Below are positions 1 to 64,000 of a stretch of 64,000 bases of DNA, piece by piece. The notes below the pieces were generated by a model, which worked only from the letters and a program-made list of their open reading frames with translations, did no database searches and was not told the origin of the DNA. Both the position numbers and the translations under genes were made by a program. This stretch comes from Norana najaformis (lineage: Eukaryota > Annelida > Clitellata > Crassiclitellata > Hormogastridae): NCBI GenBank assembly GCA_964023275.1, contig OZ029921.1, forward strand, positions 16,776,204 through 16,840,203, read 5' to 3'. Position 1 is the first letter of the stretch. Each line of letters begins with the position of its first letter.

Positions 1-874
1 GCCGTGATCATAATGCTCAAGGCCCCAAACACCGATGGAAGACATGGCAGAAGTAGCATTCTATTACATTTCAGACCGGTGACAATTCTACAGACTTAAT
101 TACTCCAACTCAATAACAAGACTTAATGCGGGCTTAATAGGTTCACAAGTTAATCTGAATGCAGACTTATCGATTTGTCATTTTGCTTAGGCGGGAATTA
201 TTAACCCATTTCGTTTAATTGCAGACTTCTTTTTCAGCTACCCGCGCTTTTGAGATGAATTCATAAATTAGCGTAATATAAATATCTGATTAACAATAAT
301 AATAAATACTGTATACCTGTTTAACTTTATTTAGCTTGCACTGTCTGTTAAATTTTATGTGGTCAAATTGTTTAAATTTAGGCCTATATGCATATATTTC
401 TAATCCATCGATAATGACGAAATCTAGTAATCACATTTTCCAAATTATAGCCTCATGCGTAATATCTGACAGACCCTCAACGCTACGTGTCACGTTTAAG
501 TGAGTCAGAAAAGTAGGTCTGACCTACGCAGGGAAAACCATGGCTCCTCATCGATTATGTCAAGGAAGTCGGGCATGAGCAAGCGCTTCATGCTCCTGTC
601 GATTCTTGGACTTCCTTGTTCGTAGTTCCCCAGCGCATTATTCGCTGTATAGACCTATACTAAAATCTATGACAAATGTGCACTGTGGACTACCAATTAC
701 GATGCTCCTTTTATGAATTTATGAACAGCTGTCGCGTCGCAATACCGTGTTGTAAATATAAATCCTATCTAGGCCTACGATGTTATAATATATTAGAATA
801 ATATAGCATATACACACATTACGGAAGATATTTAGTATAGAAAATAGTATGCACTTGTATACACGAGATGTATA

Positions 875-976
<102 letters not shown>

Positions 977-1029
977 AATGGCTTTCAAGCAAAGAAGGCA
1001 GAACTAAGGCAACATTGGTGACAAGAGGG

Positions 1030-1112
1030 AGGTTGTACATTCAGCATATATATATATATATATAATATGTATATATATTATATTATATATATATATGTTG
1101 AATGTACAACCT
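1030..1112. repeat. Inverted repeat with AT core
   Basis: Arms aggttgtacattca (1030-1043) and tgaatgtacaacct (1099-1112) flank a TA-rich centre. It could extrude as a cruciform. The right arm runs into SINE family C. Confidence 0.7.
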
Positions 1113-1370
1113 CTGGAACGGTTACTGTGTAGGACATTGAGCAAGTCCTTTACTCACAATTGCTCAGCGCCATCGATTGGTGTTTAGTCATTTGTCCCAA
1201 GAAACATTCTCTTCGTTAGTCAAGACTTACTTGTTAAATTAACTGGGCAGCCATGTTCACAGCGCTTTTGAGAGGTTCTTAAAATGCGCTATATAAAAGA
1301 TTACATACATACATACATACATACATTAGTTAACGGCGCTGAATGAATACAGAAATAATAATATTATATT
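1105..1370 (+). mobile_element. SINE family C interrupted by a LINE tail
   Basis: The family C parts are 1105-1190 (cggttactgtgtaggacatt, cacaattgctcagcgccatc) and 1327-1370 (ggcgctgaatgaatacagaa). Between them a ~135-bp piece ends aaatgcgctatataaaag plus (ACAT)n, a LINE/SINE tail apparently inserted into the element. Other copies: 11340-11462 (+) and 60178-60330 (-). Confidence 0.6.
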
Positions 1371-1374
1371 TATT

Positions 1375-3743
1375 ATTGAAAGCTAATTCTTGCAATCGCA
1401 ATAATACAAGTATACAAACAGAAGAATGAAGAATAATTATCGTAGAGAGAGACTAAGGCAAACAGACGGACAAGACAAGACACCCCCCCCCCAAAGACTC
1501 ACATACAGCAAACAATGTATGGGACTATCTGCAGTTAAGTGTACTTGACTCAGTAATAAATATGAATGCCATATAATTTATGTTAATAAATTCCTACAAT
1601 AGGTAGGCATAACGGAACTGAGTGGTCTATAGCTTATGAACTACAATGCGCATCTTTCGTCCATCTGCCCTAAACATATGTAGGCCTATAAGACAGCTGT
1701 TTCAATAGATTGGCATTTCAGGAACCATTTAAATTTGCATTTTAACGACGCTTTCGTATATAAGATTATTTGCTCTGTTTATGCCTAAAGAACTGCATCG
1801 CTTCCCTTGTGAAGGCGCATTGAGACTAAGATCTTGTTAAACGATACATAAACGAGTGCCTGACGGCATATACTGGAGCTGCACTCCATCTTGTCTATAT
1901 AATCTTATTTTGCAGCGTTTTGTGATATAATGATTTTCGCCTCGGATGGAAGCAGGTGAACCGACTGCAGGTAGCAAGATATCCACTACAGGTAGCAAGG
2001 TATCACAGCTACCAATGTTCTTGCACGATTGCTTCAAGCCCCTGCACCTGCGCATCATCCTTGTATAATTACCTCTAGGTTAAAGAGAGTACCTTATCGA
2101 CTGCGTGCCATTCTCCACTCAGCTGAAATTGTCGCGCATGAGTGATCGCATTTACGCATGACGTGGCATCCGGGAGTAGGATGGGGGAAGAGGGAGGAGG
2201 TGTTGTAGGAAGGGGTGCGCTGGTCACGGAATTTTTAAAGCGTAGGTGTAAATACTAACTCAGGGGCACGTGATCACCATGACATCACGCTGTCGGTGCG
2301 TCGACTACTACCTGAGTGCAGGTAGGAAGGATTCTTAGCCGACGGTCGGTTTCATCACTCACAATAAGAAGGCAATTGCGTCGAAGCACAAAGTCATACC
2401 AGTTGTCGATGCTTAAGAGGCCTCCACCTTCTACGTTGCCTACGACTATCTTCTGAAGATTTCTTGCAGAAAACAAGGTGCGTTTATGTATTGATTAAGG
2501 ACAACGATATTATATCAATTTTGCCATAATGTTCCTAGGATAAATTGCACACAGGCGTATAGTGATTTATTAAATTCAGAAATTACAAAAATTCGTATGT
2601 CCTAGACCGAACGTATAACGTATTAGTGCTATTATAACCTTAAATGAGTTTAACTTCTCAGACAGGATTCAGACTTAACAACTCTGCTGTAGCAAACATT
2701 TTACATCTGCAATATAATTCTTACATAAGTCTAAGTTAGTTGTTGAGGCCTAAAGTTTGTAACAAAAATGCACAAGTTCATCGATGTTTGTTCATTGTGT
2801 GAAGTTTTTTTTATCAGTTTGAAGCATTTCTGAATTCATACAAAAGGACAATTTTTAAATCCAGTTTCTTTTGGCCTAAAATATACTTTCGTAGTCATTC
2901 CCTGAAGGAAATAGATTGGCTTGAAGTCATGGCCAAACGTTTGCGACGATCATTTTTAATGAACAGATTGACTGAAATAGCAAGTAATTTAAAAATTAAG
3001 CATTATTTACACCGTTTCAAGTATCTGTGCAATGTTTACTGTCACCAGACAGCATTAGAACTGACCGTCGATATTTGCAATGATATCCTTTCGTCTTAAT
3101 GACAGTTTAACTGTAGAGACAGTAGTCTGCTACGAATTCTTAAACTTGACCTGACACTAATCAACTGTTGCTTATCAAACCTTAAACCATAGACTGGATC
3201 ATGTAAATTTGTAGATGGTAGGTAAATAAAATACTTAGCCCATCTTCTGCGGACAACCGCCTTACAGTTGTTGTGTACTTGGACTATTGTTCCCTTTGTA
3301 ATTATATAGAAGTTAATCTGTTTCGTGATTGCCTCTTACACATTTAGTGTGACCTAATGTAGGTCAAATGTAAAGTAAATGCAAATCTGACATAGTGTAA
3401 ATGTCATGTAAATCTCCGAAATTTCTCGGCGCCACACAAGAGCTGCCTCATAAAGACCAGCGTCCACCAACTACCGTCATATGTAGGACACACGTCGTTG
3501 CTGTTGGGGCAACTTATTTACTTATCAAGTCCGCTACAGCCAGAGGTTGGTTTGGCAGTTTCGGTGGGTTTAGATAGGTTTAGTATAATAAGATATACAT
3601 CCTCCAACGGGTTCTTATTTAATAGACTTAATTAACATACACGTATTATTTTTTAACATTCCAGACCAATATGGGTGCTGTAGGTTTAGATGTATATTTC
3701 TGCAACTGTCCAATATGATCTTCTGTGCAGCTGTACCGAAAGA
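1375..3743. other. Upstream region of the Reeler gene, no gene seen
   Basis: AT-rich sequence with a C run near 1483 and no supported coding region on either strand. Short open frames here lack similarity and splice context. The promoter of the Reeler gene is presumably in its last part but no clear TATA or initiator can be singled out. Confidence 0.5.
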
Positions 3744-3951
3744 ATGCATCCTGGCCTTATAACTGTCGTTTTGGTGTCGCTGATGATGTTGGAAGTTTGT
3801 AACGGGTTTCCGGGAGATCTTCTGTCCACTGGGAAAGTTTGCAATACTTTGATGCCTGAATTCAGTGAGGAATTCCCTCCTCAGACGTCGGCGTCTCCTT
3901 ACCGGCTAAATTTCAACGCCAGTTGCTTCACGCCAGGACTTAGTCTTCGAG
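3744..3951 (+). CDS. Reeler gene exon 1
   Basis: Encodes residues 1-69 plus one base of codon 70. It holds the signal peptide and the first Reeler strands including QTSASPYRLNF. The donor is CGAG|GTAAAA. The phase (1) fits the next exon. Confidence 0.82.
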
Positions 3952-6900
3952 GTAAAACTGGCTGTTTGCTTGGCTGACTGACTGGCTGATTGGACTGATT
4001 TCATTGACTGCTTCGCTCGTTCGTTCGTGCTTCCAACCGTCCATTTATTCATTCGCTCTAATTTTTGTTTGTAGCTTGTACTTTTTTTTATCGGAGATGT
4101 ACTGAATTCGCTGATCGGTGGTCAAATGCACTATGCGAAGAGTAATATGTGGGTTATATTTAGGTGTTATAAGTTATTAAAGAATATCTAAATGCTGTTG
4201 ATAAAGTTTAGGGTTTGAATAATGTTTAGTCATTCTACAGTCAGTCGGATTCCATCAGAATGAGTCATTTTAGAATCAGGTTAGTTCATTCTGAGACGGT
4301 TAATCAAGTTGTTATATGGGTTTTAATTAATTACAATCCAAAGCCTAGGTCCATTATTTTGGATTTATTCCTGCTAATTATAATTTATGATAGGTCGACT
4401 TGGAGACTACTTATTACGTTGTGCAGAAGCAAGCGTTCGATAGTAGACCTATTGACTGCTGCTGTCAGTGATTAAGTTGCTCATCCATAGGTCGTGGATC
4501 TCCATATTTTTTGCAAACCTATAACCTAAGCCTATGACCGATATTCGCTTTTCGGATAAAACACAAAATGCGTGAAACACGACGAAACATACATAGATAC
4601 ATACCCACATACATACGCACATACATACATACATACATACCTATCGTCAATTATTGTAATCAAAAACACGTTTACTCCTTTTTAGCAGATGGATCTCCTC
4701 ATTTAGGTAGCGCATCTCGTAATGCAGGAGGTGGATTTCAGTCAGATGTGCCGTGGGATTCGGCTGAATTTAACCACTGGCTTTTGTCAAAGTCTTCGTT
4801 ATTGGCTCAGTAGGCCTATATTGACCTGCTTCAAAAGTATAATGAAGTCAGTATTACCAGTGCTCTCGTAGAACCATGTAGCTAAGTTAAGCTAACCCGA
4901 GTCTTCATCCATGCATCAATTTAAATAGGTCTACACCTCAGAAATGCAAACCCGTAGACTGCCATGCAAGCCTATTGGCACAGGTTAAACCTTCTGTAGG
5001 CCCCTTCAATAGTTAAGACGGCATTACATATATATATATACAAGCATATGATAATACGATATGCATATGCATATATATATATATATGTGTGTGTGTGCAT
5101 AGGATAAGTAGTGAGTATTCTTACAGTACCCGTATGACTCCTGTATTCATCTGATAATGAAAGAGGTGGCGATTTTGCACCACAAGTGGAGTTCATTAAC
5201 AAGAGCGCCGTGAATTCAATGCCATTATCTAATTCTGAATTGTAACCAGCATGTTGACGCCTCACGAATGATGTCTACACTTAATTATTCTAATAAAATA
5301 GTCGCTTTCAAATAAGTACTGCGATTGAGGCAATTAAGACTTTGGGATATGTGAGAAATAGCCTAGCTAAATGTAAGGGTTACAAAATTGTTTATACATA
5401 TCTAAAGAAGCTCTTCTGAATCCGACATCTAATGTCCATTTTAGCTATTAAAGCCAAGAATCTTTAACTTATTAGGTGAAATGAAATAGTTCGGCTAAAA
5501 TTTGCAATCGCCTCCATCAAGTGACCCACCATAATCTATGAGGCATTCACAGCAGATGGATTCCAGGGGGCCTACCACTTCTTCACCATCATTTTAGATT
5601 CGGCTTTAGTTTTATGTAGACAGCGAATCATGTAATCGATGGCTGAAATTCTACAAAATTTAATTACCTACATAAAACTAAGCAACTGGCACGATGCACC
5701 TTTACAGTCCTCACGACTTTTTCAATTGCCAGAATTTCTTATGAGTGAAGGTAAAGGTGCATAAACTGCATATTTTTATAATAGGCTAACACACGTTTTG
5801 ATAGACCATCTGCATTACATAGGACTTCTTGGCAACGGCATGTGGCTTTAATAATGATTCATTCAAAATCTTGATCAATATAAATTATATTCTTTATAGT
5901 CTGCAGCTTTGTATACTGTTTAAATGCCGTGGAAACATTTTCTCGGTCTCATTTGATCAGCTGCCTTCGATCAGTCTTTGTCTCGTTTATATGAAATTTG
6001 GTGTTTGTTTCGCTTTTAAGTTTCCTTGACCGGAGTGGACGTGAATACGACGTTCAAGGAATTCATCGTTCAAGCAAAGAGACAGATCAATGAGACATCA
6101 TCCTATGGCACATTCAACAACGGAGGGGATTCCGAAATGAAAACACTCGACTGCTTCAATCAATCAGCTGTACGTAGTGTTTCCTCTAACCTTTTGTGAC
6201 TCACAGAAAACCTTTTGGCGCAGTTTCATTTGTAGTTGATTAGGCCTACTATAAGTCAATCGTAACCGTTAACTCTATAAATAGGATTACGATTAGAGTC
6301 GTTAATGACAAATGAAAATGCCTAAATAAAGGTGATCCCAAAATTGATAATATATATAGGCCGACTTGCTACAAGAAAAAACAAACCCTGAAAGTGTAGT
6401 AACTATAATTGAACTTTTTGAACTTAATTGCATTGAATAGCCGTTTATTGTCAACGTGGATTTGCAAGAAATTGTTCATGGTTGACAAATCTGTTCGTTG
6501 AGAAAGTTTATGAAAGGATGGATAAGGAAAACCTGTGGACGGAGTATATCTAGATTTTGTCGATCCGTTTGACAAAGTACCTCATGTAATCCTAATCAAA
6601 CAGTTGCAAACATGTGGGATCAGTGAGCAAGTGCTAGAATGGATTAAAAGCTGGTTTTCAGACAGGAGGCAAAAAGGTGGGTATAGGAGACAAATATTCT
6701 GGCTGGACAAGAGTTATAAGCGGACGGCCACAAGGATCATTGCTTAGACTATCATTGCTTGGACTACTGCTGTTCATAATTTTCATTAACGACATTGATG
6801 ACAGAATCACCGACTATGTACATGGTATTTGTAAGTCGTCATACATGTATAAGTTGATGTATATTTTACGACATACACAAAATTAGGATCTCTTCAAGAA

Positions 6901-9900
6901 TATCTCTGGCAAATACATTGATCTCCGGTGGTCTTGATAACCGTAACTCGGTTTTTATCGGTATCACAAAGACAAATATAGAGAAACGGCAGAGTTTAGA
7001 ACTCTCTGGCTATAGCCATAACTGATATGTCCAAATATGAGCATATAACATCTTTGCTTAAGTCTTTGCTTTGGCTTCATGTTGAGAAATGAATCCGTTT
7101 CAAATTGGGACTTGTAGTTCATAAACACCGATCTCTTGCCAACCACAATGAATAAAGAATCAGTCCTCATTCCCCAGACTTATCACTATTCAACCAAGTC
7201 ACTTTTTCTTTGGTTATGTCAAAAACTCGAACCGTTCTTGGTGGACGAGCTGGGCCTAAATTTTGGAACTCTCTTCCTGCATCTGTTCGTTCTGTTCAGT
7301 CTCTTGTGTCATTTCAGACTTAACTGAAGACTTACCTTTTCAGCTGACTCATCCAACACAGGCCGCCTCTTTGTTTTAGCGGACTTACTTTTTGAGTATT
7401 GACCTGGCTGCGGCTTAATTCTGGTGCGCCATCGGTTGACAACGGCGCTATATAATTTGCTAATTAACAATTAATATCAATCCGGTTTCGGATGAATGCT
7501 CCAGCCTACTGTGGAACGAGGGCTATTTAGAAGCAGCAGGCTGTCAGGCACTTCCATCAGCCCACGGAATGACAATCGATGAGCGTAAATTCCGTGCGCT
7601 ACGAAGGCTTTATCCGACTGTCGTCATTCCTCGTTCTCAGTGCAGCACATACCAGTACATAACTCTAAAACTTATCACCAGTCAATCGTTGATATGATGC
7701 AGCATTTTGTGTGCGATCACCTGCCTATACTCCGAGCTTAATTCGACTGCGCTCAAACGTCTGTTCTTCTACTGATCCGACTATGACGTCATTCAGGCTG
7801 ACGAGGAGCGTCTTCGCGAGTTTCTGAAAAGGCGCTAGTATATTATTGTCCAGGTACATAAACTACATACACGTAGTTACGATCAACTAATTTAACGCTT
7901 TTAAGCTTCAGTAAAATATCCGTTTAATTATTAAAACGCCAATTTGGTTCCAAAATGCGCCAAGAGATGACATACTTTAAGCCTCAGTGTCTCATTATTT
8001 ATTTTTCCTCAGAGTCTGAGGAAAATAATGAATGAGAAATTGATTCGATCTTCCGAATTTTACTAACTTGTTTAAATTCAATTAATTGCAGAACGCGATT
8101 AGCGACGCCAACATAGCATCGAAAGATTTCACGACAAAGACTTTCGTGTGGACGGCTCCAACCGACATCAGCAATGACGTCATAGAGTTCGTGTGAGTAT
8201 TAATGCTGCATGACACCGCACATCGACAGTTATGTCGTTCTTACAGATATAGTCGTAGACTTTTGAAAACTTCAGATGACAAAGGCCAGTCTAGTCTCAA
8301 GTCTCAAGGTACACTTGCATCTCCCTATGATGCTGCTAATGAAGATACTTATATAGCGCCTTTTGAGAACCTCCCAAAAGTGCTGCTGGGGTTGCCATGT
8401 AGGGCCTAACTTATCTAAGCAGATGTGACTTGTAGGCCTATAATCCAGTACAACTGAAACTTGCACCCCCTACAAAGTTCAGAAGTGCATAATGAAGCTG
8501 GGAAACAGAAAAACATTAATAACCATAAACAGACTGGAAGAGATGGACCTAAATTTTGAGCTGACAGCAAAAGATGGTTTCGGTATAAGAGTCGCGAACA
8601 TTAGGCATAAGACTTAAGCTAGGTTGAAAATGATGTAGGCCTACGTGTTGATCAGAGTTAAAGTAAGCAGTAGGCCTACGTATATGCAGGGGAAGACTGT
8701 TTCAAAGGAAGGTCTGGCACAAGAGAAAGTTTGATTGGCTTGTGTTGGTGTCTGAAGCTCGTCGTCTGCATATTCCTACGGGCAGCAGAGCAGAACGATC
8801 GCCAATCCGGTTATATCGAGACTGAAACGCAGAGCTCCCTGATAACTGTAATTGTAATTTGAGATTTATAGAGCGCCTCTTAGATAAACTCAACAAAGGT
8901 GCTTCCGACCCGAAAAAGCAAAATCACTGTTAAACAGTACAGTCTTCAGGCGCCTGCGGAACACTGAGAGGGGAGAGAAAGGAGCTCAAGTCGCAATTCT
9001 AGAGGGAGACGATTCCAGCAAGTGGGACCAACGTAGGCAAAGCTTCTGGACTGGGTCGCAGTGGTTCGCATGCGACGGACAAACAGGAGATCTTGAGTGG
9101 CCGAGCGAAGGATGCTACGGCCCGGCAACGAGGCGACCAAAGGCCTTTGCATTATGTCTGGCGATGCCGACAAGTGGAACATAATGTTATTCGTTCCGCA
9201 GCAGACAGCCAGTGTAGGACAAGTGTTTCTCTTATTTTCTGATATTTGGGAATATTTTGGCAAGTTGGCCGCAACCTGGAAGGGCGAAGTTTAGGACGGC
9301 TGGAGCTGGTTCATCCAAGGTTTTGGCAGACCTGCAAGGATGGAATTGCAGCAACCTCAGTGAAAGCGGCGCTGAACTACAGATCGTCCCGTATGTGACC
9401 CATACATCTGGCGCAGCTGATAGAATCGTGACCTGCACAGGAAGTTCACATCAGCAGCCATAGATAGTTTTCCGTAAAGAAGCAAATCAGGTCGCGGACA
9501 AGTTGTTGTGAAATCGTGACTTTTGTAAATTCGAGATTTCTCCAGTACCCAAGGAAATCTAAATCGCAGGAATCAGCTTATTCACAGCCTTCATCTACCT
9601 CTCGTCGTCAGTCTTTGACTGGGTCTTCGTCGTATACAGTGAGATTCTGGGTCAGATCAGCGTGGATATAAAGCAGCTCGGGTTCGTAGCCAAGTGGGTC
9701 AGTTGATGAAACTGATAGGTCTATAGATAAGCCTATACTAGGCCTATGCTCAGAACTAGTGAGCCTTACAGTCAGAGCCTACGAGTACCAGAGCCTACGA
9801 GTACCAGAGCCTACGAGTACCAGAGCCTACGAGTACCACAATTGTTCATTTACTGTCATTTAGACAAAGACACCTGCATGCATCATGGAAGTCTTTGTAG

Positions 9901-12061
9901 AAAAATGAATTGGCTTTGAAAACCTCTTCTGCATGTTTTTACATATGCCTCGGCCTTAGGCACAGCTTTTTTTATTCCGATGCACCGAGGCTGCACTTGC
10001 AGTCCTAGCTCAGCCTGCAATCCATTCTGTATCGATTGGTCCATTAAGTAATCCGCAGCAGTTGACCAGTTTAACAAGTCAGACGGTTCCCTACAAATAA
10101 CTGGATAAAGGTTAAAACTAACAGTAATGAAAATCAGTTCAGTTTCAGATGGCCTCGAGTGTTTATCATGCTGCAATCACTTGGTGATGGTTATATTACA
10201 GCACTGTATATAGTTGTCCTGGATGAATGACAGCCAACAGCTATATGAGGAGCGTCGGTTAGCCTCTTTCCGTTCAATAGCATTGCTCCAAAATGCCAAA
10301 GGATCATCGTCTTGTTCTGTAGGGTTGCGTCGCAGAAAGTTCCCCAGTCTAACATCTGGAGTTGCTCGTTAGAGTCTGTGCTTCCGAATCAGTTAATCCC
10401 ATACACTCCATCACTGCTGCTGATGCTACTACTGCTGCTGCTGCTGCTTGCTGCTATTGTCATCAATATCATCAATGCCGCTATGTCCTTAAGAAACAAC
10501 AGAGACACTGACTGGCATTTTCAGTTTCAGCACTTAATGTACTGTACAGGAAGTTCTACCGTTACATCATCTGTTACGTCCGGCAGAGTCTTTGTTCCCG
10601 GATCAAGCGTTGTCGCCAGTTTTGTAGTATTCGATAGTGGAAAAGTTTTATCGAAATTCCTTTTCAAGGCCGCTAGCAGTCGATAGCTTAGCGATTGATT
10701 TCAACTTGAGGGTTTGGCGGGGGGCGGCGGAGACGGCGGATGGCAGCGGTTCCTGGGACTAGACACAGTGGACTCGAGGATGCTTAACTGGAAGACGCTT
10801 TGCTCACCACACGGCCTAAGGGTTGTTTGATCACAATGGACTGATCTTGGTCTTGATCTTGCGCATGTCGGCCTGGCTGTCCCACTGCATTCGTGAGTTC
10901 GATTTCCGATTTGAAAGTGGCAATTCATTGTCGACTCATGCAATTAGTAATGATTGTCCCCGATTGCCGCTGTCATTGCCCTTCAGCCGAAAATCATCCA
11001 GATTCATAAAAATGTCATCTTCAAAAACTGACCTGAATGAGTGGTCATTTGGAGAGAGTTTCAGTGGAGAATTAACTGGCTTCATAAAAATTCTCTCAGA
11101 ACAGTTATAATTCTTTGGGAGGACCAACGTAATGTAGGCCTAATATGAGGGCTTCTGTTGTCGATGAAAGCTGTCAAGTCAGATTTTGAAACGGATTCTC
11201 TGTTCAGTTGGGAGCCGGTGCAATGACTGAAGCACGTATATTATGATATAGTTTAACGGAACTTCATATTTTGTGTGAAACAGTCGCCAATTGATTCGAG
11301 CGCTCGCCTTGTAGCCTCATGCTGAGCGTATGGGTTCAGCCTCCCTAAGACAGTTTCTCTGCAGAGACCTTGAGTAAGCCCTTCATGCACAGTTGTTCAG
11401 CGCCATCGATTGATACTCTTTGTCATTAGATACTGGCGCTTAATAAATACAGAAATAATATAATATCTTGATGGATCTCGGTCGCATTGAAATCAATGTG
11501 AATAGTGGTTTTTCTGTTAACAGGGCGTCAGTGGTTAAGGAAAACAAGACCTACTGGATTGAAGTGCGAGCTCAAGTTACACAATGCAACGACAACAGAG
11601 ACAACTCACCGTTGCCTGGGGATAACAACACCAGTGGTACACCATCGGAGTCCACTGCTGCAACATCGACCACACCACCGGCGACAACACCAACACCAGC
11701 ATCGACAACGACAGTAGCAAACCCAGCAACAACGGCGACAACAGCTATCGGCAACTTCACATCAGCCACAGGTGGCATAAGCGACGAGTTGTCCACTGCA
11801 CCAGTGACCAGGACATCCATCGGCAACGTCACATCATATGCACCTGATGCCAACTACACCCTCTCTTCAGCAGCAGCTGCATCAACCGACTCCAGATCCA
11901 CTGACGGCCACAGAACTACGGTTGTCATAACAACGACCTCTGCGACACGGCAAACTACAGCTGCAGGTGCTGATCGACGGAAGTATTCGACGTTCTTAGT
12001 AGCTTTGTCTGTCGCCTGTGTCGCTAGTTTAGCGTCAGTCGGTCGGCTGAGTTACCAGTAG
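3744..12061 (+). CDS. Reeler-domain surface protein with mucin-like stalk (4 exons)
   Basis: Exons 3744-3951, 6021-6169, 8092-8192 and 11524-12061 join in phase and give 331 residues. Residues 1-21 are a signal peptide (MHPGLITVVLVSLMMLEVCNG). Residues about 24-165 match the Reeler fold: the Pro-Gln-Thr-Ser-x-SPY block, the PGLSLRVSLTGV strand, FKEFIVQAK, the TFVWTAP block, and YWIEV at the end. Residues about 176-300 are Ser/Thr/Pro/Ala-rich with several N-glycosylation sequons (NTS, NFT, NVT, NYT), which suggests an O-glycosylated stalk. The last ~24 residues after DRRKY are hydrophobic, suggesting a GPI signal or a membrane anchor with a tiny tail. Reeler proteins are extracellular; animal members include reelin, ferric-chelate-reductase-like proteins and insect defence proteins. 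No reductase or DOMON domain is seen. The start at 3744 is preferred over the in-frame ATG at 3690 because it gives a standard signal peptide. Function beyond the domain is unknown. Confidence 0.85.
4592..4640 (+). repeat. (CATA)n microsatellite
   Basis: Imperfect ACATACATACCC units in Reeler intron 1. Confidence 0.8.
5026..5098 (+). repeat. AT/TG microsatellites
   Basis: Short (TA)n, ATGCAT and (TG)n runs in Reeler intron 1. Confidence 0.75.
6021..6169 (+). CDS. Reeler gene exon 2
   Basis: The acceptor is cgcttttaag|TT and the donor is GCT|GTACGT. It encodes SLTGVDVNTTFKEFIVQAKR and the following residues to DCFNQSA (71-119). This is the diagnostic Reeler segment corresponding to F-x-G-F-x-x-Q-A-R in other families. 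Confidence 0.85.
6450..7480 (+). mobile_element. Chimeric CR1-like LINE fragment in Reeler intron 2
   Basis: Reverse transcriptase pieces: a degraded NLFVEKVYERMDKE region, VYLDFVDPFDKVPH, GISEQVLEWIKSWFSDRRQ, then (frame-shifted) ISGRPQGSLL and LLLFIIFINDID. The catalytic YADD segment is missing. From 6826 the sequence continues as the C-terminal tail of ORF2 (GICKSSYMY and onward), shared with 45.6-46.3 kb. The end is ggcgctatataatttgc at about 7445. It has many breaks. Confidence 0.85.
8092..8192 (+). CDS. Reeler gene exon 3
   Basis: The acceptor is ttaattgcag|AAC and the donor is TTCGT|GTGAGT. It encodes residues 120-152 with the Reeler core KTFVWTAPTDISNDVIEF. It ends two bases into codon 153. 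Confidence 0.85.
8830..9440 (-). mobile_element. CR1/jockey-like LINE 3' fragment
   Basis: The minus strand encodes ORF2 C-terminal signatures: CNSILAGLPK, SLPGRSILRSATQDLL, and SRSFAYVGPTCWNRLPLELR. Frameshifts occur. It lies in Reeler intron 3. Confidence 0.75.
9535..9600 (-). mobile_element. SINE family B fragment
   Basis: Plus strand gagatttctccagtacccaa and caggaatcagcttattcaca correspond to the inverted 3' end of family B. Confidence 0.5.
9774..9837 (+). repeat. 16-bp tandem repeat, four copies
   Basis: The unit agagcctacgagtacc is repeated four times without change, which implies recent expansion. It lies in Reeler intron 3. Confidence 0.95.
11340..11462 (+). mobile_element. SINE family C copy
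   Basis: Reads cagagaccttgagtaagccc, gttgttcagcgccatcgatt, actggcgcttaataaatac. It ends 62 bp before Reeler exon 4. Confidence 0.6.
11524..12061 (+). CDS. Reeler gene exon 4 (stalk and C-terminal anchor)
   Basis: The acceptor is tttctgttaacag|GG. It encodes ASVVKENKTYWIEVRAQVTQ, which closes the Reeler fold. A Thr/Ser/Ala/Pro-rich stalk follows, then a hydrophobic C-terminus (STFLVALSVACVASLASVG) and TAG. The stalk codons are dominated by ACA/ACC/GCA repeats, so allelic length variation would be expected. Confidence 0.85.
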
Positions 12062-12664
12062 GATGGAACCAGATGTAATCTGCCTCTACTGTGAATCGAA
12101 CCCTAAAGTCTCTACCCAGAGGGGACATTGACTAACCCATCATGAGTCTGTCGGCGTTTCATACGAAGTCTAATCAGTAAACGTGACTTTACGTGGGTAG
12201 ACTGTCGTAGGCAAATATAGGCCAGCATGAGTCCGTTTCATTCAGCTGCATGACAGAGATGGTTAGAATAATCCCAAGCAGAGAAGAGAGTATCTGTGGG
12301 CATCCGATCACAGTTAGACTTCTGAAGTTCACATAGATCTCTATAGATAGGCCTATATGTAGACCTACTAAGCAAGTCTATGACTGATGCATGCTGACAA
12401 AGCCAATTTGACTAAAATAATGGTAGTCTTATCGTTAAATTTCATTGAAATTGTATCGTTTTGTTTTTCTTATATGTGGAAAACGATTAGCTTTGGGTAG
12501 GTCCATAACCAAGAGTGTGCAGCATGGTTCACAGTGTAAACTACTCCACCCTTATTATTGCGACTGTGTAGCGAGGCTTGTACTGATTTCAGTCACCCCA
12601 CTATTTTCATCAGTTAGGTGCAAACATGAGGTGGGTGTTGTGCTCACGTGATCGATTCAGCAAA

Positions 12665-12825
12665 CCCATGGGAACCCATGGGACCTTCAATGGCGTGCCA
12701 TCCATTCCAACGGGCAGTTGTGGCGAAGGATCTCACACGATAAATTCATTGAAACATGAGCAGGGTCGAGGCCATACGCGGTCGCTATAGAAAAAGATGT
12801 ACATTTACATTGCACCTCTAGAGTT
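12665..12825 (+). mobile_element. SINE family A, truncated copy
   Basis: The body from gggaccttcaatggcgtgcc to gcagggtcgaggccatacg and gtcgctatagaaaaag matches the SINE at 13.7-14.0 kb in inverse orientation, 0.9 kb away. Confidence 0.7.
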
Positions 12826-12971
12826 AGGGAGGGAAGGGGTGTATGAAAGGCGGGCATTCTTAAGTGGCTTCACAGTAGCCTAATCGAGATCGATTAAGAC
12901 CAAGGTCGATGTCGTTTGTCCAACTCCGTTATGGATTTCTGCATGCAGTGGAATTTCTGGTGCAGACAGTA

Positions 12972-13075
12972 ACAGTGGTGGATCCAGAGGTTTACAAAGG
13001 GGCCGTGTGTATGTATGTATGGATGAATGCATGGATGTATGTGTATGTATGTGTGTATGTATGTATGTAAGGCCG
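12972..13075 (+). mobile_element. hAT terminus fragment followed by GTAT microsatellite
   Basis: The motif cagtggtggatccagagg is a typical hAT end and is followed by ggggccgtgtg and (GTAT)n. No matching second end is seen. Confidence 0.4.
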
Positions 13076-13727
13076 TACTTCAGTTCGTCGACTTTATTTA
13101 GTCAGCTGCATGTGGCTTTATTAAGCAGGAAAAGTTCCTCTGTTTGGCAACATTTTTAGTTTCTCAGTTTTTACGGCCATTATCAGATCCCAGCGACATA
13201 TTTTACCCCAAGTTATCCAGGAAGTGCAGTCCGGCCATGTCCCCATGAAATACCACCTTTGGAAAAAAAAAAACCCTTCGATCACGGACTGGCAGGTTTG
13301 GTCGACCTCAGGAATCATATGGCATGCGAGAACACGGGCACAGGCCTACGCTTCTGGGCCTACGCTTCTGGTAGCGACATCGTGAGTAGGCCTATTGTAG
13401 TCGATCTTTGCATAATTCCGCTTCCGAAAATTTCGACTGAGGTACCAAATACAGAAATCTTTTGAAAATACCCCGCGTCGATTAACACCGGAATCTGCTC
13501 CGACACCGTACACTTCATCACCATCTGAACCGGTATATAGGGCCTAGTTTGCACTGAAGTCAGTGTCTGAGGTTCAAATCTCGGCGCATCATATTAACTT
13601 GACAAATCTTTGTCAAGCCAAGCAGCCTATAAGGAAAGGCGGTCCAGTTGTTGAACCGGTGTTAAAACGTCGTCTTTGGACTAAACATGAAATATCGCTC
13701 GACCAACAGCTCCACTCTTATGCCAAC

Positions 13728-13988
13728 GCTCTTTTGAGATAAATGTAAATGTACCAGGGTTTACACAGCGATCGTATGGCCTCGACCCTGGTCATTTTTC
13801 AGTGAATTGATCGGGTGAGTTCCTTCACCATCGAATGGGCGCCACGCCATGTAAGGTCCCCGTGCACGGACCGTGCTAGCCCGAGATTCAAATATCTGAA
13901 ATAAGCCACGATCGGATTGCGAACCGGGGATCCTCACGCAAAGAGGCTCTTTGGCATAAGCGTTAACCGATGTAGCTAACTTGGCGAG
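13728..13988 (-). mobile_element. tRNA-derived SINE (family A), near full length
   Basis: On the minus strand the head (13911-13985) has an A box-like TAGCTACATCGGTTAACGC and a B box-like GGTTCGCAATCC. The body GGACCTTACATGGCGTGGCG ... CAGGGTCGAGGCCATACG follows, then a tail gctgtgtaaaccctgg. Three 5'-truncated copies of the body are at 12665-12825, 43262-43415 and 43446-43600. Confidence 0.75.
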
Positions 13989-14270
13989 ATATTCATGTCT
14001 CTAGCGAAACAGCGACCAACCGCAGCAGTATACCTCTAGGCGCTCTGTGTCTTACGACATGAGTACAAAAAATTACCAGTTAGCTTAACCTCGAAAGAAT
14101 CTGACCAGAAAAGCGCAATAAACGATTGTTAAGTTAACGATATTATTATAATAAAGTAGCATGCTACAAGCAGAAGAGGCCATATGTGCACAATACACAG
14201 AGATCTACATAATGCTTAGACTAAGGTTATTTATAAACAATCCCACTACTACAGCCATATATGTATACTT

Positions 14271-17200
14271 AATAATATAATTCTATTTATTCTATATATA
14301 TATATACCGGTATATATATATTTATCAATCAGTTCAGTAAACAATATGTGGTATCATTGCAAGCGTAACAACTTGTAAACGTAGAAAATTATCATAAAAT
14401 CAGACCTGTCTGCTTTTGGTATCGACAGTCAAACTTCAAGATTTCCATTAAAATGCCAAGTATTTTCAACTTTTAAAGCCAACAGACTGTAGTCTAACAA
14501 GCCTCTGGGCCGCTCTAGCTTATTACTCAATCTGGATTAAGTAAGGATTAGTTTCAAAGCATCAGGGTCTGCAAATTAAACAGAAAGCTCAAGCTAAGGA
14601 CAGCATTAGTACACCTTGATTTATTAAGTTTTCTTGTTCCCTGCGACGACTCAAAACCAAGACAAGTTATGCCTGAAACACTTTCTGTTTAACATTATTT
14701 ACTGTGAGGATGTCTGATGCAAAAGTGTCCAAACCTTTTAACCTGGAAAGGCACAGATGGCAAAGTAGTTAGCTACCAAGGTGTTGCAATACGACCCAAC
14801 TTAAATAAGAAATTCTTGAATAAGCCATAGCAAATACAGTGATCACTTAAATAGATTCACTTACCAAAGAAACCAATCCCCATATGTGTGTGTTTATAAT
14901 ATAAATCATATAATACATATTGTATAATATAAATTATACAATATTTATAAAATATAGCTCACAAAAAATGACCAACTGATCAGCAATGGCTATCATTATT
15001 GTAGCAGTTGAAAGCTGCCGACTATGTAACATGTGTACTTTGCATTACAGTTACAGTTTATAAATTTGTTGAAGAAGTATTATTCATAAGACAACTAATT
15101 TTTAATATCCAGTAGCATAAGAGACTTCTTTGCATGAAGTACCAGCGGACAGACTCTAGTGTAGGGCGGTAACTGATGCTTTGCCTCCTTGGTCCAAAAG
15201 CAACAACATGCAAAAGTCATATTAATTTATATTAATTTATGGGCAAATTAAAACATCTGTTCAACAGTGCTTTTACCAGACACGGCTCTGGCCTTTTTAG
15301 AATTTCTGAATGCAGCACACACAAGGAAACTGCTTGTCTAATTATTGGACAACCTTCACGTGACACCGACAAGTCAACAGAAGCCCAGATCCTTAGCTGC
15401 TACCTTTAATAAATACCAAGTTGCACGAATTGACGAGAAACTACCACAATGAGGTGATTCTAAACAGTTCCATACATTCTGCATCATCAAACTACTAACT
15501 ACTAAAGCCACCAATAACTGTTAAAAAGAGTTGCTCTGACGGCTGATGGAACAGAAGCACAACATTTGAATGCATACATGTAAACTTGGTTTTAGTTTTC
15601 CATAAATGACGTTGTCAGTCTCCAGTCAACTTTCCACAAGAAAATGTTAATAAAATTAACACAGTTATGTCACTAACCACATTTTTTACATGCAAAATAT
15701 CACCTAGAATGTACATTTCAGTTAAAAAGTGACAGCTTGCCATACAGCTACCAGGTGCTGTTGCAACCATGGTCATATAATTCTTAACAGATTTTTAGAT
15801 ACCAACATTCAATAATTGTGTTGGCTCAAAGACCTGAATACAATTTATGGATACGAGAGCTTCTTCAACAGCTAAGGTTTAAAGGTCATCACAGCAAACA
15901 AGCCCCAACAATGGAATTACGCAAGCCACGTAGTGACATGACACAACACCAACTAAGATCCCCAGACATAAAGTAATCAGATATTTGTTTAGCACCACTT
16001 CATGGAAACTCCTCAAACTTTCCAATGCTGTTTTTAGAAACAAACACTAAATCTTCAGCTGCTCACAACGGCAAAACTGAAACGGCCTAAGAGAAGTAAT
16101 CGGAAGCAAAACCACAGTTTCTACACAAACTACTACCAGTCTAACAGTTTACAAAATGACAGGTAATTGTACAAACATGGTAGAGATTTGGTTTGTACAA
16201 GCCTCAATATACATATGATGATCAAATTACATGTATACAAACTTAAAACCGACATGCTGAAAAAAGAAAAAGCTATATAAGATCAGTTAGGTTTCTTAAG
16301 ATGTCACAGTGACAAAGTTTCTGTTGCGAGAGTCCATTTTTTTTATAACTGTACAGAAAATGTAACAAAAGTGCTCCAGAAAATGTACACATGGTCTGAT
16401 AAACACCAACAATTTTGTACAGTCTGACTTACAAAAAGTAGTTTTCCATTCACTAAGCTTACCTCACATAAAAATCGTGAAATGACACCAAACTTTTGAA
16501 CGGAAAAGATCGGTAGTGACGTTAGACAAAAATTAAACTTCTACAATGCAAGATGCACGTGACAATGACATCAAGACTTAAGCTACAATTTCTATGCTGA
16601 TCTGAATGAGAATTGAAAAAACACTTAATCCAGCATCCCAATGAGACATCAGTGCTCCTTCGGCAGTGCCAAACAGTTAGACACATGAGGCAAGAGTAGT
16701 CACACGACCTAAAAAGGAATTGTCCGGAATCCATCAGCGTGTTTCAGCGAAACAAGAGCACACAACTTTCATTAGTAAGATACTGGAAGTAGAACACGGT
16801 TTAAGTCAACAGCAAAACCAAATGCTTATTAGCATGATTTGTACAAAGTTAGGCATCAAGGCGCATAACACACGAGCATACACTAGGACAATGGCCTCAT
16901 CCATGCGTACACGCATATATATTTACCCATGCAGGTACACATATACGTAAATCTATATGCATAAGCAAATATGATATAGATGTGTACATATCATAATTGT
17001 AAGCGGTACATATAAATTAAATTTAACATGTATACATATATACATGGTGTCACTAAGTACAAGCAGACCTTCACTTACATTTATCCTCAAACATAACAAA
17101 TGTATAACGCTGCATAAATTTCTTACGATATATGGGTGAATATACAAGATTCTATGATGTATAATACATAAGCAAGTAATATGCAATCGATTAATGATTT

Positions 17201-18284
17201 ATTATACATAAGCACAAAAGCATAATACACAGTTAACAGCTACATTACACGTACAGTAGATAGTAAAAACTACGAGATACAGGGATATATTATGTATTAT
17301 TAATATATATATATATATACTCTAACGCCCACCATAAACGGTTGATGAAATTTGAATAAATCAGAAACATTTCATATAATATCATATTCTTAACATAAAT
17401 TACAAATCTTCAAATATACAAACCATACACCCAAGCATTAAAATTAAAGATTTCTTAAAACCACATAAGAATTTCTTACCGAAAGCTAAGGAGACCAAAG
17501 ACTTTGTATTATAATCAACAGAGAAACCAAAATACGATTCCTCACATTATTAAATCGAAACAAAGGCGTTCTAAAAAATGTGCAACAAGAAAAAGTGGAG
17601 CATCAGAAACGCTTCGAAATGTTGACTGTTAATCATGATTGGCATATCTTCCAGTAACAAACTTTCAATTTTAAAAATCAACCATATTCGATCAGTACAC
17701 TTAAATCCCTCTAATTTTATGTGTCCTTCATCCCATGACTGGTTTGTATTCCAAACAGATGATAATAGCCACCAATATTGGTCAACTTGCTGGTTGAGTT
17801 GACCCATTGTGCTGACCATCACATCGTAGTCTTCATCTTTCACATTTTAATTTACTCAAACCACAAGAACTAATTTGACTTGAGTTCTTACATATTCTAG
17901 CAGACACTGTAGCTAATAACCCTCCAACCTGGCTACCACGTCATCAATGCCACTTGTGGAAGTGGCAGATGCTGCTTTCAGAAGTGCCAAATGATTGCCC
18001 ATCTGTGCAGCTGTAGCACTTTTTCTTCAGGAATTCTCCACAGAAAGATGTTAGTTTGGGGTTTACTTCTTCAGAACATGATCATCACAAGTCCATTCGA
18101 GAATGCAATCAAGGCCTTAAAAAGTAAACTAAAGCTAGCTACTGAACAAAATTATATATTTCTTTAAAATAAAACAACTAATCCGCAACAAAATACATAG
18201 CAATGGCACACAAAGCTTTTCCTCTTTCCTGGACAGATGCCGGGAACCGAAGCGACCCAAAACTTAACTCTTGTGCTGGCACTT
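14271..18284 (-). other. pum: Probable pum 3'UTR
   Basis: About 4 kb directly after the Pumilio stop. It is uniformly AT-rich, without coding signal on either strand, almost free of recognisable repeats, and differs from the SINE-bearing sequence beyond 14.1 kb. Minus-strand AATAAA signals are seen at 14286-14291, 14620-14625 and 17208-17213. Long 3'UTRs are usual for Pumilio mRNAs. The exact cleavage site is not determinable, and one of the inner signals could give a shorter form. Confidence 0.45.
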
Positions 18285-18525
18285 TTAGAGCATTCCATTG
18301 GTGGAAACGCCAATCGGAGGCAGATCAGAGTTGTTCTTCATGTAGTACTTCTCCAGTTTTGCAAGTATGTGCTTTCCGTACGTGTACTTGCGCAGCACAG
18401 CGACGTGAGGACGGAGCTTGATGATGAGCTGCTTGCGTTGAGGTGGGTCGGCCACGTCGATCATTCGCTGGACTACATAGTTCGCATACTGGTCCTTCAT
18501 CATCGTATGCAGCGGGCAGTTCTGG
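18285..18525 (-). CDS. pum: pum coding exon 19 (repeat 8, C-terminus)
   Basis: Residues 1006-1084, [20 protein letters not shown] (repeat 8), then [17 protein letters not shown] and [14 protein letters not shown]. The acceptor is gttttcag|CC. The NGML end is the standard animal Pumilio terminus. Confidence 0.97.
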
Positions 18526-21500
18526 CTGAAAACGTCACAAAATATTCAAGACTTAAATCTGCTTGTCTATATCTCAATTGTTCTCGTGTTTTCTGTAGGT
18601 TTTCCTGTTCATTTTATAGCCGTGTTTCCCAACCAGGTTTCCTTGCAACTCTTGGGTTCTGTAGACCAGTTTGTCAGGGCTATCCCCAAGACATTGTGGA
18701 ATAAATAAAATAAATAATAAATTATGGAATAATAAATAAATAAATAAATTATGAAAGAAAATTCCTTTAAGCACTTTCCATGTCTGCAGGACAAATTCCA
18801 CAGCTAGCATGTGCCAACTGCTTCCCATAATTCTCTGTGTTTCAAGTCTTTTCGATCTTGCTGTAACCAACACAGGCTGTTACAGTCATTTGCTTTTGAT
18901 AGATTTGTGGTCTTTTGTGCAGTTTTGTAATTAGCAATTTTACCAAAACCGTGGTAATTTTCTTGTATCTTTTGAGAAGAATGGTGCAAGCTCATTGGAA
19001 AAACTTCAGCTTTGATACCATGATTTGTGCAAAACGAACCAAGTCAACATTACACTTAAAATAAGATTTATATTGAACTTGGATATGAATGCTGCTTTGA
19101 TAATTAAAGTTAACTTTATCTGCTTTAATAATTTGATATTTGAAAAAAGATTAGAAAATGCAAACAAGCCAAGAAACTGCTTAAACTTTTCCTTACAATG
19201 TCAATTGACATACAATATATTTAGTAGGAACTAAACTGCACACCTGCTTTCAACTTCTTCTGGCCTGTAAACGTTTTTGTAGGTAGGGGTTCATCAGGAT
19301 ATGAACAATTAATTTAGGGGTTCCACCATGGGTAAAAGGTTGGAAAACACCGCTTTATAGAATGGGCAACATATGGCATATGAGGCAGTGCAGAACTCCA
19401 CACATGTCCCTGCCTATTTAATGAACTTTTAAATAGTATTGTTAATATTTTAGCACTGTTTATCTACTGTTTATACTTCATGTTTCAATTTTTACTTATT
19501 TATTTCAAAGTACTATCAAGCTCAAGGCACCAAAAAGCCACTTTTGCGCTGATGTGCCATAAAACCCAATCAATCAATCACTCCTATCAACGCCTGATAA
19601 GAAAATAAGAAATTGGCAGTTCTTTGTTCGTCGCACAACCTATTGGATAACACTATCTGGCAACTGTATGATTGTTGAATGCAGCTGTCCTTCTTGTGAT
19701 TCACCATAAAGACGTGACAACCCATCATCAAACTATGTGATTGCATTCACCACTTTTCACCACTACCTTGCCTTGTCATCACTGACAAGCCCTGTTGCGA
19801 CTACTACACCAAACTGTGCCTTTTACAAGCACTGGCCCCATATTCTAAAATTCTGTAGAATCAGAATTTTTTCTGGACTACAAGCATTTGCACAAGCTCT
19901 ACCAGCAGGCTAGATGATAGCCTTATGGGCTGCTATGAAGGAATCCCCAAAGATAGGAATAGGTCAGATGGCAGAATAAGAGCCAAACTGTTGCGAAATC
20001 AAATCAGAATAGGACCTCAGAAGAAGGTATATTAAATTTGTATCCATACTACACACAAACTATTTTGAATAACTGTCACAAATCTCATTAGAAAATTGTG
20101 AGAACTGACAAAATTACACTGCAGTGATAATCAGTGGATGTTGTTCTTTATGTTGCCTACTTACCGACATCACACCCAGATTCCTATGCTCATTACTGTT
20201 GGCTTGAGCTTGTCTTAACTGCTCTGACTGTATTCAGAATACAAGTATTCATAATGACTCTTCTAAATCTAGAACAGGTCTATTCTCAATCCATAAGGGA
20301 TCACAAAACATAGCCTATAAATATACATTTCACTATATGTTTTACACACATATTCAGCACCAACTGAAGGAAATGCTGAAACCGCAGAAGCAATGCAAAG
20401 GACCAGACAACTTACCCGTCAGTTGTATTACAGACTTCTTCGATCAAGGCTGCGCGTTCTGTACGAGAGGCATGCGACACACATTTCTCCATGACATTGC
20501 TGTTTACAGACAGAAACAGAACAAAATCATACAAGCATTTGACATCAGCCAAGAAATTTCTTTGAAGTGGTACTTCTTAAGTACCTAGTTCAAATGTTTA
20601 ACATTATAAAGTAACCTAGAAACAGACACTTAGACAGCGCATTTATGAAAAACTAGAGTGTTAAAAATGTACTTACTTAGCAGTTCTGAGAAAGAATAAT
20701 GTTTCTGTGCCAATAATCTTTCACCTGATGACTTACAAGTTCTTACACAACAAAACAAAAAATGTTCACTTAGCAACACATGATGCCAAGCATTCACCTT
20801 GCAAATTTATGCTGACTCAAGATGAGGACCTTGTTTTTGACCTGACCGAGAATACGGCTCCTGTCCTCGGCCCGTCCGTGCTCCAGAACATGCTGGATAA
20901 CATAGTTGCCATACTGGTCCATGAGAAGACGCTCTGTTTGCTGGTGAAGTTCCTCAAGGATTGGAGTTGTCTGTTCAGGTGTGCAGTTCTCCAAGATGCG
21001 CTGAATTATTCGACAGCCATATGGATGCGTTGACAAATTCAACACCTACCAGAACATTTATGTAAAGTACTCTAAAAATAATATATGAATTCAACAGATA
21101 AAAAAAGAAAAATAACCTAGTTATCTTACAAATGAAAATGAAATGGTTCGTATTAGGATATCAGGATACTAGCATATCTAAAATATTGATAAACTGAATA
21201 TTATTACCATAATTTGAAACAATAAGTTTAGTTCCACTATTCTCCCTATTTCCATTAACAAACTTTACACAAACTAGAAAAATGATTTGTTAATATACTA
21301 TTATACATTTTAAAACACAAACCTGTCCTTTGAAAGCATCAATTATGAACTGTACGTGAGCAGAATCCACACATTCGATGCATTTCTGAACAACATGATT
21401 GCCATTCTGATCTTTAACACACTTCTGAACATGGCCATCTAATTCCTTGACAATTTCCACCTAAAATCAACACAACCTTCGTCCTTGAAGAAAAAATAGC

Positions 21501-24500
21501 CAAATGCACCCTGCAATAATGTGACGCTGCTTTTACTGGAAATAAATCCAGTTTCTATCATTTAAAAACACAGATTGCTTCAAATAGATAGAGATCACTT
21601 CAAAGTGACTGCATACATGGTCATATTTCGCAAAATGATTTCTTAGAATCATTTTAAGTCTTATGAATGAAAATCACTTTGCAGAAATGATTCTGCACAA
21701 ATGAAATCTTTGATAGGCCACCTATGGCCTCAGATTCAGCATTACAGACACTGCACACTTTATAAGTACCTTAATAAATAAATAAATTGATACTTAGTGT
21801 AAAAGATTTCTAGACCAAAAATAAGATCATATTCCTTGATTCAGTTATACTCTATGCACAAAAATAACATGCCAGTTCAGCATACATGACAAAATATTTA
21901 CTATATATTAATTTGGAATCATATTGTAGAGACAAAACCTTGACAGCAGAAACCATCAGTTGACGGCAGTCACCAATTCGCCTACAATTCCTCACTCAGT
22001 CAATGGACATATGCCATGTTAACAAATGCATTACTTACTTACTTACCAACTGTAAGATAATGTCATCACACATTTTTTATTAAATGCCTCTTTCAACAGC
22101 AGCCTTCAGTTGTCGGGTGGGGTTGAAAAACATCTGGAATGCAAGGGTGAAAGGCAAACCCATTACCATCTGTCACTGTGCCAACGACTTTACCTTGTAG
22201 TTGATAACGTTTACCTGCATTTCTGAAGGAATCGACTCAAGGGCTTTCTGTATGATGCGGCATCCATACATCTGAAGAGCCAAAGGCAAAACGTGACCTC
22301 GGATTCTCTGCGCCAGCATCTGCTTCTGCTCTGAAGTTCCAAACTCAAAGAACTTCTGGATAACGTAGTTCCCAAAGACGTCCGTCATCAGACTGTAGGC
22401 CGACGTCAGTATCTCGTTGAAAACCATAGACTTCTCAGCGGGTGTTGCTCGTTCCAATTTCTGCTGAATAAATCTGGAATAAAAAACAAAATCTTGTTTA
22501 ACAGCTATGTTCCATCCCTTGTTTGATTCTGCATGTGTGTATGCAAGTGTGCATGTGTATGTGTGAATACTGGCTTTGACACTTCCAGTCTTTAGAACCA
22601 TGGCATCACTACAGACAAAAGTAGTTCAACTGGATGCTGGACACAAAGTCATGTAATTTATTTTACGATGCCTTTTGCAGAATTTCTTATGGTTGGTATG
22701 GAAATCTTGGTCACATACAGTGCACAGAGCTGGACCAATCATTATCTCCCTAGTAGCTTTATGGAAAGAGTGACACAAAGTTTACCAGCAGAAGACCCTT
22801 TGCAGGGCTAATCTTCTCTGACTGCTGCATATAAAGCACAAAGGATGCAATAAATAAGAACAAAAAGTTCAGCTTCTGAAAACAACCTTTCATTACTATC
22901 CAGTAACTTCAATCTATTCAACTGATTCTTTATTATTCACCCAAGCCAACAATACCAGTCAGCACAAAAACACATCTGATCACCTTACGACAGAAACCAA
23001 CTCTTATTTGATGCAACTGAAAATTCATTTTCCAAACCAATCTTGGTTAGAGGTATGATCTTAGTCAGCACACTCTGCTGGGCTAAGGAAGAACAGAACA
23101 ATTCTAGAGTAGAGTAAAGGCAGATTATGGACCAACCAAGGGGTCCTACCAACTGAACTATGACTATGCATAGGAGAGGTTTTGTTGTATGAGTTGCAAC
23201 TGTTTTTATACCTAGATCCATGCTGGTCCTGCGAAAATTCAACGATATGTCCAACCAAATCCTTCAGCTGGAGATTCGGAACTTGGTTGTTACGAAAATC
23301 TTCCAAGAGCTGGCTGCGACCGGCTGCTTCCTTTGAAGGTGGCATCCTGAAACAGCCAGAAAACAAATTTGTCATTGAAGTATGTGGCACAAAAACACGA
23401 AACAAGTAGATCCTAGACCTAGAATGAATCACTGGATAAAATTAAAGTGAAGCCAAAAAATTTCTTGTTGCCTAGTGCTTGTTATTCATTCATGCCACAG
23501 CATCATCATCCCGCTGGTCAAGGATGGTCACTGTTCCAGAAAGAAGGTCACTGGACCATCTGTTTGGAATCCTTCAGGAATCAACTAAAAACTGTAGTAT
23601 TCTTTCAAGCATAACCACATGGCAGGGTGAACCTGAAATGCCTACCACTGAGTATTTGAAAAGACCTGTCAAGAACTGAGATGAAGTTAAACCAGGAAAC
23701 AGGTAGCATGACAAGAAAGGGAGAAGAAATGCAGTTTGAGCAAGGATAGAAAGATCAACTGCCTAAGAACTCAGGATATGTTAAGGAACAGTCTTTGGAG
23801 AGAGATTTACAAGAAACTATCAATGCATAATGTAATAAGTCAACCTTTTACAGAAGACACAACATGAAAAATATCTCTGCTTACCCTTTCATAAAGGCTG
23901 GGGGTCGAGGATTAAGCAGTGACTGAACTAGCAGGCCATTTGTGACTGCAACTGGGTTACTACGAAACTTGTTTTCTGCACCAGGAGCTGACGAATACAG
24001 GCGCCCTCCACTAGCAAGTCCAAGACCTAATGCAATTAATAAGTGGTTAAATACACAAACAATATTTTTTGTTAAGTAAGTAAGCAAGCATGAAAATCAG
24101 GTTACTATTAGCAGTAACCCATAAAACTGTCAATAAATCAATCCATATAAAACAAGACTAATTCTAGTAAGAAAGATAATCATATCAACTAGGAGTCATT
24201 TGTATGCAAAGGTACAATAAATTTTCTTCATGACATAATAAAGAAACACAAAAAATGATCAATATAAGATTTAGAGCTAACCTTGTTATTTTGACAAGAC
24301 TATTTCCTACCTGCTAATGGATTATTAGATGCTGCTGCTGACAGGATGGGAGGTGGAGTAAGTGACTGGCTCTGAGTGGCCACATACCCCATTGGGTTGT
24401 TTGGAGACATGGCTGCTGCTGCCACCGTTCCATAATACTGGCCAAATGGACGGGGTTTGTAGTCAACACCACCAAAGAGGTCCCGGCCGATGTGCGATAC

Positions 24501-27500
24501 CGATCCAGCTGCAAAAGCAATAAATGCCAGCTAAAGAAATTCTGCTCCCTCATTAGAGTGTAAAACATTTTCAAAACCTCTTAAAGCCAAGAACCTCATA
24601 CAGTGTTGTTCTTGTAAAATGAGTTTTACGCCAACATGCAGCACTTAACCATAAACGAAATTCCACAAACATGTTAGCATGATACTAACTACATAGAAAC
24701 TACTCCTAGTGAAACTTTTAAAATTTGCTGCAAGTACAATATAAGAAATCCCTACACTAAGTACTCTGAAATGTCAGTCAATCTCTAATGGGCCACAAAA
24801 TCGCAGAAACAGTCCTCGTCTCCACATACACAGACTTCATATGCCAAATGCAGATCTAAACCCCTTTAATAAAGACAAACATGCATAAGCAGCAACAAAC
24901 TACAGCATCTCCCTCTCTCTCAAAGCAAAATTCATCACATGTATAAACAACTCTCTTAACAGTTATACAATCTTTCATTTTGATTCAAAGTTTAACAGCT
25001 CATACGAGCGAAATTCTTCTGATTGTTCAGCGGACATAATCCATCGCTGCCTCATTTGGGGAATTCGCAATATTGATGCGCTAATTACTAACATAATACA
25101 TAAACTGCTAAGAAGAAAAACGGGGTAGATGAGATACAGACCTGATCCAAGAGATGCTGAGGGCGTAGATGATCCAACGAAAGCCCCTCCATACCCAGAC
25201 TGCTGAGGTGTGAGGCTTAATGGCGTGCTGTTTACAGGATTAAACAAACCGCTGCTGACTGGAGTGAACAGGTTGCTGGCTGGCGCATAACCTGCACAAC
25301 AGCAGAATGCCATGCAGTGATTTTAAATTCCTACACAAATCTAAACACTACTAATAAACTCCATATAATTAATGAGCCAGTGCACAAAGTATTTGCGACC
25401 AAGCAACAAAGCTGTGGATTGCCTATGCACCACCCCACCCCCCGCAGTAGTACAAATTTACAGTGATAGCCCAGCAACACACAGATGTCAAGAGTCAAGC
25501 TCTCAGAAGCGCATGTTACTGAGTCGCTAGCTACCGGAATACACCAAATATCTTAGCATTTATGTAATGGCAGAATAGCCTATATGGGTTTCTATGCATG
25601 CATTTTTACATAGTTTGGATTTGTTACATAGTTTGGATTTGTTTTTCAGCCAACCAGCGTTGATTTGTTGACCCCAAAAATCTTTCAAAACTCTGCTCTT
25701 AGTTTCTCCATGCTTAAGCTAAGATTACTCTATTTCTAAATATTATATAAATCTAGAAAATAACGACAGGTTTGAAAGTGTGAATATCCATGATATGTCT
25801 CATCAATGTCGGCAATAAAGAGAAAGAGGAAACAGAAAAGCAAATGCCTGCACAGGAAGTTCTCACAAGTACTGCCCATATATATGTAAATGAGAGACCC
25901 TACCATGCAAGATGTCATTAATAGATTACTTACTAGCTAGTCTATGTACCACGCATTAGCAATTTAGCACAGAATTATGTGAAAATACCTAAGCACATAA
26001 TAATGTATTCTCATCGAACTGCCTTAATCAACTAAGTAGCAGATGAGCTGAAAATTGCTCTTGAACTTATTTCAGTAAAACTCTAATGAAATTTCAGAAG
26101 TTTGACCACACAAGATGGCTTGCCTTGCTGTCCAGTGGCTGTATTTACGAGTATGGGGGCCGGGGAGACGAGTCTCATTGGGGTTCCAAGTCCACGTCCA
26201 TTGCCAACAATAAACTGGCCACTCTGGTCATAAAAGGCAGGTGTGAGAATCTGAAATCCACTTGGAGGAGGAGCTCCACCTGAAACGATCAGAAGGAATA
26301 ATCATTAACTAACCATTATAACACAACACATTTACACAGCAATAATGACATACAGTAATCTACATTTACATGGCAGTTGTTAGAAACAATAATCCACATT
26401 TACACAGCAGCTTTGTGTACTGTAATCTACAGCTACATAGCAGTCATAATATACTGGAACCTGGATCTACATAGCAGTTTTGATGTATTGTAATCTATAG
26501 TTACACAGCAGTTGTGATGTGTTGTATTATAACAGAATCATTACGTTTCACAGATTCCAAAAGTCAACTTGTGAATAAGGTTAATGAAGTAGACCCAACT
26601 AAGAAAGCTTGTAAAATTTGCTTAAAATATAATTGCAATTGTAATGACAATTTACACAGCATCATAAGCAGCGAGCTACTTCAAGGGTGCTTTACAATGT
26701 CGGTTATCAGTGCAAGTACTGAGATTTGCATAACAGATGGATTTTCAATTCCTTTCTGAAGGCTTGAATGCTTTTGGCCTCCAGAAAAGATGCTGGAAGG
26801 CTGTTCCACGCAAGCAGGCCAGTGACCTGAAAGGTTCCGTCACCCACTTTAGTCTTAGTTGCTGGCACAAAAACATTGAAAGATTTTAACAATAGCAGCC
26901 GTAGTCAATTAGGGTTGTCAAAAAGCAGCTTCATGTGGTCTGTGAGACGATGTGGTGCACAGTTATTCAGATACTTGTACATGAGATGGCAAAGTTTGAA
27001 CTTGACGTGTTTGCCGATCCTGAGCCACAGGAGCTGATTTTGTAGCACACGAGACATGGTTGAACTTTTAAATTCAAATGGCCAGATGAGTAGTGGAGCT
27101 GTTGACTGCCTGAGGGCAAATGATGCTGTGCTGTGATATGTCAGCAAATGCAACATTGCAGTAATCCATTCAGTTCAGGATCAAACTCTGCACGAGTTGG
27201 CAGGTCACATCCTTCGTAAAAGACAGACCTCAGCTGCTTCAGGATTGCAAAGCTGGGGCGCACAAGTCCTCTATTGTAAGACATTATTCAGGGATCTCTT
27301 TCAAGGAAAAGACATAGATCACGAATCTTGTTCTTTGGTTCAACAGCATCTGCACCAATGACAAAAGGGCTGCAATCTAATTTGTCCACCCTATGTGAGG
27401 ATGCGCACCAGAGAAATTAAAATATAAGTAGTAAATAACTTCAAAAAACAAATAACAAATATGACTCGAAATGACAAGAGTATTATAGATTGCAACTAAG

Positions 27501-30500
27501 TTAAGTGAAATAAATAAGACATCAGATGAACTGAGCTCCACACAGCTGCTGTGAATAATTAAGTTTATTCAACTAAAATGTTGAAAAGGCTTGACCTTGA
27601 GAGTGTAACTGGAGACCAGCAGATGGCATGGCCATTGTTTCTGGTTGTCCAACAGGAAGAGGGTGCGACTGTGGTGTCAGCGGACGGGCATTCTGTCCCC
27701 TCAAAAGCTGCTGCAGTGGATTTTCCATGGGCGGGGCTGGTGGTGGGGGGCCAGGAGCCCCAGTGTGTGGTTGCTGCTGCTGCTGCTGTTGTTGAACTGG
27801 AGCAGCCAAATAGATGCCCCAGGGAGGCTGAGCACTGTAGTACTGTGGCACAACAGGTGGTCCTGAAACAAGCAACACATCACAAAACAGTTCATCACAA
27901 TAGCTGCTCTGCTACTTGCAACAGGTAAAATGGTAAACACTGCTCTTTCAAGGGCAATTACTAGATGACACAAATGTGTTTGCCAGTGCAGTGAGTAGCA
28001 GTTAACTTGAGCAGTGTTGAGTACAGCTGGATGTACAGTACTTAGATGAAAGGCCATCCACTGAATAACAGGTCATCTAGACAAACTCAGTCCTCCATTC
28101 AGTTTTTAATGCACCCTGAATGAACCTCTCAAAGGCACTCCTCAGTAGCAGAAATCATGATAGAGTTTATTAAGAACACATTCATATATAGGTAAATCAT
28201 GTTCAAGTAGCAGGAAAAGTCCCCAACGGCAAGCCTTGCATACATACAGAACCCAACCAATGAAGTCCCATCCAGGGTTGTCAGTTGACAGCATGTTCAA
28301 ACTTCATGAACCAAGTTGTGCTGTAGAATTATGACAATTTCACAACTCTACAACCAAGCCTGTATTCACTTGAAATTGAAACCTTCTACTAAGGCTCACA
28401 TAATTTCCTGTTACTGAACCAAAATGCACCTAAAAACAAGGGCTTTTATCAAATTTCATTTGTATTATTAATTTTGTTAAAGTACTTATTATATGCAGAA
28501 GGTCTGTAAGTCTGAATCTGCAGCGTGGATGAATGTAATGTATTGTAAAAACCTAAATCAAACCAGTGAAAATGTTAAATTTCAACTCCATTAATTTAGG
28601 AGAAATTTTTTCATTTACAAAAAGAGAACATTAACTCACCAGGAATCTGCACGCCATAGGCATCTGGTGGGTTGATAATGTATGGTGCCGATGCATATGC
28701 TGGAACACCTTGAACAAGTATCACAAACACCAAACAGAACATAGACTTCATTACTGTTTGGTCCCCTCTCCATCAGCGTTTGGGGATACCCTTCAGTCTG
28801 GGCAATCAACACCAAATGAATAACACCAGAATAAACTGAGGCAAAATTACCTACTGCATCTTTAGTGCTTTTCAACAATAAAGCATCATATCTACACAGG
28901 AAGTAACTGATCAATAAAACATAATTCAGTTTATGTAGCATTGTAAAAGGCATTAAATGAATGTCAGGTAATATTACATTATGTTAAAATATGATAAACT
29001 ATGCATTTATATAGCACCATACAGAACACTACAAGAATGCCAAGTACTATGACAATGTTAGAATAAAAGATCTTTCTAGCTGTTGTCCTGTTTTCGAAAG
29101 TTACCAAGCAACACCTACCTAGCTGTTGTTGTTGCTGTGCTGCCATTGCATACTGTTGCTGGGCTAACATTGCAACCGGCTGTTGCTGGCGTTGCTGCTG
29201 CTGTTGTTGTTGTTGCTGAGCCAACTACAAGGAAACAACATGAAATAATATAGTCACACAACACACAGCAAACATCCTGCAAGAGAATTCTACCGTGTTC
29301 CAATTTCATCTGCCTAAATGCAGATAAACAGGATGCTAAGAATTCTGCGAACAAAGATGGGCGCAAGATCAAAAGACTCTCATTTTAGACTTGGCATTAT
29401 TGTTTTAAATCAGAAAGTACACTTCACACAAAGGATTGCATTCACATTTATTATTATGACTCTATCCAAAAGCAATTAAAAACAGAAAGCCTCAATCAAA
29501 AAACCATTACATTCAGTTTATTCAAACCCAGTTTAACATAATATCTGTTGCACAGCATAAATTACAGCATAAATTTAAGCACAACAACTCAAGAGTCACA
29601 CAATGCTCCAATAAAAAGTCTGTCTCATCATATGCACAGCATGCAGGCAAATGCCAGTACAAAACCCAAAACAGGAAACAAAAACTTGTGTTGATACCGC
29701 CAGTTAGAAGTTTGACACAGTTCTAATGGATTACTAAATATGGAATCAGACCATTTGTGACCTTCAGCCATGCTGGAATGGCAACACTTCTAGAAAGGCA
29801 TCTTTGCAGGAAATAAATAACACACCTAAAGCTTTTTATTAGGGAATTTCCAACTTCTACGGTGATTTTTTCATGTTATTTATTCCTCCAAGTAACTTGG
29901 TCACATGTCATACACGGACTTTGTAGCCAAAATATGTTGAAGATAGAATATTTAGGACTTGCCCAATCCAGTTGAAATTCAGTTTAAAGCATTTACAATT
30001 TTTTTTTCAATTATTCTTAAAGTAGCATTCTGATGATTTTAATTACACTTAACCCAAATTGTGTTCTGCTTCTTTGGCCTCTCTACTAAACCTGCATTTA
30101 AGGGTATCTCGAAATTAAAATTCTGGCCATAAAATTAAACACATTAAACACTCAAGAAAAGAAAAATAAAAATAAAAACTTCAAAAATAGAAGTAATATT
30201 TTCTGCTCAGCAGCGCGTAAGCCTATTTTACCTGTTGGCCATAGTCAAATCCAAAGTTTGGCGATTCTGTTGAATGCATCATTTGGTTAGAGTAGTCAAT
30301 GTGGAAAGGATCGATCTGGATTGGTTCAAAAGGTGGAGCATCGAAAGTGAGTCCAGCATTACCAACCACTGGAGGCTGAGATAAAGCCTGCTGCTGTTGT
30401 TGCTGCTGAGTATGCGGTTGTGGAACCATCTGTAGCATGCTGTCTGCTGACAACTGGCCAGGGTTTAGTTTTGGAAATCCTCCGAATGGAACAGGTGGCA

Positions 30501-33500
30501 GTCCCTGCTGGCCAGCCACAGCTGCAGCCACTGCTGCCATTGGCATGCCACTAAAGGGATGACTACAAACAAGAAGTACAGAATATGCATCACATTACGT
30601 ACCACTGGTATCACAAATATCATTTAAAGAACATCATGTATTTATCTACAAAAGAATGCAGAAGAAGAATGCAGAGTACACGTGACATTTCCAAGTAATC
30701 TGTGTATCATACTAAAATGTGGATTCATGATTCATGCACAAATGGACTGCAAATCTGAGGGCTCTATACAACTCTAAAAACATGTAAATTAAGAGTCAGA
30801 AGTGTTCCACTTAGCAGATAGATGGACCACTGTGACTATTCCTGTATGACATTACAATACAGAGCTGGTATGATTATAATATATTGCTGCGACTTGATAA
30901 TTTGAATGCCTCAAAATGTAAACATTAAACTTTCATCTGCTAACCCTTTCTTTGTCCAAGAAATAGGACCAGTAGTATAGAACTTGTTGCCTCTGGCTTT
31001 TTTCCAAAATCTAAATAGACTTATGCTGAGATTTCTTATGGACTTATTTATAAAATTTCATAACAGATGTTTCACTTTGTTAAAACCCCAAGCAATTAAA
31101 TCACTGAAATTAAATAAATTATGATTATAGTACTGTATATAAGACGCAGTTTTTTACACGAACTTCTAGGGGTGTGTCTTATTTAACGGTGCAACTTATG
31201 TGCGGAAATTTTACACATTTTTTTAAGTAGCTGAGTATAGTCGGCAAAGACCGATAACGATTAAAATTAAATTAAATTATATCACATTTATCAAACGCAA
31301 ACAGAGGCCTACATAGTGAAAGCAGGAACAGGCTTGCAGACGGCGATAGAGTTCGCAGTGCCCCTTGGCTGATAGCCTGCCTTGTCTTGTGCCCTCTGCC
31401 TCTGCTGTGACCTCCACCTCTGCTGCGTCCTGTGACCCTCCACCTCTGCTGTGTCCAATGACCTACACTCTGCATGCGACCTCCTACGGCGGGCCCAAGA
31501 GAAGCGCAGGACGCCCTGCTAAGCCTACTTGGCGCCTTTCTTGGAAAGGGCGACAAAAGAAGGGGTCAGGAAGCTGCACTTGGCTGCACTGGGGCTTTGA
31601 GAAGGCTGAAAAATTTGCTGGTATTTATTCTTCCATCTATATACTACTGTCTTACTGCAATTCAATATATCATCATTGGATGCCTTCAGCTGGCTGTATT
31701 TACTTAAAGAACCAAGTAATTATTATCAAACTACCAATAACAACAAATGTTGAAAATCTTTAATTCATAAGTGCAAAAATAATTTTATTTCAACAAAGTT
31801 GTCTGAGCAGTTATTTGCTAATGATGACCACGTATTTACGGCCATCATTAGCAAATGCGCTTATATGCATTGTGACTGGAAATCTGTGTATGGTTGCATT
31901 TTATATACCAGTGCAATCTATGTATTGATTTTACAAAAATTTTGCCATTTTTTGTGTCACTGCGTCTTATACTAAGGTACAACTTATAGTACGGTAGTCC
32001 TTAATAATAAACAATCCATTGTAGAAATCTGCTGTACATAAACTCTTTCTAGCAATTTCAAAAAGTGCCACTATAAGCATCTAGTTGTGCAAATAGTTTC
32101 AACACAATGAATAAACCTGTTGTGCAGCAATTTAAAACTCACTAAAACAAGTTTTGGCATCAAACTAAGTAAACATACATAGTATCTGAAGCTCTTCTTT
32201 ACACGTTACCTCAGTGTTGCACCCGGCTGAATGATGCCATTCTGAATATCATCCTTGCCAGGAATTGGTTTAGCTTCTCCCTCGAACTGTGTACAATCAG
32301 CAGGCACATTTTCTCCTCGCATTTTATCAGCTTCACTTCCAAGCTGTTGAAAATCAACTCTAACTTAATACAGACATCAGTTTATCAGTTTCACTTTCAA
32401 GGCAGAAGTGGTTAGCAAGCAGTGCAATTAAGTAATTAGAAGATCAGTCCCTTGTGCTAACCCCAAGAGCAGCCATGGGTCTGAAGTGTTGTTAATGACT
32501 TCATTTTTCTTAGCCTCAGCATATGAGGGCAGTTGGCCAGTCCTCTTCCTCACTATCCAATCTCCCACCAAAAGTGCATAAATAAAATAATAATAATCCA
32601 AGGACTTTTATAGCGCCACTGCAATAATGCTCAAGGCATCAGTCGATAGACGGTTGTTAAAAAGCAAAGTAGTTGTGCATACCAAATTCCAGTGTAAGCC
32701 CGGTCAAAAGCCAAGAGCAAAATCCAAGAAGACACAGATACAGCCTATGGAGGAAATGAGTCCAGGAAAAAAATGGGTATTTAGTCAAGGCCTAGAGGCC
32801 AACACAAATTCTGCAGAGTGTATGTTTGCCAAAAACAAGTTCCAGAGTCTGGGAGCAGCAACGGAAAAGGCACACTCACCCAGAGCTATGCTTGTCCTCG
32901 GTATGACAAGAGTTAGATAGTCAGAGGACCTGGTCGAGTAGTTACAGGTCTTGGGAGTCAGCATGAGACAAAGATAATGAGGTAGGCTAAAATGTAGAAC
33001 CTTGTACACAAATAGCCCAGCCTTTAAAATCATTCTCTTTTCTGTGGGTAGCTTGTGCAGCGATTTTAGGAGTGAAGAAAAGCGCTGATAATTTGAAGTT
33101 TTAGTGATGGTCCTGCCCAAGGTGTTTGAACCCTTTGAAGTTTGAAATGCCAACAAAAAGTGAGTTACAATAGTCATGACAGCTGGACACCACGACATTG
33201 GCAAGACAAACCAAGGCAGAAAAAGGAATGTGGCATCTAAGTCTTCGAATGTCACGAATGTAATAGTGGGCTGATCTACATACTGAATTGATGTGTTAAT
33301 GGAAGGATAGGTCAGAATCAACTACAACAGTTAAATTACAAGCTGAACAGCTGTGCTATATAACAGAATTCTGTTCAGTTGCTGCATAGTTCCAAAAAAA
33401 TTAGGAATTCAGTTTTGGATAGATTTAAGAGCAGTCCATTTTCTGCCATCCAGGACTGCACATGGTGAAAGACCTCACCTAACAATTAAGCTGATAATTT

Positions 33501-36500
33501 GGAGTTTTAGTAATTAAATAAACTTTTAGAAAGACACTTTTGAGCAAAACACATGACCAAAGTCTCAGTGAAAAATTTATAGACAGTGAAAAAATTTATC
33601 TAACAACCAGAGCACTGGCAGTATGAAAGCAATCTACAGCACTCACGTATCTGCCTTTCATCGTCGGGAATCGTGGGTCTCTGTCTCTAACTACTGGTGC
33701 CCCGCCAAGAACATACTCTGCCATATTTACACCAAGCACGCCCGTCTCAGACGACCTTGGAGACAGTGATAACAACTGTTCATTGTTTCCTGGAAAGCCG
33801 GAGCGCATACGATGTGCGCCTAGGCCAAATTCCCCTACAAAACAAAACAACACTGTTCAACAAGTCCAGCCAAAACTTTGTGAAAATATTAGCATTACTG
33901 TCCGTCAGTCACAAGTCATAACATGCAAGAAAAAACATGAGGTGGTAAAAGGCTAAAAGTAATAAGTCTGGGCTTACTTTGTTGAATAAAGATGTCACAA
34001 AAACAACAGATAGCTAACATATAGTACAAAAGCTGTACTGATGAGTCAGAATTATTCTGTTAAAATAAATGATAGAATACTTTAATCAACAGCATAGAAA
34101 CTGCTAGTGCTTAGCTGACACAGAGAGAACATTAATTTGACATACATAATACAAAAACCGTAAACCTTCCAGCCAAATCTAACCATGAGTAACAAATTTT
34201 GCCTCAAATAACTACACAAGAAGAGTGTGTGAAGGTGCAACATGAATGCACTGCAATGCAACAATTTTCACTAAAATGCACATTGATACAAAGCAAATTT
34301 GGGTAAAATGTGATCACAACCATGGATTATAAATGCAAACATTTGTGATCTTTGGAAGATAAACTCATACAGCACTGAAATGGTAAGGCCTATCCTGACG
34401 GAAGTGCTGTTCTTTCTTTTTTCGTCATTCGATGAGCCAATAGTGGGTCAAATGCTTCCACAGTATATCAAAATAGTCACTATAAAGTATCAGCATCATA
34501 TTTCTAGAAGACTTTCACCCGTATGGATCTCTCCAAGGTACATACAAGGTTTTTATTCTACAGCATCTTTACATGAATCGTAAAAATAATTTATTTAAAA
34601 TACTTTATTTAAGTCTCTAAAGAAAAAATATGCTAGATCAATGTAATGTAATAAAATTTAATTTTCTTTAGAACCATGTAATAAAGTTCAGGTAAAAGGA
34701 AAGCCTACCTATAGTCTGTTGCAGTTTGCTAAGCAAAAGCAGCACATCAGCAAGAAGCAAAACAAATCTCACCGACTTTTTAAAGAAAAAACTAAATGAA
34801 TTTATCTGACTGAATTGAATACCAAAATAAAGTAAAAGTTACTACATTGTGCTGTGCTTCCTTTAAATAAAAGTGAATTTTAGAGTTGTTTCTGTACTTA
34901 ATTGATCTAAACTAATTACACCATATAAATTTATCTACGGCATTCCATATGCACAGCCTGAAGTTCATGGCATCCAAAAGAGGAAAATCAAAACAACAGA
35001 GTACAAAGCATTTAAATCTAATTTACTATAAATTCGTTTCCATTTCAAAACACAGTTAGGAATTAAACAGTTCTCCAGATCTGGCAGCCTCCATTCCAAA
35101 ATGCAATTTCAAATTAAAAATGTAATTTTCTGGCCACCTCTACAAGTTGAATGATGCCCTTGGCAAGTACTTGTAGCTTGTGTACTGGTTTTTCATGGCA
35201 ATACTACATTCTAATGATTTTGTACGCCAAATAGTACCTTCAAATACACAGGCACAGAGACACGTGCTGAAATTTTGTTCACAAAATACCAATTCAGTAA
35301 TGCAGCCCTTGGCACTATATGGCACTTGACATGGATGCACTATATGACACTTGACATGGATGCACTATATGGCACTTGACATGGATGCACTATATGGCAC
35401 TTGACATGGATGCACTATATGGCACTTGACACGGATGCACTATATGGCACTTGACACGGATGCACTATATGGCACTTGACATGGATGCACTATATGACAC
35501 TTGACATGGATGCACTATATGGCACTTGATATGGATGCACTATACGGCACTTGACATGGATCCCAAATCCCATTTTACAGTGAGGGTGTAGTGTATAAGA
35601 ACTGAACCCTTGAAAAATATAATTCAAAGAGGATTTGGAGCTACAGCAGCCATTACAAGAACACAAATAACTAATTAAGTAAGTAGCTAAATAAGCAAAC
35701 CTCTTGGGTAGGCAGGTCCTATACGACCTGAAGGCCAGCTTTCTTGCTGTGGTGTCCAAGGATTAACTCCAGGGGAGAACATGTGCTCCCCACAGTCAGC
35801 CACACCAGTTCCTTTATCATCCTGCCACAGTTTCTTGGGGTTCGGAACCTACAGGTAAGAGATCATTATTTTGTGCAGATCAAATACCTGATTAAAAGTG
35901 CTCTTAGCAGTGTGTGAAAATTAACCAAATTTTACAATGTTTTGAAAATTTTCATTTGAATGTCACTAAGGTTTCATTTTACACAAATGTCATCATGTTA
36001 TGCTAAAGTCTGACACTGCCAAGATCCATTTAGTCTGAAGATGCAATACTGATATCCTAAATTATGTCACTGTAAAAATGTAATACTATACAACATTACA
36101 TAAACCACTACATAACATAAACCACTACATAACATAAACCATACAATAACATACATTATATAAACCATTACATAAACTTAAACCATTACATAAACCACTC
36201 CATGCATGGCATTTACCGTATTATCTCACGTATAGTGTGCACTTTTTTCCTAATAAAATCTGCTCAAAGTCTGGGTGCGCATTGTACATAGGAAAAAAGT
36301 TCTTAGATGTTTTCGAAAAACACCCCTCATGCGCCATTAATGAAAGCAGCATGTTGATGGCCTAAGTAAGAAATATCAATGTTATCTGCCCTATTAATGT
36401 CATACAATACAATGGATTAGTAAATATTAAAACAAGTAGTCAATTCTTTGAATAGTAATTACATTAAAATTTCGCTTTAAATATATCGTACATGCAACAT

Positions 36501-39500
36501 AGAAGACAAAGGCCCCTAACATAGCGCGATACTGAACACGATGTCGGCAGCCATTTAGTCACATATTATTAGCAACTTGCGACGCTGAAAACGAAAATCA
36601 TAATAAATTTCATCGTCTGAGAACGATTCGAGTGGATTTCGATGGGCCCTAAACACTATTTGATGCTGAAAACTTCCCTGAATGCGATGAATTATGACAG
36701 CTGCCATTTTGTTCCCTTTCATTAAGCTCAGACTAGTTCACTTGCATCTGCTTGCAGGGCAGACTAGGGCTATTCCAGGCGTAGTGTGCTAAGACCGCGT
36801 GGTGCATACCGAACTAATTCGCTAGTCGGGCGTAAGCCGAACTCAGTCTGGGATTAGCAGTTACGCCCTGCGCATTATACATAGGTACTAAGATTTTTAC
36901 ATTAGGATAAATTTTGCAACTCGGGGTGTGCATTATGCACGAGTGCGCACTATAGCCGAGATATTACGGTATTCAGAGCAAGCCCAATAAACAGGAGTAA
37001 TAAACCAAGTGCATCACTTCATTCTGATGCCACATCAAACACACTACATGCAACAACAATAAAGCTCAAAGAATTAAACCAACTATACAGTGATAATACT
37101 AATAATAACAACAATAAACAGATAAGAAGATGGTTATAAACTCATAGTTGTGTGAGAATTTAATGAACTTACTTCATTCTTTTCAGAAAAAGTCATACTG
37201 TGAAATTCTCTTTCTATGTCGCTGACAGTTCGAGCCTGATATATAAGAACAATAGCATTATTTTAATGATGTGCTCAATCAGTATAACTGCAAGTACAAA
37301 AGAGCATTTAGCGGGAGCTGTTGACAAATGAGTACCATAAACACAATGACAGAACATCCTGAAGTGGCTTAATTACTTTGACGCTTTCACATTCAGCATC
37401 CCAACTCTGCCTGCCTAAATGGAAGAACTGCTTTTCAAAGACCATCTGGTTCATAGCACCAGCAGTAATTGTCCAATACCAGATTTATACATTTTAAAAT
37501 CTGTGGAATTAGTCTGTCTAATAACTTCTACAGTGTCACAGTAGTAATGTGCTAGTAATCAAACAATGGTTAATCCAAAGTGCAATGGATAAAAAACTCT
37601 AGTCTGGAATCACTCAGACCAAAATGCAAAAGAGCAAACACTCAAACAGAGGAATAGTCTTTTGGGGAAAATATGATGGTCTGGCAAAGCTTTTCATCAT
37701 AATCTAAAAACCAATTTAGAGTCATTCAAGCAGACATGCACCAAAAAAGTCTGGAGTTGGAAACTAAAACCTTATCAACAACATGGTCTAGATCAGGGGT
37801 CAGCAACCAGTGGCCCACAAGTCACATGTGGCCTGCAGAAGGTTTTTCTGTGGCCTTCAGGAATTTTAGGACTAGACAGAAAAACACCCCTGAATCATAA
37901 GAAATTACAGCAGAATTCATTTTGGAGAATGTAAAGTTTATGACTTTACTATAGAAAGTGCAGAGGGTCTGCATTGCATCTCTCACCACCATTTCTCTTC
38001 TGGTTCTGTGAAGATTTGGCAGGCATTGGTGAAGTACGTGACAGCCTCCTTCTAATTCAGGAGTCTACAAATTTTTGGAAGCATAGCCTACTATGAACCA
38101 ACTTTCTTCCCACCCTACCACACACCATGGATCCAAAGGCTGCCCGCACCCTCTGACATGTGTGTTCATATGTAGAAGTTCTCCCTGATGTTGTCAACCA
38201 TTGCCAGATATTTAGCCAAAACCTCTGCAGTCTGTATAAGTGTAGATAATAATTATTTGTGACATAAATAAAGCAAACACTGCCAACTACGTTACCCATA
38301 TAATGATAACTTTATTCTAAAGAAACATTTCCGATGAAGGCCAACAAATTTATTGATACGTGAACAACAATTTTTGAGGATTATAATTTGAAATGTCAAT
38401 TATGAATTAAAGAAAAAGGACATTATGAGCTGAGAAAGACAAATCTTTGAAATATTATTTGTTTTCAGTACAGCATCTTGAATAAACAGCTTGTTCGAAT
38501 TGAATTAGGAACTTGTGCAAATCACAGGGTAACTGAGCTGTATGTGCCATATACGATTTTTAAAAATAAGCAAGTTAGCTATAGAGGCTGAAGTTAGTCC
38601 TCAAAACACAGATTTATTTGAATAAATCTATCTTTTGGTCATGACAATAACATTAAACAGTACACTTCAAACATCTTTAGCTGGAGGTCATTGAACTATG
38701 CATTAATGACGCACTGAAAGACTATCAACTCCAGTGATCTCGAAGCATTTGATTCTCAACTTCCAGCTTAAACTTTTCCTCAGATAAAAACATTACAACT
38801 TATAAGCACATATTCACAAGGATGTCTATCCCCAAAGCCAATGATGCATTCCCCCTCTCACAGAAAATGTTGTCCATTCTTACATCCAGTGGGGATCCAG
38901 AAGTTAGAAAGGGTAGGTAGCAAGCCAATAAATTTTTAGGGTTCTTTTTTAGTCTTCATGACACTGAACAATCATTTCCTGTTGTCAAATTTCTGATAAC
39001 TTTTTAGTCTTTACAGTTTTTGACTCACATTTGCAGGTCATTAGCAAATTATTTATGACTACTTATAAACTTAAAAACTCCCTAAAACTGATTTTTGCCT
39101 TCCCTCTGGAATCTGTATGATACCTGGTTTCGAGCTTCTGAATATTCATATATGCACATGGATTTTCTTGCATGGACCCTGGATTTTCTAACATGCCTAC
39201 TAATTAGCCCTCTGGAAGGACATAAATCGATATTTGGCCCACCACAAGAAAACAGTTTCCACCCCTGGTTTTGGTCTAGATTTTAAACTGTTTCAGAATT
39301 TAAATTATGAAGATTTACATCACAGGAAGACACACCATACTTTGTGGACTATATGTTGCTCCACAGTTTAAGTCACAGAAATGCAAAGATTGAAACATTT
39401 TAAATAATTTTTCTATACAAGTAACATCTCGCGTTGTTGTGTATCCTGCACATCCAATATGCTGAACACCATGCTCAGTCATATTAGTCAACAATGACAT

Positions 39501-39966
39501 AATCACCCAAACAGTTTTAGACACACTGCTAGGTAAAGTTCTGTGGAAATAAAATTTGTTGCACGTTCTAAATTAAAGATTAGCGACCCTATTTCAATAG
39601 TTTTTATGCTGCGCAATATTTTTACTTGTTGCCATTATACTATAACTATACTCTGTCCTAAGCAACAAAATATACTAATTTAGAAAGAGGGAAAGGTGCT
39701 GAGACTTTTAAAAGAGTTGAGAACTTTAATTTAGGTTTACTATTTCATTTCCAATATTAATAACTTGCCTGTTCCATGATCATATCATCTCCCACTGGCC
39801 ACCTTTTCCCCGTAAACTGTTCAGCCTCCGCCTGTGGCCTTTGGAAGAGATAAGCAACCATCTCATCATCCTTTGATCGTATCACTCCTGTGATTGACTG
39901 TTGCTGCTGCTGCTGCTGTTGTGGCTGTCTTGACCCAGAAGCCAGCTCGTCACCATTCGAAAGCAT
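18285..39966 (-). CDS. pum: Pumilio RNA-binding protein (19 coding exons)
   Basis: Joining 19 exons on the minus strand gives 1084 residues, close to vertebrate PUM2. N-terminal landmarks: [13 protein letters not shown]...KRWPVGDD (about 30-62), [20 protein letters not shown] (Pumilio-conserved-motif region, about 160-180), several Gln tracts, and SLTPPP (about 650). The Pumilio homology domain starts at [12 protein letters not shown] (726) and has eight repeats with RNA-contact triplets S/R..Q, N/Y..Q, C/R..Q, N/H..Q, C/R..Q, N/Y..Q, S/N..E and N/Y..Q, the code for UGUANAUA. The tail is [11 protein letters not shown]. Known role of the family: cytoplasmic binding of 3'UTR elements, with recruitment of CCR4-NOT and Nanos to repress or destabilise mRNA. 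All junction phases agree. Two introns use GC donors. Untranslated 5' exons and alternative starts are not resolved. Confidence 0.96.
18620..19352. mobile_element. hAT-like non-autonomous element in pum intron 18
   Basis: Ends CCGTGTTTCCCAACC (left) and GGTTGGAAAACACCG (right) are inverted copies. They are flanked by TTTTATAG (18612-18619) and CTTTATAG (19353-19360), seven of eight matching. About 730 bp, no transposase recognised, AAAT-rich interior. The terminal type is that of Charlie-like hATs. Confidence 0.7.
19380..19600 (+). mobile_element. Possible LINE 3' tail
   Basis: Ends gatgtgccataaaaccc followed by AATC repeats, a common invertebrate LINE tail form. No coding remnant is seen. 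Confidence 0.35.
20416..20499 (-). CDS. pum: pum coding exon 18 (repeat 7)
   Basis: An 84-nt exon for [20 protein letters not shown] and EVCNTTD (978-1004). The split Ser before it completes the repeat 7 triplet SN..E. Met replaces the usual second Val of SNVVEK. Splice sites are taaacag|C and GACGG|GTAAGT. Confidence 0.95.
20798..21045 (-). CDS. pum: pum coding exon 17 (repeats 5-6)
   Basis: Residues 895-976, [18 protein letters not shown] (repeat 5, CR..Q), [16 protein letters not shown] (repeat 6, NY..Q), ending SQHKFA. The donor is CAAG|GTGAAT, phase 2. Confidence 0.97.
21323..21460 (-). CDS. pum: pum coding exon 16 (repeat 4)
   Basis: Residues 849-894, [20 protein letters not shown], then [11 protein letters not shown] (repeat 4 triplet NH..Q) to DAFKGQ. 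Splice sites are tgattttag|GTG and CAG|GTTTGT. Confidence 0.97.
22215..22473 (-). CDS. pum: pum coding exon 15 (repeats 1-3)
   Basis: Residues 763-848, [20 protein letters not shown], then [13 protein letters not shown] (repeat 2) and [13 protein letters not shown] (repeat 3). Splice sites are tattccag|A and ATGCAG|GTAAAC. Confidence 0.97.
23212..23346 (-). CDS. pum: pum coding exon 14 (PUM-HD start, repeat 1)
   Basis: Residues 718-761, [20 protein letters not shown] then [12 protein letters not shown]. This is the cap and repeat 1 of the Pumilio homology domain. The Arg codon of the SR..Q triplet is split across the next intron. Confidence 0.97.
23885..24026 (-). CDS. pum: pum coding exon 13
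   Basis: Residues 671-716, with [18 protein letters not shown], equivalent to GRYISAAPGAEAKYRSA. It ends AAAGG|GTAAGC in phase 2. Confidence 0.92.
24311..24508 (-). CDS. pum: pum coding exon 12
   Basis: Residues 605-669, including [13 protein letters not shown] and [12 protein letters not shown], the latter matching vertebrate GHSLTPPPSLS. The donor is GCAG|GTAGGA. Confidence 0.9.
25142..25291 (-). CDS. pum: pum coding exon 11
   Basis: Residues 555-603, [19 protein letters not shown] through STPSASLGS. It is a low-complexity Ser/Thr/Gly/Pro segment as in other Pumilios. Acceptor tgtgcag|GT, donor ATCAG|GTCTGT. Confidence 0.88.
26124..26279 (-). CDS. pum: pum coding exon 10
   Basis: Residues 503-553, with [20 protein letters not shown] and [17 protein letters not shown], closely matching vertebrate YQVLAPTAYYDQTGALVVG and GAPVRLMAPTPVLI. 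The donor is read as CAAG|GCAAGC (GC type). A weaker in-phase GT donor lies 12 nt further on and would add four residues. Confidence 0.88.
26640..27290 (-). mobile_element. LINE ORF2 3' fragment in pum intron 9
   Basis: The minus strand carries [32 protein letters not shown], then after a stop [19 protein letters not shown] and [19 protein letters not shown]. This is the usual C-terminal end of CR1/L2/jockey-type ORF2. It is inserted in the sense orientation relative to Pumilio. Confidence 0.75.
27596..27862 (-). CDS. pum: pum coding exon 9
   Basis: Residues 414-501. It contains [20 protein letters not shown] (vertebrate VVPPQYYGVPWGVYPA), an eight-Gln run, a Pro-rich stretch and NARPLTPQ. 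The donor CAAG|GTCAAG is chosen because it restores phase with the next exon. Confidence 0.92.
28640..28708 (-). CDS. pum: pum coding exon 8
   Basis: A 69-nt exon for [20 protein letters not shown] plus IP (391-412), equivalent to vertebrate FVPNPYIISAAPPGTDPY. Both flanking codons are split Gly codons. Confidence 0.9.
29119..29224 (-). CDS. pum: pum coding exon 7 (Gln-rich)
   Basis: Residues 355-389. Two Gln tracts flank [16 protein letters not shown], equivalent to the vertebrate TAAQQQQYALAAAQQ segment. The donor is CTAG|GTAGGT, phase 1. Confidence 0.9.
30232..30562 (-). CDS. pum: pum coding exon 6
   Basis: Residues 245-354. The exon is Ala/Pro/Gln-rich, with a seven-Gln run and the [16 protein letters not shown] segment, which resembles the vertebrate LQFDYPGNQVP region. 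Splice sites are tttgtag|TC and CAACAG|GTAAAA. Confidence 0.9.
31131..31996. mobile_element. pogo/Tigger-like non-autonomous element in pum intron 5
   Basis: Ends TACTGTATATAAG and, inverted, TACCGTACTATAAG. Both ends carry inverted copies of TATAAGACGCAGT. TA at both borders fits the Tc1/mariner-pogo target. A CG-rich core (31310-31560) has short CCTCCACCTCTGCTG repeats and no transposase. Confidence 0.6.
32210..32343 (-). CDS. pum: pum coding exon 5
   Basis: Residues 200-243, [17 protein letters not shown] through GIIQPGATL. It is acidic/polar and less conserved. It is assigned by the splice sites (ttcaacag|CTT; CTGAG|GTAACG) and by phase. Confidence 0.85.
32590..33480 (-). mobile_element. 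CR1-like LINE 3' fragment in pum intron 4
   Basis: The minus strand encodes [37 protein letters not shown] and [12 protein letters not shown]. The 3' tail is tggcgctataaaagtcc followed by ATT repeats. An earlier part near 33.2 kb is degraded. Confidence 0.75.
33647..33834 (-). CDS. pum: pum coding exon 4
   Basis: Residues 138-199, containing [20 protein letters not shown], the best conserved N-terminal motif of Pumilio proteins. The acceptor is ttttgtag|GG and the donor is TAC|GTGAGT. Confidence 0.93.
35312..35561 (+). repeat. 25-bp VNTR, ten copies
   Basis: Ten units of 25 bp (gcactatatggcacttgac then atggat) with a few point differences, in the Pumilio intron just downstream of exon 3. 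Confidence 0.95.
35701..35848 (-). CDS. pum: pum coding exon 3
   Basis: Residues 88-136, beginning [15 protein letters not shown], equivalent to LPTKKFWEPDD in vertebrates. The donor is AGAG|GTTTGC, phase 1. A 25-bp tandem array lies 140 bp downstream of this exon's 3' end, in the intron. Confidence 0.9.
36214..36971. mobile_element. pogo/Tigger-like MITE in pum intron 2
   Basis: Imperfect ~30-bp inverted ends TACCGTATTATCTCACGTAT and TACCGTAATATCTCGGCTAT (right end inverted) with TA borders. Internal TGCGCATTATACATAGG-type repeats. About 757 bp, no open frame. Confidence 0.75.
37173..37235 (-). CDS. pum: pum coding exon 2
   Basis: A 63-nt exon for [20 protein letters not shown] plus E (67-87), equivalent to the vertebrate VRSMDELNHDFQALALE segment. 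The acceptor is atatatcag and the donor is GAA|GTAAGT. Confidence 0.88.
37794..39267. mobile_element. Decayed hAT element in pum intron 1
   Basis: The left end CAGGGGTCAGCAACCAGTGG and right end CCACCCCTG (inverted CAGGGGTGGAAAC) are hAT-type. GTCTAGAT lies immediately left (37786-37793) and again six bases past the right end (39274-39281), extending to a 10-bp match TGGTCTAGAT. About 1.47 kb; no transposase frame survives. A further hAT-type terminus (cagtggggatccagaag) is nested near 38.88 kb. Confidence 0.65.
39769..39966 (-). CDS. pum: pum coding exon 1
   Basis: Residues 1-66, with an eight-Gln run and the conserved [13 protein letters not shown] and [13 protein letters not shown] blocks. 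The ATG has A at -3 and an in-frame TGA 33 nt upstream if no splice site intervenes. The exon ends in CAG followed by GCAAGT, a GC donor. Confidence 0.88.
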
Positions 39967-40479
39967 TCTTGTTAGAGACAGGTCCGCTGGATGACTTCAG
40001 TCAAACCAGACTCAAGGTTTTATCAGCTACAGCATCCGCTCTTCAGAATACAAAAAGATAACTACAATCAATCAACAGATTGAACATAATGTAACCAACA
40101 TATATATATACATGGCATGAGCACCTAATAAAAGCATCCCAGAGGTGCACTGCGAAACAAGCTGCATTACCTTAGTATCGTTCAGCATCTTTACTGTATG
40201 CTTGAGGACCTCTCAGACTTGTGCCAACTTACCTTTAGTCGCTAGTCTCTCCTTACATCCCTCCTTGCAGTCTAAGATCTTCGGGTACTGGCCTCGATTT
40301 ACTTGTGCTACTTACTGTTGTTCCACATGTGGTTTTTTGGCTAAATGGATGTAGTCAAAAATGCTGCAAGTATTAAGCTTAATCCTGAGAAAAGAAGTCA
40401 CAGTGAGCTGCAGCGAAAGAAATTTATGGTAGCCATACTGAAATGTTCACAAGGTATTACATTCAAATCGGTCAACGTG

Positions 40480-40870
40480 TCTCTGCTCTTTGCTCACCCC
40501 TTACACCAACAAATGTTTCAGTGAACATTTTGATTCTTGCAGTGCCTTGCACCAGAACAGTGTTGGGCTTGCAGAATTTTTCAGTGGCTGGATCATAGCT
40601 TTGGAATTCACTATACCAAGTTCTGTGCATTCTGACAGTTCTTTAATATTATTCAGATATAAACTTAAGACTCATCTTTTCGAACATGCTTCCACACCAT
40701 AGCCTGATTTCTAGTTTCTCTGACCTATCGATTTCGATCAGGCTTCTCTAATAGATTATGATTTTTGACTGCGGTTTCAATTCACGCAACCATCAACTTA
40801 TTGCATGACTGCATTGCGACTAGGGTGCTATAGAAGTCATTAGGTTAGAATAGGATGGAATGTCTCAATT
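40480..40870 (+). mobile_element. LINE 3' tail between pum exon 1 and upstream sequence
   Basis: Degenerate ORF2 end: FSGWIIALEFTIPSSVHSDS, then SLILFRYKLKTHLFEHAS. The 3' tail contains ggtgctatagaagtcatta. Similar tails occur at 57.37-57.44 and 61.14-61.48 kb. Confidence 0.65.
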
Positions 40871-41019
40871 CTTATGACCAAGATGACAGTCCCACAGCCA
40901 TAACAGCATTATGATGTTATTAAAATGTACACTTTTAATATAAATTAAATCTTTTTCAATACAGAGACTTATTTATATGTTTATGCTACAATAAATTCCT
41001 TGTGCTGAATAACTAACAT

Positions 41020-41170
41020 AAATACTCATGTATAAGTCAAAAAATTTTGGACAGTTTAAAAGTCAGGGGTAAACTTATATGAGGTTCAAGCCAAAATTGC
41101 AAGGTCCATCGATGTAAGATTGTACAAGGAGTCCACAAGATATTGCACCATGCACCCGCAAGAATTTATA
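41020..41170. mobile_element. Single end of a pogo-like element
   Basis: The stretch aatactcatgtataagtc followed by ttttggacagtttaaaag resembles one terminus of the same MITE class. No partner end is found. Confidence 0.35.
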
Positions 41171-42218
41171 ATAAAGTTCACCAATAACTGTTTCAATACT
41201 GTTTGTAAAAAAATTAATTAACAATGAACAAATTTTCAACAAAATCAAATAAATATTTGTTAATAAAGACTAACAAATCAACTGGTAGATTTGACAATAT
41301 TATTCAAGCAGCCATCTTCCAAACATAAATTCTTATTTACCATTTTTTCTTGCATGGGTGCACTACTTTTAATTTTTGGCTTTGTCTTAACTTTAATAGC
41401 TCATGCACTGGTTCTACACAAATCGTGCAAATGTTGCCTATACCTTTAAAAACAAAGATGGCTCAATTTTAAAATACCAAAATATAACTTCTCAACATGA
41501 AAAAGCATGACCATTGCTTTCTCAGCACAGATAAACCTCCAACAACTTATTAACTTATTTGGAATTGCACTGTGAATATTAAATGGGAAATCCATTATTA
41601 TACAAAAACAAACAACCGTTTATATCCCATACAAGACTTTCATCCAAATGAATGTGAGAACTATCACATCATCATCTAGATGGGGGTATAGGGATGGTAA
41701 TCAGTGTGTTTTGCGCTGGCCTTGTGGGGCGATCATCCAGCCCATCAAACCCGGCAGCTGGGCCTGGGCCAGAGAGCATCAACCCACCGCCAGCCTTGTG
41801 TAATCTAGATAAAAGAACACTTAGCAAATCCTTGAAACCCCATTCCTCCAAACTGACTTTCCAACAGATTCCCAAAATCTATTTTCTAAGTGAAAACAAA
41901 ATTATGTGTGCAAATCTAACTTTTCGGGATTTCAAGAAAAGTGGCCGACTAGTCCATACCAGCTCTCTGGATATTAAACGTTTTGTAGAATTTTTTTCCG
42001 GAATTGGGCTTAGTTTGTATTTTCATCACTTTCGGGGAAACGGTTTTCGGGATTCGGGTAGACCCCCAGATAACTAGGCACTTGTTAGTGTAACTATGGG
42101 CGTTCAAAATAAGAAACATTACAGCATGCTTAGTTCTGCACGTCCAATTGATTTTTGCTTCATGATTCACTCACTGTCTTTACACATCCGATAATAAAAG
42201 TTCTTTATTATGACTCAC

Positions 42219-42245
42219 GTCCAAAATCTCCAAAAGGAGGACAGC
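42219..42245 (-). other. Possible 27-nt upstream micro-exon of pum
   Basis: On the minus strand a pyrimidine tract ending tttttctgatag precedes 27 nt that are followed by a perfect GTGAGT donor. It lies 2.25 kb upstream of the Pumilio start codon. It could be a 5'UTR exon or part of an alternative N-terminus. No coding similarity is recognised. Confidence 0.3.
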
Positions 42246-42764
42246 CTATCAGAAAAACAAAAAGCACATATGACCTAAAAACCTATTCAACTATAACAGT
42301 CACCAGCGCATAACCCACGCTTTCTAGACGAGTATAAACTGTTTGAAGGTGCTAACTTTTATTTACTTTAATCGTAACGAAGTGTATTTTATCGATGATT
42401 TCGGATAAATTTCTACTTACATATTAAACTACAAACAAATTAGGTTCCGACATCTTTTGCACAGACTACATTTTACACAGATTCCACACTCATAGGCTTT
42501 AACGGAATTCAATCTTCACTAGTTCTTACTATTATAAAAACCATGGTTATTAATAGTAACGCAAATATTGCTGTCATTGAAACCTCTTTCTATATTCTGC
42601 ATTTGAATGAGGCCCTTTTGTAATATAATACAAACTTTTAATCAAAATATTACAAATAATGAACTAATTCTCCGCGTTTATCCTCCGCGTAGGTTTGCTT
42701 ACAGATGCGGAACTCCTCCTTCAGTTTATCGTATCCGTTTCCCATCATCCAGTCTAGTAATCGT

Positions 42765-42935
42765 ATTCGTAATCTCGAGATTTCTACAGCGCTCAACAAA
42801 AGCAAGTCGCGGGAACCAGCTTATTCACAGGCGCTCAGTCAAAACAAAATCGATAGGCAAAAGGGTTCGGTTCCAGGTCAAGATCCAGGAGTCAGGCACT
42901 CAGACAGTCGGACGGCTACGTGGGTGATGTTTGAA
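42765..42935 (-). mobile_element. SINE-like family B copy
   Basis: On the minus strand it reads ctggatcttgacctggaacc, ttttgcctatcgattttgtt, gtgaataagctggt, gagcgctgtagaaatctcg, attacgaatacg. The 3' GATTAC-type simple tail is typical of LINE-mobilised short elements. Other copies are at 60375-60530 (-), 62130-62335 (+), and partial ones at 9535-9600 (-), 43592-43675 (+) and 61055-61120 (+). Confidence 0.7.
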
Positions 42936-43261
42936 ATTGAAGCGAGAAGAGAGATAAAGGGAAGAATCAGGATAAGATTTTTGGAAAAGAAGCATTTGTC
43001 TCGATCTTCCTCTTGTTTTCTTTCCCTCCATTCTTTCCTCTTTCCTTTTGCATGATTCTTTTCTTTTTGCATGGTTACAGAACTTACGTCTCCAGTGGGG
43101 AGATGGTTTGAGTTATCTTTTTTATTTTGTAATTTGTATCGAGTTTTTGTATTTCCTTACATTTTTAGTCTGCTTTGCGTGAAATAAAGTATAAATTAAT
43201 TGTAAAGCAAAATTATCAAACATCTTATAATTAATTTTATTTGTATAGCCTTTGAATTTCA

Positions 43262-43600
43262 ACTTGGAACGAACTTGACCCTGGTCCGTACACGAGGATG
43301 TTAAATGGCGTAGCGCCCAATCAAATGAGCAGTCGTGGTGAGGGATCTCACTCGATAAATTCATTGAGCCGGGTCGAGGCTATACGGTTGCTATAAGAAA
43401 ACATGTACATATACATTTACACAGGTCTGCCTCACCGATTTTGTTTGCATTAAATGTAAATGTATCGGTTTTATATAGCGACCGTATGGCCTAGACCCTG
43501 CTCATTTTGCAATGAATTTATCGGTGAGATCCTTCACCACTGCTGCCCGTTTGAATGGGTGCCACGCCATTTAAGGTCCCCGGCACGGACCATTAAGCGC
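43262..43600. repeat. Head-to-head pair of SINE family A (long imperfect palindrome)
   Basis: 43262-43415 (+) and 43446-43600 (-) are inverted copies of the family A body (for example ggatctcactcgataaattc against its inverse), separated by about 30 bp. The outer edges are the 5' (ggtccgt) sides. The transcript of either strand would fold into a hairpin of about 150 bp. Confidence 0.75.
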
Positions 43601-43675
43601 TTGTGAATAAATTGGTTCTCGTCTTAGCTGTTGGGCGTCGCAGAAATGCGGAATTTGCGGTTACGATTATATTGT
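43592..43675 (+). mobile_element. SINE family B, 3' end only
   Basis: Matches the tail of family B: gcgcttgtgaataaattggt, then gttgggcgtcgcagaaatgc and a cgattat end. It abuts the family A copy. Confidence 0.55.
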
Positions 43676-45329
43676 AAAAACATAGGCATTAATAAAGTCT
43701 TCATTCTTTTGGAATCAAAAAAGTTTTAATTCAATATCATATCCATTATAATATCAAATTTACATGAAGCTATGCCGTTAACTAGAACATGATGTCATTT
43801 TGCTGAATGTCGACTCAACAGTCCTACTTAATATATCGTCAGTGTGTATCACGCACAACGCACAGATACCATAGATATAATAACACTGGATACAGCATAC
43901 AGCCCGATTTCTATGCTATGCGGTGAAGCCGACATCTCTCTATGTTAATGACGTCATGGGGGGCAGAAAGCTGAGCTTTACACGGTAGTGATGGGCGCTG
44001 TAGAGGAAAGTTGAACGTTGTTTATCGGAACCAAATTCGTTACTTGGAGCATAAATTTTTGCAAAATGACTAAATCTGTGAGATGAAAGAATAAGGTCAA
44101 GTCCCCGTTGCGTACATTTGCCCTCACTTTGCATGTTCATTCAGCAAAGGCCTGCGAATATGCGAGGAAAACTTTTAAGACATGGCTCCCAGACCAAAAT
44201 ACATTGACGCGTTGGTTTAGCAGTATGAAAGTCCAACCTGGTTTCATAAAGCGGACTTCAAAATGCCAGCAACAGGACAATAATGAAATTTTCTGTGGTC
44301 TTCTAATGGACGAAAAGTCTGTACGGAAACATGTTAAATGGGATGGTCACAGATCATATGGATTTGTTGATTATGGAACTGGTTTTGATGATGTCTGCGC
44401 TGGAGTTGCTAAGGAAGCTTTTCTTCTGATGCTGGTTGCTGTCAATAGACGCTAGAAATTACCAGTTGGATATTTAACTCTTGGCCTATGTGCTAAGGAG
44501 AAAGCAAACATGATTAATTAAAACCTATCATCAAATCTGTTGATGTTGAAAATTTTGGGTTTGCAGACCTGTTTAATGTCCATAATATGAAGACTTGGTT
44601 CCCTCATCCAGGCAATGATCAACCAATTAATTTGATTATTGATTCTTATGTTGATGTCAGGGTTCACCATATCAGAAGCACAGAAATAATTCAACTCCAA
44701 AGGACCCCAGGTTGAAACAGTTTCACAAAACTTATCCTTTTTAAGTTCATTAAAGTAGGTTCATTAAATCAGGCATAAGTTCAACTACATAAGTAGACTT
44801 GGTGAACAATGGTTTTCTACATCATTGCAATAAAGATGCATAAGTCCAGTTATATTTCATTTACTAAAAAATTATTTTTTTAAGATACAGTTAATTTTGT
44901 ATATCATCTCATGAGCGCAAATAAATGATTTATATGCTGAAAAGTACAGAGATATAAATAGGGCTACAGTGACTGCACGGTTCCAGCATTCCATGAGCAA
45001 CGTCATATGTAAGACATCTGACATAGGTTATTTGAAGCATATGTTACAATGTTACCATAATTCCATATCATATGCAGGAAATATGAAGCTTGTCTGGGAA
45101 TATTGTTGTATGGCTACATATGTCCTACATGTAATATATGATGCTGCATGCCGATTTGACACAAATTCATAATTTAAAAAATCATATTATTAAAATTAGT
45201 TTATTATATGGGAATAGTACCATATGGGCCCAAATAGGTTGTCCATGCCTATGGCAGGGCAAATAAAAAATTCACAACTTTATGAAAATCACTGTAATAT
45301 AAACTTTGCTGTAGACACTTAATTCTTTC

Positions 45330-46290
45330 TATTCATTTTCACCATTCCACCTTCAAATCTCTCGTGCCCGAACTCACCTAAAACTGGATTCCTACTTGTT
45401 GGCCTACACGACCACCTCAAGAAATTCCTGATCCTTCAGTCTCCCTCAGCCTGGATTCTGCTTCCACCCACACCGTTAACACTAACTCTCCTGTCTGCAA
45501 TATAGGTGTAATATTCTACCAACACCTCACCTTTTCTGATCATAACACCCATCTTCCCATTCTTACTTTATGCATATCCGTGACCTTTGCAGAATGTAAA
45601 TGGTATTTGTAAGTCATCATACATGTATATTCGTGACATGCCCAGAATTAGGCATTATGTCCCTATGTCTTCCAGAATATCCTTAGCTAACGCACTGGTC
45701 TCCAGTCGCCTTGACTATTGTAGCTCAATTCTTGTTGGTATCACTACAAGTCAAACATGCAGATACTCCAAAGAGTTCAGAACTCCTTGGCTAGAGCCAT
45801 AACAAATACTTCAAAATATAAGCATATAACCCGTGTGCTTAAATCTTTGCATTGGCTTCCTGTTCAGCAAAGGATCTCAAATTAGGACTTACAGTCTATA
45901 AAACATTGAACTACGGCCAACCACATTACTTAAAATCAGTTCTTATTCCCCAGACTTACCATTACTCTGCAAGGTCATCTGATAGTCTTTCTCTGGTCAT
46001 ACCTTGGACTAGAACTGTTCTGGGTAAATGAGCATTTTCGGTTGGTGGACCAAAATTCTGGGACTCCCTCCCTGTGTCTGTTCATTCTGCTCAGTCGCTT
46101 CTACCATTTCGTTCTCAATTTAAAACTTGCCTGTTTCAAATTGCTTATCCACCATAGATTGCCTCTCTGTCTTGCAGACTGACCTTCTGGATATCGACCT
46201 GATTGTGGCTTGGTTTTGGTGTGCCATCGGTTGATGCCTTGTGCATTAGACACTGGCGCATTAGAAGTTGCTAATTGTTATTATTAATTC
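45330..46290 (+). mobile_element. CR1-like LINE 3' part inside the P-like element
   Basis: ORF2 pieces GVIFYQHLTFSDH, GICKSSYMYIRDMPRIRHY and SSRLDYCSSILVGITTSQ, then tail sequence parallel to 6.83-7.48 kb. The 3' end is near 46.29 kb. Several frame breaks. Confidence 0.75.
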
Positions 46291-46299
46291 GTCCAAAGT

Positions 46300-46860
46300 T
46301 TGACTTCAAAACTGCATGTCTACCAATTGCCACATCCACATTCCATGCAAAACTAGACTACTGCAATTCACTTTTCCTCACTAGAGTAACCACTCAAATA
46401 AACCGCCTTCAAGCTATCCAAAATGCTCTTGCTCGTGCTGTCACCTAAACTTCCAAACCCTACCACATCACTCCTCAAATCATGTCACTGGCTTAAAAAT
46501 ACAGTACCTGAACGCACAGTATAAAGTGCTGTTGCTTACCTAAAAGTCTAAAACACAATTCAATTTTCCCAACCCTCAGGACTATTTTCATCAGTTATTT
46601 ACAATCCAACCACTCTGTTCAACCCGATCCTCTTCTGTCCTAAAATTTCTTCCCCCGTGGCTTCGTCCTTAAAATTTGGAAATTGCTATATAGCCGTAGC
46701 TGCTCCACTCCTCTGGCATAAACTCCCGCCAGAATTACGACAATTAACTGATCCATCATACTAGCTCACCAACACTTCATCTCTGGCAATTTCTGGATTG
46801 GTCTTTCACTCAAAACTGAAAACATTACTTTTCCAAAAATCCTATCCTGACTCTGATACC
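46300..46860 (+). mobile_element. Second LINE 3' fragment inside the P-like element
   Basis: Encodes HAKLDYCNSLFLTRVTTQIN and RLQAIQNALARAVT, then a degraded C-terminus. A TCTG microsatellite (46860-46995) follows. Its 3' half is repeated at 63260-63600 in the deleted transposon copy. Confidence 0.7.
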
Positions 46861-46911
46861 CTCTGTCTGTCTGTCTGCCTGCCTGCCTGTCTGCCTGCCT
46901 GCCTGCCTGCC

Positions 46912-46978
<67 letters not shown>

Positions 46979-46995
46979 ATGTCTGTCTGTCTACT
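46860..46995 (+). repeat. (TCTG)n with CCTG variants
   Basis: About 34 tetranucleotide units. The corresponding run in the second transposon copy (63600-63776) is longer. Confidence 0.95.
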
Positions 46996-47325
46996 CCAAT
47001 CCGAAACATCTTCCACCTAACTGTTTACCCGCCCGGCTCATGGATCTGACAATTCTAGTTGTATATTTTTATTATAATTTTAAAAGCCTCATTATGGTCA
47101 TTTTCCGCGATTAGCCAAAACATATTGCATTATTAAACTTATCCGTTAAAATATTTGTGTACATAAATGTCTCTGTAAAGACGATTCACAAACACGAACT
47201 TGCAGTTCTTTCATGCATTTCTACCGTACACGACTGCTTTCTGCCCCCATGACGTCACTGACTAGAATTAGATGTTGGCTACACAAATCTGGTCGTATGC
47301 TGTATCCAGTGTTATTATATCTATG

Positions 47326-47850
47326 GTCCTTTCAACAGGCTTGAGTACAACGAGGTAATAGAAGAACTAGAGAAAGTGCTGCCGTGTATTGGGCTTACGG
47401 CGGCTGTAGCTGCCGGAAGTGACGTATCACCAGGCTAGCTGGTAGACGGTCAGCTGCCAACAGTGCATCTGCCGATGCAATTAGGATGTGGAATCTGGCC
47501 AAATTTATAACAAAAATAGGTTTTACCTTTGTCTCCAGCCCTATTGAATTTTGCTTGTTATTTCTAACTCATCTGTTGGACGCTAATTTTGTGTTTTCGT
47601 TACGCAGGAGGAATAATTAAGCCTCACGTTGACATGTCGTCCGGCGCTCCTGTGCGTCAAAAAGCGAAAATCAAAATCAAATCCCGACGTTAGAAATGCA
47701 AAACGCGACAATAAAAGTTAAAAACGCCGCGAGAAAAATCAAAACGTGGATAAAAATTAGAAACTAGGCAAAGTAGCTAAATATTGTCCGTGATCAACTT
47801 TTTACAATTTTTATTGCCTTCCGGTAAATAGGAAAGAAGTGGCTAAAAAT
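47326..47850. other. Spacer between the P-like element and the purine tract
   Basis: A CG-moderate stretch (47330-47480) then AT-rich sequence. A short frame after tacgcag near 47.61 kb (MSSGAPVRQKAKIKIKS) has no support. Confidence 0.4.
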
Positions 47851-47852
47851 TG

Positions 47853-48113
47853 AGGAGGAGGAGGAGGAAGAGGAGAAGAAGGAGGAGGAGGAAGAAGAGG
47901 AGGAGGAGGAAAAGGAGGAGAAGGAGGAGGAAGAAGAGGAAGAGGAGGAGGAGGAAAAGGAGGAGAAGGAGGAACAGGAGGAAAAGGAGGAGAAGGAGGA
48001 AAAGGAGGAGAAGGAGGAAAAGGAGGAAAAGGAGAAGGAGGAAAAGGAGAAGGAGGAAAAGGAGGAGAAGGAGGAGGAGGAGGAGGAGAAGATGAGGAGG
48101 AGGAGGAGGAGGA
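47853..48113 (+). repeat. Polypurine (GGA/GAA) tract
   Basis: About 260 bp are almost entirely purine on the plus strand, built of GGA, GAA and GGAGAA runs. It lies about 320 bp before the ATG of the split gene. Such tracts can form triplex DNA. The Lys/Arg or Ser runs encoded here are artefacts of composition. Confidence 0.9.
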
Positions 48114-48285
48114 CGTTGAGTAGAAGCGGAAGCAGAAGAAAAGCAGTCTCTAAAAACTTAAATCGCATCTGTTTACGGATCAGTGATTCTGAATTCAAAC
48201 AGCTTTACATAAGCAAATACATTAATTAATTAATAACGCAGCGATTAATTTAGCGGTTTAAAATATTTTCGCGGCAGTGACGAAA

Positions 48286-48314
48286 TGACGTCATTTTCGC
48301 GACTGATTACGTCA
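48286..48314. promoter_or_regulatory. CRE/ATF-type sites upstream of the split gene
   Basis: A full palindromic TGACGTCA at 48286-48293 and a second site TTACGTCA at 48307-48314 lie 115-145 bp before the ATG at 48430. The surroundings are CG-richer than the neighbouring DNA. CREB/ATF and bZIP factors bind such sites. That they control this gene is inference. Confidence 0.4.
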
Positions 48315-48429
48315 TCTCCTTTGTTGGTTCGGCCTTCTTGTTGAGAGAGCTTTTGGCTAGATTGTTCGATTGCGATTTTCTAGGCGATTTTTTGGCGAAT
48401 TTGTGAATTGTTAAATTGTCTGTTCAGCG

Positions 48430-51400
48430 TTGTTGGTGATGTTTCGACGGCTGTTCGGTCGCTGGTTCGGTTGTCTGCTCGAGACGCTGTTTGGGATGCC
48501 GGTTGCGCAGGGAGGAGAGGTTGACGTGGAGGCTGCGACGCCCCCGGGAGCTGCCGAAGAAGATCCCGTCCAGGTAGTAGCCCCTCAGATTTTCTATCCA
48601 GGCCCCCGTGATGCGAACATGCGGGGCATTCTTTTTGTGTGTAACGGGCAGAGGGTCCTCATTGACAGTCAGGGCGAATCGAGGACCGTGTGTGAAATCG
48701 TCGATGACCGGTCAGGGTTGACGAACCGGTCATCAGGTGACGGTCACCGCGGTTCGATTCCCTGTCCTCTGTTCGATGACCGAGTTGAGTCAGATCGTGT
48801 CAGAGATGTTGAAACACCCGCTGGTCCGCTTCGGAATATGTCCTTATTCAGCTTTCTTAAGAACCCCACACATGATGAGACAAATAGATCGACGCCCTGT
48901 ACTGACGAAACAGCTGTCAAAGTATGTGAGGAGGTCTCACACGAAGACACGGGTGATTGTAATCAGTGGTGTATTCGGGGGTATACGCGGGTATACGGCG
49001 TATACCTACCTCTTACTCTTAGGAGTGGCGTATGCTCACCTCCAGAAAGTGAAATTTATTAGGATATACGCGGGTATACGCTACTGGAGGTCCAGATTAA
49101 TGCGGGCCGCGACAGCGCACTAGGAAAAGCACCAGGTTAAACTTGCTTCGAAATAAAATTCACAAACACGTATCATCTGCGGCTCACCTAGCTGCTTGTG
49201 AAACACGAAAAAACAAACAGGAAAAGTTGCTAGAACAGCAGCTAGCTAAGCATGCAGTAAGAAGTGATCGCTGCACAGAAACTGTGTTTCGTACTGCCTA
49301 CTACCTAGCCAAGTGCAATCGACCATTCACAGGCCACGAAACAATAATTGATCATTCACAGGCCACGAAACAATAATTGATCTGCAACAACTGAATGGCG
49401 TGGATTTAGGGGTTATCCTGCACTCTCGTTTTACTGGGACCAACTTTATCAATCATATTGCCAGTGAAATGAGGAAGAGAATCGTAGCAGACTTAGTTTC
49501 ATCGTCTTCCAAACTGTCAGTTCTAATTGACGAATCGACAACATTGAGTCACAAGTCAGTGATTGTCGTTTTAATTAAGGTAAGCGTAAACAGTGGTGAT
49601 CCCATTTTTATCTTTCTTGACTTAGTTGACCTAGACAGTCAGGCCTCAGAGTTCGTAGCTGCTCAGCTGGTGAAATGTTTAAAAAGCACTGGTTTCCCGG
49701 AAGAGTACCTTCAGAAGAATTGGATCTCGTTTGTCAGTGATGGTGCAAGTGTAATGGTTGGGAAGAAGTCGGGGATCGCTACTAGACTTCGTGCCTTGTA
49801 TCCTTCATTTCTCTCTTGGCACTGCATGAATCACCGCATAGAGCTGGCTGTTGCAGACGCTATAAAAGACGAGTCAGCTGTCAACCACTTCAAGTGCTTT
49901 CTGGATTTTCTTCAAGTACAGTCTGTTCAGTCAGTCAAACAAGAATCAGCGTGCACTGAGTGAAGCCTGTAAAGAACTGGAGGTCCAGTTTCTGCACATC
50001 GGCCGCATCCTAGATATGCGTTGGGTTGCCAGCAGTTTGCGCACCGTTCGAGCCATTTGGACTTGTTACAATGCGTTGTTCAAAATGTTCACAGCAGCAT
50101 CTAATCCTGACAATCATAACCAACAAACCAGAACGAAAATGAAGGAATTGGCAAACAAATTACGCAGTGTTTAATTCGTGAACGACATCAGTTTGATGTA
50201 TGACATCCTGCAGGAGTTGTCTTTACTTAGCTTGTCACTTCAGAAAAAACTCGATGACATTAGATCAAGCAGATCGACTTGTAAAACGCACCGTTTGTGT
50301 CATATCTTCATACAAAGACAATCCAGGTGAGCACACAGCTGAAGCTGTGGATGCTGTCGACCGAAAGGAGTTCCACGGCGTAGCACTAAGTAATCACCCG
50401 AAGCTGGTTTCAATCAACAAGCAACAATTCATTCAGAGCGTTGTGGATAACTTGCGTAAACGACTCTGTGACCCAAACCCTGCAGATGCACAAATATTGG
50501 CTGACAGTCTGATTCTAGATGTTCAGACATGGCCGCAGGAACCAGACGTGCGTTATGGAGAGAAAGAAATCCGTCGCTTGTGTCGTCGTTTAAACTTAGA
50601 TGCCCAAGAAGCAGTTGGCGGAATGCGTGACTTCATTGAAGACAACAGTGCAATTCCCGATGCACTAAAAAGTCTAAGCAGCTGCCTAAAAACATTGCCT
50701 TGCAGTACAGCTGAATGCGAGCGCGGTTTTAGTCTGATGAACATCATCTCAACTGACCTTCGATCAACTCTGTTGGTGCCAAATATTGCAAGCTTGATGT
50801 TTGTGAACTTGAATGGGTCACCACTAAATCTCTGGAAACCAGAACCTTACGTCACATCATGGTTACAGTCTCATCGATCTGGGACCGATGCACAGTCAAA
50901 GAAGCGACGCAGTCGTGATTCTGCAGAACTGGATGAACGACGTAGTCTGTGGGAACTTTTGTAGTCTGTCTGCTGATATCTGTTATCTGACTGACCTTTA
51001 AACTTAAAAGTATGCAATCTGTTAATAATCTCTTTGTCACTTTAATAAAAGGGAGGGAGAAAAGGGGAGGGGAGGCCTAGGGAGGGAGGGGCATGTCGGG
51101 AGGGGAAGGCGTATACCCACCTTTATTTTTACCAATACACCACTGATTGTAATGGGGATGGACTGACGGATGAATGCGATTTTGACACTGATCCCTGTTC
51201 TGGCGAAGTAACACCAGTCGAAGTTCGTGAGGAGGTATCGCCCTGTACTGACGAAACAGCTGTCAAAGTACGTGAGGAGGTCTCACACGAAGGCGGGGAT
51301 GACTGTGACGTGGATGAAAGTGAATCTCATCCCGATCCTGACCAGACGTTGTTGAAAGTGCGTGAGGAGGGGAGCCACGAAGACAGAGCTGGTCATGAAG

Positions 51401-52233
51401 ATGATGACACGGGAGTCCCTCTTGTGGGTCAGCCATATGCCCCAGTTCAAGCTGATTCACTGCGCACTCTTGTCCATGATGCCAGTGATCAGCGGTTCCC
51501 AGACCCTGCTCACCCACATGGTATTTTTGAAAGGGACACAAGTCACACCCTTGTCAACTGGTCTGGCAAGTCAACATCAGTCAGGTCTGTCACGCGAGGC
51601 ACTGACGATGATCGATTGACTTTGATCAGAGGGGAGGATGACGGCGACAGAAATGTCAATCCCGCTCGTCAGGCAAACGTGCATTGCAAAACCGTCGTGG
51701 GTGTCCATCATTACGATCTCTCTGACCGTGCTCCCTATCGAGGGATTCCGAAAAGGGCCCCTGTCCGGCCCACTGTTCACTGGGCTGAGGAACTGAGGGA
51801 GGTGCGGGTGTTTGAGAAAGGCGCTGAGGAAGACCTGGAAGTTCTGTTTGTGGAAACTGATCATGACACTGAGGAAAGGGTTGCTGATGAGAGACGGAGA
51901 GGCAGAGAAAGAGAGGTTGAAGGGGAAGATCTCTTGACTGGTAACACCCATTATGCACGCCACTTTCGCCGCCGTTACCGCTACCACCTCCTCACCTACC
52001 GTCACTACTTTACCCGTTGCGAAGACTCTGCCACTCTGGACAACTACAACCACTACCTACTCTACCTCCGCTACCACCGCTTTCACTTCTATGACTGCTT
52101 CCACCACCTGTACCCTGAGGACTACAAGCACTTTCACGTCTACTTCTACCACTTCTGCCACTTCAACGCCTATCTTGCTGACCACGCCAGGAGGGGCATT
52201 CCAACACCTTCCATGCCCAGGCCCCGGGGGTAA
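48430..52233 (+). CDS. Novel single-exon gene split by a hAT transposon
   Basis: Two open segments, 48430-48963 and 51154-52233, are in the same frame once the hAT element and one 8-bp target duplication are removed. The ancestral frame is 537 codons. N-terminus: MFRRLFGRWFGCLLETLFGM, basic and amphipathic. Middle: acidic units resembling DETAVKVREEVSHE-G-DDC occur before and after the insertion, which supports the join. C-terminal: RPTVHWAEELREVRVFEKGA, then an Arg/Glu-rich helix and a His/Tyr/Phe/Arg-rich tail (HYARHFRRRYRYHLL onward). A partial second copy at 62.35 kb conserves the VHW and RHYY/F-x-RC segments mainly through third-position changes, so this frame was coding. I do not recognise the family. 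The PTVHW motif loosely resembles a PP1 RVxF docking motif (inference). The present allele is probably disrupted unless the element is spliced out. Confidence 0.6.
48964..51145 (+). mobile_element. hAT transposon, KIAA1586-like
   Basis: A 2182-bp element with perfect 12-bp terminal repeats CAGTGGTGTATT / AATACACCACTG, flanked by identical 8-bp duplications ATTGTAAT (48956-48963 and 51146-51153). Both are hAT hallmarks. Transposase parts on the plus strand: an N-terminal piece about 49140-49320; VLIDESTTLSHKS, FVSDGASVMVGKKSG and LSWHCMNHRIELA (49400-49960); and the C-terminal dimerisation region with STAECERGFSLMN and LNLWKPEPYV (50240-50960). The protein type is that of the hAT-derived KIAA1586/ZNF862 group. 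A 29-bp tandem duplication (49324-49381) shifts the frame, a second break lies near 49.93 kb, and a stop lies near 50.17 kb. It is therefore probably no longer autonomous, though the perfect ends imply a recent insertion. Confidence 0.92.
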
Positions 52234-52721
52234 ATCTCAGAACCTACTTGGATGCAGGCGGCTCCAGATGAGTCCATTTCCGAAGCAATTTGGAAGCTTC
52301 GCTTTTTCAAATTTTTAATTTTTCTCTAAATTGTTCGTTGTTAGCCGTTAGCGTTTTTGCGTTTGTTTGTCGAGTTATATTTTTTTTTAAATTTAAAAAA
52401 AAAAAAAAAAAGTTGAAAGTTTAAATTTTTTATGTATTTCGCGTTTGAAGAGTTTTTGAATTTCGTAATTATTGTAGCGCTTAGAATTTTCAATGTTGAT
52501 TGTAGTTTTTGCATTTTGGAGTTCTCGTATTTTTTGACAAATTATTCGTTTCCCGTTTTCTAACTTAACTTAAGCGTGTTCTATTTTGCATTTTTCCGTA
52601 TAAATTTGTCTGGAGCTGCTGATTTTTTACCTGTCTTATTACTATGTGGTTGTATTCTGATTTAAGTTCACGCCTGAGTTGTTTTTATTCATTTTCTGAA
52701 TATAAGGCGTAAATTCGTTTT

Positions 52722-55042
52722 GCCAGAGAGAGAACTTGCCAGTGGAAAAAGAATCTACCGCGAATCTGAGAAAGAGAGAAACTTGCCAGTGGAAAATGAA
52801 TCTACCGGCGAATCTGAGAGAACTTGCCAGTGGAAAAACAGTCTACCAGCGAATCTGAGAGACAGAGAGAACTTGCCAGTGGAAAAAGAATCTACCGGCG
52901 AATCTGAGAGAACTTGCCAGTGGAAAAAGTATATAACGGCGAATCTGAGAGAGAGAGAACTTGCAAGTGGAAAAAGAATCTACCGGCGAATCTGAGAGAG
53001 AGAAACTTGCCAGTGGAAAAAGAATCTACCGGCGAATCTGAGAGAACTTGCCAGTGGAAAAAGTATATAACGGCGAATCTGAGAGAGAGAGAACTTGCAA
53101 GTGGAAAAAGAATCTACCGGCGAATCTGAGAGAGAGAAACTTGCCAGTGGAAAAAGAATCTACCGGCGAATCTGAGAGAACTTGCCAGTGGAAAAAGTAT
53201 ATAACGGCGAATCTGAGAAAGAGAGAACTTACCAGTGGAAAATGAATCTACCGGCGAATCTGAGAGAACTTGCCAGTGGAAAAACAGTCTACCAGCGAAT
53301 CTGAGAGAGAGAGAACTTGCATGTGGAAAAATAATCTACCGGCGAATCTGAGAGAGAGAAACTTGCCAGTGGAAAAAGAATCTACCGGCGAATCTGAGAG
53401 AGAGAGAACTTGCCAGTGGAAAAAGAATCTACCGGCGAATCTGAGAGAGAGAACTTGCAAGTGGAAAAATAATCTACCGGCGAATCTGAGAGCCAGAGAG
53501 AAACTTGCCAGTGGAAAAAGAATCTACAGGCGAATCTGAGAGAGAGAAACTTGCCAGTGGAAAAAGAATCTACCGGCGAATCTGAGAGAGAGAAACTTGC
53601 ATGTGGAAAAAGAATCTACCGGCGAATCTGAGAGAGAGAGAGAGAACTTGCATGTGGAAAAAGAATCTACCGGCGAATCTGACAGAGAGAGAGAACTTGC
53701 CAGTGGAAAAATAATCTACCGGCGAATCTGAGAGAGAGAAACTTGCCAGTGGAAAAAGAATCTACCGGCGAATCTGAGAGAGAGAGAACTTGCCAGTGGA
53801 AAAAGAATCTACCGGCGAATCTGAGAGAGAGAAACTTGCCAGTGGAAAAAGAATCTACCAGCGAATCTGAGAGAGAGAAACTTGCCAGTGGAAAAAGAAT
53901 CTACAGGCGAATCTGAGAGAGAGAGAGAGAGAACTTGCAAGTGGAAAAAGAATCTACCGGCGAATCTGAGAGAGAGAACTTGGCAGTGGAAAAAGAATCT
54001 ACCGGCGAATCTGAGAGAACTTGCCAGTGGAAAAAGTATATAACGGCGAATCTGAGAAAGAGAGAACTTACCAGTGGAAAATGAATCTACCGGCGAATCT
54101 GAGAGAGAGAAACTTGCACGTGGAAAAAGAATCTACCGGCGAATCTGAGAGAGAGAGAGAACTTGCATGTGGAAAAAGAATCTACCGGCGAATCTGACAG
54201 AGAGAGAGAGAACTTGCAAGTGGAAAAATAATCTACCGGCGAATCTGAGAGAGAGAAACTTGCCAGTGGAAAAAGAATCTACCGGCGAATCTGAGAGAGA
54301 GAGAACTTGCTAGTGGAAAAAGAATCTACCAGCGAATCTGAGAGAGAGAACTTGCAAGTGGAAAAATAATCTACCGGCGAATCTGAGAGCCAGAGAGAAA
54401 CTTGCCAGTGGAAAAAGAATCTACAGGCGAATCTGAGAGAGAGAAACTTGCCAGTGGAAAAAGAATCTACCGGCGAATCTGACAGAGAGAAACTTGCATG
54501 TGGAAAAAGAATCTACCGGCGAATCTGAGAGAGAGAGAGAGAACTTGCCAGTGGAAAAAGTATATAACGGCGAATCTGAGAAAGAGAGAACTTACCAGTG
54601 GAAAATGAATCTACCGGCGAATCTGAGAGAGAGAAACTTGCCAGTGGAAAAAGAATCTACCGGCGAATCTGAGAGAGAGAGAACTTGCCAGTGGAAAAAG
54701 AATCTACCGGCGAATCTGAGAGAGAGAAACTTGCCAGTGGAAAAAGAATCTACCGGCGAATCTGAGAGAGAGAAACTTGCCAGTGGAAAAAGAATCTACC
54801 GGCGAATCTGACAGAGAGAGAACTTGCAAGTGGAAAAATAATCTACCGGCGAATCTGAGAGAGAGAACTTGGCAGTGGAAAAAGAATCTACCGGCGAATC
54901 TGAGAAAGAGAGAACTTGCAAGTGGAAAAATAATCTACCGGCGAATCTGAGAGAGAGAGAGAACTTGGCAGTGGAAAAAGAATCTACCGGCGAATCTGTG
55001 AGAGAGAGAACTTGGAAGTGGAAAAAGAATCTACCGGCGAAT

Positions 55043-55079
<37 letters not shown>

Positions 55080-55265
55080 TTGCCAGTGGAAAAACTCTAC
55101 CGGCGAATCTGAGAGCCAGAGAGAAACTTGGAAGTGGAAAAAGACTCTACCGGCGAATCTGAGACAGTGAGAGAAACTTGCCTGTGGTAAAAGCATCTAC
55201 CGGCGAATCGGTGAGAGAAAAGCTTGCCGGTGGAAAAGAATCTAGTGGCGAATCTGAAGGAGAGA
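52722..55265 (+). repeat. Minisatellite, ~45-bp unit, ~55 copies
   Basis: The core aacttgccagtggaaaaaga + atctaccggcgaatctgaga is followed by a variable (GA)n. Variants (catgtgg, caagtgg, tatataacgg, accagcgaatc) recur in blocks, indicating higher-order duplication. Some frames stay open and yield peptides such as LPVEKESTGESER, but there is no start context, splice site or domain. It is read as non-coding satellite. Confidence 0.95.
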
Positions 55266-55309
55266 GAGAGAGGAAAATTTACCAGTATAAAGAGATACTG
55301 CTATAGCAG

Positions 55310-55790
55310 CTATTTTAATCAGAATCAGAATTTCGGAGTTGGCAGCTTTTTTCAGTGTCTGATTTTTGGGAATAACAGCTATTTTATTCAGAATCTGATT
55401 TTTGGGAATAGTAGCTATTTTATTCAGAATCTGATTTTTGGGAATAGCAGCTATTTTATTCAGATTCTGATTTTTGGGAATAGCAGCTATTTTATTCAGA
55501 TTCTGATTTTTTGGAATAGCACCTATTTTATTCAGATTCTGATTTTGGGGATAGCAGCTGCTTTAATCATAATCTGATTTTGGGGTTAGCAGATGTTTCA
55601 TTCAGAATATGATTTGGGGATAGCAGCTGCTTTAATCATAACCTGATTTTGGGGTTAGCAGATGTTTCAGTCAGATTATGATTTGGGGATAGCAGCTGCT
55701 TTAATCATTATCTGATTTTGGGGTTAGCAGATGTTTCAGTCAGATTATGATTTGGGGATAGCAGTTGCTATAATCATAATCTGATTTTTT
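55310..55790 (+). repeat. Two adjoining tandem arrays (~36 bp and ~61 bp)
   Basis: First part: units with gggaatagcagctattttat and tcagattctgatttt, about six copies. Second part: ~61-bp units alternating gggttagcagatgtttca and ggggatagcagctgcttta, about three and a half copies. The two unit types share the tagcag-ctgattt motif, so one probably arose from the other. Confidence 0.9.
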
Positions 55791-56129
55791 GAGGGGTCGG
55801 CATTTCACTGACATCTGGCTGTTTGAAAATAACACAGCTCTTTTGGTGGTTATTTTAAATTTAAATTTTAATGGCCTTTTGGTCGCATTTGACTCTTTAT
55901 CTTTATGTGTAACATCTGTTTGACTACAATATGAATACCTGAACTTTAGAGGATGTTTAATTAATATGCCTATAACTGGGTCTTCTGGAACGATGAGCAT
56001 GATGAATATGAATTCATCTGATGATTTCTTCTGCCGAAAAGAAGCCCAAAATCAAAAATCTCCAGAAACGAACCGCCATCTGCTAAAATAAACTCATCCG
56101 GCTGAAAGGAATTTCCGTAAAGCGAAACG

Positions 56130-56310
56130 TACGAACGACACCTGAAAAGAACTTCGGCTGTTAAAAAGAAATTTATCTTTTGAAAAGAACTTCGGCATTT
56201 AAAAAGGAACTTCTCTTCTGAAAAGAACTTCTGCTGTTAAAAAGAAATTTCTCTTGAAAAGTACTTCGGGTGGTAAACAGAACTGCCGGTGGTGAAGAAC
56301 TGCGGGTGGT
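56130..56310 (+). repeat. Degenerate ~40-bp repeat
   Basis: Three to four copies of gaaaagaacttcggctgtta followed by aaaagaaatttctc, decreasing in similarity. Beyond it to 56.45 kb nothing is recognised. Confidence 0.7.
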
Positions 56311-56486
56311 GAAACTTGAAATGTCCGTCACCAAATGAGAGAAAAAGTGAGAAATTTCCTCACCTCACCTTAACTTTTACCCACTTTACCTTATCTTACT
56401 TATCAACGCCTTATTCTCCATCCGTTCTGCGTATGTTGCTATTTCTACACAGTCCTACATACATACAAACATGTATACATATGTAA

Positions 56487-56730
56487 AGACAGACAGACAG
56501 ACACACACACACACAGGCAGTCATGCATCAACGGACGTGGAAATTCAATCACTTCGACTTTTGACGGATCTTTCTCTGTGTGTGTGTCTCTCTCTCTCTC
56601 TCTCGCTTATATCTCTCTCTGTCTCTTTCTCTTCTCTCTGTCTCTCTGTCTCTCTCTTTCTCTGTTTCTCTCTGTCTCTGTCTGTCTGTCTGTCTCTCTC
56701 TCACTCACTCTCTCTCTCTCCTTCTGGCTG
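56487..56730 (+). repeat. Simple repeats: (GACA)n, (AC)n, (TC)n
   Basis: Consecutive microsatellites. The Ser/Leu-rich translations are compositional. Confidence 0.85.
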
Positions 56731-57369
56731 GAATTAATCGCTCCTATGACGGATCGCTAGTTTTAAACTCACGGAGTGCTTCAGTGGGGGAAAATAAGAT
56801 AACTTTGCCTAATTTTATCTCTGATAATCTCTACCTAAATAGGTGCCTTGCTGTGCGATAAACTATACGTTCGTCCATTGATATAAACTGATTTGATTCA
56901 ATGCCAGGCTTTCAACCGATGGAGGCCACTGTTTGAGGAAATCAAAACTATGGGCCTGCCTAAATAACGCCGCTGAAGGTGAAAAATCACTGCCCTGAAA
57001 AGAATTTGCCAACGGTGAGAAGAAATTGCTCACTCCGCTGAAAGAGGAAACTTACCAGTGATGGTAATGGAATTCCGACCCGTGCATCCTATTTCATTCC
57101 AGCAATCAAAACCCCTCTTAACTAAAGAAGAAAACGAGATCAAAGGTAGAATCGACTTCCTGTTTCAACCTAAAGGTCTGCCTCTTTCCCATTAATATGA
57201 TTCTTCTTTCATCTCTCTGCCTCTGCCTCTGTCTCTATCTTCTTTCCTCCTTCTATCCCTCTTTCCTTCCCTTCTTTCCTGCCTCTGTGCCTCCCTGTTT
57301 GCCTGCCTCCCTCCCTCTGCTTCCCTCCTTCCCTCCCTCGTCTCTGAACCGGAGACCTACTAGATTTCA

Positions 57370-57445
57370 GAGTCTTTGATTCGCCATCGACTGATATGTT
57401 GGCGCCATAGAAGTTATTAGAATAGATTATATGAAATGTCTGTTA
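57370..57445 (+). mobile_element. LINE 3' tail remnant
   Basis: Shares the tail signature cgccatcgactgatatgttg then ggcgccatagaagttatta with other tails in the window. No coding part remains. Confidence 0.45.
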
Positions 57446-57493
57446 GGCCAGTGGCCGGGTTTATTAAGTTCTTTATTGTCAAGCCATTACAGT

Positions 57494-58250
57494 GTAATGT
57501 AACCTAAGCATGTAATGTAACCCAAGCATGTAATGTAACCCAAGCATGTAATGTAACCCAAGCATGTAATGTAACCTAAGCATGTAATGTAACCCAAGCA
57601 TGTAATGTAACCTAAGCATGTAATGTAACCCAAGATGTAATGTAACCTAAGCATGTAATGTAACCTAAGCATGCAATGTAACCTAAGCATGTAATGTAAC
57701 CCAAGCATGTAATGTAACCCAAGCATGTAATGTAACCCAAGCATGCAATGTAACCTAAGTATGTAATGTAACCTAAGCATGCAATGTAACCTAAGCATGT
57801 AATGTAACCCAAGAATGTAATGTAACCCAAGCATGTAATGTAACCTAAGCATGTAATGTAACCTAAGCATGCAATGTAACCTAAGCATGCAATGTAACCC
57901 AAGCATGTAATGTAACCTAAGCATGTAATGCAACCCAAGAATGTAATGTAACCCAAGCATGTAATGTAACCTAAGCATGTAATGTAACCTAAGCATGTAA
58001 TGTAACCTAAGCATGTAATGTAACCTAAGCATGTAATGTAACCTAAGCATGTAATGTAACCTAAGCATGCAATGTAACCCAAGCATGTAATGTAACCTAA
58101 GCATGTAATGCAACCCAAGAATGTAATGTAACCCAAGCATGTAATGTAACCTAAGCATGTAATGTAACCCAAGCATGTAATGTAACCTAAGCATGTAATG
58201 TAACCTAAGCATGCAATGTAACCTAAGCATGTAATGTAACCTAAGCATGC
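57494..58250 (+). repeat. 18-bp satellite, ~42 copies
   Basis: The unit taatgtaacctaagcatg has few variants (ccta/ccca, gtaatg/gcaatg). 18 is a multiple of three, so minus-strand frames stay open for 220-250 codons (YITCLG, LHYMLR). There is no other sign of a gene. Confidence 0.97.
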
Positions 58251-58689
58251 AAACTTAAAGAATTTTGTCATGCACATAATTTTAATTGTAAGAGCGGGAA
58301 CAACGGTGGCGCCGACTGGCGAATGAATTGATAACTAAAAGCAGCTTCGCCGACTGAATGTTTAATTAAAGAAACGCTGGGATTTGGCGAATAATGAGAG
58401 GGAGAGACAAGAGAAGGAGAGGCAGAGAAATGAGATGGAAGATTGGGAAGTGGAGAGGAGGGATGGAGAGGGGAGGACATGGGTAAGAAGATGCTCAACA
58501 TAGGATAAGCTAATCTCTAATAGTAGCAGTTGTAGGCCTAATTGTATGTGAGCCTAATTCACAATTATGATAATTGTATGATGCTTTTTGATTGTCTTGC
58601 AGGTATGCATTCTTGGTGGCAATGGCAACGACTCTGTTCAGACGAAATGCAAATCTGATATATCCCAATGGTATCTTCCACAAGGGTCT

Positions 58690-59412
58690 CTCTCTCTCTC
58701 TCTTCCTGTCTGTCTGTCTGACTGTCTGTCTGTCTAGTTTCTGTTTGTGTGTCTGTCTGTCTAGTTTCTGTTTGTGTGTTTGTCTGCTAGTTGTTGGACT
58801 CCAGGGTGCCTCTGGCGTGGCTTAAAATCCCGTAAGACCCTGGAGTCTGTGGGTCCTCTGGCGTGGCTTAAAATCCCGTAAGACCCTGTGTTCTGTGGGT
58901 CTGTCTGTCTAGTTTCTGTTTTGTCTGTCTAGTTTCTGTTTTGTCTGTCTAGTTTCTGTTTTGTCTGTCTAGTTTCTGTTTTGTCTGTCTAGTTTCTGTT
59001 TTGTCTGTCTAGTTTCTGTTTTGTCTGTCTAGTTTCTGTTTTGTCTGTCTAGTTTCTGTTTTGTCTGTCTAGTTTCTGTTTTGTGTTTGTCTGCTAGTTG
59101 TCGGACTCCAGGGTGCCTCTGGCGTGGCTTAAAATCCCGTAAGACCCTGGAGTCTGTGGGTCCTCTGGCGTGGCTTAAAATCCCGTAAGACCCTGTGTTC
59201 TGTGGGTCTGTCTGTCTAGTTTCTGTTTTGTCTGTCTAGTTTCTGTTTTGTCTGTCTAGTTTCTGTTTTGTCTGTCTAGTTTCTGTTTTGTGTTTGTCTG
59301 CTAGTTGTCGGACTCCAGGGTGCCTCTGGCGTGGCTTAAAATCCCGTAAGACCCTGGAGTCTGTGGGTCCTCTGGCGTGGCTTAAAATCCCGTAAGACCC
59401 TGTGTTCTGTGA
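58690..59412 (+). repeat. Higher-order satellite: 20-bp array alternating with ~120-bp block
   Basis: The block starting ggactccagggtgcctctgg contains two copies of ctctggcgtggcttaaaatc-ccgtaagaccctg and occurs near 58797, 59103 and 59310. Between blocks lie 20-bp units tctgtctagtttctgttttg (nine, then four). Confidence 0.95.
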
Positions 59413-59444
59413 TTGTCTTGTGTAACTTGTCCTCGTCTTATGGA

Positions 59445-59520
59445 AGAGAGAGAGAGGGAGGGAGAGAGAGGGGGAGAGAGAAACGGAGAGAAGGAGGGAG
59501 GGAGGGAAAGGGAGGGTCGT
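59445..59520 (+). repeat. (GA)n/(GGA)n purine tract
   Basis: About 75 bp of GA/GGGA-rich sequence. The following stretch to 59.99 kb has two short copies of gtaaaccattaatttattgt and no gene. Confidence 0.85.
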
Positions 59521-60177
59521 GACTTAAGAAGGAAGAGCGAATGAAGAGAAAGACGGAATGAATTCAGCTTACAATTCCTAGCTCAGTCGCTAACCCTATA
59601 ATTTGACCCCCAGTAATTAGGTCCCCATTCGTTAGATGCTGATGCCATCCGAGAGATTGCAAACCTTCTACTGTGACCTAAATAACGCTTTAGTTACTTT
59701 TATATTTCTGTAAACCATTAATTTATTGTTACATCAGAAATGACATTCATTTTAATCCCTTTGTTATAGTTTTGTAAACCACTAATTTATTGTTACATCA
59801 AAAATGACATTCATTTTAATTCTTTTTTTTATATATCTGTAAACCATTAATTTATTGCAACACCAGAAACTTAATAAAACTGGTTTCTCAATATTAATAT
59901 TAGTCACTGTTTGTACTTTGAATTTTATCATAGGACGAAATACACAACAAGCAGTAACGAGTTTGTTTGGTTATGCGAGCTCAAATGATGTATGGTTAAC
60001 TAATGTATGTATGTAATTGTAATTTGTAATTGTAATCGCAAATTTGTGTAGCGCCACTTCACGAAAAACTCATAAGAGGCGTTCTCAACTTCACAAGAAA
60101 ATACTACGACCGATCTGTTTATCGAAGTTTCATGTAACGAAGTTGTGCTTCATCTTTATTGAACTATTGACTATTAT

Positions 60178-60330
60178 TATTTCTGCATTTATTAGGCGCC
60201 ACCATCTAAGGGTAAACACCAAGCGATGGCGTTGAGCAATTGTGAGTGAATGACTTGCTCAAGGTCCCTACACAGTAACCGTCCCAGGGGAGGAGACTCG
60301 AACCCGTACTCTCCGCGTTAAAAGCGCTTA
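60178..60330 (-). mobile_element. SINE family C copy with pol III-like B box
   Basis: The minus strand reads gggttcgagtctcctcccc (B box-like GGTTCGAGTC), gacggttactgtgtaggga, ccttgagcaagtcattcac, caattgctcaacgccatc and tggcgcctaataaatgc. This suggests a tRNA-derived origin for the family. Confidence 0.6.
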
Positions 60331-60374
60331 CAGAGAGGAGGAGAAAGGTCTAGGAGCTGATGTCGTTGTTGTAA

Positions 60375-60530
60375 ATACGAGATTTCTACAGTGTCCAACG
60401 AAAGCTAAGTCGCGCGATCCAGCTTATTCCCACGCGCTCAGTCAAAACAAAATCGATAGGCAATAAGGGTTCTGTTCCAGGCCAAGTTCTAAGAGTCAGT
60501 CAGGCAGTCAGACGGCTACGGTGGATGGTG
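60375..60530 (-). mobile_element. SINE-like family B copy
   Basis: On the plus strand gagatttctacagtgtccaa, cgcgctcagtcaaaacaaaa, tcgataggcaataagggttc match the inverse of the copy at 62.13-62.34 kb. Confidence 0.7.
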
Positions 60531-60534
60531 TTTC

Positions 60535-61015
60535 TTTAATCATCAGAAATATTCGCCAGATGGCTGCATTCTTCTGTAAAACGACTCCTTTAACAAAATT
60601 TTATTTTTAATAAGCAGAAATATTCGCCAGATAGCCACATTCTTCTGTAAAACGACGCTTTAACAAATTTTTAATCATCAGAAATATTCGCCAGATGGCC
60701 ACATTCTTCTGTAAAACGACTCCTTTAACAAATATTTATTTTTAATAAGCAGAAATATTCGCCAGATAGCCACATTCTTCTGTAAAACGACGCTTTAACA
60801 AATTTTTAATCATCAGAAATATTCGCCAGATGGCCACATTCTTCTGTAAAACGACTCCTTTAACAAATTTTTATTTTTAATAAGCAGAAATATTCGCCAG
60901 ATAGCCATATTCTTCTGTAAAACGACGCTTTAACAAATTTTTAATCATCAGAAATATTCGCCAGATGGCCACATTCTTCTGTTAAACGACTCCTTTAACA
61001 AATTTTTAATCAGCA
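60535..61015 (+). repeat. Tandem dimer array, subunit ~74 bp, seven subunits
   Basis: Subunits share cagaaatattcgccagat-gccacattcttctg-taaaacgac and alternate between gactcctttaac and gacgctttaac forms, giving a ~148-bp dimer repeat. Confidence 0.93.
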
Positions 61016-61018
61016 GCG

Positions 61019-61062
<44 letters not shown>
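61016..61062 (+). repeat. (CCTG)n microsatellite
   Basis: About ten CCTG units directly after the dimer array and directly before a SINE family B fragment. Confidence 0.95.
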
Positions 61063-61139
61063 TTGGGTCTTGACCTGAAACCGACCCCTTCTTGCCTATC
61101 GATTTTGTTTTTGACAAAAACTATTAAAGTTTTTAATAA

Positions 61140-61490
61140 ATAGCTTTTGTTTCGTTCATGATTTAAATCTCATCTTTTCGAATCTTTTGTTTCCCTTAGC
61201 CTGGTTTCGACTTTCATGGTTCTTGATTGCATTGTTCTGTGGATTGCATTGCTCTATGGATTGTATTGTTCTGTGAATTGCATTGTTCTATGGATTGAAT
61301 TGTTCTATAGATTGTATTGTTCTGTTGATTGCATTGTTCTTTGGATTGTATTGTTCTATAGGTTGCCTTGTTCTATCCGATGGATTGTGATTTTGGAATG
61401 CGACCTGCTTAGGGGCGACCAATCATTGTTTCCTCGTGCATTGTGATAGCGGCGCTATAGAAGTCTCCAGAGTAGACTAGATTTGTGCAG
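61140..61490 (+). mobile_element. LINE 3' tail remnant with internal 20-bp repeat
   Basis: Begins with sequence like the end of ORF2 (catcttttcgaat) and ends gcggcgctatagaagtctcc. Between them a ~20-bp unit (attgcattgttctgtggatt) has expanded about seven times (61225-61370). Confidence 0.5.
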
Positions 61491-61644
61491 CGCCTTTGAG
61501 AAAGTCCTAGACGCATACTTGCTCAAACGAGTCATTTGAGGCTTTATCAAATCACACAATATTAATATTTCCTAAGTCGCACCATTGTAGACCTGTTCTG
61601 CATCTTTGAGATGTTCTTGAAAGGGCGCTATATAAACGATCAGA

Positions 61645-61896
61645 CACAAACATACATATATACATACATACATACATACATACTCATATACATACATACA
61701 TGCATACATACATACATACTCACAAACATACATACATACAAACATACATACATACTCATATACATACATACATACATACATACATACAAACATACATACA
61801 TACTCATATACATACATACATACATACAAACATACATACATACTCATATACATACATACATACATACATACATACATACATACATACTCACAAACA

Positions 61897-61929
<33 letters not shown>

Positions 61930-61930
61930 T
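61645..61930 (+). repeat. (CATA)n array with CTCATATA/CACAAACA variants
   Basis: About 285 bp of ACAT units. It follows a LINE-type 3' tail (ttgaaagggcgctatataaa at about 61617-61636), so it is probably an expanded tail. Confidence 0.95.
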
Positions 61931-62129
61931 AATACACTCGTGCGTACGTACGAACGCACAAGCATACACACAGCTCCCTCCCTCCCTCCCTCCCTCCGTC
62001 CCTCCGTTTCTTATTTTCGTGTAATTCATTTATTGATAAATGATGGCAAATCCAACTGATCAATCAAATGTTGAATTCTGTTTGTGATAGTAATCATTCT
62101 TCCTCTTATCTCTCTCTCTCTTTCTCCTC

Positions 62130-62335
62130 TCCTACCCCAAACATCACCCACCGTAGCTGCCACGCTGTCTCTCCGTGTGACTTTTGGATCTCGACCTGGA
62201 ACCGAACCCCTTTTGCCTATCGATTTTGTTTTGACTGAGCGCATGTGAATAAGCTGGTCACCGCGGCGCGGCTTTCGTTGGGCGCTGTAGAAATCCCGGA
62301 ATTACGATTACGATTACGACCGTGATCGTAATCGT
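62130..62335 (+). mobile_element. SINE-like family B copy with GATTAC tail
   Basis: Best preserved copy, from caaacatcacccaccgtagc to gggcgctgtagaaatcccgg, followed by (attacg)n and an inverted (gatcgtaatcgtaat) extension. It lies immediately upstream of the partial gene copy at 62345. Confidence 0.72.
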
Positions 62336-62344
62336 AATTCTTAA

Positions 62345-62640
62345 ACAGGCCAAGGTTCGTCCCACTGTTCACTGGGTTGAGAATTTATTGAAGGTTCGGG
62401 TGTTTGAAAAAGGCGCTGATGAAGACCTTGACATCATCGTTGTGGCCAATAAACTTGACAGTGAGGTTGGTTTTGGTGACGAAAGACAGAGAGGGGCATA
62501 GAAAACGATGATGGCCGGGAAGATCCTCTGACGGTTGATCCTGATTATACTCGACGCTACCACCGCCGTTCTAACCGCCATCGCATTAACTTCCGTCATT
62601 ATTACGCCCGTTGCGACAACTGTTATTTACCTGTCTTATT
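62345..62640 (+). pseudogene. Partial degraded copy of the split gene
   Basis: Encodes RPTVHWVENLLKVRVFEKGA, then DEDLD, matching the intact-frame residues of the gene at 48.4-52.2 kb. After an in-frame TAG and a frameshift near 62.50 kb it continues with DPDYTRRYHRRSNRHR and FRHYYARCDN. The downstream TTACCTGTCTTATTA also occurs at about 52.63 kb. The copy therefore includes the 3' flank but lacks about 0.6 kb of the original. No N-terminal part is seen. The changes relative to the main copy are mostly at third codon positions. Confidence 0.75.
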
Positions 62641-62893
62641 ATTGATATTATTGATGGTAGGTACCCCGTGGTATAGTACGTAGATCAGAATCATTAAATA
62701 TCCAATTAAATTCTAATTTATATTAGAATATTGAAAATAAGTAATCTTATTGAATAATTCATCATCATCATCTTCTTCATCATCACCATCGTCATCATCA
62801 CCATCGTCATCGTCGTCAATCGTCTTTTCAGTTCATGTTCATATTATTATTATTTCGGTATTTGATATTAATGCAACTGAACGAGCAGTGGTG

Positions 62894-62990
62894 CTTAAAG
62901 TAGTGGTCCGCGGACTGGCACCGGTCCACGGGATCACCGGTCCGTAGAAGAGTCAAAAATAAATTTTAATTATTAATTTATTTATGTGAA
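62894..62990 (+). mobile_element. hAT terminus fragment
   Basis: The sequence agtggtccgcggactggcac then ccggtccgtagaag resembles Charlie/Tip100-type ends. The opposite end was not found in the window. Confidence 0.4.
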
Positions 62991-63162
62991 ATTCTTCGAA
63001 CTATTGTCCGAAATTTATTCAAATTTTAGCCTTAAAATTAAAAAATTTAAAAGAAATTACAAGTGACTAATTTTAACTTGCCAGATGGCGCATTCAAACA
63101 ATTTAAATTTATTCCGAATTTACTTCGTCTATGGCTGCCATAGATATAATAACACTGGATAC

Positions 63163-64000
<838 letters not shown>

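Follow-up and report, generated by a model that had tools for sequence, protein, structure and literature searches.

In the window analysed here, a stretch of DNA of 64,000 nucleotides, a transposable element lies within an open frame, which raises the question of whether the interrupted frame is a gene and, if so, what kind of protein it specifies. The interrupted frame is a protein-coding gene that has been under purifying selection in the past. As for its product, we tentatively favour, at somewhat less than an even chance and from sequence features, a mostly disordered protein of a once-selected animal gene, whose acidic repeats were entered by a hAT element and whose conserved box would dock on protein phosphatase 1 (PP1).

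Table 1. Positions of the interrupted gene, the inserted element and the second copy within the window.
Feature	Position	Strand	Remarks
Left part of interrupted gene	48439..48963	+	175 codons from first ATG; ends with the 8-base left target copy
Left acidic repeat copy	48893..48960	+	DETAVKVCEEVSHE; 68 nt, 91% identical to 51239-51306
Left target-site duplication	48956..48963	.	ATTGTAAT; 8 bp, flanks the element
hAT transposon	48964..51145	+	2182 bp; terminal inverted repeats CAGTGGTGTATT inwards at both ends, 12/12 identical
Broken transposase, several frames	49101..50961	+	pieces joined by eye; 29-bp tandem duplication, two further frame changes, one stop
Right target-site duplication	51146..51153	.	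ATTGTAAT; 8 bp, perfect copy of left
Right part of gene	51146..52233	+	acidic repeats, middle region, box and tail, through TAA stop (52231-52233)
Right acidic repeat copy	51239..51306	+	DETAVKVREEVSHE; pairs with 48893-48960
Conserved box	51763..51834	+	VRPTVHWAEELREVRVFEKGAEED; 24 residues; TVHW 51772-51783, PhiPhi pair VF 51808-51813
Tail	51937..52230	+	98 aa, Tyr/His/Arg/Phe-rich (15 Y, 14 H, 13 R, 9 F)
3' flank stretch of first copy	52626..52641	+	TTTACCTGTCTTATTA; 16-nt exact match to second copy 62626-62641
Second copy, decayed	62307..62641	+	box 62352-62498 in one frame, tail start 62492-62620 in another; 5' limit uncertain

An open frame cut by a hAT element

Pumilio repeats were identified in a minus-strand frame at 22176-22625 (Pfam PUF, E 5e-28), and the frames at 18288-18545 and 20797-21045, together with others to about 30.6 kb, are, by eye, presumably exons of the same animal-like Pumilio gene. 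Because the Pumilio frame and the neighbouring exon-like frames resemble animal Pumilio, the window, which is eukaryote DNA, is read as animal, and the interrupted gene very probably belongs to an animal. As well, the window carries an interspersed repeat pair (46517-47217 and 63257-64000) that is 93% identical over 745 columns and has TCTG arrays inside, an 18-bp tandem array of 42 copies at 57493-58249 that is open in two minus-strand frames, and a 178-aa open frame on the minus strand (32788-33321), which we take to resemble the terminal part of a LINE reverse transcriptase and for which Pfam gave nothing at E up to 1.

When the element and one 8-bp target copy are removed, a continuous frame is left at 48439-52233, as the first-pass annotation had proposed, although it comprises 535 codons including the stop and not the 537 given there. 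Its longest open stretch of 534 codons far exceeds those of 300 first-order Markov shuffles (median 105, maximum 228), and in such shuffles the left part alone, open for 175 codons, stands against a maximum of 174, and the right part alone, open for 361 codons, against a maximum of 240. The GC content at codon positions 1, 2 and 3 is.634/.474/.537 in the left part and.655/.414/.536 in the right part, with phase and pattern alike in both halves, and the resulting spreads of.16 and.24 are larger than in any of the 46 control stretches (mean.055, maximum.118), each of which was 999 nt long while the left part of the gene has only 525 nt. Together with the perfect target duplication and the codon-shaped divergence of the second copy described below, this coding frame bears out the earlier view of a gene cut in frame by a transposon.

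The interrupting sequence resembles hAT transposons in its 8-bp duplication, which is of the kind made by hAT elements, in its short terminal inverted repeats and in its matches to DUF659 (16.9 bits, cut-off 34.7) and to the hAT dimerisation domain Dimer_Tnp_hAT (16.6 bits, cut-off 21.4), which are weak, lie below the Pfam cut-offs and were obtained only for 49352-49960 and 50197-50961 among the transposase pieces. Unlike in intact hAT transposons, the transposase is apparently broken: at least four lesions were counted in 1861 nt, by eye and without a reference transposase, whereas no lesion is present in the gene across 1605 nt. At the transposase rate, 3.4 lesions would be expected in the gene, and the Poisson chance of none is.03; therefore, the element may have moved in trans, recently and when it was already dead, or else the gene may still be maintained. 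The age of the element, which had been called young, is thus supported indirectly, by the perfect duplication, the perfect 12-nt repeats and this contrast in lesions.

Translation from the first ATG on this allele yields 207 aa and stops before the box, after 32 residues encoded by the element, and no Met occurs in the right part ahead of residue 355 of 360. Because of this early stop and the late Met, neither box nor tail is produced without removal of the element by splicing, and the allele read here should be null for the function of the box unless such splicing occurs. The insertion of a transposon is in itself ordinary.

Upstream of the ATG, TGACGTCA at 48286 and TTACGTCA at 48307 (48286..48314, plus strand) match a consensus that we take to be CRE-like, and they were identified by consensus match only, TGACGTCA being present six times in the window. 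Three of these TGACGTCA sites (43949, 47250 and 63242) fall one in each copy of an interspersed repeat (43868-43971, 47236-47327 and 63161-63255), and those at 7784, 8175 and 48286 fall outside the repeat copies. A purine-rich GGA/GAG tract at 47852-48113 ends about 170 bases 5' of the CRE-like sites. On the 3' side of the gene, a large minisatellite extends over 52725-55054, in which a 46-bp unit is repeated about 50 times, and further copies are found to 55271. A SINE or tRNA origin, suggested by GGTTCGATTCC at 48751, was set aside, since this was a single match that was equalled in 10 of 100 shuffles and no tRNA was found.

A second copy and the record of selection

The second copy was matched by blastn over 62337-62616 (E 9e-27), and it is called decayed because its box and the start of its tail lie in different frames and a stop is present; VRPTVHW and VRVFEKGA are retained, and so is the start of the tail, with similar residue types. 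For the codon comparison, the two copies were aligned manually and ungapped over 82 codons (49 of them in one frame and 33 in another), giving a pS of.49, a pN of.26 and a pN/pS of 0.53 (Fisher on rounded counts, p.0019). A ratio as low as this was reached in only 19 of 2000 neutral simulations, while the same columns read in the other two phases gave 1.14 and 1.08, and the divergence between the copies is thus of the codon type that had been claimed at first sight. The living gene was probably more constrained than this ratio shows, because part of the divergence was neutral once the second copy was dead.

Identical residues number 42 of the 82 pairs, and the longest identical runs are VRPTVHW (seven) and VRVFEKGA (eight); among 20000 shuffles of the 49-codon part, 489 had a longest run of at least eight plus a second run of at least six. 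Beyond the coding region, the 16-nt ungapped match in the 3' flank was reached in none of 400 shuffles and in none of 66 other stretches of the window, suggesting that the duplication probably took in flanking sequence and that the latter half of the second copy's tail was lost afterwards. A gapped alignment of the 3' end of the second copy with the 3' flank of the first was not above shuffles (1092/2000). Upstream of the second copy's box the alignment was likewise no better than shuffles (258/1000), so that the 5' limit of this copy is uncertain.

Layout of the protein and a candidate PP1 dock

The acidic repeats, the box and the Arg/His/Tyr/Phe-rich tail of the first description are all present in the translation of the frame, and the acidic units were recovered on both sides of the element as the two copies of Table 1, with C in the left copy where the right copy has R. 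The N-terminus fared otherwise: it had been described as amphipathic, and the hydrophobic moment of its first 18 residues was equalled in 13.6% of 5000 shuffles. C is the last base of 63 of the 98 tail codons, compared with 61 of 262 in the remainder of the right part, and the tail therefore probably arose from a pyrimidine-rich triplet tract. In a single-sequence AlphaFold model of the right part, the mean pLDDT is 34.6 and no residue reaches 70; helices are placed in the tail and over 238-249, and two strands within 143-161, all with low confidence. The model lends docking no support, and its quality is insufficient for a comparison of folds.

An RVxF-type stretch is the grip by which many regulators hold PP1, and PP1 partners determine what PP1 dephosphorylates. 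In the box, V-H-W is followed after eight residues by VF, while the residues preceding V are P and T and not K or R. According to PMC12723162, the docking consensus is [KR][KR][VI]x[FW], followed some 6 to 8 residues later by a PhiPhi pair, and in Leishmania PNUTS V and W were shown by mutation to be PP1 anchors (PMC10731240). The same arrangement is seen in human PNUTS (PDB 4moy/4mp0), whose TVTW-PEEGKLRE-YF combines T-V-x-W with an 8-residue gap, matching the box. A version of the pattern with K or R at the position ahead of V, or one before it, was absent from the right part, and so was a tighter form, written after the sequence had been seen, with two basic residues within five before V. 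The loose RVxF plus PhiPhi pattern occurred in 682 of 5000 shuffles of the protein's own residues, and a further loose match is present in the left part (RGILFVCNGQRVLI), which we do not propose as a dock. The suggestion that PTVHW is an RVxF-type PP1 dock is thus favoured by the PNUTS spacing and by the V-H-W-x-E-E shared with a PP1-targeting peptide and weakened by the frequency of the motif in shuffles, and docking of the box on PP1 falls, to our judgement, slightly on the doubtful side.

If the box does dock, V and W of TVHW would enter the RVxF pocket of PP1, the chain would continue for eight residues after W, and V-F would then fill the PhiPhi site in the fashion of PNUTS, while the choice of substrate or location may fall to the acidic repeats and to the Arg/His/Tyr/Phe tail. 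The hAT element, probably incapable of producing transposase on landing, entered the acidic repeat region. With a real dock, this gene would add one more PP1 regulator, and the allele would be a ready-made natural null for testing its role; with no dock, what remains is a gene that has been selected and has no family assigned to it, accompanied by a second copy and carrying an insertion that is open to relative dating.

Regarding family membership, searches of Pfam at E up to 10 with box, repeat, N-terminal and tail pieces gave nothing except DUF5946 in the tail (E 4.3), and both halves of the gene were without a match of any kind at E up to 1. No credible family was found in NCBIfam or PHROGs, in each of which the left part had one match (E.06 and.39, respectively), and the PDB sequences yielded weak, unrelated proteins only (best E.09 to 1.2). 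There was no usable match in Rfam and no hit in a tRNA search. In viral contigs, the right part, the left part and the box profile gave 2, 13 and 41 pattern matches, and in prokaryote genomes the box profile gave 78, with no relative by tblastn in either collection; a literature search with four peptide strings from the protein returned no papers. The earlier statement that no known family can be assigned thus holds for Pfam, NCBIfam, PHROGs and PDB, but the family, viral and prokaryote collections searched hold no animal genomes or proteomes and say little on novelty.

Alternative readings and comparison with known PP1 regulators

That the frame is open by chance, or is a pseudogene without recent function, is scarcely credible: the tail DNA is compositionally simple, as its C-ending codons show, and neither AATAAA nor ATTAAA, the canonical poly(A) signals looked for, occurs downstream in 52234-53000, but the open length lies far beyond every shuffle, the coding phase is kept on both sides of the element, and the second copy carries a purifying signature. 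It is improbable, though less so, that the frame belongs to another mobile element as its coding portion, or is a fragment captured from a gene, with the copies as genomic debris. Two copies within 64 kb, one of them decayed, and surroundings rich in repeats speak for such an origin; against it, simple or tandem repeats, judged from coordinates or letters, are involved in each of the longest 25 among the 89 inverted pairs of 46000-56800, no target duplication of at least 8 nt surrounds the 3' A-run, the frame matched no family of transposases, reverse transcriptases or viruses, and no relative was found in viral contigs. A retrocopy was rejected, since no duplication was found upstream of the 17-A run at 52395-52411, the best match there being 7 nt. 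A real gene without a PP1 role, in which the box was kept for another contact and the tail is a basic, His-rich binder of nucleic acid or membrane, is quite possible, if short of even. The evidence for coding and selection is independent of any docking model, the docking motif is frequent by chance, no credible family emerged from the libraries tried, and the residue composition of the tail would suit such a binder, but the conserved blocks coincide with the RVxF and PhiPhi positions at the PNUTS gap, and V-H-W-x-E-E agrees with the PP1-targeting peptide.

Very improbable, in turn, is a divergent PPP1R15, that is, a GADD34/CReP-like regulator of eIF2 dephosphorylation with an N-terminal membrane segment, acidic repeats, an RVxF core and an Arg-rich end. 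The order of these parts, from the N-terminal segment through the acidic repeats and the RVxF-type box to the Arg-rich end, resembles that of PPP1R15A/GADD34 and PPP1R15B/CReP (PMC10998612 and PMC4394352), and the CRE-like sites upstream would fit as well. However, in its 70-residue core PPP1R15B has Arg at F+15 and Trp at F+19 (R658 and W662; PMC4394352), where both residues are E here; no Trp occurs in the translation downstream of the box, and the eIF2-gamma-binding FLKAW-type motif of the PPP1R15A repeats, F[LI]xx[WF], is absent from the left and right parts. Besides, neither the Pfam searches with box pieces nor the PDB searches gave a PPP1R15 match at E up to 10, libraries in which the presence of PPP1R15 is unconfirmed, and the amphipathicity of the N-terminus is not above shuffles. 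With neither the core Arg and Trp nor the FLKAW-type motif present, and with no match to a profile or a solved core, the protein is by these features not a PPP1R15 member. By analogy, it may nevertheless work in a PPP1R15-like way, as a PP1 adaptor that is disordered.

Our preferred reading, a mostly disordered protein with a PP1-docking box, finds its closest comparison in PNUTS (PPP1R10), which resembles the box in the Thr before Val, the T-V-x-W core, the acidic residues after W and a hydrophobic pair after exactly eight residues. PNUTS differs in having K and T before V, where the box has P and T, in its F at W+12, where the box has K, and in its Arg at W+19, which is absent here; the PNUTS positions are F411, F413 and R420 (PMC4394352). 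Moreover, no Arg is present between W+9 and W+25 of the box, while PNUTS, spinophilin and PPP1R15B each have one. Membership in PNUTS was therefore rejected, the VxW and PhiPhi spacing being present but the 4mp0-type contacts of Phe +12 and Arg +19 absent. The PP1-targeting peptide version 3 (PDB 8sw6), which by its name and sequence is an engineered PNUTS derivative, reads V-H-W-P-E-E where the box reads V-H-W-A-E-E, so that V-H-W-x-E-E is common to both, although a phmmer search of the PDB sequences with the native 24-residue box gave no chain at E up to 10, this peptide included. A wider claim, which we consider unlikely, is that the gene represents an undescribed animal family of PP1 regulators, knocked out recently by a hAT element in one allele, in which a PNUTS-like VxW-PhiPhi dock would be combined with acidic repeats and a singular His/Tyr/Phe/Arg tail.
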